Shown here: one piece after another, positions 1 to 64,000 of the stretch
How the letters are laid out: the number at the start of each line of letters is the position of its first letter
Position numbering within the stretch: the first letter of the stretch is position 1
DNA from: Natronosalvus amylolyticus
GTDB taxonomy: Archaea > Halobacteriota > Halobacteria > Halobacteriales > Natrialbaceae
Direction: 5' to 3'
Assembly (NCBI RefSeq): GCF_024298845.1
Contig: NZ_CP101156.1
Span: 2,852,001 to 2,916,000 of the forward strand
DNA length: 64,000 nucleotides
Position numbers and translations under genes: made by a program
The notes under the pieces: generated by a model
Databases searched by the model: none
What the model was told of the DNA's origin: nothing
What the model saw: the letters and a program-made list of their open reading frames with translations, nothing else

Positions 1-307
1 TCCACTCGCTCTGGTTACGGAGCGTTCGCCGGTGATCGCCGTGTCGACCGGCGGGGACGACGAGAAGACGAAGACGAACGCCCTCGAGGCACAGTCTCGT
101 GGCGCCCCGATCGTTGCCATTGGTCCGGACGACACGCCGTTGACTGATATCGCGGATACCCACCTCTCGATTCCCGAGACGTACCCCGTCTGGGGAGGCC
201 TGCTCGCAAACGTTCAGCTTCAACTGTTCGCTTACCACGCCGCAAAGCAACTCGACCGCCCGATCGATAAGCCACGGAATCTGGCGAAAAGTGTTACCGT
301 CGAATAA
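1..307 (+). CDS. glmS: Glucosamine-fructose-6-phosphate aminotransferase, C-terminal end (partial)
   Basis: The reading frame is open from the first bases of the window and ends at 307, so only about the last 100 residues of the enzyme are present. The visible part is the second half of the isomerase SIS domain: a PLALVTE segment, a serine/threonine stretch (AVSTGG), and the family-typical C-terminus DKPRNLAKSVTVE. GlmS makes glucosamine-6-phosphate from fructose-6-phosphate and glutamine, the entry to amino-sugar precursors for S-layer glycans. The N-terminal glutaminase half lies outside the window. The family call is firm because the tail motif is nearly invariant. Confidence 0.93.
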   Translation, partial: PLALVTERSPVIAVSTGGDDEKTKTNALEAQSRGAPIVAIGPDDTPLTDIADTHLSIPETYPVWGGLLANVQLQLFAYHAAKQLDRPIDKPRNLAKSVTVE

Positions 308-1310
308 CGACACCTCGAGGGGTTCGTGTCCGGTATCACTCGCTGCACGCTACTATCTTTTCACTATCTTCTTACTATCTTTAAGACACCAAAAGGCCCG
401 GTCCCGGTCAATAGGTGAACGGGACGAAACCCACACTCGAGGTCGATGCTACCGACCACGTAAACTGGTCGGGCACCCGTGCGGTGTGTGCTCGAGCCCT
501 CACAACGAACCCACACACGGAATCCACACGACTCGAACACCGATGACGCAACGTCGTCGAGTTCCATGCCGACTTCACACCGTTTTCGAGTCCTTTTCCA
601 CAGGATTTCATAGCCGAGGCTGAGTACTCCGTCAGGCGTCGACGTGCGAACCGAACCCGACAATCGTTATCGGTTCGGCCCTCACGTTCAGGCGTGACGA
701 ACCACTGGGCGTCCATCTCGTAGTGGTCGACGCTCTCGAATGTACGGTCGGATCGAACTCGAGGGGCCTGCTCGAAGCCGGGGAGCAGAGAAGGGACGTT
801 TTTCCGGCCTCCTCGAGCAAACCCCTGTAGTGAAAGACTCGAACTACCTCGCTACCGATCCGAAAGAGTGGACTGGCTGGTTGTGGTCTGCGAAGCCCCG
901 ATGGAAAAATCATCGACTCTGACAGGGTTGGTCGTCGTCTCTTCCCAGTCAGCGAGAACCTCGCTTCGTCGATAACCGATATACAGTGACAACAATCCCT
1001 ATACAAAGGAACCGTCCGTCGTGTGGGTGTCAAGAAATACTCACGATGTGGATGCGATCGAACCGTCGTTTCCTTCGGTTTACAAAGCGCGTTCGCGAGG
1101 TCACAGAAATGTAAGGAGAGCCCACGGCTTTGGCTGTGGCAGGAAGTCGACACCTCGCGGACTGTTAGACGGAATTTGTACACGTCATTGGGGGTGGACC
1201 CCATCTGGTCACTGGATCGAAATGCCCGGTCGTACGGATAGCGAGACCCAAGGTCCAACGGACTCCTCGAGCAGCTAACGGTGTCTGCCGCGAGCGAGAA
1301 GGTGGGTAGT
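308..1310. other. Gene-poor 1-kb stretch with no convincing CDS
   Basis: Open frames exist on both strands (the longest on the minus strand, 632-1258), but their translations are rich in Arg, Ser and Cys and lack the acidic composition and domain motifs of the neighbouring halophilic proteins. A hairpin resembling an IS200/IS605 end lies at 1121-1140. The simplest reading is a non-coding region or the decayed remains of an insertion element. A small RNA cannot be excluded. Confidence 0.5.
1121..1140 (+). repeat. Hairpin resembling an IS200/IS605-type element end
   Basis: The segment ccacggctttggctgtgg folds into a 7-bp stem with one G-T pair and is followed by caggaagtcgaca. From memory, a CCACGGC stem-loop followed by a short purine-rich tail resembles the right end of haloarchaeal IS200/IS605 (tnpB-type) elements. 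No intact tnpA or tnpB is next to it, so this would be a relic or a non-autonomous element. Confidence 0.35.
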
Positions 1311-2384
1311 TCACTCGGACTCGAGTGTCAGCGTAATCGTTTCGTCGTCACCGTCGATTTCGACCGTTGTGGACGCATCCTCGTACCCATCAGTATCGGC
1401 CGCAACCGTGTACTCGTCGTCCTCGAGTTCTTCGAACTGTACTTCACCGTCGTCGTCAGTTTCGCCGCTATCATCGGCCGTCCCGAGGAAGGTCGGGTTG
1501 AGTTCGACAGTAGCGTCCTCGATTGCGTTCCCATCCTCGTCTTCGACGATCACCGTCAAGGTGTGCGTCTCGTCCGCGTCGTCGCTGTCATCGTCGTCGC
1601 TGTCATCGTTGTCACTGTCGTCGTCGTCGCTGTCATCGTCGTCGCTGTCATCGTTGTCACTGTCGTCGTCGTCGCTGTCGTCGTCGCTGTCATCGTCGTC
1701 GCTGTCATCGTCGTCACTTCGTTCTTCGAGTGTTAACGTGACCGTTTCGTTCTCCCCATCGATCTCGGCGGTTTCTTCAGCGTCCTCGTAGCCGTCTACG
1801 TTCGTCGTCACGGTGTACTCACCGTCGTCGAGTCCCTCGAACGTCGCCTGGCCGTCTTCGATACGCTGTTCATCGCCAGTGAGGATGCCGTTACTGAGTT
1901 CGACCGTTCCATTGTCGATTGGATCGCCGTCTTCGTCCTCTACGAACACTGTCAACGTGTGGGTCTCGTCATCGTCGTCGTCCGCGCCACTGCCATCGTC
2001 GTCTGTGTCGTCATCGTCGCCGTTGTTACCCCCGTCACTGTCGTCTATTCCGTCATCAGCAGTGTCTTCTTCGTGGTCATCACCTTCCGTACCGTCGCCA
2101 TCACCACTATCGTCATCGACTGGATCATCTCCTCCATCGGATTCTTCGGTATCGTCTGACGAATCGGTCGAACCGTCGCTGTCTGGCTCGCCGGTGTCGT
2201 TATCATCGACACCGTCGTCAAACTCGTCACTGACCGATCCGAGCGCACCGGCGATAGAGCCACCGCTCGCAGCGAGTATCAATCCGGCAACCAAGAGGAC
2301 GATGCCGCTCACGGTGAGTAGCACCTGGACACTGGTTTGAATCGATCGGGCGTTCGTCCGTTGATTGTTGACGTTTCGGCTCAT
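1311..2384 (-). CDS. Membrane-anchored surface protein with Ser-Asp repeats and two CNA-B/carboxypeptidase-regulatory-like domains
   Basis: This 357-residue protein has an N-terminal hydrophobic segment (about residues 20-48), then an extremely acidic Asp/Ser linker. Two similar beta-sandwich modules follow (about 138-218 and 274-357). Each starts HTLTV.VEDEDG and ends with a GEYTV...GYEDA..T.EIDG pattern, as in carboxypeptidase-regulatory or CNA-B-like folds. Between them runs a DDDDS-type repeat of some 50 residues, encoded by near-perfect DNA repeats on the plus strand around 1585-1725. The layout resembles bacterial Sdr/Clf stalks, with the repeat as an extended spacer outside the cell. 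No catalytic motif is seen. A structural or adhesion role is inference. Confidence 0.75.
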   Translation of the reverse strand: MSRNVNNQRTNARSIQTSVQVLLTVSGIVLLVAGLILAASGGSIAGALGSVSDEFDDGVDDNDTGEPDSDGSTDSSDDTEESDGGDDPVDDDSGDGDGTEGDDHEEDTADDGIDDSDGGNNGDDDDTDDDGSGADDDDDETHTLTVFVEDEDGDPIDNGTVELSNGILTGDEQRIEDGQATFEGLDDGEYTVTTNVDGYEDAEETAEIDGENETVTLTLEERSDDDDSDDDDSDDDSDDDDSDNDDSDDDDSDDDDSDNDDSDDDDSDDADETHTLTVIVEDEDGNAIEDATVELNPTFLGTADDSGETDDDGEVQFEELEDDEYTVAADTDGYEDASTTVEIDGDDETITLTLESE

Positions 2385-2692
2385 TGTAGATCACAAAGCA
2401 GTAAGGGTGACTAGAAACGTTCCGTCCACACGACAGGCTCGAGGTTCGGTCGGCCATCCGTGTTGAATCGGCTGATTTCGTCACGAGGCGACGGCTGTCT
2501 GCCAGCGTGCCGACTCGAGTGAGACACCGGTCGTGCACAAAACCAGCCCTGCTCGTTTCGGGGTTGATCGACAGCCTGGTGTGTACTCATTACGCGATAG
2601 TTTTTCGACTCGGTAGTTCACTATGGTGCTGTTAAACCGTTTCACGAGCCAAATTTTCCGAAATGGTCGCACACACAACCTATCGGTTCACA
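2385..2692. other. Intergenic region upstream of the Ser-Asp surface protein
   Basis: About 300 bp between the start of the surface-protein gene and the end of the SDR gene, both on the minus strand. Short frames in it have no recognisable domain. It should contain the promoter of the surface-protein gene; no clear repeat or RNA gene is visible. Confidence 0.4.
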
Positions 2693-3508
2693 CTATCCTG
2701 ACCCGGCCCACAGCCGCTTTGCGAGTCGCCCGCCGAGCCAGGCCGGTAGCAGCCTCGAGAGTCGATATCGAATCCGATTTCGCCAGCCGGGAACCACGAC
2801 TCGCTTGCCATCCATGAGCCCGTCGTACCCGATTCGAGCGACGGTTTTGGGAGACATCAACTCGCCGTCGGCGACGGCCGATCGCTCCATGCCGCCACGT
2901 TCCATGAACCCGGTCTCGGTTTCGCCGGGACAGAGCGCGGTCACCGTGACGGGCGTGTCTCCGAGTTCGTCTGCCAGCGCGAGCGAAAACGAGTGAACGT
3001 AGGCCTTGCTCCCGCCGTAGACGGCCGCCGTGGGAACAGGAACGACACCCGCCAGCGAAGCCGTGTTGAGTATTCGCCCTCGACCGCGCTCGAGCATGCC
3101 GGGGAGAAACCGGTCGGTCAGTGCCGTGAGGGCTTCGACGTTGAGCCTGAGCAGTCGCCGTTCGTCCTCGAACGTCGTCTCACTGAAGTGGCCGTACACC
3201 GGGACACCCGCGTTGTTGACCAGGATTGCGAGCGGGTGCTCGAGTGCCCTCACTCGATTTTCGACGCGGTCGATAGCTCCCTCGTCGGTGAGGTCGACGA
3301 CGATACGGTCCCTAACCGTTCCGGGTTCCGTTGCGAGCATCGATTCGACCGCCTCGAGGCCCGACTCGTCGATGTCGACCAGTACCAGGTCGTGGCCGTT
3401 GGCTGCGAACACTCGGGCGAGTTCCCGGCCGATGCCACTCGCCGCGCCGGTGAGCAGGGTCAGCCCCTTCGAAGTGGGTGTCACCTGGCGACCCTCGAAT
3501 TCGTCCAT
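2693..3508 (-). CDS. Short-chain dehydrogenase/reductase (SDR family)
   Basis: The NAD(P)-binding motif TGAASGIG, the NNAG strand motif, a catalytic Ser (NTASLAG) and the YGGSK (YxxxK) motif identify a classical SDR oxidoreductase. The start is placed at ATG 3508 (MDEFEGR), giving 271 residues. The frame stays open 33 codons upstream, but that extension lacks SDR features and runs towards the divergent prepilin-peptidase gene. The C-terminus has an Arg-rich hydrophobic segment (YRLSRLLPAWLGGRLAKRL) that could touch the membrane. The substrate cannot be told from sequence. Confidence 0.9.
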   Translation of the reverse strand: MDEFEGRQVTPTSKGLTLLTGAASGIGRELARVFAANGHDLVLVDIDESGLEAVESMLATEPGTVRDRIVVDLTDEGAIDRVENRVRALEHPLAILVNNAGVPVYGHFSETTFEDERRLLRLNVEALTALTDRFLPGMLERGRGRILNTASLAGVVPVPTAAVYGGSKAYVHSFSLALADELGDTPVTVTALCPGETETGFMERGGMERSAVADGELMSPKTVARIGYDGLMDGKRVVVPGWRNRIRYRLSRLLPAWLGGRLAKRLWAGSG

Positions 3509-3636
3509 ATCTTTTCGTTTCACCCGGGACTGAAAAACGTTCACAGGCACTCGAGGTGCCGATACCAACTGATTCGGTGCTGAGCCGCTTCGGGCGAGCC
3601 GTAACACTGACGATACCGGCGGACGCGAACACGCAC

Positions 3637-4677
3637 GTGTACGATCTCGTATCCATCGCGTCGACGCCCGACCTGTTGCGTCTGGTCGTCGTCCCGGTGT
3701 TCGCCTGGGCGGCGATCCGGGATATCAAAACCCGGCGTATCTCGAGCGATCTCTGGATTCCGCTGACGGCGCTCGCGACACTCCTGTTCGTCTGGGACGG
3801 CTGGGTCGCCTATCGGACCGGTGGCGTCGTCTGGTCTCACGAGTTCGTGATTCCAGCGGCGATGAGCCTGGGGTTGGTCGTCCCCATCGCGTACCTGTTC
3901 TGGTGGTTCGGCGGTTTCGGCGGCGCGGACGCCAAGGCGTTGCTCGTCCTCGCGCTGTTGTTCCCGACCTATCCCGTCTACGTCATCGGGTCGACGGTAT
4001 TCCCCATCATCGACCCGCCCATCGCGAGTGCGTTCTCGCTCACCATCCTGACCAACGCGGTTCTGGTGGGTGCGTTGATCCCGGTTGCCCTCGCCGTCAG
4101 AAACGCCGTCGCGGGTCGGTTCGGCCGGGTCATGTTCATCGGCTGGCCAACGGACTGGACGGCAATTCCCACAACCCACGGCCGCCTGCTCGAGACGCCC
4201 GAGGGCGGCACGCGACACGGTCTCGATCTCGACGCCCTCCGGATGTATCTTCGCTGGCGGGGACTCTCACTCGAGTCGCTGCGCGCTGACCCCGAGCGGT
4301 ATCGCGACCCGGACTCGCTGCCGGCAGAACCAAATCCGCCGACGGATGGTGCCGTGAACGCCATCGCCGCCGATGGTGGCTCGAGCACGGCAGTGGAGAC
4401 ACAGTCAGCGGACGAATCCGAGGAGGACGATCTGACTCCCTCCGGGGATACCCGTCCCCGGTCGTCCGACGACCCCTGGGGTGCCGCGACGTTTCTCGAG
4501 GACATCGAGGGGACGGCCTACGGCACCGATCCCGAAACCTTGCGGGACGGCCTCGAGGTACTGGTCGAACGCGACGTCGTCTGGGTTTCGCCGGGGACGC
4601 CGTTTCTGGTGCCGGTCTTTCTCGGACTGGTGTGTGCACTCGTCTACGGCGACCTGCTGTTGAGCGTGTTGCTCTGA
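3637..4677 (+). CDS. pibD: Archaeal type IV prepilin peptidase (A24 family, PibD-type)
   Basis: This polytopic membrane aspartyl protease cleaves the class III signal peptide of pilins and archaellins at the inner membrane face. The first catalytic Asp is in RDIKTRRIS and the second in the GGADAK loop, both followed by hydrophobic helices. After the membrane part comes a soluble acidic C-terminal domain (about residues 180-346), typical of haloarchaeal members. GTG 3637 (MYDLVSIASTPDLLRL) is chosen as start because the longer frame from 3478 encodes no conserved sequence and overlaps the divergent SDR start. A FlaG-like substrate-class protein lies at 23061. Confidence 0.85.
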   Translation: MYDLVSIASTPDLLRLVVVPVFAWAAIRDIKTRRISSDLWIPLTALATLLFVWDGWVAYRTGGVVWSHEFVIPAAMSLGLVVPIAYLFWWFGGFGGADAKALLVLALLFPTYPVYVIGSTVFPIIDPPIASAFSLTILTNAVLVGALIPVALAVRNAVAGRFGRVMFIGWPTDWTAIPTTHGRLLETPEGGTRHGLDLDALRMYLRWRGLSLESLRADPERYRDPDSLPAEPNPPTDGAVNAIAADGGSSTAVETQSADESEEDDLTPSGDTRPRSSDDPWGAATFLEDIEGTAYGTDPETLRDGLEVLVERDVVWVSPGTPFLVPVFLGLVCALVYGDLLLSVLL

Positions 4678-4712
4678 CATCGTTTAAATAGCACCTGTCC
4701 GAACGCTGCCAT

Positions 4713-4916
4713 ATGCCCCGACGGCGATGTCCCGACTGCGGCGTGACGATGGAACGGACGAAACTCACTTCTACCGACGGGTTTCGATTGCAAATCAACA
4801 CCGGCAAACGCGACGGGTTGCTGGGCAAACTCGGCGTCGGAACGACGGCGTCGGTGGACGCCGTCTGCTGTCCGGAGTGCGGACTGGTGCGTCTGTATGC
4901 CGACCTCGAGGACTGA
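4713..4916 (+). CDS. Small zinc-ribbon protein
   Basis: This 67-residue protein has two Cys pairs, CPDCG near the N-terminus and CPECG near the C-terminus (CCPECGLVRLYADL), which should bind one zinc. It starts 35 bp after the prepilin-peptidase gene and may be co-transcribed with it. Small zinc-finger proteins of this kind are common in haloarchaea and their targets are mostly unknown. Confidence 0.8.
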   Translation: MPRRRCPDCGVTMERTKLTSTDGFRLQINTGKRDGLLGKLGVGTTASVDAVCCPECGLVRLYADLED

Positions 4917-4987
4917 TCGTACGGAAATGGTGTGAACCCTCTACGTTATCACGATGAAGTAACGCTTCCGAGTCGACATTGCCCGGA

Positions 4988-5033
4988 ACCGAAGCGCACT
5001 CGAGTGGACAGTACACGACACCGAAGCGCACTC
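4988..5033 (+). repeat. Two 14-bp intergenic direct repeats
   Basis: The sequence accgaagcgcactc occurs at 4988-5001 and again at 5020-5033, 32 bp apart, in the convergent gap between the zinc-ribbon gene and trm1. It is one of several short intergenic direct repeats in this window. Confidence 0.6.
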
Positions 5034-5110
5034 CAGTCGTACCGCTCGTCGGGACTGTCTCGAGTCGTACCCCTCGGAAGCGGCGTATCCTCTCCGCTGC
5101 AGTCCGGCGT

Positions 5111-6247
5111 TCAGTGCAGGTTCGCTCTCGTCGCCTCGAGAATCTCGTCGACGTGGGCGTCCGTTTTGAACGCCGTCCCGCTGTAGTGGGCAGGTGAGGC
5201 CTCGTAGCCGGCTGCCTCGAGGTCGGCCAGAAACTCGTCCATGGCGTTGGCCGAGAGGGTCCAGTTTTTGCACAGTTTGTGCTGGTCGTAGTGAGTCGGC
5301 GTGTCGAGTTCGTCCTCGAGGGTCTCGAGCAGGCGGCGTCCCTTCGAGGCCGTACCGAAGGCGTCGGGGATGCGCTCTCGCACGTCGGCGACGAACTGCC
5401 GATCTTGCATCCCGGCGAGCCAGAGCGGCCCTGCGACCAGCACTCGTGAGCCGCCACAGTTTGGGCACGTCTCGAGTGGAAGGCCAGCGTCGGGAGCCAG
5501 CCCGTGGGCGTGTTCGCGGTACAGGCAGTCCTCACAGTGGACGAGAAAGCCGAGTCGCTCGAGGGTGCGGTCGGCAGCGGTCGGCTTGCGCTCGAGTTCG
5601 AGAAACGTCCGAACGTAGTGGCTGGTTGCGTGGGTGAGAATCGGGGTGACGCCCACGTCGAAACGGGCGGCGCTCCTGGCGAGAGCAGACAGCAGGATGC
5701 GGACCCCCATCTCGGGATGGTACTCCGTGTTCCGGGGGACTGCACCGTACGAGCGCATCCCGCTGTTGAAATGGGCGCCACACAGCGGGGCCGTATCCGT
5801 CGCGGTGACACAGACCAGATGTCGACAGCGGGCGAAGGCCGCGTCGGCGAACGGCATCGGCGTCCCGTAGGGGTCGAGGTCGATGACGTCGAACACGTTG
5901 TCGTGCATCAGCGCGTTCGCGTTTCGGGCTTCGACGGCCACGTCGCGACCGAGTTCGAAGCCCGCCCGTTCGAGGTTCTCCGTCGCGAGCGAAACCGCCT
6001 CGGGCTCTCGATCACAGCAGGTGACGTCCCAGCCGTCGACGGCGGCTCGAAGCCCGCGGACACCGCTGGCGGTCATCGCGTCCAGATACCGGCGAGCCGC
6101 GGGCTGGCGCTCGCGAAAGGCTCGCAACGCGGCAATCGTCAGGTCGCGGTTCAGCTCCTGGCGTGGGTTGTAAAACACCGCCTCCTCGACGCCTTCGGTC
6201 TGCTCGCCGGGCACCTCGAACTCGACGCCACCTTCCGTCACGCGCAT
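5111..6247 (-). CDS. trm1: tRNA (guanine(26)-N2)-dimethyltransferase
   Basis: Trm1 methylates G26 of tRNAs using S-adenosylmethionine. The 378-residue product has the family start EGGVEFEVP followed by FYNPRQELNRDLT. Further on are the SAM-binding loop DAMTASGVRG, the catalytic-site DLDPYGTP motif, and a C-terminal zinc-binding pair (CEDC...CPNCGG). The start is ATG 6247 (MRVTEGG); the longer frame to 6292 adds a non-conserved Arg-rich stretch. It is divergent from the SWIM-protein gene. Confidence 0.96.
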   Translation of the reverse strand: MRVTEGGVEFEVPGEQTEGVEEAVFYNPRQELNRDLTIAALRAFRERQPAARRYLDAMTASGVRGLRAAVDGWDVTCCDREPEAVSLATENLERAGFELGRDVAVEARNANALMHDNVFDVIDLDPYGTPMPFADAAFARCRHLVCVTATDTAPLCGAHFNSGMRSYGAVPRNTEYHPEMGVRILLSALARSAARFDVGVTPILTHATSHYVRTFLELERKPTAADRTLERLGFLVHCEDCLYREHAHGLAPDAGLPLETCPNCGGSRVLVAGPLWLAGMQDRQFVADVRERIPDAFGTASKGRRLLETLEDELDTPTHYDQHKLCKNWTLSANAMDEFLADLEAAGYEASPAHYSGTAFKTDAHVDEILEATRANLH

Positions 6248-6350
6248 ATACCCCTGCTCGGGGCCTCGAGGCGAAAAGCGGTGTGATCTCACCTCGATTC
6301 ACCGACTCGACACCCAAACCGATTTGTCGGCCCAAGCGAGAGTATCGAGC

Positions 6351-6707
6351 GTGCCCGAACCGAACCCCGTCGACCGCTGGCGAGCCGACCTCGAGGAAGC
6401 CGGCAAGTTGACACCAGCGATCGTGGAGCAGATTTCTCGCGTCCACGGCGACCGCGGGGTTCGAGCCATCGAAGCCGTCGCGGAAGGCCGGGTGAAGGTC
6501 TACCGCGATTTCACGATCGTCGTCGGCTACGAAGACGAGTACATCGTCGAAGACGGCGGCTGCACGTGTAAGGACAGCGAGTATAACCTCGATCCAGACG
6601 ACCCGACCGAACACTGTTGGCACGTGCTGGCGGTGTGGATCGCTCGGCGGGTGGGCCACCTCGATTATCACGACATGTGGTACTCGGAGGTTCGGGAGTT
6701 TTTGTAG
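6351..6707 (+). CDS. SWIM zinc-finger protein
   Basis: The product (118 residues from GTG 6351) has a CTC...CWH arrangement, matching the SWIM motif CxCx(n)CxH used to bind zinc and usually involved in nucleic-acid or protein contacts. An N-terminal helical segment (DRWRADLEEAGKLTPAIVEQI) precedes it. The start is uncertain; an ATG-less extension to 6324 is possible. The function is not known beyond the zinc motif. Confidence 0.75.
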   Translation: MPEPNPVDRWRADLEEAGKLTPAIVEQISRVHGDRGVRAIEAVAEGRVKVYRDFTIVVGYEDEYIVEDGGCTCKDSEYNLDPDDPTEHCWHVLAVWIARRVGHLDYHDMWYSEVREFL

Positions 6708-6980
6708 GGACCTCGAAACCCTCTGGGCTGGTCGTGGATGGAAACGGCGTTCTCGAGTCTGGTCGGCTGAACTCATAGGGAGTATCGTCGGCGTGCATCG
6801 ATACCGACGAAGAACCCAGGCACAGCGTCGACAGCCGTCCTTCGAAACCGCTGGCTGCCTACGATACCCCCTACCAGTCCCCTCCCAAGCCACTCGGCCC
6901 ACCGCTCTTTCAGATTTGCCCCTTTCGAGCCCTCGAGCAGCCCGTGGCTCGCAACGAAAATAGTGCCGGGTGTCCACGCG

Positions 6981-7394
6981 TTAGTCCTGTGTGCACGACG
7001 TGTCGCTCGTGAGACCCTGTTCGTACAGGGTCTTGATGAGCGTGTGTTCGACCGCTGTCAGTCGCTGTGACATCGCAGACGACGAGATATCGAAGGTCGC
7101 TGCGAGTTCAGAGAGCGACACAGCCCGTGGCCGCTCGTAGTAGCCCGCCTCGATAGCCGTCCGGACGGCCTCGAGCCGTTTCTCGGAAATGTGGTCGATC
7201 GTGATAACACACGATCCGGCGTTTGGCCGGCTGAGATGCTCGACGCGGGCTGTTTCACCGTACTGGCCCCCAGTGAATGACCGGAGCACCTCACTCGCTG
7301 TCTCGAAATCCTCGAACGCGAGCACCATCCGCACGGCCGTGTCGCTCTCGTCTGCAGCTGAACACGGGGAAGCGGTGTACTTCGAGGCAGCCAT
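6981..7394 (-). CDS. Short bat-type HTH transcriptional regulator, last gene of the Mo-reductase operon
   Basis: This 137-residue protein carries a C-terminal bacterio-opsin-activator-like HTH (HTH-10): EAVRTAIEAGYYERPRAVSL, then ELAATFDISSSAMSQRL as the recognition part. Its ATG overlaps the stop codon of the TorD-type chaperone gene (TAATG), so it is translationally coupled to the operon. No PAS or GAF sensor is present; the N-terminal 60 residues form a small alpha/beta domain. Feedback control of the respiratory operon is inferred from position. Confidence 0.85.
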   Translation of the reverse strand: MAASKYTASPCSAADESDTAVRMVLAFEDFETASEVLRSFTGGQYGETARVEHLSRPNAGSCVITIDHISEKRLEAVRTAIEAGYYERPRAVSLSELAATFDISSSAMSQRLTAVEHTLIKTLYEQGLTSDTSCTQD

Positions 7395-8020
7395 TACGGT
7401 TCACCCCCGGTCGCTGGTACACAGTCGAACGCGCTCGCCGTTCGGTGCAATACTGTCTCGAGTGTTCGGACCGCCCAGACGTAGAACGGAACACGACACG
7501 TCTCCTCGACGCGCTCGCGAAACGACTCAATCCAGTCGAAGTGGGTTCGATGGAAGTCCCTGTATGCCTCCTTGGCTCCATCCTCGAGGAGCAACGACCC
7601 GTACTCGAGCAAGAGCGCGATGTGATCGGGTTGGTACTCGGGTGGAATCTCGGCGTCTATCGCCTGATACCGTCGTTCCATATCGTGTGCCGGTGGCCCG
7701 GACAGGACTCCGCGGATTGTCCCATCCCACCACGGTTTATAGACGGAGGCGACCGGTGGTGCTGACGGGCCATCGAACCCCTCGAACGTTTCGAGATACG
7801 ACTCAAGTGGCTCCTCCGGCGGGGATGGTGCTTCTGTTTCGACGTCGATGTCTCTGGCCGACGACGCTATCGCTTCGGCGAGCGTGCCCGACTCGAGGGC
7901 GTGGATGGTCGCGTCATCCGGCTGTTCGAAACAGCGGGCGAGCAGCCCGTACACCGAGGCGACCGTCTCCGGCTCCATATCCGCACCTCCCTGTCCCCGT
8001 GTTGTCAGTGATTCGGTCAT
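7394..8020 (-). CDS. TorD/DmsD-type chaperone for the molybdoenzyme
   Basis: This 208-residue all-helical cytoplasmic protein has the features of the TorD family: an N-terminal VYGLLARCFEQPDD helix, a central YEGSLLLED-like segment (LLEYGSLLLEDGAK) and the PDHIALLLEY motif. Such chaperones bind the Tat signal of the catalytic subunit and help insert the molybdenum cofactor before export. ATG 8020 overlaps the stop of the upstream NrfD-type gene by 4 bp (ATGA), which supports this start over the internal ATG at 7978. It sits in an operon with the enzyme it would serve. Confidence 0.85.
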   Translation of the reverse strand: MTESLTTRGQGGADMEPETVASVYGLLARCFEQPDDATIHALESGTLAEAIASSARDIDVETEAPSPPEEPLESYLETFEGFDGPSAPPVASVYKPWWDGTIRGVLSGPPAHDMERRYQAIDAEIPPEYQPDHIALLLEYGSLLLEDGAKEAYRDFHRTHFDWIESFRERVEETCRVPFYVWAVRTLETVLHRTASAFDCVPATGGEP

Positions 8021-9087
8021 ACGACGACCACCACCGGATCCTGCTCGGCCGCGAGCAACAGGAGGACTCGGAGCAACAGGCTGCTGACGAAGAGGAGCCC
8101 GAACGATCCGATCAAGACGGGTCCGCCGATCCGTTCGACGGACGCCGTAAGCCGGCCAGTGGCCGCGGCGAGACCGAGGAAGACGCCCGCGAGCAAGGCG
8201 AGCGCGAACCCGAGTGCGACGACCCAGACGCCAAACGCAAGCAGCCCGTCGGTTAACGACGAGTACGAGGCTGCCGCCGCAGGGGTGTTGTTCGCCGCGA
8301 GTTGCGTCCAGCCGTATCCGGCAATCAGCAGACTGACGCCGGAGAGGACGCCGCCGACTGCCGCGTATCCGCCGAACATCGGTGTGATTTCTCGCTCGAA
8401 CACCATCGTGACCGCGAGCGTGCTCCCGATTCCGGCGGCCACACCACTGGTCAGGAACAATAGCGGCACCAACACCGGCTGGTTCCAGAGCGGAACCGTC
8501 TCGACGATTGCCAGCTCGAATCCGGTGTAGATGGTCGCCAGTGCGAAGAGACTTCCCACGACGTGCAAGAGGGCGAGCCCGGCGGTGGGTGGCCGGATGC
8601 GGTCGACGAACCGGTCGACGACATCCAGCAGTCCGAGTTTGGCAACGAACCACCGAGGCCATCGACTCGCGCCGTCACCTTCCGCAGCGGCTTCTCCGAA
8701 CAACTGGAGCACCAGACAGACGATTGCGAGCACTGACAGCATCACCAGTATCCACGTCCCGATGGTAATCCAGGAGTCGTAATTCGTCAGATACACCGGG
8801 AAGAGGATCGCCCGGTAGTACACTGCCAGGTGCGAGAGGACGGCCAATCCAGCACCGCCCGCGCTGAGTACCGAGACCAGAAACCCCCAGCGAAGGATTT
8901 CGGTCTCGAGACCGTTCGAATCCGACCCGCGCCATCGTCGAAGGAACCAGGCGGACGCACCGGTGAGATACGCCCCACCGGCGACGACCGCCAGGTAGAG
9001 ATAGACCGGGATCGAGAGATCCCAGTAGTCCGCCGACAGCCAGCGGAATTCCACGAACACCTCGAGTGCAGTGACTGTGAACGTCAT
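8017..9087 (-). CDS. NrfD/PsrC/DmsC-type membrane anchor subunit
   Basis: This 356-residue protein has about eight to ten hydrophobic helices and the NrfD pattern (SIPVYLYLAVVAGGAYLTGA near the N-terminus, RAILFPVYLTNYDSWITIGT in the middle). It should carry electrons from membrane quinol to the Fe-S subunit of the reductase. ATG 9087 is preferred over 9108 because a GGTGA ribosome-binding site lies about six bases before it and overlaps the stop of the Fe-S gene. Confidence 0.88.
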   Translation of the reverse strand: MTFTVTALEVFVEFRWLSADYWDLSIPVYLYLAVVAGGAYLTGASAWFLRRWRGSDSNGLETEILRWGFLVSVLSAGGAGLAVLSHLAVYYRAILFPVYLTNYDSWITIGTWILVMLSVLAIVCLVLQLFGEAAAEGDGASRWPRWFVAKLGLLDVVDRFVDRIRPPTAGLALLHVVGSLFALATIYTGFELAIVETVPLWNQPVLVPLLFLTSGVAAGIGSTLAVTMVFEREITPMFGGYAAVGGVLSGVSLLIAGYGWTQLAANNTPAAAASYSSLTDGLLAFGVWVVALGFALALLAGVFLGLAAATGRLTASVERIGGPVLIGSFGLLFVSSLLLRVLLLLAAEQDPVVVVV

Positions 9088-9092
9088 CGTGA

Positions 9093-9788
9093 TCACCCGT
9101 TGAGCCACCCTGCTGTCTGGGTGTCCGACTGTTCGGTTTTTGTGGCAGGTTCGTCTCGGTTATCGACCGTGTCACTCGACTCGTCGGTGTCTTCGTGGAG
9201 TGGTGCCCGCTCGGCGATCGGTTCGACGATAACGCGGGACTCGTAGGCACCGTTTTCGAAGCGCTCTGCAGCAGCACCCGAGGCTTCGGCCTTCATCTCG
9301 CTCACGGGCCCGGCCTTGATAGCCTCGCCGACACAGTTGTCGACGCAGGACGGCTTCGCGCCGCCATCTTCTGGTTTTTGTTTCGCTGGCTGGCCGTGAC
9401 CGCTACCGGGCCCCTCACCGAGACACATGTTACACTTCGACATCAGCCCGTCATCGCCGTAGGTCGGCGCGCCGTACGGGCACGCCCACGCACAGTAGTG
9501 ACAGCCGATACAGCGGTCTCGGTTGACGGTTACGATCCCGTCTTCTTCGCGCTTTTCGATGGCGTTTGGCGGACAGACCTTCTCACAGGGCGCGTCGTGA
9601 CAGTGCATACACGACATCGAGACCGGTACTTCCTCGAAGTCGGGATACTCTCCCTGTGAGAGGTGTGTCACTGTACGCCAGTCCTCGGCGTCCGGATCGC
9701 GATCGTGTCGCTGCTTACACGAGATCGAACAGGCGTGACACCCGATACAGCGGTTCGGGTCGAAGTAGAACATCCACTGTTCTCCCAT
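9093..9788 (-). CDS. 4Fe-4S dicluster electron-transfer subunit (DmsB/PsrB type)
   Basis: This 231-residue protein has cysteine groups CIGCHACSISC, CMHCHDAPCEKVC, CIGCHYCAWAC and CNMC...CVDNC, enough for four [4Fe-4S] clusters as in DmsB, NarH or PsrB. It relays electrons between the NrfD anchor and the molybdopterin subunit. There is no Tat signal of its own, so it would be exported bound to the catalytic subunit. The C-terminal 50 residues form an acidic tail without motifs. It is separated by only a few bases from both neighbours. Confidence 0.93.
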   Translation of the reverse strand: MGEQWMFYFDPNRCIGCHACSISCKQRHDRDPDAEDWRTVTHLSQGEYPDFEEVPVSMSCMHCHDAPCEKVCPPNAIEKREEDGIVTVNRDRCIGCHYCAWACPYGAPTYGDDGLMSKCNMCLGEGPGSGHGQPAKQKPEDGGAKPSCVDNCVGEAIKAGPVSEMKAEASGAAAERFENGAYESRVIVEPIAERAPLHEDTDESSDTVDNRDEPATKTEQSDTQTAGWLNG

Positions 9789-9790
9789 GA

Positions 9791-12109
9791 TCAGTCACCC
9801 CCTGTTTTCCGCACCTCGGCAGCGATGTGCCTGTCCACCTGTGAGGAGATCGGATCCGTCTGTCCGTCGTGTACTATCATGGTGTTCATACCGTCTTCCT
9901 TTGAATTGCCCTGACCGAAGCCGAACTCGGCGGTGACGAACCCGGGCGGGGTTCGTTCGCTGACGTATGCCATTACCTCTCCGTCGCCTTTCTCGGTGGC
10001 AACCGTGACCATATCTCCCGTTTCGATGCCACGTTCGTCGGCATCCGCCGTGTTCATGACGAGGTAGTTTCCTTCGTACTCCTCGCTGGCGAGCCCGTGT
10101 TTCCGCGCGTACTGCTCGCGTGGATGGTCGAGCACCTGGTCGGCACCGAAGGCGAAAAACACGGCTCGCGTGTCATAGAAGTGCAGCGGATACTCGCCGT
10201 CAGGTGTGTCCCCGAACGTTCCGGGCGGCACCCACTGCGGGCCAGTGTGGAGGTCGACGTCCGGAACCTGCTCGTCCACTTCCTCGATAGATCGCCTGTA
10301 TCCGTCTTCCTCGTCGAGATAGAACTGGAATTTCCCCGTCGCCGTCGAGAACCCGCTGTCTTTCCACTGTTCGTAGCCGAATTCGTCGAGGATAACGAAA
10401 TTTTCCTGGGCGACCTCCTCGAAGCTGTAATCGATGTTCGCCAGCATATCCTCGTTGTACTCGGCTTCGCTTTGCCAGGGGATGTACTCGCCCCAGCCCA
10501 TCGCCTCCGCGATCCCCTTCAGGATGTCGAAGCCGGGCTTTGTGTTCCCCTGTGGCTCGACTGCCGCTTTCGACGCGGATACCCACCGATTCTCGTGGTA
10601 GGCGCTCCAGGCCGGGGCATAATCGATGAGGGTGTCTTTCTCCAGCTGGATCGCCTCGGGGAAGACCACGTCAGCGTGTCGCGTGAGTTCGTTCCAGTAG
10701 GCGTCCACCGTAATGATTAGCTCCATCTCTTCGAGCGCCTCGAGCCAGGCCTGCGTGTTTCCGTCAGTTAGCGGATTGTCGTAGTGACAGTACATGCCCC
10801 GAATGTGCCCGTTTTCGACCATCTCGGGGATCTGGTTGTGGCCGATTCCCGTGGTGTGCCGGAACGGGTACTTCTCGTACTCTTCGTATTTCCTGAGTGC
10901 GGGCGTTTTCCCCGCAGCGTTGTTCGGGAGGTCGATATCGCGAACCTCGAACGGATTCGAGAACGGCGGTCCTCGCCAGAACCGAAGTCCACCCGGACGG
11001 TCGATGTTCCCGACGAGCCCGTTGAGAGCGAAGACAGCCTGGGAAGCCTTCTGGGACTCGGCGTACTGACCGACGCCTGTCCAGAGGGCGATTCCAGCTG
11101 CAGGTGCTGCTTCGGCAAACTCGACGGCGATCTGTCGAATCACGCCAGGCTCGAGGCCGGTTCGTTCACTGGCCCACTCGGGTGTCTTGTCGGCGACTTC
11201 CTCCCGGTAGCGCTCGAAGCCGTAGGTCCACTCTTCGACGAACGCCTCGTCGTACAGGTTTTCTTCGACGATGACGTGGCCCATTGCCAGTGCCAATGCG
11301 CCGTCCGTCCGTGGCTCGATCGGCAACCACTCGTCGGCCTTCTGTGCCGTTGGCGTGTGCTGTGGGTCGACGACGACCAGCTTTGCGCCGTTGTCGAGTG
11401 CTTCGAGCACTCCCTTGGGTTCCCACTGGCCTGCGAAAGACTCGAAGAGGTTTCGCCCCCAGGCGATGATGTAGTCGGCGTTCTGATAATCGACGAAGCG
11501 CATGTCCGCTCCGACACCCATGAGATTTCCGCTCAGGTGCGCACCGCCGAAACAGACGTGCCGACCACGACCGATTCGTTCGGGCGTTCCGTAGAGGTTG
11601 CCCCAGACGATTTCGTGCAGGTTCGTCGTCGCCCAGCTCGCGGCGTTGAGAAACGTCTCTGCACCATACTGCTCGTCTAACGCTTTCAGGCGCGTGGCTG
11701 CGTACTCGAAGGCTTCGTCCCAGTCGGCCTGGCGGAGTTCACCATCCTCCCGGATGTAGGGCTGGGTTATTCTGTCCGGGTCGTGGGCTTTCTCCATCTC
11801 TGCGAGCCCTTTCGGACAGAGTGTTCCCTCCCTCCCCGGGCCGGCGCTGCTACGCGGGTGGCCATCCACACCGGTGATGTCGACGATCGTGCCATCGTTG
11901 ACCGCGACTTCCTGGCCACAGGCGTGGTGACACATCCAGCAGTTCCCGTAGGCGACCTCCGCATCGCTGAGTCGGTCAAGATCCCGATCCGTTTCGTCAT
12001 CGAGAACACCGAGACAGCCACCCAGACTCATCGCACCGAGAGTAGCCCCGCTCACTTTCAGTAACGACCGCCGTGAGAGGGCGACCTCTCCAGCGTTGCT
12101 TTTACTCAT
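9791..12109 (-). CDS. Tat-exported molybdopterin oxidoreductase catalytic subunit (DMSO-reductase superfamily)
   Basis: This 772-residue enzyme starts with a Tat signal (SRRSLLKVSG) ending in a lipobox-like LGGC at Cys32, so it is probably a lipid-anchored protein outside the membrane. A [4Fe-4S] site is formed by CWMCHHAC (57, 60, 64) and Cys98 (CPKG). The likely metal ligand is Cys186 in RHVCFGGAH, as in NapA- and Psr/Phs-type enzymes. True DMSO/TMAO reductases use Ser. The dinucleotide-binding domain is at the C-terminus. ATG 12109 is used; the longer frame lacks conservation. Gene order recalls the haloarchaeal dms operon, but the Cys leaves a sulfur-compound or other oxyanion reductase open. 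Confidence 0.9.
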   Translation of the reverse strand: MSKSNAGEVALSRRSLLKVSGATLGAMSLGGCLGVLDDETDRDLDRLSDAEVAYGNCWMCHHACGQEVAVNDGTIVDITGVDGHPRSSAGPGREGTLCPKGLAEMEKAHDPDRITQPYIREDGELRQADWDEAFEYAATRLKALDEQYGAETFLNAASWATTNLHEIVWGNLYGTPERIGRGRHVCFGGAHLSGNLMGVGADMRFVDYQNADYIIAWGRNLFESFAGQWEPKGVLEALDNGAKLVVVDPQHTPTAQKADEWLPIEPRTDGALALAMGHVIVEENLYDEAFVEEWTYGFERYREEVADKTPEWASERTGLEPGVIRQIAVEFAEAAPAAGIALWTGVGQYAESQKASQAVFALNGLVGNIDRPGGLRFWRGPPFSNPFEVRDIDLPNNAAGKTPALRKYEEYEKYPFRHTTGIGHNQIPEMVENGHIRGMYCHYDNPLTDGNTQAWLEALEEMELIITVDAYWNELTRHADVVFPEAIQLEKDTLIDYAPAWSAYHENRWVSASKAAVEPQGNTKPGFDILKGIAEAMGWGEYIPWQSEAEYNEDMLANIDYSFEEVAQENFVILDEFGYEQWKDSGFSTATGKFQFYLDEEDGYRRSIEEVDEQVPDVDLHTGPQWVPPGTFGDTPDGEYPLHFYDTRAVFFAFGADQVLDHPREQYARKHGLASEEYEGNYLVMNTADADERGIETGDMVTVATEKGDGEVMAYVSERTPPGFVTAEFGFGQGNSKEDGMNTMIVHDGQTDPISSQVDRHIAAEVRKTGGD

Positions 12110-12329
12110 GGCTGATCGCCTCCGGTGGGACGTAGTCGTCACCGAACTCCGCCTCGAACTGTTCGTGATACAGTTCGTAAAAGCGCTCTTCGGACAACTC
12201 ACCGGCCGCTACACGTTTTGCAGCCTCCCCGGCGGACCGTCCGAGTTCCTGGTCGTATTCGCTCTCCTCGGGTTCGCTGTCCAGAGACTCGAGTGTCCGC
12301 AACGGATCCTGTGAATTTTTGGGTGCCAT
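12102..12329 (-). CDS. Small acidic protein heading the Mo-reductase operon
   Basis: This 75-residue acidic protein ends GELSEERFYELYHEQFEAEF plus a short tail. Its stop codon overlaps the first codons of the catalytic-subunit gene, so the two are translationally coupled. It has no Cys, signal peptide or membrane helix. The ELSEE.FYE.YHE pattern is familiar to me from haloarchaeal proteins in which such a segment precedes a ferredoxin-like domain, but here the segment stands alone. It holds the position of dmsE in the described haloarchaeal dmsREABCD order; that correspondence is inference. Confidence 0.65.
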   Translation of the reverse strand: MAPKNSQDPLRTLESLDSEPEESEYDQELGRSAGEAAKRVAAGELSEERFYELYHEQFEAEFGDDYVPPEAISHE

Positions 12330-12390
12330 AGTCGCTCACATATATAGCTTCATTCTACAGTGCCATCACCGACACTCGGGATCGGTTAAG

Positions 12391-12400
12391 GTTTTATAAG
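12391..12400 (-). promoter_or_regulatory. Likely TATA box of the Mo-reductase operon
   Basis: On the minus strand the sequence reads CTTATAAAAC, about 62-71 bases before the first ATG of the operon (12329). That fits a haloarchaeal TATA element with a 5' leader of some 35 bases. A second AT run (tatatata, 12340-12347) lies too close to the ATG to act as the TATA box of this gene. Confidence 0.5.
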
Positions 12401-12456
12401 GGACCGTGTGAACCGCCCGCGAGACGAGCGCTCACAAATGGCGTTGGATTCTCGAG

Positions 12457-12506
12457 CGCTCAGCAACGACGTTATCTCTTCCTTTTCGAACGCTCAGCAA
12501 CGACGT
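12457..12506. repeat. Two 16-bp direct repeats upstream of the Mo-reductase operon
   Basis: cgctcagcaacgacgt is present at 12457-12472 and 12491-12506, 34 bp apart. They lie between the end of the Cys-rich regulator gene and the operon TATA box, 57 bp or more upstream of it. The position suits activator-binding sites, perhaps for the adjacent bat-type regulator. Confidence 0.55.
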
Positions 12507-12572
12507 CGAGTTCTCGAGGCGTGGGACGCAGTTCAGACCGACACGAAAAACAGGGTCCAACGAACCGCTCGA

Positions 12573-13253
12573 TCAGTCGTCTTTCCAGCAACGACACGCA
12601 CAGTTCAGCTGTCTGAGAATGTTTCCCTCCGCACGACTGAGCCGCTGTGAGAGTGCCGACTTGGAGATGCCGATTCGGTCGGCGACCGTTCCGAGCGATC
12701 CCGAACTGTCCAGGTCGTAATACCCCGCTTCCTGTGCAACCGTGATGGCCTCGCGCTGTTTCGGCGTCAACACCGAGAGATCGATCGAACACCGTTCGTT
12801 CTGGTCGGACACGCCGGTATGGGTGATCGATCGAACGGTCACGCGGTTGGCTCGCTCTCTGATATCGTTGACCAGCGCCGAAAGCACGTCCACACTCTCG
12901 AGGTGGGTCTCGACCACGAACGTGTCCTCGGTCGCCTCGAGAAACCGTGGAATGCAGTCATAGACCGAAAACACAATCCCCGGACAGTGGGTGCAGACGT
13001 CGCTGGAGAACTGTTTCGTCGTGGTGGTTTGGTCTTCGCACTCTCGGATCTCGGCTTCGGCAAGACACCGGTTACCCTGAAAACGGATGTCGAACCCGAC
13101 GATGTCCGCCTCGAGATCATCGACCGGACAGCTTCCGCCGCGCTCGATTTCTAGCTCCGCGCGGACGGCTCGGTCTGATACCGGACCACTGTGTAGCGTA
13201 ACCGCCGACTCACCGACATTGGACTGCGCCGGCGTCGATTCGAGTTGTGTCAT
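12573..13253 (-). CDS. Bat-type HTH regulator with Cys-rich sensor region (DmsR-like)
   Basis: This 226-residue protein has a C-terminal bat-type HTH (LTPKQREAITVAQEAGYYDL, then LGTVADRIGISKSALSQRL). Its N-terminal domain contains several Cys and His residues: GSCPVDD, NRCLAEAEIREC and CTHCPGIVFSVYDC. These could bind a metal or Fe-S cluster and sense redox state. A CxCW pair closes the protein. ATG 13253 is chosen because upstream codons are unlike the family. It lies just upstream of the operon in the same orientation, as DmsR does in the described haloarchaeal dms locus. Activation under low oxygen is inference. Confidence 0.82.
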   Translation of the reverse strand: MTQLESTPAQSNVGESAVTLHSGPVSDRAVRAELEIERGGSCPVDDLEADIVGFDIRFQGNRCLAEAEIRECEDQTTTTKQFSSDVCTHCPGIVFSVYDCIPRFLEATEDTFVVETHLESVDVLSALVNDIRERANRVTVRSITHTGVSDQNERCSIDLSVLTPKQREAITVAQEAGYYDLDSSGSLGTVADRIGISKSALSQRLSRAEGNILRQLNCACRCWKDD

Positions 13254-13415
13254 GAATTTCCCTCCGGGCTGTTGCCTCGTACGTCCACGTAGGGTCTCCC
13301 TCGAGTAATGTAACTGGCCAATTCCCGACCGCCGAGAAAGCCGGTAGTTACCCGCTCGAGGAGGGCAGTCGGCATCCCTCGAGTGTCGCTGGCTCACAAT
13401 AATACAAGCGAGAAG

Positions 13416-13435
13416 CTCACGACTTCAGCCGTGAG
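13416..13435. repeat. Solitary hairpin like an IS200/IS605 end
   Basis: The stem ctcacg/cgtgag encloses acttcagc; it is preceded by gagaag and followed by gggaacgtga. This matches, from memory, the imperfect hairpin at the ends of haloarchaeal IS200/IS605 elements or their palindromic non-autonomous relatives. No transposase gene is nearby, so a relic or non-autonomous copy is the best reading. It lies between the regulator promoter and tRNA-Thr. Confidence 0.4.
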
Positions 13436-13529
13436 GGGAACGTGACTGTGTGCGTATTACGAGTTTGAGAATCGTCGGCTGGCCGGCTCGAGGATACCTG
13501 TCACTTCCAACCGTAATGCAGAGGAAAAA

Positions 13530-13600
13530 GCCTAGGCCGGGATTTGAACCCGGGCTCTCGTCCTTACCAAGGACGCGCTTTACCGCTAAGCTACCCAGGC
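13530..13600 (-). tRNA. tRNA-Thr (anticodon GGT)
   Basis: On the minus strand the 71-nt sequence folds as a full cloverleaf. The acceptor stem is GCCTGGG/CCTAGGC with one G-T pair. The D arm is GCTT...AAGC, the anticodon stem CGTCC/GGACG has loop TTGGTAA (anticodon GGT), and the T arm is CCGGG-TTCAAAT-CCCGG. No intron is seen and CCA is not encoded. Confidence 0.95.
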
Positions 13601-13792
13601 AGGCATACGCTGATTGACTCGAGTCGTCTTTATGGGTTTCGATTTACCCCCGTGACTGTGTCGGGCTGACAGTGTCGCTGAAAGAGACGCCTCGGTGTGA
13701 GTGCTGGAGTCCTCGAGGCGGAACGCGCTTGTTCGAGCAGCTAACGAGTATGGCTGGGGGAGGAATCGGTTGTGAGCGGACAACAGGCCCGA

Positions 13793-14593
13793 TCAGTGGT
13801 CGCTCGCCGACGGTACACGGTCGGTCGCGGGTGATTCGAGGTCGGTCCCTGAAGGCGTCTCTCCGTCCGGGCCGGCGAACGCCCCTGTCTCGAGGGCCGG
13901 GACACAGTCGTCTGCGGGCGGGAACTCGCCCTCGAGGGTGGCCGTGATGTCGGTGGCGAGCGAGAGGAGGGCGGGGGTTGGGGTGGCGTCGACGGCGGTC
14001 GCGCCGGTTCTGATCGCGAGTTCGAGGACGTCGCGCTCGAGGTTTGCGTCGTAGGCCGGTCGGTCGGCATCGGATGCGCTCGCGCGGAGGGTCTGATCGC
14101 GACCGAAGTGGCGAACGGTTTCGACGGCTTTGTCGGCGGCGTCGGTGCGCGCGAGGAGATAAAAGCCGCGGGCGACGAGGATGTCGGCGGCCAGGATCTC
14201 GAGGTCGGCGTGACTGTCGCCGTCGAATTCGGTCCAGGGTTCCTCGTGGGCGAGCGATCGAGTGAGCCGGAGGCCTTCGTAGATCAGCTGGACGCCGGCG
14301 GCGTGGTGGGCGATTCCCTCGAGATGCCTGTCGCTCGACGCGTGTTCACTGCCGGCTCGTTCCTCGTCGGGTGCGCTCGCGTCGGCGTGTGTGACGTCGG
14401 TCCGTGCGTGTGTTTCCGAACCGTTGTGCACGTAGGTGTGGTCCGTGAGGGCACCGGCGCTAGCGAGTGTGAGGGCCCCGGGTGCCATCGAGGCGTTCTC
14501 GAGCGTGGTTGTGATAAATTCGTAGAGGGCTGCCGGTTCGACGTCGGCGATGGCGTCGTATGCGGCTCGCCGGCAGGTTTCGGCCCGATCCAT
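13793..14593 (-). CDS. Conserved haloarchaeal helical protein of unknown function
   Basis: This 266-residue acidic protein starts MDRAETCRRAAYDAIADVEP. It is almost wholly helical and has a central segment with an HHAAGVQLIYEGLRLTRSL pattern and ILAADILVARGFYLLAR. The DILVARGF-like stretch recalls all-helical isoprenoid-synthase-like folds, but no DDxxD motif is seen, so I do not assign that function. It may belong to the haloarchaeal DUF7114 group (recalled, not verified). ATG 14593 is used rather than the longer frame, which overlaps the divergent crotonase-like gene. Confidence 0.7.
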   Translation of the reverse strand: MDRAETCRRAAYDAIADVEPAALYEFITTTLENASMAPGALTLASAGALTDHTYVHNGSETHARTDVTHADASAPDEERAGSEHASSDRHLEGIAHHAAGVQLIYEGLRLTRSLAHEEPWTEFDGDSHADLEILAADILVARGFYLLARTDAADKAVETVRHFGRDQTLRASASDADRPAYDANLERDVLELAIRTGATAVDATPTPALLSLATDITATLEGEFPPADDCVPALETGAFAGPDGETPSGTDLESPATDRVPSASDH

Positions 14594-14653
14594 CAACTGC
14601 TCTTTACGGCGGGGCAGGCAAAGACCTTTGGAAAGCCAACACCCACGACGCGT

Positions 14654-15352
14654 ATGATCGAAGTCGACGACGGGGAAGGGATTCGAACGATTCTGCTCGA
14701 CCGGCCGACGCGGAGAAATGCGTTGACGCCCGACGGTCTCGAGGCACTCGAGTCCGCGGTGGCCGAGACGCCCCACTCGGTGATCTTTCTCGAGGGTGCT
14801 GGCCCGGCGTTCTGTGCGGGTGCTGATCTGGACGTGGTGGCGGGACTCGATCGGGATGGGGCGGAAGCGTTCGCTCGCCTGGGCCAGCGGGTGGCGAACG
14901 CGATTGCGGACAGCGACGCGGTCGTCGTCGCCGGGATCGACGGTCCGGCCAGGGGTGGCGGGCTCGAGCTCGCGCTGGCCTGTGATATTCGCGTCGGGAC
15001 GCCGGAAGCGACGCTGGGCGAACCTGGCGTGACCTTCGGGCTGTTCGGCGCGTGGGGTGGGACGGTTCGACTGCCCCGCATCGTCGGCGAGGGGGTTGCT
15101 CTCGAGTTGGCGTGCACCGGGCGGGTACTCGAGGCCGAAGAGGCCCTGCAGGCCGGACTCCTGTCGCGACTCGAGGACGAGCCCAGAACCGTCGCCGAGA
15201 CGATCGTCGAGTATCCGACGGATACGCTCGCCGTCTTGCAATCACGGATTCGGGACCGGGCAGACCGGGCGACTCAGGAAGAGCGAGAAGCGCTCGCGTT
15301 CGGGGCGCTCGTCGAGTCGCACGGAGAGGCCATCGCTCGCCGATTCGGCTAA
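14654..15352 (+). CDS. Enoyl-CoA hydratase/isomerase (crotonase) family protein
   Basis: This 232-residue protein has crotonase signatures: the first oxyanion-hole segment GPAFCAGADLD, the second DGPARGGGLELALACD, and FGLFGAWGGTVRLPRIVG. The first catalytic Glu is kept (GGGLELA). At the usual PE position, where most hydratases have the second catalytic Glu, the sequence reads GEPGVTFG, apparently Gly. The reaction may therefore differ from classical hydration. It is shorter than the usual 255-260 residues. The start at ATG 14654 lies 60 bp from the divergent gene start. Confidence 0.85.
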   Translation: MIEVDDGEGIRTILLDRPTRRNALTPDGLEALESAVAETPHSVIFLEGAGPAFCAGADLDVVAGLDRDGAEAFARLGQRVANAIADSDAVVVAGIDGPARGGGLELALACDIRVGTPEATLGEPGVTFGLFGAWGGTVRLPRIVGEGVALELACTGRVLEAEEALQAGLLSRLEDEPRTVAETIVEYPTDTLAVLQSRIRDRADRATQEEREALAFGALVESHGEAIARRFG

Positions 15353-15394
15353 TTTCGTGGCTGGTCGGTCACCCGGGGAGGGTCACGCTGTCAC

Positions 15395-16708
15395 TCACAC
15401 CAGGAGGTACAGCGCCGCTCCCACCACGGCTCCCGTCAGTGTCGCGAGGAAGTTGACGCTCTGGTTGCCGATCGTCTCCCCCTCGAGTGTCGCTCCGAAC
15501 AGGCTGTCGGCGGTCATCCCGAGGAAACCGGCGGCGAAGATCACCGCTGCACCGCCGATGCCGAGGTCGGGATAGACCGCGAGGGCGACCCCGGCGATGG
15601 CACCTGCACCGGCGATACCCGCGAGTTCGCCCTGCCAGGTGATCCCGCCGTCGGTGCCCGGGTCGACGGGCTCGAGGGTGGTGATCAACCGCGGGTTGTC
15701 GAAGACTGCCCCGATCTCACTCGAGAGCGTATCGCTGAGGGCGGTGGCGACGGAGCCGGCGAAGGCGAACAGGAACAGGTGCGGGTCGACGCCGATGAGC
15801 GTCGCGTTGCTAGCTGCGTAGCCGAGGACGCAGGCGAGTGCAGCGGCGGTGTTGCCGAGGACGTTCGAACTCCCGCGTGCGCCGTCGTTGCCCTCGGCGA
15901 CCCCGCGGCTTGCTTTCTCCTCGTAGCGGAACTTCGTCGAGAGGCTGCCGACGGCGAAGAAGGTTATCAGGACGGCGAACCAGTCGTAGCCCCCGAGCAC
16001 GATAGTCAGTAAGGCGAGCAGGATCCCAGTGAGCATACCGGCGATGGAGGCCGTCCCCAGTGCGTGGGAGACGTAGCCCAGCGCGAGGGTGACCCCGAGC
16101 GCGACGACGATGCCGGTCGTGTCGACCGTGGGCTCGAGGGCCCAGAGGAGCCAGAGGGCAAAGCCGACGCTGAGCAACACGATGGGTTCGTCGTAGTTAA
16201 TCAACACGTCCCGGAGCAAGGCTGCGAGCAAGGTGCCGGCGACGGCGAGAAAGACGAGTACCGGGAGCGCTCCCTCGAGCGTGGTGTCCGTCGCAACGTA
16301 CGACGCGGCCTGGCCGGCGATGGCAGCCAGGCTGCCGACGACACAGAACGCGGCGGTGTGGACGATGTCGCGGTCGGTGCGTGTGCGAGCCAGGTGCTCG
16401 GCGAAGCCGCCGTAGCCAACGAGGAGGACGGCACCGACGAAGACTGACATCGGGAGCGACCAGTTGACCGCGAGTAGCCCGAGCGCGCTGATCGCGAGGA
16501 CGAATGTCAGCAGGCTGTAGAGTCGACCGTCTTTGTAGTCGCCGGGAAACGCGAACAGTTCGAAGAGCGGGCCGTCGGTGACGACGAGCGCCAGGGCGGC
16601 AGCGGCGACGGCGATGGGGGCCGCTAGCTCCGGGCCGAGAAACGGAACGGCCAAAGAGAGTGTCGAGAGTGCGGCATAGGCCCCTGCGCGCCGGGCTGGT
16701 GACGTCAC
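15395..16708 (-). CDS. DUF92 (TMEM19/VTE6-like) integral membrane protein, long form
   Basis: The C-terminal part of this 437-residue polytopic protein shows DUF92 features: GSLSTKFRYEEKASRGVAE, the VLGNTAAA turn, LSDTLSSEIG, and TADSLFGATLEG. Plant DUF92 proteins (VTE6) phosphorylate phytyl phosphate, so a role in prenyl-phosphate metabolism is plausible. About 190 extra N-terminal residues form six or so further helices not found in short DUF92 proteins. GTG 16708 is taken as start. It lies beside two cis-prenyltransferase genes, fitting isoprenoid carrier-lipid metabolism. Confidence 0.8.
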   Translation of the reverse strand: MTSPARRAGAYAALSTLSLAVPFLGPELAAPIAVAAAALALVVTDGPLFELFAFPGDYKDGRLYSLLTFVLAISALGLLAVNWSLPMSVFVGAVLLVGYGGFAEHLARTRTDRDIVHTAAFCVVGSLAAIAGQAASYVATDTTLEGALPVLVFLAVAGTLLAALLRDVLINYDEPIVLLSVGFALWLLWALEPTVDTTGIVVALGVTLALGYVSHALGTASIAGMLTGILLALLTIVLGGYDWFAVLITFFAVGSLSTKFRYEEKASRGVAEGNDGARGSSNVLGNTAAALACVLGYAASNATLIGVDPHLFLFAFAGSVATALSDTLSSEIGAVFDNPRLITTLEPVDPGTDGGITWQGELAGIAGAGAIAGVALAVYPDLGIGGAAVIFAAGFLGMTADSLFGATLEGETIGNQSVNFLATLTGAVVGAALYLLV

Positions 16709-16850
16709 GTTATCGCTTCTTTCTGTGGGGGGTACTTGAAGGTTCGTCAACGGGGCTGGCGCCCACCACGTCGAGTTGGACCATCGAAACACGCGGGTTG
16801 CAGGTCCATACGTGGTGAATCGATACGCTCGCCGAACCCGTTGACCGATG

Positions 16851-16925
16851 CTCGAGTCGTTTTTCCCATAGCCTCGAGTCGTTTTTTCGCTCCCTCGAGT
16901 CGTTTTCTCTCACTTCCTCGAGTCG
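16851..16925 (+). repeat. Four CTCGAGTCG-type repeats at 21-23 bp spacing
   Basis: ctcgagtcgtttt-like units start near 16851, 16873, 16894 and 16917, the last continuing as ctcgagtcggctcc. They lie in the divergent gap between the DUF92 gene and the small cis-prenyltransferase gene, ending about 40 bases before the latter. The spacing of about two helical turns would suit a series of protein-binding sites. Confidence 0.65.
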
Positions 16926-16965
16926 GCTCCGTAATCGGTATAGAACCCGCCCTCGAACTGGGGCT

Positions 16966-17571
16966 GTGGGCCTGTACGAACGTTATCTTCGGTCGCGAAT
17001 CAGCCGCTCTGATGGTGAGCCACCGGCACACATCGCGCTGGTGATCACCGAACGTGACCTCCTCGAGCGTGGCGCCTACGATACGCTCGCGGCCTTCTTC
17101 GAGTGGGCCTTCGAGTACGCCTCGCGCGTGACGGTGTACGTGAGTGTGCTGGACAGTGCGGCCGTTCCAACGCTCAGGCGGGAACTCGAGGATCTTGAGA
17201 CGCCGCGACCGGCTGCGGTTCGCGGTCCGGACGATACCGACGCGGCGGATGCCCCAATTCAGATCGGTATCGGGCTTGGTGGCAAGCACGAGTTCACACG
17301 GGCGGTCCGCACGCTCGCCGAACGCGTCGAAGATGGGGAGCTTTCGGCCGATGAAATCGAAGACGGGGACGTCGAGACCAACCTGATCTTTCCCGACGAG
17401 CCGGATCTGGTGATCAAGACGGGCGCAGAACGGCTCTCGGATTTCATGATCTGGCAGTCGGTATACTCGGAGCTGTATTTCACCGACGTCAACTGGCGGG
17501 ACTTCCGGCGGCGGGACTTCCTCCGGGCGGTTCGGGAGTTCTGTAACCGCTCGAGGCGGTTCGGAACGTAG
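16966..17571 (+). CDS. Cis-prenyltransferase homologue lacking the catalytic DGN motif
   Basis: This 201-residue protein has the C-terminal half of the UppS fold: LVIKTGAERLSDFMIWQSVYSELYFTDV..., ending FCNRSRRFGT, which includes the RxG-type tail. Where active enzymes have MDGNxRWA, this protein reads LVITERDLLERGAY, so the catalytic Asp and its loop are missing. It starts with GTG 16966. The neighbouring gene (17703-18662) has DGN but lacks an RxG tail. By analogy with NgBR/DHDDS, this may be the accessory subunit of a two-part enzyme; that is inference. Confidence 0.85.
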   Translation: MGLYERYLRSRISRSDGEPPAHIALVITERDLLERGAYDTLAAFFEWAFEYASRVTVYVSVLDSAAVPTLRRELEDLETPRPAAVRGPDDTDAADAPIQIGIGLGGKHEFTRAVRTLAERVEDGELSADEIEDGDVETNLIFPDEPDLVIKTGAERLSDFMIWQSVYSELYFTDVNWRDFRRRDFLRAVREFCNRSRRFGT

Positions 17572-17584
17572 GGCCGCCCTTGAC

Positions 17585-17652
17585 TTGTATTACAATAGCG
17601 ATTTTGTATTAAAATTGAATCAATAACTCCACTACTAATAGCATATGCTATT
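17585..17652. promoter_or_regulatory. AT-rich convergent gap with two perfect palindromes
   Basis: Between two convergent genes lies an AT-rich tract unlike the surrounding GC-rich DNA. It contains ttgta-t-tacaa (17585-17595) and the 16-bp palindrome aatagcatatgctatt (17637-17652). They could terminate both transcripts or bind a dimeric protein. No gene is seen. Confidence 0.45.
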
Positions 17653-17702
17653 TCTATTGGGGTAATGCCAAACCGGGAAGTACACCCACTGCACCTTCGT
17701 AC

Positions 17703-18662
17703 TTAATCGGCTACCTGACTCGAGTCGCCGTCGCCTGCCTCGCTCGCCTCGACAGCCGGTTGCCCGATGGCGTCGGCCTCGGGCTGTTCGGCGGTCGGAA
17801 GCGAATCGCGAAAGCGACCGAGAATCGAGCGAGCTTCGGCGAGTTCGGGTTCGCTCACCGCCCGGAGCAAGGCGAGGGCACGTCGGGCTCGCGTGCGCCG
17901 CCAGGAGGCCTCGCGGGATTCGTAGGTGCGGATGCCACGGAGGAAGTCTCGTCTGGAAAACTCGGGCCAGAAGGGGGCACAAAAGAAGACGGCAGCCTCG
18001 TTGCCGTTGGCGTGCCAGGGCAGGAAGTTCGAGGTACGCTCGTCGCCGCCGGTGCGGATGATGAGATCGACGTCGCGAACCGGCTGGGCGTACAGTCGCT
18101 CCTGGACCGTGTCGACGTCGATATCAGAAACCGCGAGGTCCCCCGATTCGACGTCGTGTGCGACGCTGCGGGCGGCCTCGAGCAACTGGGCGCGGCCGCC
18201 GTAGGCCAGAGCGATGTTGAGGACGAACTGGTCGTAGCCCTCCGTTCGTCCTTCCGCGTAGTCGATGGCGTCACGCACCCGTGGTGGAAGTCGCTCGAGA
18301 TCGCCGATGGCGCGAATACAGACCTCGTTCGCGTGGACGCGCTCGGCGTCGGCGAACTCGCGCAGTTTCTCACACAGGAGGTCGAACAGGGCCTCACGCT
18401 CTTCGGCCGGCCGGTCGAAGTTCTCCGTCGAGAAGGCATACAGCGTGAGTTCTTCGACGCCGATCTCCTGACACCACTCGAGGACGCGTTCGGTCGTCTG
18501 GGCACCGGCCCGGTGGCCGTCGTGTGCGCCGTCCCCACGCTGGCGAGCGTAGCGGCGATTGCCGTCCTGGATGACGGCGACGTGTGTGGGCGCGCCGGAG
18601 ACCTCTCGAGCGAGCAGTCGCTCGTAGCCTCGCTCGAGTTGCCGGAACAGCCACTGACGCAT
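17703..18662 (-). CDS. uppS: Cis-prenyltransferase (undecaprenyl/dolichyl diphosphate synthase), catalytic
   Basis: This enzyme extends an allylic diphosphate with isopentenyl diphosphate to make the polyprenyl carrier for protein glycosylation. The catalytic motif AVIQDGNRRYARQRG is intact, as are YAFSTENF, ALAYGGR and the pyrophosphate-binding LIIRTGGDERTSNFLPW. The product is 319 residues, longer than the usual 250, because of a C-terminal extension after RDFLRGIRTYESR; the usual RxG end is not visible. ATG 18662 (MRQWLF) is chosen as start. It is convergent with the DGN-less paralogue. Confidence 0.93.
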   Translation of the reverse strand: MRQWLFRQLERGYERLLAREVSGAPTHVAVIQDGNRRYARQRGDGAHDGHRAGAQTTERVLEWCQEIGVEELTLYAFSTENFDRPAEEREALFDLLCEKLREFADAERVHANEVCIRAIGDLERLPPRVRDAIDYAEGRTEGYDQFVLNIALAYGGRAQLLEAARSVAHDVESGDLAVSDIDVDTVQERLYAQPVRDVDLIIRTGGDERTSNFLPWHANGNEAAVFFCAPFWPEFSRRDFLRGIRTYESREASWRRTRARRALALLRAVSEPELAEARSILGRFRDSLPTAEQPEADAIGQPAVEASEAGDGDSSQVAD

Positions 18663-18812
18663 TACTCGGGACTGACACACTCGAGGGGTATGTCTCTTGT
18701 GTGTCACACTACCGCAGTGAGAACGGGTGACACTATCCACGTTCGTCCGTTCTGTCGACACTGTCTCGGGGAAATCGTGACGGCTTTGGGTCGTCGCACG
18801 AAACACTTACCA

Positions 18813-19217
18813 ATGAGCGAAATCCTCGATCCGGACCTGTACGCACGGACCAAAGCCTTGCTCGAGCCAGGAGACATCCAGCTCAACGGTGCAATTGTCC
18901 ACACCGAATACGGCTCGGACGATGACGTCCAGATGATGCAGACGACCATCGACGTGGGCGACATCATCGCCGAACACGCGGGCCACGACCCCCACGACTG
19001 TTTCGTCTACTCGGGCAACGACGACCCCGACTTCTCCTCGAACCAGCATCAGGGGTTAACCCTCGAGGACGAGTCGTTCGTCTGGGAGTGCCAGCAACTG
19101 CTGCGTCAGGGAACCTTCGACATCGTCATCTACTACGAAGCGAGTGCCGACCACGAGGCGATTCTCGAGGGAGTTTCGGACCTCGGATTCGACGTGACCG
19201 GCGTCGAAGGCGAGTAA
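18813..19217 (+). CDS. Conserved haloarchaeal protein (DUF5778-like)
   Basis: This 134-residue acidic cytoplasmic protein starts MSEILDPDLYARTKALLEPG and contains HDPHDCFVYSGNDDPDF and a C-terminal FDVTGVEG. I associate this pattern with DUF5778 from memory. No catalytic motif, membrane helix or signal is seen. ATG 18813 is divergent from the cis-prenyltransferase gene with about 150 bp between them. The function is unknown. Confidence 0.78.
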   Translation: MSEILDPDLYARTKALLEPGDIQLNGAIVHTEYGSDDDVQMMQTTIDVGDIIAEHAGHDPHDCFVYSGNDDPDFSSNQHQGLTLEDESFVWECQQLLRQGTFDIVIYYEASADHEAILEGVSDLGFDVTGVEGE

Positions 19218-19256
19218 GCTTGTACGGCGATTTTTGACTCGAGCCTTCGACACCAA

Positions 19257-19314
19257 CTCGAGTTCTCTTCTCACCGTCATCCCGTGACTTCCTCGAGTTC
19301 TCTTCTCACCGTCA
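19257..19314 (+). repeat. Two 23-bp intergenic direct repeats, 35 bp apart
   Basis: A 23-bp sequence beginning ctcgagttctcttctcacc occurs at 19257-19279 and 19292-19314, followed by two shorter tcaccctcg copies. The repeats lie between the DUF5778-like gene and the siroheme decarboxylase gene, about 100 bases upstream of the latter. Regulatory sites or slippage products are both possible. Confidence 0.65.
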
Positions 19315-19416
19315 CCCTCGCTTTGTCACCCTCGTTGTTCACTCGAGTCCAGCGTTTCGTTGGGACGAGACTCGGGTCCCGAGTCGCTTATGTCCCGTCC
19401 GTCCTGAGAACAACGT

Positions 19417-20478
19417 ATGAACACGGACGTCGATCTCACTGAGCGCGAGCGGGCCGTCGTCAACGCCTTTCAGGGCGGCTTTCCGGTCGTCGACTCGCCG
19501 TTCGAACCCGCTGCAGCGGCCATGCGCGAGGCGGGTTTCGAGATCACCGCAGCCGAACTCCTCGAGACGGTTCGCGATCTGGACGAGCGCGGCGTTCTCT
19601 CCCGATTCGGTCCACTGGTAAACGCCCAGCAGATCGGCGGCGCGGCGACGCTCGTCGCGATGCACGCACCCGAAGACCGGTTCGACGAAGTCGTCGACCT
19701 GGTCAATTCCCACCGCGAGGTGGCCCACAACTACGAACGCGAACATCCACATCTGAACGTGTGGTTCGTCGTGAGCGTGTCCGACGAGGCCCGCGTCGAA
19801 ACAGTCCTCGAGGAAATCGAGGCCGAAACCGGCCAGCCAACGTACAACCTGCCCAAACTACAGGAGTTTCGCGTCGAGGCCAAATTCTACGTCGACGGGC
19901 CACTCGAGGGCGGCCTCGACCTGACCGACCTCGGGCCGGACGTCGAGCCAACCGACGAATCGACGCTCACGCCGGCCGAACGCGACCTCGTCCTCGAGAT
20001 TCAGGGCGGGTTGCCGGTTACTGCAACCCCGTACGCGGACGTTGCCGATGCCATCGGCCGTGACCTCGAGTGGACGCTCTCGACGATCAAGCGCTTCGAC
20101 CTTGAGGGGAAGATTCGCCGAATCGGGGTCATTCCAAACCACTACGCACTCGGCTACACGGAGAACGGAATGACCGTCTGGAACGTCCCGGACGAACTCG
20201 TGAGCGAGGTCGGCCCCGACGTCGCTTCCCTCCCCTTCGTCACCCACTGTTACGAGCGGCCGCGACACGACGGCGTCTGGCCGTACAACGTCTTCGCGAT
20301 GACACACGGGCGCACGGAAGCCGAGAGCGACCAGCGCGTCGAGCAGGTCAGAGCGCGGATGGCCGAGTACTGGGACGTGGGCGAGGACGACTGGGACACG
20401 CTGTTTTCGACCCAGATTCTGAAAAAGACGGGCATCCGACTGGCCGAACGGGCCGAAGCAAACACGCAGACACAGTGA
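19417..20478 (+). CDS. ahbAB: Siroheme decarboxylase, AhbA and AhbB fused in one chain
   Basis: Siroheme decarboxylase converts siroheme to didecarboxysiroheme on the alternative heme route. This 353-residue chain has two homologous Lrp/AsnC-like units. Residues 1-165 contain LSRFGPLVNAQQIGG and VAHNYEREHPHLNVWF; residues 185-345 contain IRRIGVIPNHYALGYTENGM and VTHCYERPRHDGVWPYN. In most organisms these units are separate AhbA and AhbB subunits. The NYER and CYER segments hold the active-site His region. It is followed after 22 bp by sirC and then hemA. Confidence 0.92.
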   Translation: MNTDVDLTERERAVVNAFQGGFPVVDSPFEPAAAAMREAGFEITAAELLETVRDLDERGVLSRFGPLVNAQQIGGAATLVAMHAPEDRFDEVVDLVNSHREVAHNYEREHPHLNVWFVVSVSDEARVETVLEEIEAETGQPTYNLPKLQEFRVEAKFYVDGPLEGGLDLTDLGPDVEPTDESTLTPAERDLVLEIQGGLPVTATPYADVADAIGRDLEWTLSTIKRFDLEGKIRRIGVIPNHYALGYTENGMTVWNVPDELVSEVGPDVASLPFVTHCYERPRHDGVWPYNVFAMTHGRTEAESDQRVEQVRARMAEYWDVGEDDWDTLFSTQILKKTGIRLAERAEANTQTQ

Positions 20479-20500
20479 GCCAACTGGTGTACTCGAGACG

Positions 20501-21157
20501 ATGATTCCACTCTTTCACGACTTTACGGACGCGACGGTCCTCATCTTCGGCGGCGGTCCCGTCGGAGCACGGAAAGCCCGTCGCTTTGCCCGCGAGGCGC
20601 GGACGGTCGTCGTGAGCCCCGCGTTCGTCGACAGCGACTTCGGCGACAGCGAACTGGTTCGGGCCGCACCCGACCCTGGGGAGATCGGCGGCTGGCTCGA
20701 GCGACACGAACCCGCCCTGGTCGTCGCGGCGACGGATGACGAAGCCGTCAACGACGCCATCGTCGACACAGCACAGGCGCAAAACGTGCTGGTCAATCGT
20801 GCCGATCGGGCAGGCGGGCGGGAACCCGGCAGCGTCGTCGTTCCGGCCACCGTCGCAGAACCGCCGGTAACCGTCGCCATCGCGACCGGCGGGACGGCAC
20901 CGGCACTGAGCAAGTACCTTCGGAAAGACCTCGAGGAGACGCTCGCGGGAGCCGGCGAGATGGCGACACTGCTCGGCGAACTCCGACGTGAGCTCAAAGC
21001 CCGATCGGTGCCCCAGGACCGGCGTCGCCAGCTGGTGACGTCGGTCGTCGAGGACTCGACCGTTTGGACAGCTTTACGTACCGGTACGACCAAGCCCCGA
21101 CAAGTGATCGACGACGTGATAGCCGACGAACTGGTCTCCGGTGGTGAGTCGCCGTGA
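20501..21157 (+). CDS. sirC: Precorrin-2 dehydrogenase/sirohydrochlorin ferrochelatase
   Basis: This enzyme oxidises precorrin-2 to sirohydrochlorin (and in Met8/CysG-type proteins also inserts iron) to give siroheme. The 218-residue product starts MIPLFHDFTDATVLIFGGG, with the NAD-binding GGGPVGARKA loop. It continues with the family sequence LVVAATDDEAVNDAI and, near residue 105, NRADRAGG...VVPATV. A helical C-terminal domain (SKYLRKDLEE) follows. Its last four bases overlap the hemA start, so both are co-translated, upstream and downstream steps of the same pathway. Confidence 0.93.
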   Translation: MIPLFHDFTDATVLIFGGGPVGARKARRFAREARTVVVSPAFVDSDFGDSELVRAAPDPGEIGGWLERHEPALVVAATDDEAVNDAIVDTAQAQNVLVNRADRAGGREPGSVVVPATVAEPPVTVAIATGGTAPALSKYLRKDLEETLAGAGEMATLLGELRRELKARSVPQDRRRQLVTSVVEDSTVWTALRTGTTKPRQVIDDVIADELVSGGESP

Positions 21158-22467
21158 TTCGAGGCGGTGTCGTCACGGGCATGTGCGTCACCCACGACAG
21201 CGGCGGCATCGACGATATCGCCGCTGCGAGCCCCGAGAGCCAGGCTGCTGGTGTGGAGACGCTGTTGTCCGCCCCGTCCGTCGAAGAGGCGTTCGTCCTT
21301 TCGACTTGCAACCGGACGGAGGCCTACGTCGTCACGGGAGAGCCCGCCGAAGGACTGGCCGTTCTCCGGGCCTTTTTCGCCGACGTCGATATGGACGTCG
21401 TCGTCCAGATGCACCACGACGAAAGCCTGGTCCATCTGCTTCGAGTGGCGACCGGCCTCGAGTCGGTTATCCTCGGTGAAGATCAGATTATTGGACAGGT
21501 CAGAACCGCCTACGAAGACGCGCGCGAAGCGGGCGGCATCGGCCACCTGCTCGAGTTGGCCGTGACGAAAGCGATCCGCGTGGGCGAACGCGCCCGCACC
21601 GAGACGGCGATCAACGAAGGTGTCGTCTCGCTCGGTTCCGCTGCCGTTCGCCTCGCCGAGCGCGAACACCGCCTCGAGGGCGAGACGGCGCTCGTCGTGG
21701 GGGCCGGCGAGATGGGGCAACTCGCCGCCCGTAACCTCGCCGACGCCGGCGCCGAGTCGGTCTTACTCGCAAATCGGACGGTCGAGAACGCGGGACACGT
21801 CCTCGCGGGCATCGACGCCCCGGGGGAACCACTCCCGCTCGAGGCGCTGCCGGAAGCTGCATCGAAGGCGGGCGTCATCGTCGCTGCAACCGGCCGGGAC
21901 GACCCACTCATCGAACCGGCCCACCTCGGGGAGCGCGAACAGGTCGTCGTGGACCTCGGTCAGCCACGGGACGTCCGTCCAAGTGCGGCCGACGTCGATG
22001 GTGTGACGTTGTACGACCTGGACGATCTCGAGGATATCACCGCCGAAACTCGCGAACAGCGGGCTGACGCGGCACGCGACGTCGAGGCGATGGTCGACCA
22101 CGAGTACGAGCGACTCTGTGAGCAGTACAAACGCACTCGCGCGGACGAGGTCATCGCGGCGATGTACGAGTCGGCAGAGCGGGTCAAACAGCGCGAACTC
22201 GAGACGGCGCTCTCTCGCCTCGAGGGGGACGACTCGTTCACCGACGAGCAACGGGAGGTCGTCGCCGCGATGGCCGATTCGCTGGTTGGACAGTTGCTCG
22301 CCCCGCCGACCCAGAGCCTTCGCGAAGCGGCCGCCGAAGACGACTGGTCGACGATCAACACGGCCCTGCAGTTGTTCGACCCAGAATTCGGCCCCGATGG
22401 GATTTCCGTTACCAGCCAGTTTTCCGGCACGTCCGACATCTCCGTCGGAGCGACCGACGACGACTGA
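21154..22467 (+). CDS. hemA: Glutamyl-tRNA reductase
   Basis: HemA reduces glutamyl-tRNA to glutamate-1-semialdehyde, the first committed step of tetrapyrrole synthesis. The 437-residue product has the active-site Cys in FVLSTCNRTEAY, the VILGEDQIIGQVR motif, the NADPH loop ALVVGAGEMGQLAARNL, and a helical C-terminal dimerisation domain. GTG 21154 overlaps the sirC stop (GTGA), giving tight translational coupling. Placing hemA with sirC and ahbAB puts entry and late siroheme-to-heme steps under one promoter. Confidence 0.96.
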   Translation: MIRGGVVTGMCVTHDSGGIDDIAAASPESQAAGVETLLSAPSVEEAFVLSTCNRTEAYVVTGEPAEGLAVLRAFFADVDMDVVVQMHHDESLVHLLRVATGLESVILGEDQIIGQVRTAYEDAREAGGIGHLLELAVTKAIRVGERARTETAINEGVVSLGSAAVRLAEREHRLEGETALVVGAGEMGQLAARNLADAGAESVLLANRTVENAGHVLAGIDAPGEPLPLEALPEAASKAGVIVAATGRDDPLIEPAHLGEREQVVVDLGQPRDVRPSAADVDGVTLYDLDDLEDITAETREQRADAARDVEAMVDHEYERLCEQYKRTRADEVIAAMYESAERVKQRELETALSRLEGDDSFTDEQREVVAAMADSLVGQLLAPPTQSLREAAAEDDWSTINTALQLFDPEFGPDGISVTSQFSGTSDISVGATDDD

Positions 22468-22536
22468 TAGCCATTCGTCGTCGTTCTCATCACCTCGGGC
22501 ACAATCGTTATTTAATTGGCTTCCGTTCGTGTGCGT

Positions 22537-22818
22537 ATGTCAGATGTACTTTCCGACGAGGAGGTGGCAGCACGATTACCCGAAACCTGGGACCGAGAGG
22601 GGGACGAAATCGTTCGTGTCTACGAGTTCGACGACTACCTCCGGGGCGTCAACTTCGCCCAGATGGTGGGCGAAATCGCCGAAGCGCAGTTCCACCACCC
22701 CACGATTACTATCGAGTACAAAACCGTCGAAATTCGGTTGACGACTCACGACGCCGGTGGTATCACCGAAAACGACCTCGAGATGGCAACACTCATCGAA
22801 TCCGAACAGAGTGCCTGA
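22537..22818 (+). CDS. Pterin-4a-carbinolamine dehydratase family protein
   Basis: This 93-residue protein has the PCD/DCoH core: LPETWDREGDEIVRVYEFDDY, FAQMVGEIAEAQFHHPTI (the active-site His pair) and VEIRLTTHDAGGITENDLEMA. The enzyme dehydrates 4a-hydroxytetrahydropterin; many archaea carry one without an aromatic-amino-acid hydroxylase, so its substrate there is unclear. ATG 22537 is the start and lies about 70 bp after hemA. Confidence 0.92.
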   Translation: MSDVLSDEEVAARLPETWDREGDEIVRVYEFDDYLRGVNFAQMVGEIAEAQFHHPTITIEYKTVEIRLTTHDAGGITENDLEMATLIESEQSA

Positions 22819-23060
22819 TACCGACTCCCTCGGCTCTGGGGCCGCTCGTTTTCGAGGGCGGTAGACCGGTGGGTATCGCTATGCCCGGCCGGTAGGGTTA
22901 TCGGGGTACCGACCTGGCTACCATACAGCGGCGAACGGCCACTGTCAAGAGGCGATCGGTGCAGTAGCCTTCACCGATTGCCACGGTATGACAGTGACTG
23001 GCACTGGAACGGTACCTGCTTCCCGGCACCGCGGCTCGTTCACCGTGTCGACAACGTCTC

Positions 23061-23825
23061 ATGGCTCGAAACTCTGTCGTCCATCTCGTCCTGTTCATCG
23101 CGGTCGTGAGTGTGTCGGCCATCGCTGTCGGCCTTCTCGTCACCCAGGCGGGCCTTTACAGTCAGGCGCTCGAAGGCGAGAGCGAACGCGAGCAAGCGAC
23201 CCTCGAGACGGACCTTTCGATCATCAACGATCCGGAAGCCGGGACGACCTACGACGCCGACACTGAGACTGTCACGCTCTACGTCAAAAACGTCGGGTCG
23301 CGCACGCTCGAACCGGGAGACCTCGACGTGTTGCTCGACGGGAAGTACGTCACGGCCAGCAGCGCGGTCGTCGACGGCGACGAGTGGCGGCCCGGCAGCG
23401 TCCTCGAGGTTACGACCGATCTCGAGGAACCGCTCGAGCGGGGTACCCACCGGGCGATGGTAACCGCCCACGGCGTCAGCGCCACGCTCGAGTTTACCCA
23501 CCGGGTCGTGTTCTGGCTGGAACCGGACGCCGACGGTGTTAGCTGCGATGGCGAGCGGTGTGTCATCGACGCGGACGAAGTCGACTCTCTGCCGGTTACG
23601 ATGGGGACCGACCCGACCCAGGAAGATACGCCAGTCGCCTACGCAGTGAACGACACCTCGGTACTCACCCTCGAGTCAGATACGGGGGTTACTGACGACA
23701 ACGGCCGGAACGAGACCGTCGTCGTCCCCGAAGGGAACGGGGAAGCCTCGCTCGTCGTGGACGCGGGCTGGGACCGCGACGACCTGTTACTCGAGGTAAC
23801 CAACGCTTCCGAAGACGAGGAATAA
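23061..23825 (+). CDS. FlaG/ArlG-like archaellum (or pilin-like) protein with extended C-terminus
   Basis: The product (254 residues) starts with a short hydrophobic helix (VVHLVLFIAVVSVSAIAVGLLV). A single beta-sandwich resembling ArlG follows: TDLSIINDPEAGTTYDADTETVTLYVKNVGSRTL, then DVLLDGKYV. ArlG is part of the archaellum stator. The extra domain after about residue 140, with a CDGERC pair, is not typical. No other archaellum genes are nearby, so this is an orphan copy, perhaps serving a different filament or surface complex. Confidence 0.6.
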   Translation: MARNSVVHLVLFIAVVSVSAIAVGLLVTQAGLYSQALEGESEREQATLETDLSIINDPEAGTTYDADTETVTLYVKNVGSRTLEPGDLDVLLDGKYVTASSAVVDGDEWRPGSVLEVTTDLEEPLERGTHRAMVTAHGVSATLEFTHRVVFWLEPDADGVSCDGERCVIDADEVDSLPVTMGTDPTQEDTPVAYAVNDTSVLTLESDTGVTDDNGRNETVVVPEGNGEASLVVDAGWDRDDLLLEVTNASEDEE

Positions 23826-23897
23826 CTCTCCTGTGGCGAATGAACAACTGTCTCGAGGCCGATGTACGACTGTCTCGAGATCGAGGAAACGCCCTGG

Positions 23898-24866
23898 CTA
23901 CCGGTCTCGAGAGGGTAACTCCGGCTGGAAGTCGATCAGGTCGACGGCGGCTTGCAAGACCTCCTCGACGCCCTCGCCGGTTTCGATGCTCATGTAGTAA
24001 TCCGCTTCGACGTCGCGTGATCGGTCGGCTTTGTTACACACCGTCAGCGTCGGCAGGTCGTCGAACTGGGCGGCGATGGCATCGCGCAACTCGAGTTGGG
24101 ACTCGAGGGGGTAGCCACACGCCTCACTCGCGTCGACGAGGATGAGGAGACAGTCGCCCAGGTGCTCGAGGGCGCTGACGGCCTGTGATTCGATTTCGTT
24201 TCGGTCCTGTGGCGGGCGGTCGAGCAGTCCGGGCGTGTCGACGATCTGGTGACGGATGTGGTCGCTGGTGAAGTGACCGAGACCGATCCCTTTCGTGGTG
24301 AACGGATACGAGGCCGTCTCGCCGCGCGCGTTCGTCACGCTGTTGACGAACGAGGATTTGCCGACGTTCGGGTAGCCCGCGACGACGATGGTCGGTTCGT
24401 CGGGGTTGATTTCGGGCAGGTCGCGCAGGTCGTTACGCGATTTGTTGATATACAGCAGTTCGTCGTCGATCTGTTCGACGATGTCGGCGAGTCGGGCGAA
24501 CGCCTGTTTGCGGTACTTTCTGGCGGTATCGACGTCGGTCTTCCTGAGTTTCGACTGGTACTCCTCGTGAATCTCGCGGGCCTTTCGACTCGCCCAGATC
24601 ACTTCCGAGAGGCTCTGTCGCAGGCGGTCGACGTCGACGATGGCGTCGGCGAGTTCGTAATAAAACGGGTGGACGTCGTACTCGAAATCCGGCCACGAGG
24701 TGACCACGTTCTCGAGGTTGTCCGAGATGATGTTGGCTGCCGTCTGGAGCATCGACTGCTGGGCGTCGAGCCCTCGCTGGGCCCGACCCGCTCGGGACGC
24801 CCGGGAAAACGCCTTGTCGATCAGCTCTTCCGACGTGGGCGTGGTCGGAAGGTCTTCGAAAATCAT
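23898..24866 (-). CDS. Nog1-type GTPase
   Basis: This 322-residue GTPase of the Obg/Nog1 class has an N-terminal helical domain typical of Nog1, then GYPNVGKSS (G1), the G2 Thr region YPFTTKG, DTPGLL (G3) and NKAD (G4). Nog1 proteins act in large ribosomal subunit assembly. Length fits archaeal Nog1, which lacks the long eukaryotic C-terminal extension. It is divergent from the small membrane-protein gene at 24946. Confidence 0.94.
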   Translation of the reverse strand: MIFEDLPTTPTSEELIDKAFSRASRAGRAQRGLDAQQSMLQTAANIISDNLENVVTSWPDFEYDVHPFYYELADAIVDVDRLRQSLSEVIWASRKAREIHEEYQSKLRKTDVDTARKYRKQAFARLADIVEQIDDELLYINKSRNDLRDLPEINPDEPTIVVAGYPNVGKSSFVNSVTNARGETASYPFTTKGIGLGHFTSDHIRHQIVDTPGLLDRPPQDRNEIESQAVSALEHLGDCLLILVDASEACGYPLESQLELRDAIAAQFDDLPTLTVCNKADRSRDVEADYYMSIETGEGVEEVLQAAVDLIDFQPELPSRDR

Positions 24867-24945
24867 ACAGGACCATAGGTGACTCGGTCATAAAAGGTCG
24901 TTCGTTACGCGACGGGTATTTTTGACTCGAGTGCCTATATCCGGT

Positions 24946-25317
24946 ATGACTAACTGGCGAGCAGTCGGTATCGGCTTCATCCTCATGGTTTTGTTGAGCC
25001 TGATCGGGGTTTCAGCGCCTGTCCTCGGCCAACTGACGGCCGGACTGGTCGGCGGCTTCGTGGCTGGCTACCTCGCTGGCGGCGGCCTCGGCTCCGGCTT
25101 CTGGCATGGCCTCCTGGCCGGTGCACTCGGTGGTCTCATCGGTGCCCTCATTCTCGGTCTCGCCGTCGGCGTCGCCGGCTTCGCGTTCGGCCCCGGTGGT
25201 GGCCTGGTCTCGAGTGCCATCGGCGCGAGTATCTTCCTCGTTGCCACGGTCGTCGCCTTCGTGATGGCGCTCGAGAGCGCGCTGGCTGGTGCACTCGGTG
25301 GTGCACTGAGCGATTGA
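24946..25317 (+). CDS. Small Gly-rich membrane protein (DUF5518-like)
   Basis: This 123-residue protein has four hydrophobic helices with many Gly and Ala residues (GFVAGYLAGGGLGSGFWHG, then GLIGALILGLAVGVAGFAFG). It starts MTNWRAVGIGF at ATG 24946. The style matches the haloarchaeal DUF5518 group (from memory). No charged or catalytic residues are conserved within the helices, and the function is unknown. Confidence 0.8.
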   Translation: MTNWRAVGIGFILMVLLSLIGVSAPVLGQLTAGLVGGFVAGYLAGGGLGSGFWHGLLAGALGGLIGALILGLAVGVAGFAFGPGGGLVSSAIGASIFLVATVVAFVMALESALAGALGGALSD

Positions 25318-25526
25318 TAACATAGCTGTGAATAGGGAGGATACGTTCAGCACGCCTCTCGTATTTTTCACACCATGGCAAATGAGCACATGGCGTACTA
25401 CTTAGATACTGTACGTTGAAGAACAAAAACACCCGCCGGTGCCAAACGGTCTGGCTGGTCCCACGGACACCTCTCCGCCGAAGAACTTGATGAATCCCGG
25501 AAACGTCTGCAACGGAGCCACGATTC

Positions 25527-27785
25527 ATGTCACAGGACGACCCAGGGGACGTACGCGATTCGTACCATACCCACGATGAGAAGATACGGCATGAGAAGCC
25601 GACTGACGGTGATTGCCCGTGCTGTCGGGTCTGTGGATTAACTGGCGAACGGGGCGATCGATCAGCATCGCCGGTTCAAGACGACCATCGGGTGCGCACG
25701 GAACCTGACCAGGATTCTCCAGGGCATACGCACGAAGATCATTCCGGCCACGAGCACGAGGCACACGTCGATCACTCGGGGCACGAAGCGATGTTCAAGA
25801 CCCGTTTTTTCGCCTGTCTCGTCATCTCGCTACCGGTACTGTACTATAGCGAGATGCTCCAGGAGTGGTTCGGCTATACCGCGATATCGTTCCCTGGTAG
25901 CGAATTCGTCGCGCCGGCTCTCGGGGCTGTCGTATTCGTCTATGGAGGTGTTCCATTCCTGCAGATGGGTGCCGTCGAGGTTCGAAGGCGCGAGCCAGGA
26001 ATGATGTTGTTGATCTCGCTGGCGATTACTGTCGCGTTCGTCTACAGTATCGCTGCGATCGTGTTCACCATCGGAGAACCGCTCTTCTGGGAGTTAGTCA
26101 CACTGATCGTTATCTTTCTGCTCGGTCACTGGATCGAAATGCGAAGCGTCCGGCGCGCCTCGGGCGCTCTCGATGAGCTTGCCGAGTTGATGCCGGATAC
26201 TGCCGAGCGAATCACCGAAGACGGAGATATAGAAGAAGTGCGCGTAGACACGCTCGAGGAAGACGATCTCGTGCTCGTGCGACCAGGGGCGAACGTTCCT
26301 GCTGACGGGATCGTCGAAGAGGGGGAAGCTAACGTCAACGAGGCGATGATCACTGGGGAGTCCCGCCCGATCAAAAAAGAACCCGGTGATGGGGTCATCG
26401 GTGGGACGACCAACCGCGACGGGAGTCTCCGTGTTCGCGTCACTGCGACAGGAGAGGAGACGACGCTCTCGGGAATCATGCGACTCGTCGAGGAAGCGCA
26501 GGAGAGCCGATCTCGAACACAGGTTTTGGCCGACCGGGCAGCAGGCTGGCTGTTTTATGCCGCGATCTCGGTCGCCGTCGTGACTGGTGTCGTTTGGACC
26601 ATCGCCGTTGGTTTCGGATTACCCGTTATCGAACGAGTCGTCACCGTCCTCGTAATCGCCTGTCCGCACGCCCTCGGACTCGCTGTGCCGTTAGTCGTTG
26701 CCATCAACACGACGATGGCAGCACGGAACGGGATGCTTATTCGGGACCGGATTGCCATGGAGGAGGCTCGAAACCTCGATACCGTCGTCTTCGACAAGAC
26801 TGGGACACTCACGAAAGGCGAACAGGGTGTGGTCGAGGTAACGACGGTCGACGGATGGGACGAGGACGAAACCCTGGCGTTGATGGCTGCTGTCGAAAGC
26901 GACTCCGAACACATGATCGCTGAAGCGATCCGTGAGGAGGCCCGTGCACGAGCTCTGTCCGTCCCCGACGCACGAGACTTCGAAGCGCTCGAAGGCCGAG
27001 GCGTTCGCGCCACTGTCGAAGTCGAACCGGTAGCTACCGCAGGTGTCGACCAGACAACTGTTCGTGATGGTGAAACCGTGTACGTCGGTGGACCGAACCT
27101 CCTTCGTCACCTCGAGATCGAACCGGATGCGACACTCGAAGCGTTTGCCGATGAAGCTGGAGAACGCGGTCAGGGCGTCGTCTATCTGCTTCGAGATGGG
27201 GCCGCTGTCGGCGCCGTTGCGCTTGCGGACGTAATCCGTGAAGAGAGCTTCGAGGCGATTGACGCACTTCACGAGATGGACGTGGAAGTGGCGATGCTGA
27301 CGGGTGATTCCGAGGACGTCGCCAGCGCGGTGTCCGAAGAGTTGGGAATCGACACGTACTTTGCGGAAGTGTTGCCCGAGGACAAGGACGAGAAAATTAT
27401 CGAACTACAGGAACAGGGCAAACTCGTCTCGATGGTAGGTGACGGTGTCAACGACGCCCCGGCATTGACACGCTCTGACGTCGGCATTGCTATTGGATCC
27501 GGAACTGACGTCGCCGTCGAGTCCGCTGCTGTCGTTCTCGTGGAGAACGATCCGCGGGATGTCGCTCACCTTGTCAGATTGAGTCGGAAGAGCTACCGAA
27601 AGATGCAGGAGAACCTCGTCTGGGCAGCCGGATACAACGTGTTTGCGTTGCCCCTTGCTGCGGGTGTTCTCGCACCGATTGGCATCCTGCTGTCACCGGC
27701 GGTGGGTGCAGTACTGATGTCAGCAAGTACCGTTATCGTCGCGATCAACGCACAGTTCTTGCGACGAGCGGACATCAGCGCATAG
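25527..27785 (+). CDS. copB: Copper-translocating P-type ATPase, CPH (CopB) type
   Basis: This 752-residue P1B-type ATPase exports copper ions. The transport-site motif in the membrane is CPH ([10 protein letters not shown]), the CopB class usually linked to Cu(II) or Cu(I) export. It has the TGES actuator loop, the DKTGTLT phosphorylation site and [10 protein letters not shown]. The cytoplasmic start carries a CPCCRVC cluster and a His-rich stretch ([20 protein letters not shown]), likely a metal-binding tail in place of an HMA domain. The ATP-domain His-Pro motif reads SEHM, not SEHP. It leads a probable metal-resistance cluster running to 29783. Confidence 0.94.
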
Positions 27786-28047
27786 TCCATCTGTCACAGT
27801 TGTCTCGTGGAAGAAACACGAGTAACTATGCCTGCCTGACAGCACACATAGATGAGAACGACTTGACGGCAGGAGATGCCTGCCAATGGTCGCCCAATGA
27901 ACGAGATTGTTGTTGCGTAACGATCGGTGAAAGTCCTGCGACACTCGAGCGACACCGTCTCCACTCGAGTGTCTCGATAGGTCTACCAATCACAAACGAC
28001 GTCGTTCAATCCCTTCTCGAATCCTCGGGAACGAATACACCGGTGAA
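27786..28047. other. Intergenic region after copB
   Basis: No supportable gene. A plus-strand frame (27800-28057, 85 codons) contains an odd CCC run and no halophilic bias, so it is left out. The region may hold the 3' end of the copB transcript and upstream sequences of the next promoter block. Confidence 0.4.
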
Positions 28048-28109
28048 AAACGTTTAGAGCGCAGTAGAAACGCTATAGGACAATTTCCCACACGAGTTCA
28101 CACCCACAC
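28048..28109 (+). promoter_or_regulatory. Promoter block A of the metal cluster (shared with 29246-29307)
   Basis: The block contains two aaacg elements exactly 20 bp apart (28048, 28068), then ggaca (28078) and gagttcacacccacac (28094-28109), directly followed by a TATA-like tttaaa (28110-28115). The TATA lies about 25-30 bases before ATG 28141, which fits a leaderless transcript. The same elements recur with identical spacing before the His/Met-repeat gene; about 46 of 62 positions match by hand count with no gap. Confidence 0.75.
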
Positions 28110-28140
28110 TTTAAACCCTGATGTCGGTGTACTCGTAGAT

Positions 28141-28497
28141 ATGGCAACCGATGATTCATTGGTACGAACGCTTCTGATCGTGATCGCGGCAATTCTTTTG
28201 TTGCCGATTCTTCTGATGGCACTCATGGTCCCCATGATGGGACTGTGGGGTTGGGGACACATGTGGAACGGCGGGATGTGGGCTGGGACCGGATCCACGT
28301 GGATGGGGTTCATCATGTCGATCGTTCCGTTACTCGTGATTCTTGGGGGTGGATACCTGCTCTACAGCGTCCTTGGTGGATCCCAATCACGACGGACGGA
28401 CCCAGCAATCGAAGAACTTCGAGCGGCATACGCTCGAGGCGACATATCCGATGAAGAATTCGAGCAACGCCGGGAGCGGTTGGAACGAGAGAAGTGA
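28141..28497 (+). CDS. SHOCT-domain membrane protein
   Basis: This 118-residue protein has two hydrophobic helices (about 8-30 and 57-78). Between them is a Met/Trp/Gly-rich loop (MGLWGWGHMWNGGMW) that could contact metal ions outside the membrane. The C-terminus is a classical SHOCT segment (IEELRAAYARGDISDEEFEQ). SHOCT proteins are short helical adaptors found with membrane or oligomerising partners. The gene has its own promoter block shared with the repeat protein, so a common metal response is likely. Confidence 0.85.
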   Translation: MATDDSLVRTLLIVIAAILLLPILLMALMVPMMGLWGWGHMWNGGMWAGTGSTWMGFIMSIVPLLVILGGGYLLYSVLGGSQSRRTDPAIEELRAAYARGDISDEEFEQRRERLEREK

Positions 28498-28623
28498 TTC
28501 GTGGAACGACTGTGACACACGAGTGGGGACGGTATCGCTCGAGTATCAGAAGACTTCCACGGACCGCTGTTATCAGAGACCGGAAGAGGTAGAAAGCCTC
28601 CCGCATAAGATCAGCGTAGAATC

Positions 28624-29205
28624 GTGAAACAAAAACACGCTGATGGCGCAGCCGCCTTTGTAGTCGGCTTGATTCTCCTTATCGGCGGGTTTGCGACGTG
28701 GCAGGCGTACCAGCGATGGGTTGCTCTCAGTGATATGGATGGCCACATGGGGACATCCGTAACTGCAATGCACGGTACGCATCCAGTGTGGTATTTGATC
28801 GGAACGATTGTGGCTGCTGGCGTCATTGCCGGACTGTATCTGGGGGTTCGTGAACGGATCGTTTCTCCAAACGCTCAGGTAGGTGCGTCCGACGGTTCGG
28901 GCGCAAAAACGTCGGTCGAAGACGACGCGCTGGAAGCGACACAGACTGCCAAAACGGAGCGCCCAATCCTCGACTTTCTTCCGGATGATGAGCGACGTAT
29001 ACTGCAGCCAGTACTCTCTTCGCCGGGACTGACACAAATTGAACTCAGAGACCGATCCGATTTCTCGAAAAGTAAGGTCAGTCAGACAGTGACGGATCTC
29101 GAAAAACGAGGGTTACTGTACCGGGAACCACAGGGACGGACGTATCGAGTGTATCCATCTGATGAACTCAAACAGAATAAGCGTGAGTTCTTTCCCCAAG
29201 AGTAA
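28624..29205 (+). CDS. Membrane-tethered winged-helix regulator with a Met/His-rich outer loop
   Basis: Starting at GTG 28624, this 193-residue protein has two N-terminal membrane helices (FVVGLILLIGGFATW and WYLIGTIVAAGVIAGLYLGV) flanking a 20-residue loop with MDGHM and AMHGTH, suited to bind copper or silver. The cytoplasmic part ends in a MarR/TrmB-like winged helix: LSSPGLTQIELRDRSDFSKS, then KVSQTVTDLEKRGLLYRE. It could sense metal outside the cell and act directly on DNA without a kinase. Its neighbours are the SHOCT protein and the repeat protein. Confidence 0.82.
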   Translation: MKQKHADGAAAFVVGLILLIGGFATWQAYQRWVALSDMDGHMGTSVTAMHGTHPVWYLIGTIVAAGVIAGLYLGVRERIVSPNAQVGASDGSGAKTSVEDDALEATQTAKTERPILDFLPDDERRILQPVLSSPGLTQIELRDRSDFSKSKVSQTVTDLEKRGLLYREPQGRTYRVYPSDELKQNKREFFPQE

Positions 29206-29245
29206 CGTGGCAAATTCTCGAGCGAGAAACGATATCGCGTGAAAG

Positions 29246-29307
29246 AAACGTTCTGTGCCGTGTAAAAACGTTCTCGGACAGTCTCTGAGATGAGTTCACA
29301 CCCACAC
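29246..29307 (+). promoter_or_regulatory. Promoter block B of the metal cluster (shared with 28048-28109)
   Basis: Elements aaacgttct (29246) and aaacgttct (29266), ggaca (29276) and gagttcacacccacac (29292-29307) have the same order and spacing as block A, at a constant offset of 1198 bp. Block B lies 44 bp before the His/Met-repeat gene. A clear TATA box is less obvious here (cgataacc, 29308 onward). Confidence 0.72.
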
Positions 29308-29351
29308 CGATAACCTCGCATCTGCCGTAGTCCTTTTTGAGGCGAAAGCAA

Positions 29352-29783
29352 ATGACATCCAAACTCGTTCACCTGGTCGTGGCACTCACAGTCGTTGTAG
29401 CCCTCATCGTGGCGGTAGGGCTCGTCAGTGCCGAAACGAACACTCCCCTCGAGACAGCAGCGAGTAGCAGTGGCGAAATTGCAGAGCACATGGCGGGGCA
29501 CAACCACGGCGAACACATGACGGAGCACAACCACGGCGAACACATGACGGAGCACAACCACGGCGAACACATGGCGGGGCACAACCACAGCGAGCACATG
29601 GCGGGGCACAACCACGGCGAACACATGACGGAGCACAACCACGGCGAGCACATGGCGGGGCACAACCACGGCGAACACATGACGGAGCACAACCACGGCG
29701 AACACATGGCGGGGCACAACCACAGCGAGCACATGGCGGGGCACAACCACGGAGAGAACGGCGGTGAAGCCGGTCACTGCTGA
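29352..29783 (+). CDS. Secreted His/Met nonapeptide-repeat protein, probable metal sponge
   Basis: This 143-residue protein has a Sec-type signal (hydrophobic residues 6-25, likely cleavage after VGLVSA). Residues 45-134 are ten tandem copies of EHM[AT][GE]HNH[GS], and the tail ends AGHC. Each unit offers three His and one Met, about 30 His and 10 Met in all, so it should bind many Cu, Ag or Zn ions outside the cell. ATG 29352 is preferred over TTG 29337. Shared promoter block and position downstream of copB suggest copper resistance. No globular domain is present. Confidence 0.85.
   Translation: MTSKLVHLVVALTVVVALIVAVGLVSAETNTPLETAASSSGEIAEHMAGHNHGEHMTEHNHGEHMTEHNHGEHMAGHNHSEHMAGHNHGEHMTEHNHGEHMAGHNHGEHMTEHNHGEHMAGHNHSEHMAGHNHGENGGEAGHC
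29484..29753 (+). repeat. Ten 27-bp coding tandem repeats
   Basis: Ten head-to-tail 27-bp units encode the His/Met nonapeptides. Two main variants alternate (ATGGCGGGGCAC and ATGACGGAGCAC cores), plus a minor one with AGC for GGC in the last codon. Blocks of variants recur in the same order (units 4-5 and 9-10 are alike), which points to expansion by duplication of multi-unit blocks. Copy number is likely to vary between strains. Confidence 0.95.
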
Positions 29784-29863
29784 CGTCATATCCTCTGCAA
29801 TCAGTCTTCACACTCCTCAACACCCCAGATCTTTTTTGCGCTATAGACTGAGTTTTATTGTCT

Positions 29864-29880
29864 CCACCGAACACCGGTGG
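29864..29880. terminator. Hairpin between convergent genes
   Basis: The stem ccaccg/cggtgg with loop aacac lies between the repeat-protein gene and the convergent peptidoglycan-hydrolase gene. A run of six T (29832-29837) upstream could itself end the plus-strand transcript. Archaeal termination relies mainly on T runs, so the hairpin role is uncertain. Confidence 0.35.
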
Positions 29881-29972
29881 CAATCGCAGTCGACGGTGAC
29901 CGCAATGATACTGTTGACCGGTCGAGGCGCTTGCTCGAGGGGTGTCGACTGATCCGAGAGACTCGAGCCTAC

Positions 29973-32006
29973 CTACAGGTTGCTCGCGACCGTCCGGTAG
30001 TGGTCGGCGATCTTGCGGTCCCACTCCGGGTCGGTCGCGTAGTAGACGTTCATGCCCTCGAGCGTCGGGCCGTTGTATCGCCAGTTACCGGGGGTGAGAT
30101 ACAGTTCGTAGACGTCGTCCATGACTGCCCAGACACAGTCCTCGAAGGAGTCGTAGCGTTCGGCACACTCGTACGGGCAGTCGTCTTCGGCACCGTAGCC
30201 GAAGAGGTTGTTGTGGTCCTGGGCGATGTCACTCGTTCCCCATGCCGACTCGTGAATCGCGTGTGCGAGCTGGTAGATGGCGTTGATACCGTACTCGTTC
30301 TGGACAGCGACGAACGTGTTTCCGAGCCCGATCAGGGGACTGTCCGGTCGCTCGGCTTCGATTGCGGCATTGAGTTCGGCTCCCGTAACCTCGACCGGTT
30401 CGGTCAGGTCGGTTTCGACGTCGAACGGCAAGGGTGCACGTCGGTCGCTCGCCGCCTCGAGATACCGTTCGACCGACCAGCCGCGCAGGCCAGTTTCCCA
30501 CTCGATTTCCCACCAGATGTAGCCGTCGCGGGTGACGATACCGTTCGTGACGGTCCCTGTCGTGGTTTCGTCGACGGTTCCGACGATGTCTGCCTCGAGG
30601 GAGCCGTCGGCCCGGACATTGAGCGTCGTGGTTGCGCGGAGTTCGTCTCCGATGGAAAACGGCGGTTCGTAATCGCCACCGGAGGCGAGATACCGGTCGG
30701 GAGACCAGCCATCGACGTCGTTGTTGTACTCGACGCGCCACCAGCGGAAGCCGTCGGCGTCGACGGGGCCATCCGACACCTGTCCGTACACGTCGGCGGG
30801 CTGGGTGTGGATGACGTTGTCGCCGACGGTGGGTTCGCTTCGAGCGGTTACGACGTCGGTCGTGTAGACGCGTTCGCCGGGTTCGAACCGTGCCTCGGTG
30901 TCCGTCTCGCGTTCGCCGGATTCGCCGGTCGTCGACACCTCGAGTAAACCTTCGGCTGACCAGCCTTCCGAGCCGTCGTTCCACTCGACGTGCCACCAGG
31001 TGTAGTCGTCGTGGTCGTTCGTCTGTGGCCCCTGGGTTACCGTGCCGACGGCGTCGGTTTCGACGCTCGTACGCACGTTGTACCAGGTGCTCGGGCCCGA
31101 GCGAACGTTGGTCGTCGACGTCGGCGTGACGACGGTACCGTGACAGAAGCCGGGACAGCCCTCGAGCCAGGGTTCGCCCGCCCAGGCCCAGATCCCTTCG
31201 GAGACGAAGTGCAGTCCCCACCATCGATACTTATCGCCAGCCTCCGGGCCGTTTATGACTCTGGCGGCGCTGTTGGCATCGACGGTGGCGACGACCGAAC
31301 TGTCCGTTCGCGGTGCCTCGTAGACGTCGAGGGTCGAAGTGGTGCGGACGGGTTGCTCGAGTTCGAACGGGCCCTCGGGGTCGTCCCCGCCGTCGCCCTC
31401 GAGGTGGGCCATGAGTCGGTCGGGGTCGTACGGACCGGGACAGGACGTCGAGTTCGAACTCGAACACCAGCTGTTGGTCGGCGCGTGCATGTGCCCGATA
31501 ATGCCGCCGTCGGCGTCACAGGGGGCCGTGTGGCTGGTGTAGTAGTTTTTCGGGATGTCGTATTTCTCGGCGAGGAACTCGATTAGCTGGGCCGACCGGC
31601 TGTAGAGCGCGTCGGAGAAGCCGTTTTGCCCTTCAACCCACTCGTGTTCGATCCCGATCGAATTCGAGTTAAACCCCGAGGCGTGCCAGGCGACGTCCGA
31701 CTCGTCGACCATCTTCGTCGTGTGGCCATCCGAGTTTCGGATGACGTAGTGAGCCGAAACGTTCGCACTCGAGTTACGGAACCAGTTGATCGCCCCTGCA
31801 TACGACCCGACCGTGTAGTGGATAACGATCCAGTTGATGTCGCTTTTCGTCCGATTCGAGGCCGAGTAGTTACTCGAGTGAGCCGGTAGCCACCGATCGG
31901 TAGGATCCGAGGCCGCCGACGCTGTGGTCGTTGCTGTGCCGAGTCCCACACCGGCACCCAGTGAGGCACCAGCAGACTGTAACAGTTTTCGCCGTGGTAT
32001 TTCCAT
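29973..32006 (-). CDS. Tat-exported peptidoglycan hydrolase: amidase + four SH3b-like repeats + glucosaminidase
   Basis: This 677-residue protein begins with a Tat signal (RRKLLQSAGASLG). Residues 35-195 are an Amidase_2 domain, with zinc ligands suggested by IVIHYTVG, GHMH and SCPGPYDPDRL. Four SH3b-like repeats follow (about 212-514), each with a WW.(V/I/L) strand and a W(S/A) end. The last 130 residues are a glucosaminidase with the catalytic Glu in AIHESAWGTS, then NNLFGYGA and the closing YATDPEWDRKI. Both enzymes cut bacterial murein, which haloarchaea lack. ATG 32006 is used, not GTG 32012. Antibacterial export is inference. Confidence 0.93.
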   Translation of the reverse strand: MEIPRRKLLQSAGASLGAGVGLGTATTTASAASDPTDRWLPAHSSNYSASNRTKSDINWIVIHYTVGSYAGAINWFRNSSANVSAHYVIRNSDGHTTKMVDESDVAWHASGFNSNSIGIEHEWVEGQNGFSDALYSRSAQLIEFLAEKYDIPKNYYTSHTAPCDADGGIIGHMHAPTNSWCSSSNSTSCPGPYDPDRLMAHLEGDGGDDPEGPFELEQPVRTTSTLDVYEAPRTDSSVVATVDANSAARVINGPEAGDKYRWWGLHFVSEGIWAWAGEPWLEGCPGFCHGTVVTPTSTTNVRSGPSTWYNVRTSVETDAVGTVTQGPQTNDHDDYTWWHVEWNDGSEGWSAEGLLEVSTTGESGERETDTEARFEPGERVYTTDVVTARSEPTVGDNVIHTQPADVYGQVSDGPVDADGFRWWRVEYNNDVDGWSPDRYLASGGDYEPPFSIGDELRATTTLNVRADGSLEADIVGTVDETTTGTVTNGIVTRDGYIWWEIEWETGLRGWSVERYLEAASDRRAPLPFDVETDLTEPVEVTGAELNAAIEAERPDSPLIGLGNTFVAVQNEYGINAIYQLAHAIHESAWGTSDIAQDHNNLFGYGAEDDCPYECAERYDSFEDCVWAVMDDVYELYLTPGNWRYNGPTLEGMNVYYATDPEWDRKIADHYRTVASNL

Positions 32007-32325
32007 ACACACCCTGTTCTTACAGAAACTATTAAATTTTAGGATTGGTTCTAAAGAATCAATATTTAAAACACGTAGTATTTTAAACCGGAATTGATAT
32101 TTGCACGCCTTCTCTAGCTGTGGAATACCGGGTTCCCGAGATTGTTTATCGATTGGCTACGAAATACGTCGGGATTCTACATGGTATTGATCATGTATTG
32201 TTACACTCAAAAAATCAAACTAAAACGCTTTTACTAGTGTGCCAATGCGGTGGATAGCATCATCAAATCCACTTGTGTACTCGAGTCCAACAACCGCTCA
32301 AAACAGGCTACGTCGCGGTTCCGGC
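32007..32325. promoter_or_regulatory. AT-rich upstream region of the hydrolase gene, with TATA box at 32029-32040
   Basis: No gene. On the minus strand aaaatttaatag (32029-32040) lies about 28 bases before ATG 32006, so the transcript is probably leaderless. The whole stretch to about 32220 is markedly AT-rich against the genome background and has several ttaaa and aatt runs, as often seen at acquired or strongly regulated genes. Confidence 0.6.
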
Positions 32326-32610
32326 CTACTTTCTCGCGTCGAGTTCTTCTGAGAGGTCCTCGAGGGTCATGTCTTTCATCGAGAGCAAGACGAGCAGATG
32401 ATAGACGATATCGGCTGCTTCGTAGGCGATTTCGTCGTGGTCGTCGTCTTTGGCGGCCAGTACGAGTTCGGTGGTTTCTTCGCCCAGTTTTTCCAGGACG
32501 GCGTTTTCACCCTTTTCGTGGGCGAAAAGCGACGCTGTGTACGAGCCATCCGGGAGCGTCTCCTTGCGGTCTTCGATCACTGCAAACAGGTCCTCGAGTG
32601 TGTCATCCAT
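32326..32610 (-). CDS. hisE: Phosphoribosyl-ATP pyrophosphohydrolase
   Basis: HisE hydrolyses phosphoribosyl-ATP to phosphoribosyl-AMP in histidine synthesis. The 94-residue helical product contains the MazG-like metal-binding motif (EKLGEETTELVLAAK, then EAADIVYHLLVLL), with acidic residues that bind Mg. Its start codon overlaps the stop of the upstream DUF151 gene by one base (TGATG), so the pair is co-translated. Other his genes are not in the window. Confidence 0.95.
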   Translation of the reverse strand: MDDTLEDLFAVIEDRKETLPDGSYTASLFAHEKGENAVLEKLGEETTELVLAAKDDDHDEIAYEAADIVYHLLVLLSMKDMTLEDLSEELDARK

Positions 32611-33077
32611 CAGGGTTCACCAGCGACTTCACGCAGGTCTTCTAACGCCTCGAACTTCTCCCTGTCGTCTCGACCCGACTCGAACACCGACTCAGTAATC
32701 TCGATTGGGACGTTCGTCCGGGCGGCCAGCGCTAGCGAATCGCTCGGTCTGGCGTCGATGACCACCGTTTCACGAGGTGTCTGGACGTGTAAGTCGGCGA
32801 TGTACGTGCCGCCCATCCCGTCCTCGCGTGCGTCGATGTCGCTGACGACTACTCTGTCGACCCGGCCACCCAGTTCCTCCATCACGTCCAACAGCAGGTC
32901 GTGGGTCAACGGCCGGCCGATATCTTCGGCCTCGAGGCCCCGTGCGATGCTGGTTGCCTCCTCGATGCCGATAAAGATCGGCACCACGTCTTGTTCGCCG
33001 TCGACCGACAGAACGACCACCGGCACCGGTCCCTGTGGCGTGCCCGCGATTCGGACCGCGTCGATTGCTGCCTGCAT
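32610..33077 (-). CDS. DUF151 bifunctional nuclease family protein
   Basis: This 155-residue protein has the DUF151 core: VPIFIGIEEATSIARGL, RPLTHDLLLDVMEELGG, and the DARPSDSLALAARTNVPI segment with the conserved PSDSLALA motif. The family is named after plant proteins reported to cut DNA and RNA; prokaryotic roles are not well defined. It is directly upstream of, and overlaps, hisE. Confidence 0.93.
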   Translation of the reverse strand: MQAAIDAVRIAGTPQGPVPVVVLSVDGEQDVVPIFIGIEEATSIARGLEAEDIGRPLTHDLLLDVMEELGGRVDRVVVSDIDAREDGMGGTYIADLHVQTPRETVVIDARPSDSLALAARTNVPIEITESVFESGRDDREKFEALEDLREVAGEP

Positions 33078-33238
33078 ATCTCTCGTAACGACGGGACAGG
33101 GGAAAAGTCTGGTCGCCTGTGAGCCGAACCAGGTCTGGACGTTACTGGAGACCTGTCCCCTGTAGGGATCGTCTCGCTTACCTCACACTCGAGGCCTTCG
33201 GCGAGAAAGCCAATACACTCGAGTGACCGCTTCAGTGC

Positions 33239-33817
33239 CTACTCGAAAAACGCGAGGCGGTGTATCCGGTCGTCCTGGGTCAACTCCGGATGAAACGATG
33301 TCGCGACGACCGGACCGTCTCGAACGGCGACGGGACGGCCGTCCCAGGTCGCCAGTACCTCGACGTCGCCGACGTGGTCGATCACGGGGGCCCGAATGAA
33401 CACGGCCGGGAACGGCTCCTCGAGACCGGCCACGTCGAGGGGGGCTTCGAAACTGTCTTTCTGTCGCCCGAAGGCGTTGCGCTCGACGGTGACGTCGAGT
33501 ACGTTGAGCGTCGACACTCGGTCGTCGTGAGCGTCGTTCGCCGCGACGATCAGTCCGGCACAGGTCGCCAGCAACGGCTTGCCAGCCTCGACGTGGGCGA
33601 CGATCTCCTCGGCGATGCCCTCGCGTTCGATCAGTCTCGAGATGGTGGTCGATTCGCCGCCGGGCATCGCAAGCAGATCACACTCGGGGGCGATGCCGGC
33701 CGTTCGAATCTCGCGCACCTCGACGGTACGGCCGTCGCGATCGCAGGCGCGCTCGATGGCCGCCGCGTGTTCGCTGACGTTTCCCTGGACGCCGATGACG
33801 CCCGCAACCAGTGACAT
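33239..33817 (-). CDS. pdxT: Pyridoxal 5'-phosphate synthase glutaminase subunit
   Basis: PdxT releases ammonia from glutamine for PdxS, which builds pyridoxal phosphate from ribose-5-phosphate and glyceraldehyde-3-phosphate. The 192-residue product has GVIGVQGNVSEH, MPGGESTTISRL, the catalytic Cys in LLATCAGLIV and the His/Glu pair in SFHPELT. The partner gene pdxS is not in the window, as is usual in haloarchaea, where the two are often unlinked. Confidence 0.95.
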   Translation of the reverse strand: MSLVAGVIGVQGNVSEHAAAIERACDRDGRTVEVREIRTAGIAPECDLLAMPGGESTTISRLIEREGIAEEIVAHVEAGKPLLATCAGLIVAANDAHDDRVSTLNVLDVTVERNAFGRQKDSFEAPLDVAGLEEPFPAVFIRAPVIDHVGDVEVLATWDGRPVAVRDGPVVATSFHPELTQDDRIHRLAFFE

Positions 33818-34065
33818 ACCCGGAGTAGGGGCCGGCGAGTAGAAAAGTCACGCGTCACAGCACCACACCCCCTCCGAACCGCTCTCACCTCCTGTCTCGA
33901 GTGATTCCGGGATGTGGGACGGTCTCGACCAGATGAGGGTCGGTGCTCTCGATCCAGGGGCTCGAACATGTAGACGGATTCGAAACGGCATGGGAAAACG
34001 GACCGATAAAAACGGTAGGAGACACTCGAGGCTCCTCGGACGCCGTCGATAAAACGGAGTGCGGT

Positions 34066-34227
34066 CTACGAGACGAACGTCAGTAGCTGTACGAGGACGC
34101 CCAGCAGGACGCCGAAAGCGATCACGGTTTTGGGGTCGATACGGATGGCGTTGGAGTCCTCGGAGTCGAAGTACCGGACGAGCCCGGCACTGGACATCAA
34201 GCCGCCAGTGTTCTGTCCTCTGTCCAT
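34066..34227 (-). CDS. secG: Preprotein translocase Sec61-beta/SecG subunit
   Basis: A short 53-residue protein, [20 protein letters not shown] followed by an acidic stretch and one membrane helix ([18 protein letters not shown]). The [13 protein letters not shown] segment and the single C-terminal helix are the signature of archaeal Sec61-beta. It is the small subunit of the SecYE translocon at the cytoplasmic membrane. It is too short to be caught by a standard length cut-off. Confidence 0.92.
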
Positions 34228-34319
34228 ACCCCTCGTTGTAAGCCATCGAAACTAAACCTTTCGACTGGGCGAGCCCCCTTCGAAGCGCTTTTTATTGGGG
34301 CCACGAAAGCGACGGCATA

Positions 34320-34580
34320 ATGCTCGAGCGCGAGCGGCTCATCGAAATCGCCGTTGCCGTCCCAGTCGTCCTCTTGATGATCGGGGCGATGATGCTGATC
34401 GGCGAGAATTACACGACCAACGACACACTCACTGCCGACGGCGGAGAGGTACTCGTCGGTGCAATCATCGGCTTCGTCTTCCTCATGCTGGCCGTCGGCT
34501 TCGTGCTGGCATACGTCACTGCCGGCGAGGACGAAGAGCCTTCGAGCGAGGGCAACAGCGACGTCGAAAACACGGCCTGA
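34320..34580 (+). CDS. Small two-helix membrane protein
   Basis: This 86-residue protein has two hydrophobic helices (about 8-27 and 44-67) and an acidic C-terminal tail (GEDEEPSSEGNSDVE). The outside loop reads GENYTTNDTLTADGGE. It is of a type widely kept in haloarchaea next to secG, with no known function. ATG 34320 is divergent from the Sec61-beta gene. Confidence 0.75.
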   Translation: MLERERLIEIAVAVPVVLLMIGAMMLIGENYTTNDTLTADGGEVLVGAIIGFVFLMLAVGFVLAYVTAGEDEEPSSEGNSDVENTA

Positions 34581-34593
34581 GAACGTTTCACTG

Positions 34594-34845
34594 TTACTCG
34601 AGGACGTCGAGCATCGATCTGAGAACGGGTTTTGGCAGCGTGTACTCGCGTTGTCGCCCATCAAGTGCCGAGGTGCGACGAACGACGACGAGGTCGTCCT
34701 CGAGCGTCGTCTGTGAAATCTCGGCACCGTCTTTCACTTCGTATTTCGGACGGGACGACTCCTCGAGGAAGGGCTGGACGGTGTGCCACACGGTCGAAGC
34801 AGAATCGGCGGAAAGTGCTACTGGGGAACGTTCAGCTTTACTCAT
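34594..34845 (-). CDS. Small conserved protein of unknown function
   Basis: This 83-residue acidic protein starts MSKAERSPVALSADSASTVW at ATG 34845; the frame is open for 20 more codons, but those are AT-rich promoter-like DNA. A central segment (EVKDGAEISQTTLEDDLVVV) is followed by a conserved-looking end (YTLPKPVLRSMLDVLE). No domain is recognised. The gene is convergent with the small membrane protein and separated from it by 13 bases. Confidence 0.65.
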   Translation of the reverse strand: MSKAERSPVALSADSASTVWHTVQPFLEESSRPKYEVKDGAEISQTTLEDDLVVVRRTSALDGRQREYTLPKPVLRSMLDVLE

Positions 34846-34995
34846 TGTTTGCGATCGGATACCTTCTCTGCACGTAAGTATATTCTCAACAAACTCTTTA
34901 TACACATTTCCTCTCTAATGTGTGTATTATGGTGGTATAATTCGTGACAATAGCTGGATAAAGTCTCACATTTCTGCAGGGTTTACTATTTTCAC

Positions 34996-36348
34996 TCAGA
35001 GGAACCCGCCCATCAGTACCAGTCCAAGGAGCAACACTAACGCGCTCATAGCAGCCACGAGCGGTTTGTTCTCCATCGCTTTCCGGTGAATCGGCAGCTT
35101 CGAATACTGCTCCCGGAACGCTTCCAGATTCGATTCGTCGTAAAAATACTTCCGCTTGAACGCGAACCGTTCGGTGACTGCACAGCCGGTACACACCGGT
35201 TCTCCCTCGAGGCGTTCGGTCTTGCTGTGGTCCCCACAGTTGATACTCCCACAGTTATCGCAGTAGGTGAACGGGCCACCTTCTTCGGCACAGTGGACAC
35301 AGCGGTGGATGCCGTCGTCGACGGTCACACGTGAGGGGCCAGCGACGTAACTCTCGTAGGTGTACCCGTATTCGCCGAGACGGATCGAATGCTGCAGTTC
35401 GGGAACGTACACCGCACTGACCGACTGGACGACGATATCCGACCCCTTCGGTTCGCAGGTTTTGTTGTAGGTGACGTTGTTATCCCCGGTGTAGGTCACC
35501 GTCGTCGTGTGCTGGCGACGCAACCGCTCGACGGCCCACTCTTTGTAGCCTGTCTCCGTCTGTCCGAACCGTTTGATCGTGACGCTATCGAACGTCGTTT
35601 CGAAGGACTCCGACTCGAGTTGAACCGTCCGGTCGATGTTGGCACTGATGAGATCCCGGACCGCTGGCTCGAACTCGCGCGGCTGCTCGCGACTCGCGTG
35701 CACGACGAACCGGTTCGTCTCGTCGATGCGATGAATCACGCCTACGGAGGTTTCGAAGACGGCATCCACTCCCGCCTCCACCGCGACCGCCGGCTCGAAC
35801 GTCGCCTCGACGTGGGTCGCTGGCAGGTCGCTCGAGTCGATGTTCCCGACGTCGCGTATCGCCTCTCGAATCGGTGTGTCCACGTCACCGGTCGGATCGA
35901 CCGGCCGCAGCGTTTCCTCACAGAGGATTTCGATGCGGCCATTGTACAGGTCGAGCCCGACTGCGTCAGCGATCTCCCGGAGGTCACGCCCGTCGATCAA
36001 CTCGATCGGGTACGGGTCGTCGTTGCGCTCGAGGCGGTTCGCGTACTCGGTTGCCGGGCCGGTGAATCGTCCCGTCGTAACGACCATTCCTCGCTTCGGG
36101 CCGTCGTACTGGTAGGTCGCAATCGCCGAATGCAGTTTCTGGACGACCGGCCGGCCGACCGTCCCGGTGTGTTTACACTCGACGACGATGGCACGACGGG
36201 TTCCATCGACGACCTCCTCCATCGTCACGTCCCGTCCCTCGTCGGCCGTCTTGACGGCCTGGCGAACGTTTTCGTAGCCGAGATTCCGGAACACGTCCTC
36301 CATGACGTCCTCGAACTCGAACCCCGACAACTCGTCCAACACTGCCAT
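34996..36348 (-). CDS. Mrr-type restriction endonuclease-like protein with zinc ribbons and C-terminal membrane helix
   Basis: This 450-residue protein begins with an Mrr_cat PD-(D/E)xK domain (about 1-125): FEDVMEDVFRNLGYENV, then DEGRDV and VVECKH as catalytic residues, and VVTTGRFT. A middle region of about 200 residues has no recognised fold. Near residues 345-395 are three Cys pairs (CVHC, CDNC, CTGC), likely zinc ribbons, and the protein ends with a helix (LVAAMSALVLLLGLVLMGGF). No methyltransferase gene is adjacent. A membrane-held nuclease that acts on incoming or modified DNA is a possible role, as inference. Confidence 0.8.
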   Translation of the reverse strand: MAVLDELSGFEFEDVMEDVFRNLGYENVRQAVKTADEGRDVTMEEVVDGTRRAIVVECKHTGTVGRPVVQKLHSAIATYQYDGPKRGMVVTTGRFTGPATEYANRLERNDDPYPIELIDGRDLREIADAVGLDLYNGRIEILCEETLRPVDPTGDVDTPIREAIRDVGNIDSSDLPATHVEATFEPAVAVEAGVDAVFETSVGVIHRIDETNRFVVHASREQPREFEPAVRDLISANIDRTVQLESESFETTFDSVTIKRFGQTETGYKEWAVERLRRQHTTTVTYTGDNNVTYNKTCEPKGSDIVVQSVSAVYVPELQHSIRLGEYGYTYESYVAGPSRVTVDDGIHRCVHCAEEGGPFTYCDNCGSINCGDHSKTERLEGEPVCTGCAVTERFAFKRKYFYDESNLEAFREQYSKLPIHRKAMENKPLVAAMSALVLLLGLVLMGGFL

Positions 36349-36463
36349 TCTCGTCTACATGTTCGTCTCGCTGGGTGTTCAAAGGTGTTGTGACCAGAGG
36401 CTCGAGGCGGGCGTATCATCACCCCTGTAGCCAAGAGCGTACGAAACACTTTCCTCGAGAAGC

Positions 36464-36550
36464 GGGTCAACCCGGATTTGAACCGAAAGAAGCCATTCCT
36501 GCTCGCTTCACTGTGCGGGCTGTGACTTCCAGGGTTCAAATCCGAGTTGG
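36464..36550. repeat. Degraded direct and exact inverted copies of the tRNA-Ile 3' end
   Basis: At 36464-36489 the plus strand resembles the 3' end of the adjacent tRNA-Ile gene (gggtcaacccggatttgaac..., about 22 of 26 matching). At 36533-36550 the 18-bp ggttcaaatccgagttgg is the exact reverse complement of the same tRNA part. No full cloverleaf can be drawn for either copy. Such copies are typical footprints of elements that integrate in tRNA 3' ends, though a decayed tRNA gene is another option. Confidence 0.6.
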
Positions 36551-36593
36551 ATTCCATATTTACGGCTCACAGAATTGCTCGCCGCAAAAGCAT

Positions 36594-36666
36594 GGGCCAA
36601 CTCGGATTTGAACCGAGAGCCTCCACCTTATCAGAGTGGCGCTCAACCTGATTGAGCTATTGGCCC
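36594..36666 (-). tRNA. tRNA-Ile (anticodon GAT)
   Basis: The 73-nt minus-strand sequence folds with acceptor GGGCCAA/TTGGCCC and anticodon loop CTGATAA (anticodon GAT). The T arm has loop TTCAAAT between CTCGG and CCGAG. It has no intron. It lies 245 bp before the Mrr-type nuclease gene, with copies of its 3' end in between. Confidence 0.95.
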
Positions 36667-36749
36667 GCTACGCAACATGAGGTTGCGCGGAGGGACGTTT
36701 AAACGTTTCTTTCTCGAGGACCCGTGCGAACCGCTACCGAGCGGAGGGG

Positions 36750-37331
36750 TCAACGGGTGTCGTCCGTGTTGACCGTATAGTCGTCTTCGCCGAGGTCGAC
36801 CGTGCCATCGCTCGAGGTGCCGTCCCCAGCGGACTCATCGCTTCGCGCTCGAGTCGGTCCGTAGCCACCGTTCGCGCCGGACCAGCTGGCACGGTGTTCC
36901 TGTTCGTCGGGAAAGCCTGCGGTCCAGACGACACCACTGGCGAAGCCGTCGGTTTTGCGGTCGAGGTAGGGAACGACCACGAACCGTTTGAGGGCCATAC
37001 GAATCGGGATTCGGGTCGGTGGGACGACGAGCAGGAACCCGATGAGGTCGGTGACGAGACCGGGAGTCAACAGGAACGCGCCGGCGGCGATCAACAGCGC
37101 GCCGTCGAGCAGCTGGTTCGTTGGCGGAGTGCCGGCTGCCAGCGAGCGCTGTGTCTTGCGTAAGGTCCGCCGACCTTCCGCACGAACGAGTAGCATGCCG
37201 ACCAGACCAGTGAGGACGACCAGCGCGATCATCCCGACCCAGCTCAACGGATCGTACTGGGTGACCACGACGGCGAGTAACACCGCGTCGAGGAACGGGA
37301 TAACCAACAGCGCGAGGATCCACCGGAGCAT
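36750..37331 (-). CDS. fxsA: FxsA family membrane protein
   Basis: This 193-residue protein has the FxsA pattern: two N-terminal helices (LALLVIPFLDAVLLAVVV, WVGMIALVVLTGLVGMLLVR), the following EGRRTLRKTQ, then LLDGALLIAAGAFLLTPGLVTD, a very conserved run. An acidic cytoplasmic tail follows. In E. coli, FxsA eases F-plasmid exclusion of phage T7; its normal role is unclear. It is co-oriented with the tRNA-Ile gene. Confidence 0.88.
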   Translation of the reverse strand: MLRWILALLVIPFLDAVLLAVVVTQYDPLSWVGMIALVVLTGLVGMLLVRAEGRRTLRKTQRSLAAGTPPTNQLLDGALLIAAGAFLLTPGLVTDLIGFLLVVPPTRIPIRMALKRFVVVPYLDRKTDGFASGVVWTAGFPDEQEHRASWSGANGGYGPTRARSDESAGDGTSSDGTVDLGEDDYTVNTDDTR

Positions 37332-37431
37332 TACCCCGAGATAGCTTGTCGAGGGTCAAAACCCTTTACTCTCGGCGGCAGTCTCGAGCCCCGAACGAAG
37401 CGCTTACACACGGGTGTGCCGACACTCGAGT

Positions 37432-39138
37432 ATGGACGACGTCACGCGTGTCGAGTGGCGCGAGTGGGGCGAGGAAGCGTTCGAGGAGGCGGCCGAACGG
37501 AACGTGCCCCTGTTGCTCTCGTTGACGGCCACCTGGTGTGATCACTGTCACGAGATGGACCGGGAAACGTACGCGGTGCCGACGCTCGCGGCGAACGTCA
37601 ACGACGGCTTCGTGCCCGTCCGGGTCGACGTCGACCGACAGCCGCGGGTGCGCGACCGGTACAACATGGGTGGCTTTCCCTCGACGGTGTTTCTGGCACC
37701 CGATGGCTCGGTGTTGACGGGGGCAGGGTATCTCGGCCCCGATGGCTTCCGACAGGTACTCGAGCAACTGCGTACGATGTGGGATTCGAAAGGGGCCGAC
37801 GCAGGGAGGGTTCCCCGGCCGCTGCAGGGTGAGGACCCCCCAGCTGGCGACCTTTCTCCGGATATCGAACGCCAGATGCTCGGTCAGCTTACCGACCGGT
37901 ACGACGAACGCGCCGGGGGCTGGGGTGAGGAGCCGAAGTTCCCACATCCAGACGCCCTCGAGTTTGCGCTCAAGCGAGACCGGACGATGGCGTTGCGCTC
38001 GTTCGACGCGGTCGCGGCCAACCTGTTCGACGAGTATGCGGGCGGCTTCCACCGGTTTGCGACGGGTCGGGACTGGTCCGGCCTCGAGCGAGAGAAACTG
38101 CTGGACTCGAACGCGGCGTTACTCCGCGCCTTCGCCAACGCGTACCTTTATACGGGCGAGGACGGCTATCGCCAGCCGGCAGCGCGAACGCTCGAGTATC
38201 TGACGACGACGCTGTGGACGACCGACGGCGACGCCGCCGACGAAGACGAACCGACTGGGGGGTACAGCGGAGCCTTCGCCGGCAGCCAGGCACCCGGTGA
38301 GCCAGCGGCCTATTCCCTCGAGGCGAGCGAGCGGGAGGAGGCCCCGGAGCCGGCGGTCGACACCACGGTATTCGCCGGGGCAAACGCGCTCGCTATCGAC
38401 GCGCTGTGCACCTATCACGCATACACCGACGACGAACGTGCGGCTCGATTCGCCGAACGAGCGCTGTCGACCCTCCGTGACCGCCTGCTCGAGGACGGCG
38501 TGACGACGCACTTTTGCACGCTCGAGAGGGGGGTGGAGACGCCGACGGAGGAAACGAGCGGTCGAGCCGAACGTGGCCTGCTGTCCGATCAGGCCCGGAT
38601 CTTGCAGGCGCTGACGAGTGCCCGAAGCGTGCTGGGGGCCGAGACGGTCGAGGACGCCGTTTCGGTCGCCGAGGCGACGGTCGACACCCTGCGCGTGGGC
38701 GATTCGTTCGTCGACGGGCCGCGAACCGGGCCGGGACTCCTCGAGCGCCCGCTTCGACCTCTCGACGGAAACGTAGAACTCGCGGACGCACTGATCGACC
38801 TGGCGGCGATTACCGGTGAGGGTCGCTACGAACGGATTGCTCGCGATGTCCTCGAGGATTTCGCCGGGGCGAGCGACCGATTTTCGATACCAGTCGCCCG
38901 ATATGCCAGCGTCGCGACGCGCCTCCTCGAGGGGACGCTCGTCGTCCGTGTCGGTGACGAAGCCGGGTCGGATCTCCATCGAGCTGCCTGCCGAGTTGCC
39001 GACCACGAGAAGGTGATCGTTCCCGACGCTGGGGACGTGCCGGCCGGCGAGGCCGTCGCGGTACGTGGTGAGCGCACGACCACTCCGGCGACAACCCCGC
39101 AGGAGTTGAGTGAGCGCGTTTCGACCCTGCTCGAGTGA
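37432..39138 (+). CDS. Thioredoxin-domain DUF255 protein (YyaL/SSP411 type)
   Basis: This 568-residue protein starts with an N-terminal thioredoxin-like domain (VEWREWGEEAFEEAAERNVP, active-site-like TWCDHCHEMD). An alpha/alpha toroid follows, as in N-acylglucosamine epimerase-like proteins (GGWGEEPKFPHP, DEYAGGFHRFATGRDW). The family's function is unsettled. At 568 residues it is shorter than the usual 650-700, mostly by loss in the C-terminal part. Start ATG 37432. Confidence 0.88.
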   Translation: MDDVTRVEWREWGEEAFEEAAERNVPLLLSLTATWCDHCHEMDRETYAVPTLAANVNDGFVPVRVDVDRQPRVRDRYNMGGFPSTVFLAPDGSVLTGAGYLGPDGFRQVLEQLRTMWDSKGADAGRVPRPLQGEDPPAGDLSPDIERQMLGQLTDRYDERAGGWGEEPKFPHPDALEFALKRDRTMALRSFDAVAANLFDEYAGGFHRFATGRDWSGLEREKLLDSNAALLRAFANAYLYTGEDGYRQPAARTLEYLTTTLWTTDGDAADEDEPTGGYSGAFAGSQAPGEPAAYSLEASEREEAPEPAVDTTVFAGANALAIDALCTYHAYTDDERAARFAERALSTLRDRLLEDGVTTHFCTLERGVETPTEETSGRAERGLLSDQARILQALTSARSVLGAETVEDAVSVAEATVDTLRVGDSFVDGPRTGPGLLERPLRPLDGNVELADALIDLAAITGEGRYERIARDVLEDFAGASDRFSIPVARYASVATRLLEGTLVVRVGDEAGSDLHRAACRVADHEKVIVPDAGDVPAGEAVAVRGERTTTPATTPQELSERVSTLLE

Positions 39139-39218
39139 GGTTTCGGCTCTTTTCGAGAACTCTCCGACTGGTCAAACTACCCAAGCGTTTATCTTTCTGT
39201 GGTGACTTTCTTCAAGAT

Positions 39219-40022
39219 ATGGCTACACTCAGGGATCTCGGGCTGTCAGAGTACGAAGCTCGAGCCTATCGGGCACTGTTAAATACGGGTCCGACAACCG
39301 CGAAAGAGTTGTCTCGTGCGAGTGACGTTCCGATGGGGCGGATTTACGACGTCCTCAACAGTATCGAACAGTACAATCTCGTCCGAAGTCAGACGGCGAG
39401 CCGGCCGAAAAAGTACGTTGCTGTCGAACCGGCGACGGCACTCGACCGGCTGCTCGACGACAAAAAACAGGAGCTGGCCGAGAAGGCCGAACAGTACGAG
39501 TCGATCGTCGACGACCTCGCGAACGAACTCGACGCGGCCGAGCCGGTCGAAGAGCAGTTCTGGACGGCAGCGGTCGGCCCCGATGAAACCATCGACCTGT
39601 TGCTCGAGCGCCTCGCGGCGGCCGATCGGGATATCGTGATGGTTGCCGCGGACCCCTCGCCACAGATCGATATTCGGACGGTCGGTGACGAGGTGCTGGC
39701 GAATCTCGAGGCGGCCCTCGACCGCGGCGTCTCCGTCGACGTGTTGATGAGCCGTAGCCTGGTCAACTCGCTGTCGCCAGCCGTCGGCAAACGCTATCAG
39801 GAGGCTTTACAAGAGCGAGAAGACTTTTCGGTGCGAACCAACGAGGACGTCAGCGGCTCCTTCAACATCATCGACGACGTCGAGGTCGTGATTCAGGTGC
39901 CGAACCCGCTCGGCTCCGGGGAGGCGTTCGGAATGATCGACCTCAAAGACCCCGAGTTCGCCGCCGACGTCCACGAGGAGTTCCTGCCGCGGTGGGAGGA
40001 AGCGACGCCGCTCGAGTTTTGA
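39219..40022 (+). CDS. TrmB family transcriptional regulator
   Basis: This 267-residue protein has an N-terminal winged helix (LGLSEYEARAYRALLNTGPT, then AKELSRASDVPMGRIYDVL) and a coiled segment (LLDDKKQELAEKAEQYESIV). The C-terminal domain is a sugar-type effector domain of the PLD-like kind (GPDETIDLLLERL, VSVDVLMSRSL). TrmB-type regulators respond to sugars or redox signals. It stands 112 bp before the ABC ATPase gene in the same direction, a possible target. Confidence 0.92.
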   Translation: MATLRDLGLSEYEARAYRALLNTGPTTAKELSRASDVPMGRIYDVLNSIEQYNLVRSQTASRPKKYVAVEPATALDRLLDDKKQELAEKAEQYESIVDDLANELDAAEPVEEQFWTAAVGPDETIDLLLERLAAADRDIVMVAADPSPQIDIRTVGDEVLANLEAALDRGVSVDVLMSRSLVNSLSPAVGKRYQEALQEREDFSVRTNEDVSGSFNIIDDVEVVIQVPNPLGSGEAFGMIDLKDPEFAADVHEEFLPRWEEATPLEF

Positions 40023-40133
40023 CCCCTTTCGTACCGAGAATCGTCGATCGAGGGCGACTTCGACAGCAGACGACACGCTCGAGGACGTGTAATAAGGCAA
40101 ATATTTTAGGGCCAGCCGACCGACCAGCGAGCA

Positions 40134-40931
40134 ATGTCCTCATCGACAGCCCTCGCCATCGAGACTGACGGGCTCACCAAGCGCTATGGCGACGAAACCG
40201 CCGTCGACGACCTCCATCTCGAGATTCCATCGGGAACGGTGTACGGCTTTCTCGGTCCAAACGGCGCTGGGAAGACGACGACGATGCGGATGCTCACGAC
40301 GCTCACTCGCCCGACGTCGGGGAGCGCTCGCGTTGCCGGCGAAGACATATCTGATCGTTCGGCGGTGACTCCTCACATCGGTTACTTGCCCGAGGAGCCG
40401 CCAATCTACGACGAACTCACCGGCCGCGAACAGCTCGAGTACGTCGCCGGCTTGCGCGACCTCGAGAGCGAGGCAGCAGGCGAGCGAATCGAACGGTTAC
40501 TCGAGCGCTTCGATCTCCTCGAAGACGCCGACAAGCGCATCGACGCCTACTCGAAAGGGATGCGCCAGAAAGTCGGCGTTATCCAGGCGGTGTTACACGA
40601 ACCGGCGGTCGCGTTCCTCGACGAGCCCACCAGCGGCCTCGACCCGCGCGCGGCACGGACCATGCGGGAGACGATTGCGGATCTGGCCGACCAGGAGATG
40701 ACCATCTTCCTCTCGACGCACATCCTCTCGGTCGTCGACGAACTGGCCGACACCATCGGCGTACTTCACGAGGGGAGGCTGGTTGCTGAAGGCGAACCCG
40801 ACGCGCTCAAATCACGCGCGGAGACCGGCGAGAGCCGCAGCCTCGAGGACGCATTCCTCGAAATCACCCAGAATGGCGGGGTACCAGAGAGCGGCGAGTT
40901 CGAGGGCGTCGCGCGCTCCAGTAGGGAGTAA
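40134..40931 (+). CDS. ABC transporter ATP-binding protein
   Basis: This 265-residue ABC ATPase has Walker A GPNGAGKTTT, the signature YSKGMRQKVGV, Walker B VAFLDEPTSGLD and the H-loop STHIL. It belongs to the CcmA/NatA-like class that pairs with ABC-2 permeases. Its probable partner is the convergent gene ending only 26 bp away. An AT-rich aataagg...aaatatttt segment before ATG 40134 is a likely promoter. Confidence 0.95.
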   Translation: MSSSTALAIETDGLTKRYGDETAVDDLHLEIPSGTVYGFLGPNGAGKTTTMRMLTTLTRPTSGSARVAGEDISDRSAVTPHIGYLPEEPPIYDELTGREQLEYVAGLRDLESEAAGERIERLLERFDLLEDADKRIDAYSKGMRQKVGVIQAVLHEPAVAFLDEPTSGLDPRAARTMRETIADLADQEMTIFLSTHILSVVDELADTIGVLHEGRLVAEGEPDALKSRAETGESRSLEDAFLEITQNGGVPESGEFEGVARSSRE

Positions 40932-40957
40932 CGTTCGCTGGCGCCCGTGTCGCGTGC

Positions 40958-42619
40958 TCACTGCACGTACGTGTCGAACCGTTCGACGGCGTAGCCGGCG
41001 GACGCCAGCGGGGCGAGGAGGCCGGCCGGAAGTGCAATCCACGCGGCGAGCGAAATCCTCGAGGCGGCGACGGTGATCGAGCCGACGGGCGAGAGCGAGA
41101 GGACTGCGGTGGCGGTGGCTGCCATCGGTTCGGCCGCGTCGGCGTACAACACTGCGGCTGCGCCGGCCGGGATGAGTATACAGAGCGTGTAGACGACGAA
41201 GGCAGTTTTACTCGGCATGACGGCTTCGCGTTTGCTGGTAAGTTTGACGCTCCCGAACCGGGGGAAGACGGTGCCGACGCCGGTCGCCAGCGCGGGGGAG
41301 GCGATCGTTCCGATCACGGTCCCGACTAGCAGAACGGCGGTCTGCTCGAGCGAGAGCGGACTGAGGAGACCGACGGCGAGGCTGACGACGATGGCGATTG
41401 GCACGCTCACGACCGTTCCGGCGACGATGTGGCCGGTGACCGCCTGTCGGCCGGTAACCGTCGAGGTGAGAACCGTCGGTAGGGCGGGGCCGAGATCGCC
41501 CAGTGGATTGAGCGTGAACAGTGCGCCAGCACCCCAGACGACGTACAGACAACAGAGGACGGCCAGCGAGGCAGGTAACGTTCCGGTGCGGGCAATCTCG
41601 TCGACGAAAAACGCCGCCATGAACAGCGGGTAGGCGACGTACAGCAGTCGAATCGGCGCGCGTTTCGCCCGTCTGATTGCCGTGAGGGCGACGGTCGTGA
41701 CCGGACGACCGAGTCCCATACCGAGCACAGCCGAGAGGCGACTCGAGGTCGGCTCACTCGCGGGTACCGTATCGGTCGGTTTGCGATACGGATCCGCGAA
41801 CCAGTGAAACGAGGTGAGCCAGGTACCGGCGCGGATGGCGACCACGGCGAGCACGCCAGTCAGGGCCAGCGAACCCCCTGCCAGAACGACCGAGGGGGAG
41901 ACGTTCGGCACGCCGAACAGCAGTAGATGCCCGGGCCATCCGAGTGGGCTCCCGCTGAAGAGATCGAACAGGAACGTCATGACTCGGTCGAACTGACCGA
42001 AGGCGATCGTTCCGAAGTAGGCGACGCCGACGAGTACTAGCAGTGGCGTCCGGAAGCGAGCGACCGGTTCGTAGACCGTCAGGAGGTGTCGAATACCGAT
42101 GCCGACGACGAATCCTGCGGGGAAAGCGGAACAGAAGAGGACGACGACGAAGGGGAGGGCGACGACGACGGGCCAGAGCGTTCCAGCACCGTAGGCGAAG
42201 GCCCCCGAAAGGACGAGCGTGATCGGGACGAGCCAGGTGAGAAACGCCAGCATCTCACCGAACACGAGACCGACGACGACGGCTGAAAGCGGGCTCGAGA
42301 CGAGCACGCACGCGGGTTCATCGAGGTCTCCGACGCTGCTCACGGTACGGACTGTCGCCAGCGCGAACAGGCCGAACCACAGCAGGGCGGTTCCACCAGT
42401 TGCGACGTCCGTGGCCGTAATCGTCTCGAAGGCGACCACGTTCCCGGCGGCGACTGCCTCGCCCACGGCGGGGAGGAGCAACGAACCAAACACGAGCATC
42501 GGCCCGAGCGCAAACACCGCGACGGCCAGCATCAACAGCAGTTTCGTCCGGTTTCCGACGACGATGCGGAACTTTCGCCGATACTCGGTCGTCCCAATGG
42601 TGAGCGCCGGCGAGGTCAT
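40958..42619 (-). CDS. ABC-2 type permease, large haloarchaeal form
   Basis: This 553-residue integral membrane protein has about 12 hydrophobic helices and begins MTSPALTIGTTEYRRKFRIV, as haloarchaeal ABC-2 permeases do. No periplasmic-binding or peptidase motif is seen. It is transcribed towards the ATPase gene; such convergent ATPase/permease pairs are odd, since the two are usually in one operon. The substrate is unknown. Confidence 0.7.
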   Translation of the reverse strand: MTSPALTIGTTEYRRKFRIVVGNRTKLLLMLAVAVFALGPMLVFGSLLLPAVGEAVAAGNVVAFETITATDVATGGTALLWFGLFALATVRTVSSVGDLDEPACVLVSSPLSAVVVGLVFGEMLAFLTWLVPITLVLSGAFAYGAGTLWPVVVALPFVVVLFCSAFPAGFVVGIGIRHLLTVYEPVARFRTPLLVLVGVAYFGTIAFGQFDRVMTFLFDLFSGSPLGWPGHLLLFGVPNVSPSVVLAGGSLALTGVLAVVAIRAGTWLTSFHWFADPYRKPTDTVPASEPTSSRLSAVLGMGLGRPVTTVALTAIRRAKRAPIRLLYVAYPLFMAAFFVDEIARTGTLPASLAVLCCLYVVWGAGALFTLNPLGDLGPALPTVLTSTVTGRQAVTGHIVAGTVVSVPIAIVVSLAVGLLSPLSLEQTAVLLVGTVIGTIASPALATGVGTVFPRFGSVKLTSKREAVMPSKTAFVVYTLCILIPAGAAAVLYADAAEPMAATATAVLSLSPVGSITVAASRISLAAWIALPAGLLAPLASAGYAVERFDTYVQ

Positions 42620-42884
42620 GATCGTTCCTCAGTGCGTACTCGTCCCTCTTGGGCAGTCACCCGTACCCCTCGAGCGGGCATCCGTTCCCTTCGAGCGATC
42701 ATGCATCTCTCTCGAGGCGATGTCGCGCTCGAGACGGTTCGCGACGCCCGTGCTGTCTGGCGATAGTGGGCAAACACATACCGATGGCTGAGAGAGCAAT
42801 CGGCCTAAAACATTCGGTTCACTGTCACCTTTCTCGTCGCCTGTCGGCAGCATCGATGTGCGCGTGGCGGTGATTGTCGTGAGT

Positions 42885-43820
42885 TCACTCGAACTCGGCT
42901 GTAACTTCCTCGCGCAACGTTTCCATGTCGACGACGCGCTCGGCGTGGGCGTTGTGCTGGTGGATGGACTCGTCGTTGGACTGGACCATGCGAATCACGG
43001 CATCGTCCGGCAGGTCGGGGAACGTCTCGAGGACGCCGTCGGCCATCGCCCGAACGCAGTCTTCGACGAATTTGGCGTCGCTGTGGGCCTCGAAGGTCAT
43101 GTGGTCCTCGTCGGGCCGTTTGGCGAGGTTGTAGATGTGGGCGCTCATCGCGTCTCGAGCGACGTCGATGACGTCGTTGAGGTCGACGTCCGGCGCACCC
43201 GACGATTCGATGGTGAGCGTGGCGTGTCCGCGCTGGGAGTGCCCCGGCTGTGGAACCTCCTCGAGGAACTCGTCGATCTTTTCGCGGGGAATCTCGAGGG
43301 CTTCGAGCTTATCGCGGGCTCGGGATTCCGACATTCCCTGGGAACACGGGCAGACGGTCATGCCGACGACGTGCGCGCCGATTTCCTCGCGAGTGCCGTC
43401 CTCGGTCGCCGTCGCCGACGCGATGATGTCGACCGTATGCTGGGTTTCTCGGTCGCTGGCCGGGGTCTGCTCGCGGCGCATGAACTCCGCTTCCATCGAG
43501 ACTTCGGCGCTGGTGGTGTAGTCGTGTTTCTCGAGCAGGCGTTCTGCGGCCTGTCCACAGACGTCCTCGACCCGGTAGGCTTCCTCGCGGGTGGCCTCCT
43601 CGAGGATTTCGTCGATGACCTCCATATTCCGGCTCATGTCGGCGCCTTTTCGCCAGGATGGCAGGTCGACGAACACCTCGAATTCGGCCGTGAACACGAG
43701 CGGTCGCTTGTCCGCTCGAGCGATCTTGACGAGTTTTTCGACGCCGGTGACGCCGACCTGACTCAGGCCGACGGTGACGTCGGGCGCGGTCGCCTGGACG
43801 TCCGGAAGCTGGTGACTCAT
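42885..43820 (-). CDS. mptA: GTP cyclohydrolase MptA (GCYH-IB type)
   Basis: MptA is a metal-dependent cyclohydrolase that opens GTP to give a dihydroneopterin cyclic phosphate, the first step of pterin synthesis in archaea. It also feeds folate and archaeosine routes in Haloferax (established for the family). The 311-residue product has [33 protein letters not shown] with the conserved Cys, HATLTIES, and the C-terminal [19 protein letters not shown] 43820 (MSHQLP) is chosen over GTG 43829. It is the main GTP cyclohydrolase of the window. Confidence 0.95.
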
Positions 43821-44133
43821 TGCCGTCACTCGGGCCAGAACGTGATTAGGCCTTTCGGAAGGGGAAGAACGCTCGCTCGAGTGTGCGTTCTGTTGACCCT
43901 CTCTGATGTCACTGGGTGATGTCGCGTGTGGTGCTTGTCACTCATTTAAGTTCCTCTCGTCACAAGGTAGAGCTATGAAGGGCATTTTGGCGGAGATCGT
44001 ACGAACGAGCCGTTGGCTTCGTCGAACCAATCCCGAGTAGACGAATTTCGGAGCCTCGTTCCGCAACGGTGCGTAGACGAGCGCCGACGCCGTGACGACG
44101 GGGTTAAGAGCGTGTGGTGAGTAGGTGCGACGA
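43821..44133. other. Divergent intergenic region between mptA and an AAA ATPase gene
   Basis: No gene. A 7-bp inverted repeat (agaacgc/gcgttct at 43866-43872 and 43885-43891, loop tcgctcgagtgt) lies 46 bases upstream of mptA on its coding side. A T-rich catttaag element follows near 43943. It could serve regulation of either gene. Confidence 0.4.
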
Positions 44134-45636
44134 ATGAGTAATCCGGCGCTCGAGGTCGTGGAGTTTCTGCTCACGACGAGCGTATACTCCGACGACCGAA
44201 CGCTCGACGAGAACGACCTGCCGCCAGCGATCCGCCGGGTGTACTGGAGTGGGGGTTCCGGTGGATCCGAGGACGATGGCGATGGGTCGAGTGATTCAGG
44301 AACCGATCCGGGGACGGAATCGAACACAGGTACCGGAACGAATAGCGCATCCGGCACCGCCACCAGCCCCCCGCGCGGTCGTCTCCAGTACGGCGGTGGC
44401 ATCTCCCGGCCGCTCACGGCGACGAACACGACGGCTCGAGCGGCGACCGGCGTCGACCGGCCGTGGAACGCCGTCAGCGATCTCATGTTCACCGAACGAG
44501 ACGATTTCTCGGGAGCCATCTCGCTAACCGAACGAAAACTGGCCGAGCGATGGTACCTCGAGCGAACGGACGCCGAGCGGTTGCTCGCCAATCCGACGCT
44601 CGCGGCGCACTTCGAGGACCACGAGGACGCTCCCGAGGGCGTCGATTACGAGACGGCTCGCGAGCAAAACCGGCCGATACAGGCCGACCGGGTCTGGATC
44701 GACGGCTTGCTCGAGGAGTACTTCGACGGCGAGGACGACGAGGAAATGCTCGATCTCGTGGAAGTGCGTGCACCCGAAGAGATCGAGATGACGCTCGACG
44801 AACTCGTCTTGACGCCCGACCAGGAGGCTGAAATCGAGAAGATCGCCAAAGCGATCGAACACCGCGACTACCTGGCACAGATCGGGCTGCGAGAGATCGG
44901 AAAGCTCCTGTTCGTCGGCCCGCCGGGCACCGGCAAGACGTCGGTCGCTCGAGCGCTGGCTCAGGACATGGACATGCCGTTCGTCGAGGTCAAACTCTCG
45001 ATGATCACGAGCCAGTATCTGGGCGAGACGGCGAAAAACGTCGACAAGACCTTCGAGGTCGCCAAACGGCTCTCGCCGTGTATCCTCTTTATCGACGAGT
45101 TCGACTCCGTCGCCAAAACCCGGCGCAGTGACGAACACGCGGCGCTCAAACGCGCGGTCAACACGTTGCTCAAGAGCATCGACAACATCTCGCTGATTCA
45201 AGACGACGTCCTCCTGATCGGGGCGACCAATCACCCCGATCAGCTGGATGCGGCCGCCTGGCGTCGCTTCGACGAAATCGTCAACTTCCCCAAACCCGAC
45301 GCCGGCATGCGTGAAGACATCCTCCGGGTCATCACGCACGCGATGGACATCGACGAGTTCGAACCGAGGGTCATCGCCGAAGCAACCTCGGGACTCACGG
45401 GGAGCGACCTCCGGATGGTCCTCCGGGAGGCCGTCCTCGAGGCTCTGACCGAAAACCGGACGACGCTCACCCAGGCGGACTTACTCGATGCCGTTGCAGA
45501 CTTCGAAGAGCGGGACAACCTGAAGAACATGGATATGATCGACGGCGACCACGACGCCCTCGTCGCTGGTGGCGATTTGGGAGCCGCCAGCGACGGCGGA
45601 CACGACCACGACCACGACCACGGACACGACCACTAA
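44134..45636 (+). CDS. AAA+ ATPase (single AAA domain) with His-rich tail
   Basis: This 500-residue protein has an N-terminal low-complexity Gly/Ser segment (about 38-85) and a helical module. An AAA domain (about 260-470) follows, with Walker A GPPGTGKTS, Walker B CILFIDEFD, sensor-1 GATNHP and an Arg finger region AAWRRFDEIV. The last residues are HDHDHDHGHDH, a natural metal-binding tail. It lies near a DUF2237 gene and is of a common haloarchaeal type with unknown substrate; ATP-driven unfolding or remodelling is inferred from the fold. Confidence 0.9.
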   Translation: MSNPALEVVEFLLTTSVYSDDRTLDENDLPPAIRRVYWSGGSGGSEDDGDGSSDSGTDPGTESNTGTGTNSASGTATSPPRGRLQYGGGISRPLTATNTTARAATGVDRPWNAVSDLMFTERDDFSGAISLTERKLAERWYLERTDAERLLANPTLAAHFEDHEDAPEGVDYETAREQNRPIQADRVWIDGLLEEYFDGEDDEEMLDLVEVRAPEEIEMTLDELVLTPDQEAEIEKIAKAIEHRDYLAQIGLREIGKLLFVGPPGTGKTSVARALAQDMDMPFVEVKLSMITSQYLGETAKNVDKTFEVAKRLSPCILFIDEFDSVAKTRRSDEHAALKRAVNTLLKSIDNISLIQDDVLLIGATNHPDQLDAAAWRRFDEIVNFPKPDAGMREDILRVITHAMDIDEFEPRVIAEATSGLTGSDLRMVLREAVLEALTENRTTLTQADLLDAVADFEERDNLKNMDMIDGDHDALVAGGDLGAASDGGHDHDHDHGHDH

Positions 45637-45705
45637 CCAGAGCGTTTCATCTCGGTGCAGATCGTCGACAGCCACCCTTTTCCCTTCGTCGCCCCACCGT
45701 CAGGT

Positions 45706-46086
45706 ATGACCACATCGGATGATCGAAACGTCTTCGGCGACCCGCTCGAGCCGTGCTCGAGTGACCCGGAAACCGGCTTTTTTCGCGATGGCTGTTGTCG
45801 CCGCGTCGAAGGCGACCACGGCCGCCACGAGATCTGTGCGGTCGTCACGGACGCGTTTCTCGATTTCAGTCTCGCGCAGGGAAACGACCTGATCACGCCA
45901 CGACCCGAGTTCGAGTTCCCGGGGCTCGATCCCGGCGACCGGTGGTGTCTCTGTCTCGGCCGGTGGCTCGAAGCCGTCGAGGCCGACGTGGCTCCCCCGA
46001 TTATCCTCGAGGCGACCCACGAAGCGGTGTTGCGTGACGTCGAACCGGACCTGTTGCGCGAACACGAGTACGATGGATCGCGCTGA
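45706..46086 (+). CDS. DUF2237 family protein
   Basis: This 126-residue protein has the DUF2237 pattern: NVFGDPLEPCSSDPETGFFR, DGCC, HEICAVVTDAFLDFS, NDLITPRPEFEFPGL, GDRWCLCLGRW and PPIILEATHEAVL. The family is common in bacteria and haloarchaea and its role is unknown. ATG 45706 is used; an upstream frame from 45655 overlaps the end of the AAA gene region and is not conserved. Confidence 0.92.
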   Translation: MTTSDDRNVFGDPLEPCSSDPETGFFRDGCCRRVEGDHGRHEICAVVTDAFLDFSLAQGNDLITPRPEFEFPGLDPGDRWCLCLGRWLEAVEADVAPPIILEATHEAVLRDVEPDLLREHEYDGSR

Positions 46087-46193
46087 AGCTGTGACGAGTA
46101 ACATCCTTGACCCCCAGGCCCCTATCTGGGGACGATGCGCCGTGGTCGTCAGTCTCATCCGAAGCCGGCGTTTCCCTCTGAGGTGAGCGACTG

Positions 46194-47018
46194 GTGCGGG
46201 TAACCCTGCTCGGAACCGGCGATACGACGGGCACGCCGACGGTTGGCTGTGACTGTGAGACCTGCGAACTGGCTCGAGCGCGCGAGCTCGAGCGAACGCG
46301 ATTTTCCGTCCACGTCGAAAACGAGCGGACGGGGGAGTCGCTGTTGGTCGACGCCAGTCCCGACTTTCGCTATCAGTTCCTCCGTGACGAAGTACCGCTC
46401 CCCGATGCGGCGATCATCACCCACGTTCACTTCGACCATCTGGACGGCCTCGGCAACGTCTTCCGACTGCTCCGTGACCTCGACGTGTTTGCCGCCGACG
46501 AAACCGACCCACAGACCGGCCAGAGCGTCGCCGAGACAGTCGAGGCGGACTACCACTATCTCGACGCCGTGACCGTTCGTCCACAGACGCCCCTCGAGCC
46601 GTTTTCGACCTGCGGCCTCGAGGTGACGCTGGTGCCGGTGGTCCACCCGCCGTTGGTCTGTTATGGCCTCGTCATCGAGGACCCCGAAACGGGGGTCAAA
46701 CTCTCGATTACGGGCGATACCAGCTACGCGATTCCCGAAACATCGCGGGCCGCCCTCGCCAACCCCGACCTCTTGCTTGCCGAAGCCATTGTCCCGGCAC
46801 ACCTGTGTGAGCACCACCCGATCGGGGGTCGCGATGCGGGTCCCGACGGCGTTCCCCGGACTTTCGGCACCAAACACATGACTCGAGAGGGTGCGCTCGC
46901 GCTGGCGGCCGAACTCGAGGCCGACCGGACGCGGCTGGTCCATATGGCACACTTCTACCCCGCTTCAGAGGCCTTCGAAGAACCGCTGGCGGTGGATGGC
47001 GAAGTGTACGAACTGTAA
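46194..47018 (+). CDS. MBL-fold phosphodiesterase, PhnP-like
   Basis: This 274-residue protein starts at GTG 46194 with RVTLLGTGDTTGTPTVGC and a CDCETC cluster. It has the metallo-beta-lactamase motif THVHFDHLDGLG, further ligands at SITGDTSY and at the HMAHF end. PhnP-type enzymes hydrolyse cyclic phosphodiesters (for example phosphoribosyl 1,2-cyclic phosphate). The Cys cluster probably binds a zinc, as in PhnP. The substrate here is not certain. Confidence 0.88.
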   Translation: MRVTLLGTGDTTGTPTVGCDCETCELARARELERTRFSVHVENERTGESLLVDASPDFRYQFLRDEVPLPDAAIITHVHFDHLDGLGNVFRLLRDLDVFAADETDPQTGQSVAETVEADYHYLDAVTVRPQTPLEPFSTCGLEVTLVPVVHPPLVCYGLVIEDPETGVKLSITGDTSYAIPETSRAALANPDLLLAEAIVPAHLCEHHPIGGRDAGPDGVPRTFGTKHMTREGALALAAELEADRTRLVHMAHFYPASEAFEEPLAVDGEVYEL

Positions 47019-47115
47019 GGCTACGTCACGTCTCAACCTGGAAAAGTTGCTGTCTCATCGTGATTCCTGACCCGTCGGTCGGGCCGGTAGCGTCCTCTCG
47101 AGTTCCTCGACGGAG

Positions 47116-48840
47116 TTACGAATCGCTCTCGTTCGCTGTCGCCACGCGGTCGTCCTCGGGGTCGACGATAGTGACTTCCTGGCCCCGTTCGACCGCAATT
47201 CGGTCCACTTCGTCGCCGTTTTCGTCCGTGACGATGATGTAGTAGGCGACGTTCGAGTCGTCGGGTGCGGGTTCGACGTCACCGTCGTCGATGACGTCGA
47301 GGTCGTCTTCGGTTACGTCCCCGCGGATAAACTCGCGGATTGCGGCGTCCTCGCGGATTTCGACGGCGGTCCCGGTTTCGGCGTTCACGAAGACGTTTCG
47401 GGTGACGTCGGTGAAGTCGGTCGGCGAGACCTTGATGTGCCACCAGAGACTGCCGTCGATGGTCACTGGAACGGGTTCCGTGACGACGAAGTTCTGTCCC
47501 CAGTTGGTTCGCGAGTCGGCCGAGCGAGCGATACCCATCGCTCGCTCGGGACCGGTCAGGGTCTGCGCGCCGCTCCCGTAGTAGGCGTACTCGCCGGTTT
47601 CGGCGTCCGCGAACCAGACCTCGTCCAGTCCCCGGGTGTCCGCGCCGAAGGGCTCCATAGCCGTCACGTAACTCATGCGCTCGCCCTCGAGGTCGATGAC
47701 GAACGGCTGTTCGTTGTCGGCACCCTCCGGGAGATTCGCCATTTCGACCTCGCCTTCGTGAGCGCCGATGACTGGCATCTGATTGACAATTCCCTCACGG
47801 TAGCCGAGCGAATCCATCTCGGCGTGTGTTAGCGTCAACGGATACAGTCGCTGCCCCTCGAGCACCTCGTGATCTCGTGCTTCCTCCGGTGAGAGGTGTT
47901 CGATAGTCCCGTCGGGGTGGACGAGTGCCCCACCGTCCCACGTGGGCGTGGTGTGTGGGAACGGGGCCAGGTGCCACTCGTGGCTCGTTTTCGCGTAGTA
48001 CATGTACGGCTCCCCGTCGTAACTGAACTCGACGGCGTCGTCGTCGTATCTCGAGAAGTAGTCCGTCTTTTTGAGGTTCCAGTCAGCCGAACGGTGGAGG
48101 TACATCCCCTCGCCGTATTCGAAATCCTCCTCGTAGACGACGGTCTCTCTGTCGTCCATCGAGGTCATGTCGGCGATCAGCACGCCCCGCTGATTCTCGA
48201 GCAGTTTGTTCCGTGGGCCGTCGGGTTCGATCGCGTACGACCACCCGAGCGAGCCGTCTTCCATCCTGGCAATGTCGCTGGTCCCGAGTCGGTGCTGTCT
48301 ATACGAGACGGAGCCACGAGTCGTCACGTCAGAAACCTGGCGAGGGACGACGCGCGGATTGTCGGCGTTTGCCTGTGGAAACTCCTCGAGTTCGGTCGCG
48401 TCGGCCATCGTCTGCTGTGCGAGCGTCCGTTGCTCGAGTGCGCCCGCGGGAACACTCACCAGCAACGCGAGCAAGAACAGAACGCCGATGACGACGGCGA
48501 AGATGCGGAGTTTTCGTCTGGCAGTCCCACCACCCATGACGAGCGTCTCGAGTTCTTCGTCGTCGAACAACACCGAAAATCGTCTGTCGCTACCGTTTTC
48601 GCGTTCGAGTCGAGAGGGCGGAAAGAAAGCGAGGACGAGTGCAGCGAGCGCTGACCCGCCGAGAAAGACGAGCCCACCTGGCGAGTACACCATCGAGTAA
48701 ATCAGGTCGTGCCACAGCGGGCGAGTGAGATAGACACCGCCGAGGATCGTTGCGAGTGCAAGCAGACGGATACCGAGGAACCGTCCCAGGTTTGACCTCG
48801 AACCGGACGAATCCGTGTCGGATGTCGTGACACTATCCAT
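47116..48840 (-). CDS. Large membrane-anchored protein of unknown function
   Basis: This 574-residue protein has three or so N-terminal hydrophobic helices (about 22-42, 54-72 and 114-132), then a large exported domain of about 440 residues. The domain is rich in Trp and Tyr (GYREGIVNQMPVIG, WWHIKVSPTDFTDVTRNVFV). It shows long blocks with no Cys, no catalytic triad or metal motif, and ends with an acidic tail. I do not recognise the fold. It is widely acidic and soluble outside the cell. The gene stands alone. Confidence 0.75.
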   Translation of the reverse strand: MDSVTTSDTDSSGSRSNLGRFLGIRLLALATILGGVYLTRPLWHDLIYSMVYSPGGLVFLGGSALAALVLAFFPPSRLERENGSDRRFSVLFDDEELETLVMGGGTARRKLRIFAVVIGVLFLLALLVSVPAGALEQRTLAQQTMADATELEEFPQANADNPRVVPRQVSDVTTRGSVSYRQHRLGTSDIARMEDGSLGWSYAIEPDGPRNKLLENQRGVLIADMTSMDDRETVVYEEDFEYGEGMYLHRSADWNLKKTDYFSRYDDDAVEFSYDGEPYMYYAKTSHEWHLAPFPHTTPTWDGGALVHPDGTIEHLSPEEARDHEVLEGQRLYPLTLTHAEMDSLGYREGIVNQMPVIGAHEGEVEMANLPEGADNEQPFVIDLEGERMSYVTAMEPFGADTRGLDEVWFADAETGEYAYYGSGAQTLTGPERAMGIARSADSRTNWGQNFVVTEPVPVTIDGSLWWHIKVSPTDFTDVTRNVFVNAETGTAVEIREDAAIREFIRGDVTEDDLDVIDDGDVEPAPDDSNVAYYIIVTDENGDEVDRIAVERGQEVTIVDPEDDRVATANESDS

Positions 48841-48921
48841 TGCTGTTACATTTTCGTCGTGGCGTTTATATCGTCCGATTCAATCGGGGGACGTCGGCGT
48901 CACACGGTGGTTCCGCTTTGG

Positions 48922-50019
48922 TTACCCAAACCGGTCCAGGCCACTCTGCCGTCGTTTCGTTCCCCGGGGATCGCGAACCCATGCCGTTCGGTTCTCGCGT
49001 TCGGCCTCGAGATCGATCTCGGCGCCGTCGCCTTCGAGTGCTTCGAAGCCAGCACAGGTCGGACCACAGTCGCTTTCGGCGTCGACGATCCGACCGAGCC
49101 ACGGACAGTAGGGCACCGTTGCGCCGTCAAGACTCGCAGTGCTGGCGCGTCCACACGCCGGGAACCCGTACGTTCGCCACCCCTTTCCGTAGGCTCGCTC
49201 GAGGAGTCGTCGGCGAACGCGGGCTTTTTCTTCGCCTGAGAGGACGGCGATATCGGTCCGCCCAGGGTGATACGCGACCGGTTCGACGCCGGGGCCGTCG
49301 GCAGGGAGGGGCGTCGGCTCGCGAATCACCTCGATCTCGAGCGCCCTACGTGCTACACTTTCAATACCGCTTACTCTTTTATCAGTGCCATTCGGTCCAC
49401 TTTCACTACTATTAACTCCACCCTTTGAAGTGTTTTCTCCGCGGCTCGAGCGTTCGAGGTCGATCGATTCGCTATGGATCCGCCAGACACCGACGGGATC
49501 GGGGAGTCGGTTGAGGTGTGCTCGAGTAACGTAGCTCTCGGTCGCCAGCACGACTTCGTCGACGAGGCCGAGGCTCACGTCCAGCCGTAACTGGTGTTCG
49601 AGGTCGCCGGGACTGGCGAGGTCGGGTTTGTTCTCGATGGCCAGTACGCGCCCGGCCCACTCGGGGTAGCGCGTCGTCTGCCGGACGTAGTCGCGACCGC
49701 CCCGTCGTTCGCGTTCGAAAAAACCGATCTCGAGGGCGCGCTCGACCGCCCGTCTGGCGCGTTCGGGATGGCAGTCGAAACAGGATTTCCAGTAGCGAGC
49801 GCGACCGGTCCCCACGTCCGATTCGATAGCGGCCGCCGGAATCGCAGACGGCGAAATCTCGGCCCGACGGTCGAACGCCGGGCCGGGTTCGATGTGGACG
49901 ATATCGAGGATACGCCCGCCCCCGCTGGCGACGCTCGCGCCGAGCTGTCGGGCGACGATGCCGTCTCGCTCGTTCTCGAGAGCGGCACACAACTCGAGTT
50001 CGAACGCAAACTCGCTCAC
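48922..50019 (-). CDS. Conserved haloarchaeal protein (DUF5787-like), possible nuclease fold
   Basis: From GTG 50019 (VSEFAFELELCAALE) the product is 365 residues. It has a Cys-containing zinc-like centre (CFDCHPERARRAVERALE), a central segment with AIENKPDLASPGDLEHQLRL (a PD-(D/E)xK-like ENK), and a C-terminal Cys cluster (FPACGRA...PYCPWLG). I relate it to DUF5787 from memory. The ENKPDL segment resembles nuclease active sites, but this is not proven. The longer frame to 50163 reads through basic, non-conserved sequence. A GTG at 50028 is a second possible start. Confidence 0.7.
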   Translation of the reverse strand: MSEFAFELELCAALENERDGIVARQLGASVASGGGRILDIVHIEPGPAFDRRAEISPSAIPAAAIESDVGTGRARYWKSCFDCHPERARRAVERALEIGFFERERRGGRDYVRQTTRYPEWAGRVLAIENKPDLASPGDLEHQLRLDVSLGLVDEVVLATESYVTRAHLNRLPDPVGVWRIHSESIDLERSSRGENTSKGGVNSSESGPNGTDKRVSGIESVARRALEIEVIREPTPLPADGPGVEPVAYHPGRTDIAVLSGEEKARVRRRLLERAYGKGWRTYGFPACGRASTASLDGATVPYCPWLGRIVDAESDCGPTCAGFEALEGDGAEIDLEAERENRTAWVRDPRGTKRRQSGLDRFG

Positions 50020-50286
50020 ATCCGGCACGTAGGGGCGGGTGAGTAAATGGTTTTCCGAGCATGCACCCGCTTCGGAACGTCTTCGATGTGGCTCGATGAC
50101 GGGTCCGGACCGGCCCCTGGACCGGTCAGTTGCCGTCGATCGAATCGAGTCGGAATCGCCCATGTCGAGCCCATGTGGCGCATTTTGCGTGCAGTTGTCG
50201 GTGGGTTACGAGCAAACGTATTTGCGTACAATTTAGCAACTAATCCATAAAATGTATCTGTATCGGGGCTGATGTTGTGACAACCA

Positions 50287-51903
50287 ATGTGTCGGGGGAA
50301 CCGATGGGGGCGTCGGGGAATCGCCAGCGTCGTCTGTCTCGTGGTCGTACTGAGTCTCCTGGTGGGTGGTGCAGGCGCGGTCACACTCGAGGCCGACGAC
50401 GTCTCGACGACACACTCGGTCGCACAGATCGGTTCGTGGGCGGCGTTGGATACTCGAGCGGATGCGGACTCGGCCGCCTCTCTCGAGGGGATAGTCGCTC
50501 AGTATCGGTCCGGGTTCGACGAGGACAAGGAAATCGACGTCCGCTCTCGCCCCGAGGGTGCGTCCGTGTACGTCGACGGCGAGTTCGTCGGCGAGACACC
50601 CTGGCGTGACGATGGCGAGTACGACGACCCGGTGGATATCCGTGTCGAACTCGACTCCGGCGAGTCGAAGACGTACACTGACGTCACCGCGCCGGAGACG
50701 ATTCGAGCCGATTTCGAGGATGGTGACGACGAACCCGAGCGAGGGACGCTCTCGGTCGACTCCGACCCTCGCGGCGCGACCGTCCTCGTCGACGACCGGG
50801 AGGTCGGCGAAACGCCCTGGGAAGACGACCTCTCCGTTGACGAATCGGTGACCGTGACGCTCGAGAAACCCGGCTACGAAACGGTCCGGGAAACTGACGT
50901 TGGCGCGGGCGACGAACTCGTGTTCTCCCTCGAAGCCAGCGACCAGCCACTCGAGATCGCCGCCGTCGACGCCCCGCGATTTGTCGACGCGTCCACGACG
51001 TCGGTCGATATCGAGACCACGATCGAAAACGTCGGGCCGGCCGAACGCACCGAGACGCTTTCGCTGACGCTCGAGGGAACCGAAACCGACCGGCAGTCGG
51101 TGACGCTCTCGGGCGGCGAGCACACGACGGTCACGTTCACACCCGAAATCGAGGGCGAGGGCGGTGAGACCCTCGAGTATCGGCTCTCACTCGAGGCCGA
51201 CGACGAGCTCGGGCAGATCGTGTTCGAATCGAGCCGGGATGAAGAGGACGATGACGGAGACGAACGAGGTGGAGACGACGAGGAAGACGAAGGGGACGAC
51301 GGCTCCACGAGCCCCGACTCGCTGTCAGTTGATGCGGGTGACGACCGGAGCGTTACGGTCGATCCCGGCGACCGACTCGTCCTCGGTACGACGGTCTCGA
51401 GCGACCCGCCCGCGGACGACGAGGACGTCGCTGTTTCGTGGACCCAACTCGAGGGGCCGCCGGTCGACCTCGAAGACGAGACGACCGTGGCTCCTGCCTT
51501 TTCTGTTCCGGAGCGAGCCGTGCCAGCGACGGTCACGTTCGAGGTGACGGCAACCGCCGGCGAAAAGACGACGACAGATACGGTGACGCTCACGCTCGAG
51601 TCGACGGCTGATGGGTCGACAGACGACACGAGTAGCGGTGAAAGCGATGGGGTCGACGGTGACACTGGCGGAGACGAAAGCGGTACGGAGGAGACGAAGA
51701 CTGACGGGGCGGACGATGAACCGCCAGACGAGGCGAACGAGTTCGGAGATTCGACCGACAGCGAAGGGAACGACCCCGCAGAAAGCGCCGTCAGGGGTGA
51801 CATCGCAACCGGCGGCAGTGCACTCGTGACCCCGCGGTTGGGACTCATACTGGCGCTGGTGACGGGGATGATTGCCCATCGAAAACTGCTGAATCGGGAG
51901 TGA
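50287..51903 (+). CDS. Secreted surface protein with PEGA repeats and PKD-like domain
   Basis: This 538-residue protein has an N-terminal signal (VVLSLLVGGAGA). Two PEGA domains follow (DVRSRPEGASVYVDGEFVGE, about 92-150; SVDSDPRGATVLVDDREVGE, about 155-220). After these come a CARDB-like sandwich (DIETTIENVGPAERTETLSL), an Asp/Glu linker, a PKD-like module (WTQLEGPPVDLEDETTVAP), another acidic linker and a C-terminal helix (LVTPRLGLILALVTGMIA) with a short basic tail. It is a typical envelope-anchored display protein. It neighbours the protease-like surface gene at 52046. Confidence 0.87.
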   Translation: MCRGNRWGRRGIASVVCLVVVLSLLVGGAGAVTLEADDVSTTHSVAQIGSWAALDTRADADSAASLEGIVAQYRSGFDEDKEIDVRSRPEGASVYVDGEFVGETPWRDDGEYDDPVDIRVELDSGESKTYTDVTAPETIRADFEDGDDEPERGTLSVDSDPRGATVLVDDREVGETPWEDDLSVDESVTVTLEKPGYETVRETDVGAGDELVFSLEASDQPLEIAAVDAPRFVDASTTSVDIETTIENVGPAERTETLSLTLEGTETDRQSVTLSGGEHTTVTFTPEIEGEGGETLEYRLSLEADDELGQIVFESSRDEEDDDGDERGGDDEEDEGDDGSTSPDSLSVDAGDDRSVTVDPGDRLVLGTTVSSDPPADDEDVAVSWTQLEGPPVDLEDETTVAPAFSVPERAVPATVTFEVTATAGEKTTTDTVTLTLESTADGSTDDTSSGESDGVDGDTGGDESGTEETKTDGADDEPPDEANEFGDSTDSEGNDPAESAVRGDIATGGSALVTPRLGLILALVTGMIAHRKLLNRE

Positions 51904-51994
51904 CGATTCTCGAGTATGATTGATTACCCTCGAGTATGATTGACTCCTTTCAAGTATGATTGACTACTCTTGCGTGGGAGTGACGATTCTCGAG
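51896..51994 (+). repeat. 20-bp-period repeats flanked by a 19-bp duplication
   Basis: The 19-bp gggagtgacgattctcgag occurs at 51896-51914, across the stop of the PEGA gene, and again at 51976-51994. Between them cgagtatgattga starts at 51911, 51931 and, with one change (caagtatgattga), 51951, a strict 20-bp period. It lies about 50 bp upstream of the protease gene start. It may be a regulatory array or slippage product. Confidence 0.75.
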
Positions 51995-52045
51995 CGGTGA
52001 ACCGAGACAAACGGTTTTGGTAGTGAGCCCTGAGTATCAGGACGA

Positions 52046-53743
52046 ATGACTCGACTCGGGGGAGTGGTCCTGTGGGTGGCCGTGGTGGTCGTCGCCCTCT
52101 TTGGTGCTGGTTTGTTCCTGGGAACCGCTGGGGCGACACCGGCGGCGCCGATGGACGTGTGGTCCGATCAAGAATCTGATGCCGCCCTCGCGACAACCGA
52201 CTCGAACACCGCGCTCGAGACGGATACCGGCTCCAGTCAACCGCTCGTGAGGATGGTCCACGACGAGGCAACCGATCCAGACGACGGTGACCCCGCCGAC
52301 GACGGCACCATCGAGACGACGTACTTCACGATCACCTATCACGAAGACTACGAGCAGGCGGCCGAATCGATTGCAGCCGTCGCCGACGACCACTACGTCG
52401 TCCTCCACCAGAAATTCGGCCTCGAGTTGCCGGCAGAGCGAACGCGGATCATCGTCGGGCCGCGGGATGACCAGCCGTGTGACGCGGTCGGCTGTGTCGA
52501 CCCGCTCAATCGCGTGTGGCTCACGACCGACCAGCGGTCGGTGCTCCACCACGAACTCGTCCACACGATTCAGTTGCGCGAACACTGGTCGCCACTGAGC
52601 TATCTTTCGCCACCCGAACCGGCAGAAGGGGCGTTCATCGAGGGTACTGCGAAGTACCTCGACGCGTCCCCCGATGCCTTGGAGCGAAACGCCAGATTCG
52701 ATGCCGACGCCATCGAGTTGACGCCGTATCCCGTGAGCAGTACCGAGTACGCCGAACGGGCGCTGTTCGTCGAGTACGTTCTCGCGAACCACGGCCGCTC
52801 GGCGTTCGACGCCATGTATCTCGAGGGCGACGTCGACGCACTCGAGGCGGAAACGGGCGAATCGTACGCTACCCTCAGGGCGGAGTTCAACGGCCAACTC
52901 GAGAGCCAGCGCGACCGACTGCTCGAAGGTGGGGCAGTGTTGCCCGCGTTTACGTACAGCCCCCTCGAGCCCGAACCCGGCGACGAGATCACGCTCGATG
53001 CCCGGACGCCCGCGGTGGTCGAGGCGCTCGATCGGACGTGGTATCCTGCGGACGACCCGGCCGCAGTGACGTTTGCCTGGGACTACACCGGCAACGGCGA
53101 GATCGACGCGACGGGCCCAACGACCACCCTCGAACTGCCCGACGACGGGGACTGGTCGCCCGCGGTCACGCTCCACGCCGACGTCGATGGGGAGACCCAT
53201 ACTGCGACACAGCGGATCGTGCTTTCGGGAGAGGGCACGCTCGAGGTGATCGACCGATCGGTGCCCGACACCGCCGTCGCCGGGGAGTCGCTGACGGTGA
53301 CGGCAGTGATCGAAAACGACGACCCGCGGGCGATCGAGGACACCATCTCTCTGGTCATCGGCGAGACGGTCATCGATTCACGAACGGTCTCGCTCGAGGC
53401 GGGCGAACGGCTCACGCTCGAGCTTTCTGGATCGGTTCCGGAGACGCTCGAGGCCGGCGATTACGAGCTGGAAATTCGGGGTGGTTCGGGCGATGCTTCG
53501 ACACTGGATACGGGGCTGACTGTGGAACTCGAGGCAGCGAGTGACCCGACGGAATCAGGGGCGGGCGTCGGTGAGGGGGCCAACGAAACCGACGATGGAG
53601 TCGACTCGAACGAGTTCGAAACGGGCGACACGGACGGTTCTTCGATCGTCGACGCCGTTCAAGGCTTCGGCACCGTGACGGCGATGGTCGCGCTGGCTGT
53701 GCTTGTGGCCGCTCTCCTTGGGCGAGTACGCCCCCGTAGCTAA
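52046..53743 (+). CDS. Cell-surface HEXXH metalloprotease-like protein with PKD and CARDB-like modules
   Basis: This 565-residue protein has a signal peptide (VVLWVAVVVVALFGAGLFLG), a gluzincin-like catalytic domain (about 85-290) with HHELVHTIQ and the third ligand in EGAFIEGTAKYLD, and a PKD-like module with FAWDYTGNGEIDATGPTT. A CARDB-like sandwich follows (LTVTAVIENDDPRAIEDTISLVIGE), then an acidic linker and a C-terminal helix with basic tail (LGRVRPRS). It should act as an anchored zinc protease outside the cell. Substrates are unknown. It follows the PEGA protein gene by 142 bp. Confidence 0.85.
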   Translation: MTRLGGVVLWVAVVVVALFGAGLFLGTAGATPAAPMDVWSDQESDAALATTDSNTALETDTGSSQPLVRMVHDEATDPDDGDPADDGTIETTYFTITYHEDYEQAAESIAAVADDHYVVLHQKFGLELPAERTRIIVGPRDDQPCDAVGCVDPLNRVWLTTDQRSVLHHELVHTIQLREHWSPLSYLSPPEPAEGAFIEGTAKYLDASPDALERNARFDADAIELTPYPVSSTEYAERALFVEYVLANHGRSAFDAMYLEGDVDALEAETGESYATLRAEFNGQLESQRDRLLEGGAVLPAFTYSPLEPEPGDEITLDARTPAVVEALDRTWYPADDPAAVTFAWDYTGNGEIDATGPTTTLELPDDGDWSPAVTLHADVDGETHTATQRIVLSGEGTLEVIDRSVPDTAVAGESLTVTAVIENDDPRAIEDTISLVIGETVIDSRTVSLEAGERLTLELSGSVPETLEAGDYELEIRGGSGDASTLDTGLTVELEAASDPTESGAGVGEGANETDDGVDSNEFETGDTDGSSIVDAVQGFGTVTAMVALAVLVAALLGRVRPRS

Positions 53744-54076
53744 GCTCTTCATACGGCCGGTTGTCGTCTCTTCCCGGGGACTGTCCACCGGGTATAGCTG
53801 GTGGCTGCCCACCTCGGTATAAGGATCACCACTAGTTACAATCGACCGTCTCAATCGTTGACGGACCACCAGATCCACCTGGGCCCTGTGTTTCTGCGAG
53901 CGTACCGTGAGCCTCTGCGAGCGTACCGTCGATGTACCGCTCGAGTGTATTCCCTCGGGAGCACCGTCGCGGTCGCTTTCTGCGGACTCGCCCGCACTGT
54001 GGCGGATTTGGCGCGGCCAGAACAGTAGGTTTATCAATCGCAGAGCGGAATCCCTAGTACAATTACTATCCGTCTT
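53744..54076. promoter_or_regulatory. Upstream region of the aIF2-gamma operon with two 16-bp repeats
   Basis: No gene is supported. tctgcgagcgtaccgt occurs at 53893-53908 and 53914-53929, exactly 21 bp apart, about 150-180 bp before aIF2-gamma. An AT-rich segment (ggtttatcaatc near 54030) could be the promoter of the translation/transcription operon. Confidence 0.5.
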
Positions 54077-55309
54077 ATGGCAGAAAATGAACAACCGGAG
54101 GTGAACATCGGACTCGTCGGCCACGTCGACCACGGGAAAACGACCCTGGTACAGGCGCTGAGTGGCTCGTGGACCGACCAGCACTCTGAGGAGATGAAAC
54201 GCGGCATCTCGATCAGGCTGGGCTATGCGGACGCGACGTTCCGTCGCTGTCCCGACGTGGACGAACCCGAATGTTTCACCGTTGAGGAGGAGTGTCCGGA
54301 CGGCTCGGCAAGCGAGCCCGTGCGGACCGTGTCGTTCGTCGACGCCCCAGGGCACGAAACCCTGATGGCGACGATGCTCTCTGGAGCCTCGCTGATGGAC
54401 GGGGCGGTGCTGGTCGTTTCAGCGTCCGAACCCGTCCCACAGCCCCAGACTGAAGAACACCTGATGGCGCTCGACATCATCGGGATCGAGAACATCGTCA
54501 TCGCCCAGAACAAAATCGATCTGGTCGATGCCGAGACCGCTCGAGACAACTACCAGCAGATTCAGGAGTTCGTCGAGGGAACCGTCGCCGAAGACGCGCC
54601 TGTCGTTCCAATCTCCGCGGGTCAGGAGGTCAACATCGACTACCTGATCGGCGCAATCGAGCAAGAGATTCCGACGCCACAGCGCGATCCGGAGACCAAC
54701 CCTCGGATGCACGTCGCCCGGAGTTTCGACATCAACAAGCCGGGAACTACCCACGAGAACCTCATGGGTGGCGTCCTCGGTGGCAGCCTCGTGGCCGGCG
54801 AACTCGAGGTCGGCGACGAGATCGAGATCCGCCCTGGCCGACAGGTCGAAGAGGGCGGCCAGTCGACGTACGTTCCGATCGAGACGACGGTTCGCTCGTT
54901 GCAGGCGGCGGGTCAGTCGGTCGACACGGCGACACCGGGTGGATTGCTCGGTGTCGGGACCGCTCTCGACCCATCGCTCACGAAAGGTGACGCCCTCGCG
55001 GGCCGGGTAGCCGGACCGCCGGGATCGCTCCCACCCACGTGGGACCAGTTCACCATGAGCGTCGACTTGCTCGAGCGCGTCGTCGGTGCGGAGGCCGGCG
55101 AGACCATCGACGAGATTTCGACGGGCGAACCCCTGATGATGACCGTCGGCACGTCGACGACTGTCGGCGCGGTGACCAGCGCTCGAGAGGGCGAATGTGA
55201 GGTTTCGCTGCAGCGACCAGTCTGTGCCGAACCTGGTGCCAAAATCGCCATCAACCGGCGTATCGGTGCCCGCTGGCGGCTCATCGGCCTCGGCACGTTG
55301 CAGGGATAA
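54077..55309 (+). CDS. eif2g: Translation initiation factor IF-2 subunit gamma
   Basis: This is the GTPase subunit of archaeal aIF2, which brings initiator Met-tRNA to the small ribosomal subunit. The 410-residue product has [14 protein letters not shown] (G1), a Cys-containing zinc knuckle in the switch region ([12 protein letters not shown]...EECP), DAPGHE (G3), NKID (G4), and two C-terminal beta-barrel domains ending in [16 protein letters not shown]. It is the first gene of a canonical archaeal cluster with a PIN gene, rpoE1, spt4 and DUF359. Confidence 0.97.
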
Positions 55310-55311
55310 CG

Positions 55312-55737
55312 ATGACCACGACGGTTGCACTCGATACGAGCGCGCTGATGATGCCGGTCGAACTCGACGTGCGACTGTTCGACGAACTCGACCGCTTGCT
55401 CGGTGGTGTCTCGTCGAAACCGAACGAGGCGGACGGTGACGCACAACTGGAACCGACCGTCCCACAGCCGGTACTCGAGGAACTCAGGCGCCTGTCTGAA
55501 CGCGGCGGTGCGGAAGGCACCGCGGCGAACGTCGGACACGACCTGGCAACCGAACGCTGTCTCGTGGTCGATACGGAAGCATCGTACGCAGACGACGCCC
55601 TGGTCGAACTCGCCCGTGAGGGCATGGTCGACTACGTCGTCACGAACGACCTCGCGCTACGCGACCGGGTCCTCGAACAGGACATACCGGTACTTGCATT
55701 ACGCGGGAGAAACAAATTGGCAATCACGCAACCATAG
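55312..55737 (+). CDS. PIN-domain nuclease-like protein
   Basis: This 141-residue PIN domain has the catalytic acidic residues in VALDTSALMMPVE, PVLEELRRL, ASYADDALVELA and VVTNDLALRDR. It starts 2 bp after aIF2-gamma and ends immediately before rpoE1, an arrangement kept in many archaea, so it may act on RNA linked with ribosome or tRNA function instead of being a toxin. No antitoxin is adjacent. Confidence 0.9.
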   Translation: MTTTVALDTSALMMPVELDVRLFDELDRLLGGVSSKPNEADGDAQLEPTVPQPVLEELRRLSERGGAEGTAANVGHDLATERCLVVDTEASYADDALVELAREGMVDYVVTNDLALRDRVLEQDIPVLALRGRNKLAITQP

Positions 55738-56310
55738 ATGTACAAACGGGTCAAACTAAAGGATACGGTGGAAGTGCCCCCCGAGGAGCTCGGCGACGTC
55801 TCGCCGGCCCTCGTGAAGCGACTGTTGCAGGACAAACTCGAGGGTCGGATGGATGAAGAGGTCGGAAGCGTCGTCTCGGTTACCGACGTTCACGACATCG
55901 GTGAAGGGACCGTCCTCCCGAACCGACCGGGAGTCTACTACGAGGCCGAGTTCGACGCGGTCACGTTCGATCCCCAGATGCAGGAGGTCGTCGACGGGAC
56001 GGTCGTCGAGGTCGTCGAGTTCGGTGCCTTCGTCGGGATCGGTCCCGTCGACGGACTGCTCCACGTCTCACAGATTTCGGACGAGTACCTCTCGTTCGAC
56101 CGGGAGAATCAGCGACTGGCTTCGAGCGAGTCCGATCGCGCGCTCGGCGTCGACGACGCCGTTCGAGCCCGAATCGTCACGAAGAGCATCGACGAACGCA
56201 ACCCGCGTGACTCGAAGATCGGTCTGACGGCCAAACAGCCCGGCCTGGGCAAACACGGCTGGCTCACCGACGAACTCGAGAAACGCGAAGACGTGCCGGT
56301 AGGTGAATAA
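55738..56310 (+). CDS. rpoE1: DNA-directed RNA polymerase subunit E' (Rpo7)
   Basis: Rpo7 pairs with Rpo4 to form the polymerase stalk that contacts nascent RNA. The 190-residue product starts MYKRVKLKDTVEVPP with an N-terminal tip domain. It contains the S1-type OB fold (VVDGTVVEVVEFGAFVGIGP, then DGLLHVSQISDEYLS) and ends in a lysine-containing tail. It is directly followed by spt4 after 2 bp. Confidence 0.97.
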   Translation: MYKRVKLKDTVEVPPEELGDVSPALVKRLLQDKLEGRMDEEVGSVVSVTDVHDIGEGTVLPNRPGVYYEAEFDAVTFDPQMQEVVDGTVVEVVEFGAFVGIGPVDGLLHVSQISDEYLSFDRENQRLASSESDRALGVDDAVRARIVTKSIDERNPRDSKIGLTAKQPGLGKHGWLTDELEKREDVPVGE

Positions 56311-56312
56311 CC

Positions 56313-56510
56313 GTGGCGTCGAACCGACTGGCCTGTCGAGAGTGTCACGCCATCAACCCGGCCGACGAGACGACGTGTAACCAGTGTGCGTCGTCCTCGC
56401 TGACCGAAGATTGGGCGGGCTACGTGGTCATCGCCCACCCCGAAGAGAGCGAGATTGCCAGCGAGATGCAGGTTACTCAACCGGGTTCGTATGCCCTCAA
56501 AGTCAGGTAA
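56313..56510 (+). CDS. spt4: Transcription elongation factor Spt4 (RNA polymerase E'')
   Basis: This 65-residue zinc protein starts at GTG 56313, with RLACRECHAINP and TTCNQCASSSL as metal pairs, then DWAGYVVIAHPEESEIA. Spt4 binds Spt5 to keep RNA polymerase processive. Close coupling to rpoE1 (2 bp) is characteristic of archaea. Confidence 0.95.
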   Translation: MASNRLACRECHAINPADETTCNQCASSSLTEDWAGYVVIAHPEESEIASEMQVTQPGSYALKVR

Positions 56511-56572
56511 CCGACACTCGAGCGTTCGTTCGTGCGGCCGAACCGGCCCAGCAGACAACGAATGGTGATCCG

Positions 56573-57148
56573 ATGACGGAGACGGACGACCCGACTGACC
56601 CGGAGTCACAGCTTTCTTTACCAGCAACGCTTCGCCACGAACTCAAAGAGCCGATGGGCCCGATCGAAACCGATGCTGAGCGGCTGCTCGAGACCGTCGA
56701 GGGTCCGCTCATCGCGGTCGGTGACGTCGTCACCTACCACTTCCTCCAGGCCGACCGACAACCAGACGTCGCGCTGGTCGACGGACAGACCAAACGCGAG
56801 GCCGTCGACGCGGAAATCGACCGCGTCGTTCGGGATGTCGAGACGGGACAGACCGTGACTGTCACGAATCCACCTGCCGTGCTCACCGAATCGTTGCTCA
56901 CCGCCCTGGCGAGTGCACTCGAGCGTCCCGAGCCAACCACGATATTCGTCGAAGGGGAAGAGGACCTCGCCGTCCTGCCCGCATTGCTCGCCGCGCCGGA
57001 GGGGTCGAGTATCGTCTACGGCCAACCCGACGAGGGGATGGTCCACGTCGTCGTCGACGAATCGACTCGAGCCAGGGCCCGCGACCTCCTCGAGCGATTC
57101 GACGGTGACGAGAGTCTTCTCGAGATCGTGGGCTCGAGCGACTGTTGA
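56573..57148 (+). CDS. GTP-dependent dephospho-CoA kinase (DUF359 family)
   Basis: This 191-residue protein matches the archaeal DUF359 enzyme that phosphorylates dephospho-CoA with GTP to complete coenzyme A. Visible signatures are PLIAVGDVVTYHFL, VALVDGQTKREAVD, VTNPPAVLTESL, IFVEGEEDLAVLPALLAAPE and SIVYGQPDEGMVHV. ATG 56573 is chosen. In many archaea rps24e follows; here the next gene is the convergent photolyase. Confidence 0.93.
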   Translation: MTETDDPTDPESQLSLPATLRHELKEPMGPIETDAERLLETVEGPLIAVGDVVTYHFLQADRQPDVALVDGQTKREAVDAEIDRVVRDVETGQTVTVTNPPAVLTESLLTALASALERPEPTTIFVEGEEDLAVLPALLAAPEGSSIVYGQPDEGMVHVVVDESTRARARDLLERFDGDESLLEIVGSSDC

Positions 57149-57226
57149 CGGCGTTGCCGCGGAGAGTCTGTCAGCGTTTGCAGAGTGCCCATGTGGTTTC
57201 AGCGCTCGGCGAATGGCCAGAGGGTG

Positions 57227-58603
57227 TCATCGTTTGCCGAGTGCTCGCTCGAAGACGCGTTGTGCGCGAGCGTAGGCATCGCCGCGGTCGACTATCGGGG
57301 CCGGATACGCTGGTGCGAGTTCGTTTCGAACGTCACTCGAGAGCGTCGGCCAGTCGACCAGTTTGTCGGCGGGAACCTCGGCCAGTTCGGGGACGTAATT
57401 GCGAACGAACACGCCCTCGGGGTCGTACTTTGCGAGCTGACTGACCGGATCGAAGATCCTGACGTCGACCGAATCCGTCCCGGTCGAGGCGATCCACTGC
57501 CAGCTCGACGGATTCGTCGCAGGGTCGTAATCGAGGAGCTGTTCGCGGAAGTGACGCTCGCCGAGACGCCAATCGACGAGCAGGTGTTTCGTCAGAAAGC
57601 TCGCGACGACCTGTCGCGGCCGATTGTGGACGTAGCCTTCGGCTTCGAGCTGACGCATGCCAGCGTCGACCAGTGGATAGCCGGTTTCGCCCCGTTTCCA
57701 GGCCTCGAGGTCGTCTTCGTCGTTTCGCCACTCGATCTCACCGGGGAGGGATTTGTAGTTCGTCGTCGCCAGGTCCGGATGGTACTGTAGCTGGTGGTAA
57801 GCCCACTCGCGCCAGGCCAGTTCGGAGCCGAATTTCTCGACGTTTCGCCGGATGTCGCCGTCGGTTTCGGCGTACAATCGGACAACCCGTCGCCAGACCG
57901 TTCGGATGCCGAGTGCGCCGACCGCGAGAGCGGGCGAGAGCCGTGAGACTGCCTGCGTCGGCTGTTCGACTGCGTTTGAGAGGTCGTCTCTGGTCGCCGC
58001 ATAGGTTCGAATCCCGTTCGCACAAAAGGCATCCAGTCGGTCGCGGGCAGCCACCTGTCCCGCGTCTGGGAGATGGATAGAAACGTCGTGATCGAGGAAC
58101 GGAATCGGGGTTTCGTCCTCGAGAGCGGCCAACGACGTGGCGTCCGGTTCGGTTCGTGGCTCCGGCTTCTCGACGCGTTGCCAGTCGCGATAGAACTGGC
58201 TGTAGCTAGGGTACTTCGCTTCGAGGACCGTTGGGTCGACGAGGACGGTGTCGACGTAGCGGGTCGTCTCGAGGCGTTCGTCGACTCGCCGCTGTTGGTC
58301 GCGTCTGGCGGGCGAGTAGGCCCCAGCGTAGTGGACCGTTTCGGCGTCGTGGGTCGTAACCAGTTCCTCGAGCACGTCGGCGGCGGGGCCGTGGCGAACG
58401 AGCAAGTCGCTGCCGAGGGCTCGATACCGGTCTCTGAGTGCCTGGAGCGTGTGGCCGACGAAGGCGCGCTGCCGGGTGCCCAGTTCGGGTTCGACGGCTG
58501 GATCGACGACGTAGACCGGAATGACGGATCCGTCGGTCGTGGCCCCGGCCAGTACGCTCGCGTCGACGGTCCGCAAATCTCGGCGGTGCCAGCACAGTTC
58601 CAT
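57227..58603 (-). CDS. phr: Deoxyribodipyrimidine photolyase (class I CPD-type)
   Basis: Photolyase uses blue light and FADH to split pyrimidine dimers. The 458-residue product has ELCWHRRDLRTVDA, the antenna domain (about 1-130) and a FAD-binding domain. The latter shows WREWAYHQLQYHPDL, WKRGETGYPLVDAGMRQL, HNRPRQVVASFLTKHLLVDW, WQWIASTGTDS and VRIFDPVSQLAKYDPEG. Length and motif order match haloarchaeal Phr2. ATG 58603 is chosen over 58627. Confidence 0.95.
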   Translation of the reverse strand: MELCWHRRDLRTVDASVLAGATTDGSVIPVYVVDPAVEPELGTRQRAFVGHTLQALRDRYRALGSDLLVRHGPAADVLEELVTTHDAETVHYAGAYSPARRDQQRRVDERLETTRYVDTVLVDPTVLEAKYPSYSQFYRDWQRVEKPEPRTEPDATSLAALEDETPIPFLDHDVSIHLPDAGQVAARDRLDAFCANGIRTYAATRDDLSNAVEQPTQAVSRLSPALAVGALGIRTVWRRVVRLYAETDGDIRRNVEKFGSELAWREWAYHQLQYHPDLATTNYKSLPGEIEWRNDEDDLEAWKRGETGYPLVDAGMRQLEAEGYVHNRPRQVVASFLTKHLLVDWRLGERHFREQLLDYDPATNPSSWQWIASTGTDSVDVRIFDPVSQLAKYDPEGVFVRNYVPELAEVPADKLVDWPTLSSDVRNELAPAYPAPIVDRGDAYARAQRVFERALGKR

Positions 58604-58747
58604 ATCGGGAGTCAGCCGGCGAGTCACAAGGGGATGTGGCCCTACCAGTTTGGCTTTCCGTCGGCATCGGCCCGATCCTTGCTCCGGTACGACGAACTAC
58701 CGGAAGCCGAGCAAGCTATTTGTCCGCGGGTAAAAACGTCATCCAGT

Positions 58748-59857
58748 ATGTACGATTTCGTCGTCGTCGGCGTCGGTCCGGCCGGTGCTCGTGTCGCCCG
58801 GCAGAGCGCCGAGGCTGGCTACGACGTCCTCGCACTCGAGGGCGGCCGGATCGGTGAGCCACTGGCGTGTTCGGGGCACGTCAGTACGGACATCTGGTCG
58901 TTTACGGGTGCGGGTGCTCGAGACGAACTGTTACAGAACGAAGTGTATGGCGCACGGTTTCACGTTCGCGGGCCACACGACTACGAGACGCGAGTCGGTA
59001 CCGATTCCCACGCGTTTTACAAGGAATCGGTCGTCTCGAACGTGATCGACCGGGTGGGGCTGGATCGCCATCTCGCCGACCTCGCACGCGAGGCGGGCGC
59101 GGACGTACGAGAACGCCACACCGTGACGGACGTTCGAGAACGCCACGACCGCGTGGTCGTGACGGCGAACGGACCCGATGGCACCGAGACGTTCGAGACC
59201 AAACTGGTGGCCGGCTGTGACGGCCCGCGATCACGGGTCCGCGAGACGCTCTCGATACCGGAACCCGACGAGTTGTTACACGGGGTGCTGGCGTTCTCTG
59301 ACGAGGTCGACGACGGCGATTTCGTCGACGTTCATCTGACTGCCCCGACGTTCTTCGCCTGGCGAATCCCTCGCGGCGAGGCCGGCGTCGAGTACGGGCT
59401 TGCCGCCCCGCCGGGCGAACAGGTCGGTGCTCACTTCGACGACCTGATCGACGGCTACGACGTGGAGGTATCGCACCGCTGTTCGGGCGTCATTCCCATC
59501 GGCCCGCCCGAGCGGGTCACGAGCCGTCGCGGTTTTCTCGTCGGCGACGCGGCCGCCCAGACCAAGCCCTTCACCGGCGGCGGCATCCTCTACGGGATGA
59601 CCTGTGCTGACCACGCTATCGCCCAGATCGACCCCGACCGTCCGGCCACGCTCGAGGCCTACGAACGCGCCTGGCGCGAGGACCTCGAGCGAGATATTCG
59701 ACTGGGCCACTGGCTTCGCCGGGCGTACTCGCTGCCAGAGCCGGTGAAACGGGTCGGCCTCGCCGCCACGTCCGGCGAAATCGGGGTCCACATGGACCGG
59801 CCGACGTCGGCGCTGTCGCTCGAGCAGGTCCGGGCGATGCTCTCGAGTCGGCTCTGA
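58748..59857 (+). CDS. Geranylgeranyl reductase family FAD protein
   Basis: This 369-residue flavoprotein has the dinucleotide-binding VVVGVGPAGARVARQSAEAG, the GGR-type LACSGHVST loop, KLVAGCDGPRSRVRETL, and the second FAD motif FLVGDAAAQTKPFTGGGILYGM. Such enzymes saturate geranylgeranyl chains of archaeal membrane lipids or reduce polyprenols and menaquinone side chains. It is divergent from photolyase. Which prenyl substrate it uses is not known. Confidence 0.88.
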   Translation: MYDFVVVGVGPAGARVARQSAEAGYDVLALEGGRIGEPLACSGHVSTDIWSFTGAGARDELLQNEVYGARFHVRGPHDYETRVGTDSHAFYKESVVSNVIDRVGLDRHLADLAREAGADVRERHTVTDVRERHDRVVVTANGPDGTETFETKLVAGCDGPRSRVRETLSIPEPDELLHGVLAFSDEVDDGDFVDVHLTAPTFFAWRIPRGEAGVEYGLAAPPGEQVGAHFDDLIDGYDVEVSHRCSGVIPIGPPERVTSRRGFLVGDAAAQTKPFTGGGILYGMTCADHAIAQIDPDRPATLEAYERAWREDLERDIRLGHWLRRAYSLPEPVKRVGLAATSGEIGVHMDRPTSALSLEQVRAMLSSRL

Positions 59858-59867
59858 GTGAAAAGAC

Positions 59868-60968
59868 CTATGACTCGTAGGCTGGCACGCGCGCCGACTC
59901 CTCGGAGCCGTCGACGAACGGCAGATCGGCTCGACGAGCGGGAACGTCTTCGCCGTCGACGCGCACCGTGAGGTTCTCAGTTGCGAGGTCGTATTCGACG
60001 AACGCCAGGGCGAGAGTCGTCTCGAGTAACGGACTCACGCCGGCTCGCGATACCTCGCCGACGGTAGCGTCGCCGTCGAAAACGGTCGCGCCGTGGTCGG
60101 GGAGTGCCTCGCCCTCGAGTTCCAGCCCGACGAGTCGCCGACTCGGTTGGCCTCGGTTTTCGACTCGCGAGACGACCTCCTGGCCCACGTAACAGCCCTT
60201 CTCGAAGTCCAGCGCGAGTCGGAGTCCAAGCACGTTCGGGATCGTCCCCTCGAGGTCCGGCTGAAACAGGGGGGAGCCTGCCTCGAGGGTCAGCGAATCC
60301 CAGGTTCGGTAGCCGAATGGGGCCGCGTTGAGGCCCTGGGTAGAGAGCGTGTCGTGGACGTGGGCGGCGTCGTCGGCGCGACAGATAACCTCGTAGCTCT
60401 CCTCGCCGGCGAGGCCGTCGGTGCGAACGACGGAGACGCCGGCGTCGCCCATTGAGCCGCGGACGAAGGTGAACCGTTCGTCTGGCGTGCTTGGGCCGGT
60501 GAGGACGCTCGCGATCTTTTCGGTCGCCATCGGACCGTGGATGCCGAAGACGGCGAACTCGTCGGTCGCGTCGCGAATCTCGACGTCCTGAATGAATACT
60601 TTCTCAGCCCAGTCGGCCGCGATGGTGTCGGCGTGAGACGGTGGCGTGAACAACAGGAGCCGTTCCCCAGCGTTGTACACGTAGAGGTCGCTCTCGATGC
60701 GACCTTGTGGGTCGAGCAACAGGGCATAACAGCCCTCGCCGTCGGCGTCTGGAACCCGGTTCGAAACGACGTTGTCGACGTACTCGAGGCGGTCGTCGCC
60801 TTCGACGACGATCACGCCGTAGGCGTACTCGATGAGGCCGACGCCGTTTCTCACCGCGCGGTGGGCGCGTTCGGGGCGACCGTAGTGGTCGACGACGCGT
60901 CGGCCGTCGCGCTCGCCGAAGGTCGCGCCGTGCTCGTCGTGAATCGACTCGATGACGCTCGTCTGCAT
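59868..60968 (-). CDS. Folate-binding GcvT/YgfZ-like protein
   Basis: This 366-residue protein has a GcvT-type folate-binding fold and the YgfZ signature KGCYVGQEVVSRVENRGQ. YgfZ/IBA57 proteins support repair or assembly of iron-sulfur enzymes, so this is more likely than true glycine cleavage. Other glycine-cleavage genes are absent here. It overlaps no neighbour and starts at ATG 60968. Confidence 0.88.
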   Translation of the reverse strand: MQTSVIESIHDEHGATFGERDGRRVVDHYGRPERAHRAVRNGVGLIEYAYGVIVVEGDDRLEYVDNVVSNRVPDADGEGCYALLLDPQGRIESDLYVYNAGERLLLFTPPSHADTIAADWAEKVFIQDVEIRDATDEFAVFGIHGPMATEKIASVLTGPSTPDERFTFVRGSMGDAGVSVVRTDGLAGEESYEVICRADDAAHVHDTLSTQGLNAAPFGYRTWDSLTLEAGSPLFQPDLEGTIPNVLGLRLALDFEKGCYVGQEVVSRVENRGQPSRRLVGLELEGEALPDHGATVFDGDATVGEVSRAGVSPLLETTLALAFVEYDLATENLTVRVDGEDVPARRADLPFVDGSEESARVPAYES

Positions 60969-61133
60969 ACCTCGAGAGAGGGCTCGAGGCCCTACGGTCG
61001 TTTCGGTGTCGGCTGGGATTTCGACACGGCGTGAACGGCCTCGCGCAGCACTCCATCACTCAGTGGCTTCCCAACCCTGCACGGATACGTGAAACTGATG
61101 GTTTCACGCAGGGGTCGACGTTTGGGAGGGTAC

Positions 61134-61409
61134 TCAGGTAATCAGGAACACCAGTGCACCCACCGCAACGACGATACTCGCGATTCGCAGAAAGCCGGCC
61201 AGTCGCTGGCGGTCGCTCGGGAGTACCTCCGGAATCGCGGTGATGACGAACACCGTTCCGAGGACGAGTCCGATGACGGAATCGGTTTCTTTGAGCACGC
61301 TGTAATACAGGTGGATAGCGTAAAATGCGACGGCAAAGCCGAGCCACAGCAGACCAGTGCGCGTGCCGTCGGGTTCTCTGAACAGTCGTTCTTTCGGTGT
61401 CTGGCTCAC
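61134..61409 (-). CDS. Small three-helix membrane protein
   Basis: This 91-residue protein has three hydrophobic helices (LLWLGFAVAFYAIHLYYSVL, VIGLVLGTVFVITAIPEV, IASIVVAVGALVFLIT). A short polar N-terminus precedes them. It lies downstream of the acyl-CoA dehydrogenase gene with 48 bp between, on the same strand. The function is unknown. Confidence 0.75.
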   Translation of the reverse strand: MSQTPKERLFREPDGTRTGLLWLGFAVAFYAIHLYYSVLKETDSVIGLVLGTVFVITAIPEVLPSDRQRLAGFLRIASIVVAVGALVFLIT

Positions 61410-61457
61410 GGGTCGTCTCGAGGAGATTCGCCCGAGCGGCTAATAATCGTTACCCGC

Positions 61458-62618
61458 TCACTCGAACGCGGCGATCCCGGTCAGGTCCTGGCCGAGCACG
61501 AGCGTGTGAATGTCGTGGGTCCCCTCGTAGGTGTAGACGGTCTCGAGGTTGGCCATGTGCCGCATCGGGGAGTAGTCGGTAGTGATGCCGTTGCCGCCGA
61601 GCATTTCGCGGGCGACGCGCGCCTGATCGCGTGCCATGCGGACGTTGTTGCGTTTGGCCATCGAGACGTGCTGTGGACGCAGGTCGCCACGCTCTTTGAG
61701 GTCGGCCAGCCGGTAGGCAAGCAACTGTGCGAGCGTGATCTGGGTCGCCATCTCCGCCAGTTTCTCCTGTTGAATCTGGAAGCGAGCGATGGGACCGCCG
61801 AACTGGTCGCGCTCGAGGGCGTACTCGCGGGCGGTCTCGAAACAGTCTCGAGCGGCACCGATAGCGCCCCAGGCGATGCCGTAGCGCGCCTGCGTGAGAC
61901 ACGACAGCGGGCCTTTCATGCCCTGGACGCCGGGCAACACGTTCTCCTCGGGAATTCGGACGTCGTTCAGGCCGATTTCGCCCGTGATCGAGGCACGAAG
62001 CGAGAGTTTTTCGGTGATCTTGTTCGTCGTCACGCCATCGCGGTCGGTTTCGACCAGAAAGCCCCGCACGGTGTCCTCGTTCGAGCGGTCTTTGGCCCAG
62101 ACGACGGCGACGTCCGAAATCGGGGAGTTGGTGATCCAGGTTTTCGAGCCGTTGAGCACGTAGCCGTCGGCGTCTTTTTCGGCGTGAGTCTGCATCCCCG
62201 AGGGGTTCGAACCGTGTTCTGGCTCGGTGAGACCGAAGCAACCCACAGCTTCACCGGCCCCCAGTCGCGGAAGCCACTCCTCTTTCTGTGCCTCGCTCCC
62301 GAAGGCGTGAATCGGGTACATCACGAGTGCGCCCTGAACCGAGGCCATCGAGCGCAGCCCCGAGTCACACGCCTCGAGTTCCTGCATCAACAGACCGTAG
62401 GCGGTCTCGGAAACGTTCGGCGAGCCGTACCCCTCGAGGTTGGGCGCGAAAAAGCCCATTTCGCCCATCTCGGGAATGAGTTCGGTCGGGAACGTACCGG
62501 CTTCGAAGTGGTCGCCGATGTCGGGGCGCACCTGTTCGTCGACGAACTGGCGTGCCGTGTCCCGAATCAGGCGTTCTTCCTCGTCGAGGTCTGCCTCGAG
62601 GTCGACGTAATCGAGCAT
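61458..62618 (-). CDS. gcdH: Glutaryl-CoA dehydrogenase-like acyl-CoA dehydrogenase
   Basis: This 386-residue flavoprotein closely follows the glutaryl-CoA dehydrogenase pattern. Seen are LRSMASVQGALVM with the substrate-binding Arg-Ser, GCFGLTEPEHGSNPSGM, GSKTWITNSPISDVAVVWAK, EENVLPG, the family's LTQARYGIAWGAIGAA, and the catalytic Glu in VYTYEGTHDIHTLVLGQ. GcdH oxidatively decarboxylates glutaryl-CoA to crotonyl-CoA in lysine and tryptophan breakdown. It is divergent from an aldehyde dehydrogenase gene, which fits a glutarate route. Other acyl-CoA substrates remain possible. Confidence 0.88.
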   Translation of the reverse strand: MLDYVDLEADLDEEERLIRDTARQFVDEQVRPDIGDHFEAGTFPTELIPEMGEMGFFAPNLEGYGSPNVSETAYGLLMQELEACDSGLRSMASVQGALVMYPIHAFGSEAQKEEWLPRLGAGEAVGCFGLTEPEHGSNPSGMQTHAEKDADGYVLNGSKTWITNSPISDVAVVWAKDRSNEDTVRGFLVETDRDGVTTNKITEKLSLRASITGEIGLNDVRIPEENVLPGVQGMKGPLSCLTQARYGIAWGAIGAARDCFETAREYALERDQFGGPIARFQIQQEKLAEMATQITLAQLLAYRLADLKERGDLRPQHVSMAKRNNVRMARDQARVAREMLGGNGITTDYSPMRHMANLETVYTYEGTHDIHTLVLGQDLTGIAAFE

Positions 62619-62784
62619 AGTTGCGTCTCCGTGTGACGATGTAAAAAGCCCTCCTATCTGGGTGCAATATTTGCCATCCGCGGGTTCGCTCCGAACCGAC
62701 TGCGCTCTGGTGATACGGAACAGTACTCCCGCCGAGTGATAGTCGTGGCGTACCTTTAGAACGTCGCCGCCCTACTGCTGGTGT

Positions 62785-64000
62785 ATGCACGCCCCTCTCT
62801 CCCACTCGCAGTGTTTTTCGTCGACAGCGCTTTCACCCGCCGATCTCGAGTCGCTCGCCGATCGAGTGGCGGTGCCAGCGGCTGAAACGGACGATATCGT
62901 GGTGCGAACGCCGATTACCGACGAACCGATCGGGTCGGTGCCGGCTGGCGACGAATCGACCGTAAACGCCACCGTCGAGCGCGCTCACGAGGCACAGGCT
63001 GGCTGGGAAACCCGCGATCCAGTCGACAGAGCGGCCGTCCTCGAGCGATTCGGTGATCTCGTCCTCGAGCACCGGGACCGATTGCTGGATCTGGTGCAAC
63101 TCGAGACCGGCAAATCCCGGGCGCACGCCGCCGAAGAACTGCTCGACGTGCCGGCGACGTGTACGTACTACGCTCGCGAGGGGCCGGCCGTCCTCGCCGA
63201 CGAGGCTCGAGATGGAGCGTTTTCGTTCGCGACCGACGCGCGTGTCACCTACGACCCGGTCGGCGTCGTCGGGATTATCTCGCCGTGGAACTATCCACTG
63301 ACGCTGTCGATGACGGACGCGATTCCGGCCTTGCTCGCGGGCAACGCCGTCGTCTGTAAACCCGACGAGAAGACACCGTTTATCGCGCTCGCACTCGCCG
63401 AACTCCTCGAGGAAGCCGGGCTTCCGGACGGCGTCTTTTCGATAGTCACCGGTTCGGGTCCCATCGTCGGCCCCGCGCTCATCGACCGAGTGGACTACCT
63501 GGCCTTCACCGGCGGCACCGAAACGGGGCGCGTCGTCGCGGAACAGGCGGGTCACAACCTGATCGACTGCTCCCTCGAGTTGGGCGGCAAAAACCCCTTC
63601 ATCGTTCTGGCTGACGCCGACCTCGAGCGAACGGCTCGCGGGGCCGTTCAGGGCTGTTTCACCAACGCGGGCCAGCTCTGTCTCGCCGCCGAACGGGTCT
63701 ACGTGGAGGCGTCGGTGTACGACGACTTCCTCGAGGCATTCGTCGGGGAAACCCGAAAACTCACGCTCGGCACCGGCATCGGCGACGCTGCCGACGTCGG
63801 CTCACTCATCGACGGCGACCAACTCGAGCGCGTCGAGGCCCACGTCGAGGATGCACTCGAGCGGGGGGCGTCCGTCCTGACGGGTGGGCGGGCCCGCCCC
63901 GAACTCGGGCCGTTCTGTTACGAGCCGACGATTCTGACTGACGTCGACCCGGCGTCTCGAGCCGCCTGTGAGGAGACGTTCGGCCCAGTCGTGAGCGTCG
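62785..64000 (+). CDS. Aldehyde dehydrogenase, succinate-semialdehyde type (partial)
   Basis: The start (MHAPLSHS, ATG 62785) and about 405 codons are present; the frame runs off the window. The Rossmann part shows GIISPWNYPLTLSMTDAIPA and VCKPDEKTP; the catalytic Glu is in LELGGKNPF and the Cys in NAGQLCLAAERV. The closest style is succinate- or glutarate-semialdehyde dehydrogenase. Divergence from gcdH suggests a role in lysine/glutarate breakdown, as inference. Confidence 0.92.
   Translation, partial: MHAPLSHSQCFSSTALSPADLESLADRVAVPAAETDDIVVRTPITDEPIGSVPAGDESTVNATVERAHEAQAGWETRDPVDRAAVLERFGDLVLEHRDRLLDLVQLETGKSRAHAAEELLDVPATCTYYAREGPAVLADEARDGAFSFATDARVTYDPVGVVGIISPWNYPLTLSMTDAIPALLAGNAVVCKPDEKTPFIALALAELLEEAGLPDGVFSIVTGSGPIVGPALIDRVDYLAFTGGTETGRVVAEQAGHNLIDCSLELGGKNPFIVLADADLERTARGAVQGCFTNAGQLCLAAERVYVEASVYDDFLEAFVGETRKLTLGTGIGDAADVGSLIDGDQLERVEAHVEDALERGASVLTGGRARPELGPFCYEPTILTDVDPASRAACEETFGPVVSV

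Follow-up and report, generated by a model that had tools for sequence, protein, structure and literature searches.

Secreted murein hydrolases of archaea are already known. Halogranum has two enzymes, exported through the Tat pathway, that kill Halalkalibacterium halodurans, and peptide-uptake genes are enriched in archaea that carry such hydrolases (Strock et al. 2025, PMC12352652); whether archaea use these enzymes to attack rivals or to eat bacteria was left open in that study. Danwoldo and Woldo are Tat-exported haloarchaeal murein hydrolases built from catalytic and binding modules, and in Danwoldo a single enzyme is combined with two PG_binding_1 repeats. In bacteria, the staphylococcal Atl proteins (AtlA, AtlE and AtlC) run from a signal through an amidase and repeats to a glucosaminidase, have a hinge where the two halves meet, and carry GW repeats and an N-terminal propeptide. 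Closer to the individual domains studied here stand LytB of Streptococcus pneumoniae, a bacterial autolysin with a single (GH73) activity, and the AmpD-type and actinobacterial Amidase_2 enzymes.

Here, we describe a gene of Natronosalvus amylolyticus (genome G000) that joins an amidase and a glucosaminidase in one predicted secreted protein. It lies within a 64-kb stretch of the chromosome, which we call the window, and consists of a single uninterrupted minus-strand ORF of 677 aa that begins with an ATG at 32006 and ends with a TAG. Its features, together with the adjoining intergenic region, are as follows.

29973..32006, minus strand: whole gene, predicted secreted dual peptidoglycan hydrolase (ORF, translation, Pfam, 96% identical syntenic ortholog)
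31911..32006, minus strand: Tat signal peptide, residues 1-32 (motif, conservation, pLDDT <50)
31431..31844, minus strand: Amidase_2, residues 55-192 (Pfam, ligand conservation, match to AmpD 2y28)
31155..31367, minus strand: SH3 repeat 1, residues 214-284 (Pfam SH3_3; 58% identity to SH3 no. 1 of the sibling locus L003)
30936..31145, minus strand: SH3 repeat 2, residues 288-357 (57% identity to SH3 no. 2 of L003)
30894..30926, minus strand: seam linker, residues 361-371, GESGERETDTE (pLDDT <50; the closest relative switches across it)
30678..30887, minus strand: SH3 repeat 3, residues 374-443 (53% identity to SH3 no. 1 of the protein in genome G279)
30447..30659, minus strand: SH3 repeat 4, residues 450-520 (53% identity to SH3 no. 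2 of the G279 protein)
29976..30431, minus strand: LytB-like glucosaminidase, residues 526-677, catalytic E586 (Pfam, match to LytB 7pj4, NF052335)
32007..32325, no strand: AT-rich intergenic region between the gene and hisE (40% GC; conserved in N. hydrolyticus)

All three domain families exceed their Pfam cut-offs, by margins well outside what chance would give: Amidase_2 at residues 55-192 (E 4.5e-28, 98.6 bits vs a cut-off of 26), Glucosaminidase at residues 563-672 (E 1.8e-17, 64.6 bits vs 30.2) and SH3_3 over four stretches (40.9 bits vs 27). The N-terminus, MEIPRRKLLQSAG...ASA-AS, carries the twin-arginine motif RRKLLQ and an AxA cleavage site and has no lipobox Cys; the Tat assignment is based on this motif rather than on a signal predictor, and signal residues R5, R6 and L9 are unchanged across 11 relatives. 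The putative zinc ligands H63 and H172 occupy invariant columns in haloarchaeal and actinobacterial relatives, and the column of C189 holds either C or D; we read these three residues as zinc ligands because this is the conservation pattern expected in the Amidase_2 family. E586 aligns with the catalytic Glu of LytB, which is a Gln in the mutant chain of 7pj4. A structure model built from a 30-sequence alignment has a mean pLDDT of 81 and falls below 50 only at residues 1-32, 206-209, 361-371 and 522-526. In this predicted model, the fold of the amidase part is matched by AmpD (2y28; Z 16.5, rmsd 2.6 Å over 148 residues) and that of the C-terminal part by LytB (7pj4; Z 22.6, rmsd 1.9 Å over 147 residues), in a structural comparison that barely covered the SH3 folds. 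Pfam, conservation and the model thus give the N-terminal domain both the fold and the His/His/Cys(Asp) site of Amidase_2 zinc amidases, and alignment and model give the C-terminal domain both the fold and the catalytic Glu of GH73 LytB-like glucosaminidases. The two-enzyme architecture, the Tat-type signal and the presence of both active sites had all been proposed in an earlier note written from the sequence alone, and they withstood these searches and the structural check.

Set beside the known systems, the window protein is a variant of an established theme. Archaeal modular peptidoglycan hydrolases have at least one murein-cleaving Pfam domain, which here are Amidase_2 and Glucosaminidase, at least one cell-wall-binding domain, which is present if SH3_3 is counted as such, and a secretion signal, which is recognized here by motif only. 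The glucosaminidase scores E 2.6e-52 and 178 bits against NCBIfam model NF052335; this is below the whole-protein equivalog cut-off of 500 because the rest of the window protein differs. Judging by its name, that model refers to a locus of Halogranum salarium, and the underlying protein is apparently Danwoldo (J2ZJU5). The published work mentioned in the earlier note is that of Strock et al., and the window glucosaminidase belongs to the same haloarchaeal group as that of the bactericidal Danwoldo, while the window protein has an extra amidase and SH3_3 repeats in place of PG_binding_1. With Atl it shares the order of signal, amidase, repeats and glucosaminidase as well as a hinge, here predicted, between the halves. 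It differs from Atl in carrying SH3_3 repeats, with no GW family reported by Pfam, in having the amidase directly after the signal, and in its LytB- and AmpD-like domains, which would have been assembled inside archaea separately from Atl. LytB, in turn, provides the closest solved fold and catalytic Glu for the C-terminal domain, but unlike the window protein it has one activity; the AmpD-type and actinobacterial amidases share the fold and zinc ligands of the window amidase, whereas haloarchaeal amidases form a separate, fully supported group. Compared with the article text of Strock et al., what appears new is a two-enzyme, four-SH3 form made from two resident archaeal genes.

The hydrolase gene is a maintained chromosomal gene. 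Natronosalvus hydrolyticus AArc-curdl1 (G297) has a 96% identical ortholog in the same gene order, and dN/dS between the two is 0.13, indicating purifying selection. By sequence reading, one flank holds hisE, a bifunctional-nuclease-like gene and pdxT, and the other a His-rich repeat protein, a regulator and a heavy-metal P-type ATPase. The assembly is 99.94% complete and 0.43% contaminated, the gene sits on the main contig, and its product is acidic (D+E 16.6% vs K+R 5.7%); contig placement, synteny and composition rule out contamination or a recent bacterial import, and the archaeal host assumed by the earlier note stands. Both domains do resemble those of phage endolysins and tail lysins, which might suggest a lysin or provirus captured in the chromosome. 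Against this, the named phage matches are distant (about 37% over a single domain at best) and come mostly from phages of Gram-positive hosts, neither viral neighbours nor viral orthologs were found, and the host of a halovirus would offer no murein to break. The housekeeping neighbours, the Tat signal and the synteny in a second species (which, for the amidase part, extends to another family) rule out a provirus, and we regard a phage origin of this kind as extremely improbable. Intragenic recombination between the G000 and G297 copies (dS 0.33 in the glucosaminidase vs 0.08 in the amidase) was dropped because divergence climbs across the entire downstream flank too.

The AT-rich region upstream of the gene, which the earlier note had taken as a hint of acquisition, is not supported as such a mark: both region (92-98% identity in 200-base steps) and gene are conserved in N. 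hydrolyticus, an amidase-SH3x2 gene stands beside hisE in another family, and the domain groups look old. Its low GC is unusual, as the window has just one other such stretch, at 34801-35050, where a restriction-endonuclease-like gene (34996-36348) ends. Between the hydrolase gene and the metal-type regulator, with the P-type ATPase nearby, positions 29352-29783 encode a short secreted-looking protein of GHNHGEHM and EHNHGEHM repeats, which probably binds metal (copper) and whose repeat region varies between species.

By sequence comparison, the gene is a chimera assembled inside haloarchaea from two older single-enzyme modules. When the near-identical N. hydrolyticus copy is set aside, the best match of residues 1-357 is the Tat-amidase-SH3x2 gene that siblings in the genus carry (G094; 69%), and that of residues 370-676 is the second half of a protein from another Natrialbaceae genus (G279; 60%). 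The repeats follow the same division, with SH3 repeats 1 and 2 pairing with the two of the sibling, and 3 and 4 pairing in order with the two of the G279 protein. In the amidase tree, a clade of the window and G279 proteins is rejected (p-AU 8.9e-8), whereas their glucosaminidases form a clade with a support of 100; therefore, one and the same SH3x2-glucosaminidase cassette follows two distinct amidases. The seam at residues 361-371 is among the few stretches of low model confidence and is predicted to be a disordered linker where the two ancestral modules meet. In two genomes of another family (f7; G023 and G054), an amidase-SH3x2 gene adjoins hisE as in the window, so the resident amidase-SH3x2 gene was probably first at the locus. 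The cassette was joined to the end of this resident Tat-amidase-SH3x2 gene.

Related genes in other archaea display further arrangements of these modules. In Halocatena, amidase and glucosaminidase are encoded by separate adjacent genes that both carry a twin-arginine signal, an arrangement that supports the idea that the two activities work together. A remnant in G282 (L227, 1022-1360) joins an amidase start to a glucosaminidase end and is consistent with a dual-enzyme gene that lost its middle by internal deletion. In G235 and G318, the sibling amidase genes (L007 and L009) seem to stop after one SH3 repeat and have an in-frame TGA within the matched region, so that decay of the second repeat is possible. 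Inspection by eye points to another two-enzyme haloarchaeal form in G212 (L043), in which a Tat-glucosaminidase-SH3x2 part is joined to an M23-type peptidase end, and, outside the haloarchaea, to a secreted glucosaminidase-SH3 protein with a C-terminal Cys/His-type domain in the Thermoplasmata archaeon SKW197 (L144, 4054-6204).

We sampled 392 genomes across the order: 69 of them, belonging to 21 of 95 genera, match some part of the protein, and 19 have a Glucosaminidase above the family cut-off. Trees with bacterial relatives, the check that the earlier note had proposed, returned haloarchaeal groups for both domains. The amidases form their own group with a support of 100; the glucosaminidases, including that of Halogranum rubrum, fall on one side of a branch whose SH-aLRT of 92 is not decisive, with a lone actinobacterial metagenome sequence adjoining them. 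The nearest bacterial glucosaminidases by identity include those of halophilic Bacillaceae such as Aquibacillus (52-53%), and for the amidase the closest bacterial sequences found came from actinobacteria (up to 54%, with other phyla thinly sampled). Both haloarchaeal domain groups look old. Since each domain has its own tree and its own nearest bacterial relatives, amidase and glucosaminidase probably derive from separate, ancient bacterial sources and were later inherited and reshuffled within haloarchaea. A single bacterial donor for the whole protein was rejected on a search of plasmid and phage records, none of which reached 80% coverage in one place.

We propose, as the likely reading, that the window protein is a secreted modular hydrolase with two activities, joined inside haloarchaea, whose main use is the lysis of Gram-positive competitors in salt or soda brines. 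Judging from its signal, it would be exported by the Tat pathway, and its SH3 repeats would anchor it on bacterial murein. By homology, the protein should cleave both bond types: the zinc amidase would act at the bond between MurNAc and the stem peptide, the LytB-type glucosaminidase within the glycan strand. A wall cut at two different bonds would lyse, as suggested by the conserved active sites, by the folds and by Danwoldo, the relative that has been tested. The archaeon itself would be immune, since it has no murein. Killing may carry over from that relative with some reserve, as the closest tested relative shares the glucosaminidase domain only and has PG_binding_1 rather than SH3 repeats. 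SH3_3 repeats can bind non-murein ligands, and an outer membrane would shield Gram-negative halophiles. Haloarchaeal coats can be glycan-rich, and SH3 repeats are not strictly murein-specific; in this sense, the bacterial folds could have been kept to hydrolyse an archaeal surface polymer, such as the cell's own sheath, an S-layer glycan or the coat of rival archaea. Both murein active sites are retained, however, Danwoldo kills a bacterium, and the haloarchaeal distribution is patchy, at the 21 of 95 genera given above, all of which makes an archaeal target very unlikely.

Lysis of bacteria could serve competition or nutrition. The window protein could also scavenge dead walls or feed the cell on peptides and cell contents, and a scavenger would break down the murein of dead or living bacteria for amino sugars and peptides. 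Some haloarchaea have a conserved cluster that looks like a murein-feeding pathway, comprising AnmK, NamZ, NagZ, a beta-lactamase-fold hydrolase, IclR and a transporter binding protein, together with hydrolase-domain genes. On plasmids of Halorussus aquaticus and H. limi, an Amidase_2 gene lies inside the cluster, with a NagZ-type GH3, NamZ, the beta-lactamase-fold hydrolase, AnmK, a GNAT enzyme, an IclR regulator and a transporter; in Halocatena marina, a window-type glucosaminidase lies beside the same cluster. The cluster loci are L071 5287-30405 (H. aquaticus plasmid), L073, L228 and L229 (Halocatena marina, 6729-20000), and an SDR gene is also present. AnmK and NamZ occur in an identical set of 26 of the 392 genomes (Fisher p 3.5e-41), and hydrolase-domain matches are enriched there (21 of 26), an enrichment that is confounded by phylogeny. 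A search of open-licence PMC papers for a haloarchaeal murein catabolism pathway gave nothing relevant. The cluster and the peptide-uptake enrichment reported by Strock et al. speak for feeding in some haloarchaea. In contrast, neither AnmK nor NamZ occurs in G000 or in the other sampled Natronosalvus genomes, MurQ exceeds its cut-off in none of eight Natronosalvus genomes, and the window gene sits with hisE, pdxT and metal-related genes, outside any such cluster. We therefore consider lysis or killing likelier than the eating of murein sugars in Natronosalvus, where AnmK and NamZ are missing, and scavenging as the main role unlikely. Of the two roles that the earlier note had offered, both stay conditional, and it is the feeding part that is weakened. 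The main use of the window protein would most likely be the lysis of competing Gram-positive bacteria, and nutrients set free in the process could be a side benefit.

It is tempting, if speculative, to suppose that haloarchaea reshuffle a pool of hydrolase modules for two uses, feeding where they stand beside the AnmK-NamZ-NagZ cluster and attack where they are fused into secreted multi-enzyme lysins. The window protein might then be an archaeal-made two-enzyme weapon that reinvents the Atl layout and is possibly split at the seam after export. More broadly, the chimera shows that archaea go beyond borrowing bacterial genes and recombine established hydrolase modules of their own into multi-enzyme forms. 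Haloarchaea also appear to be split between genomes that combine hydrolases with a cluster for murein-sugar catabolism and genomes that, like that of the window, have the hydrolase alone. As these two sets of genomes can be distinguished, the choice between weapon and food becomes testable by comparing them.
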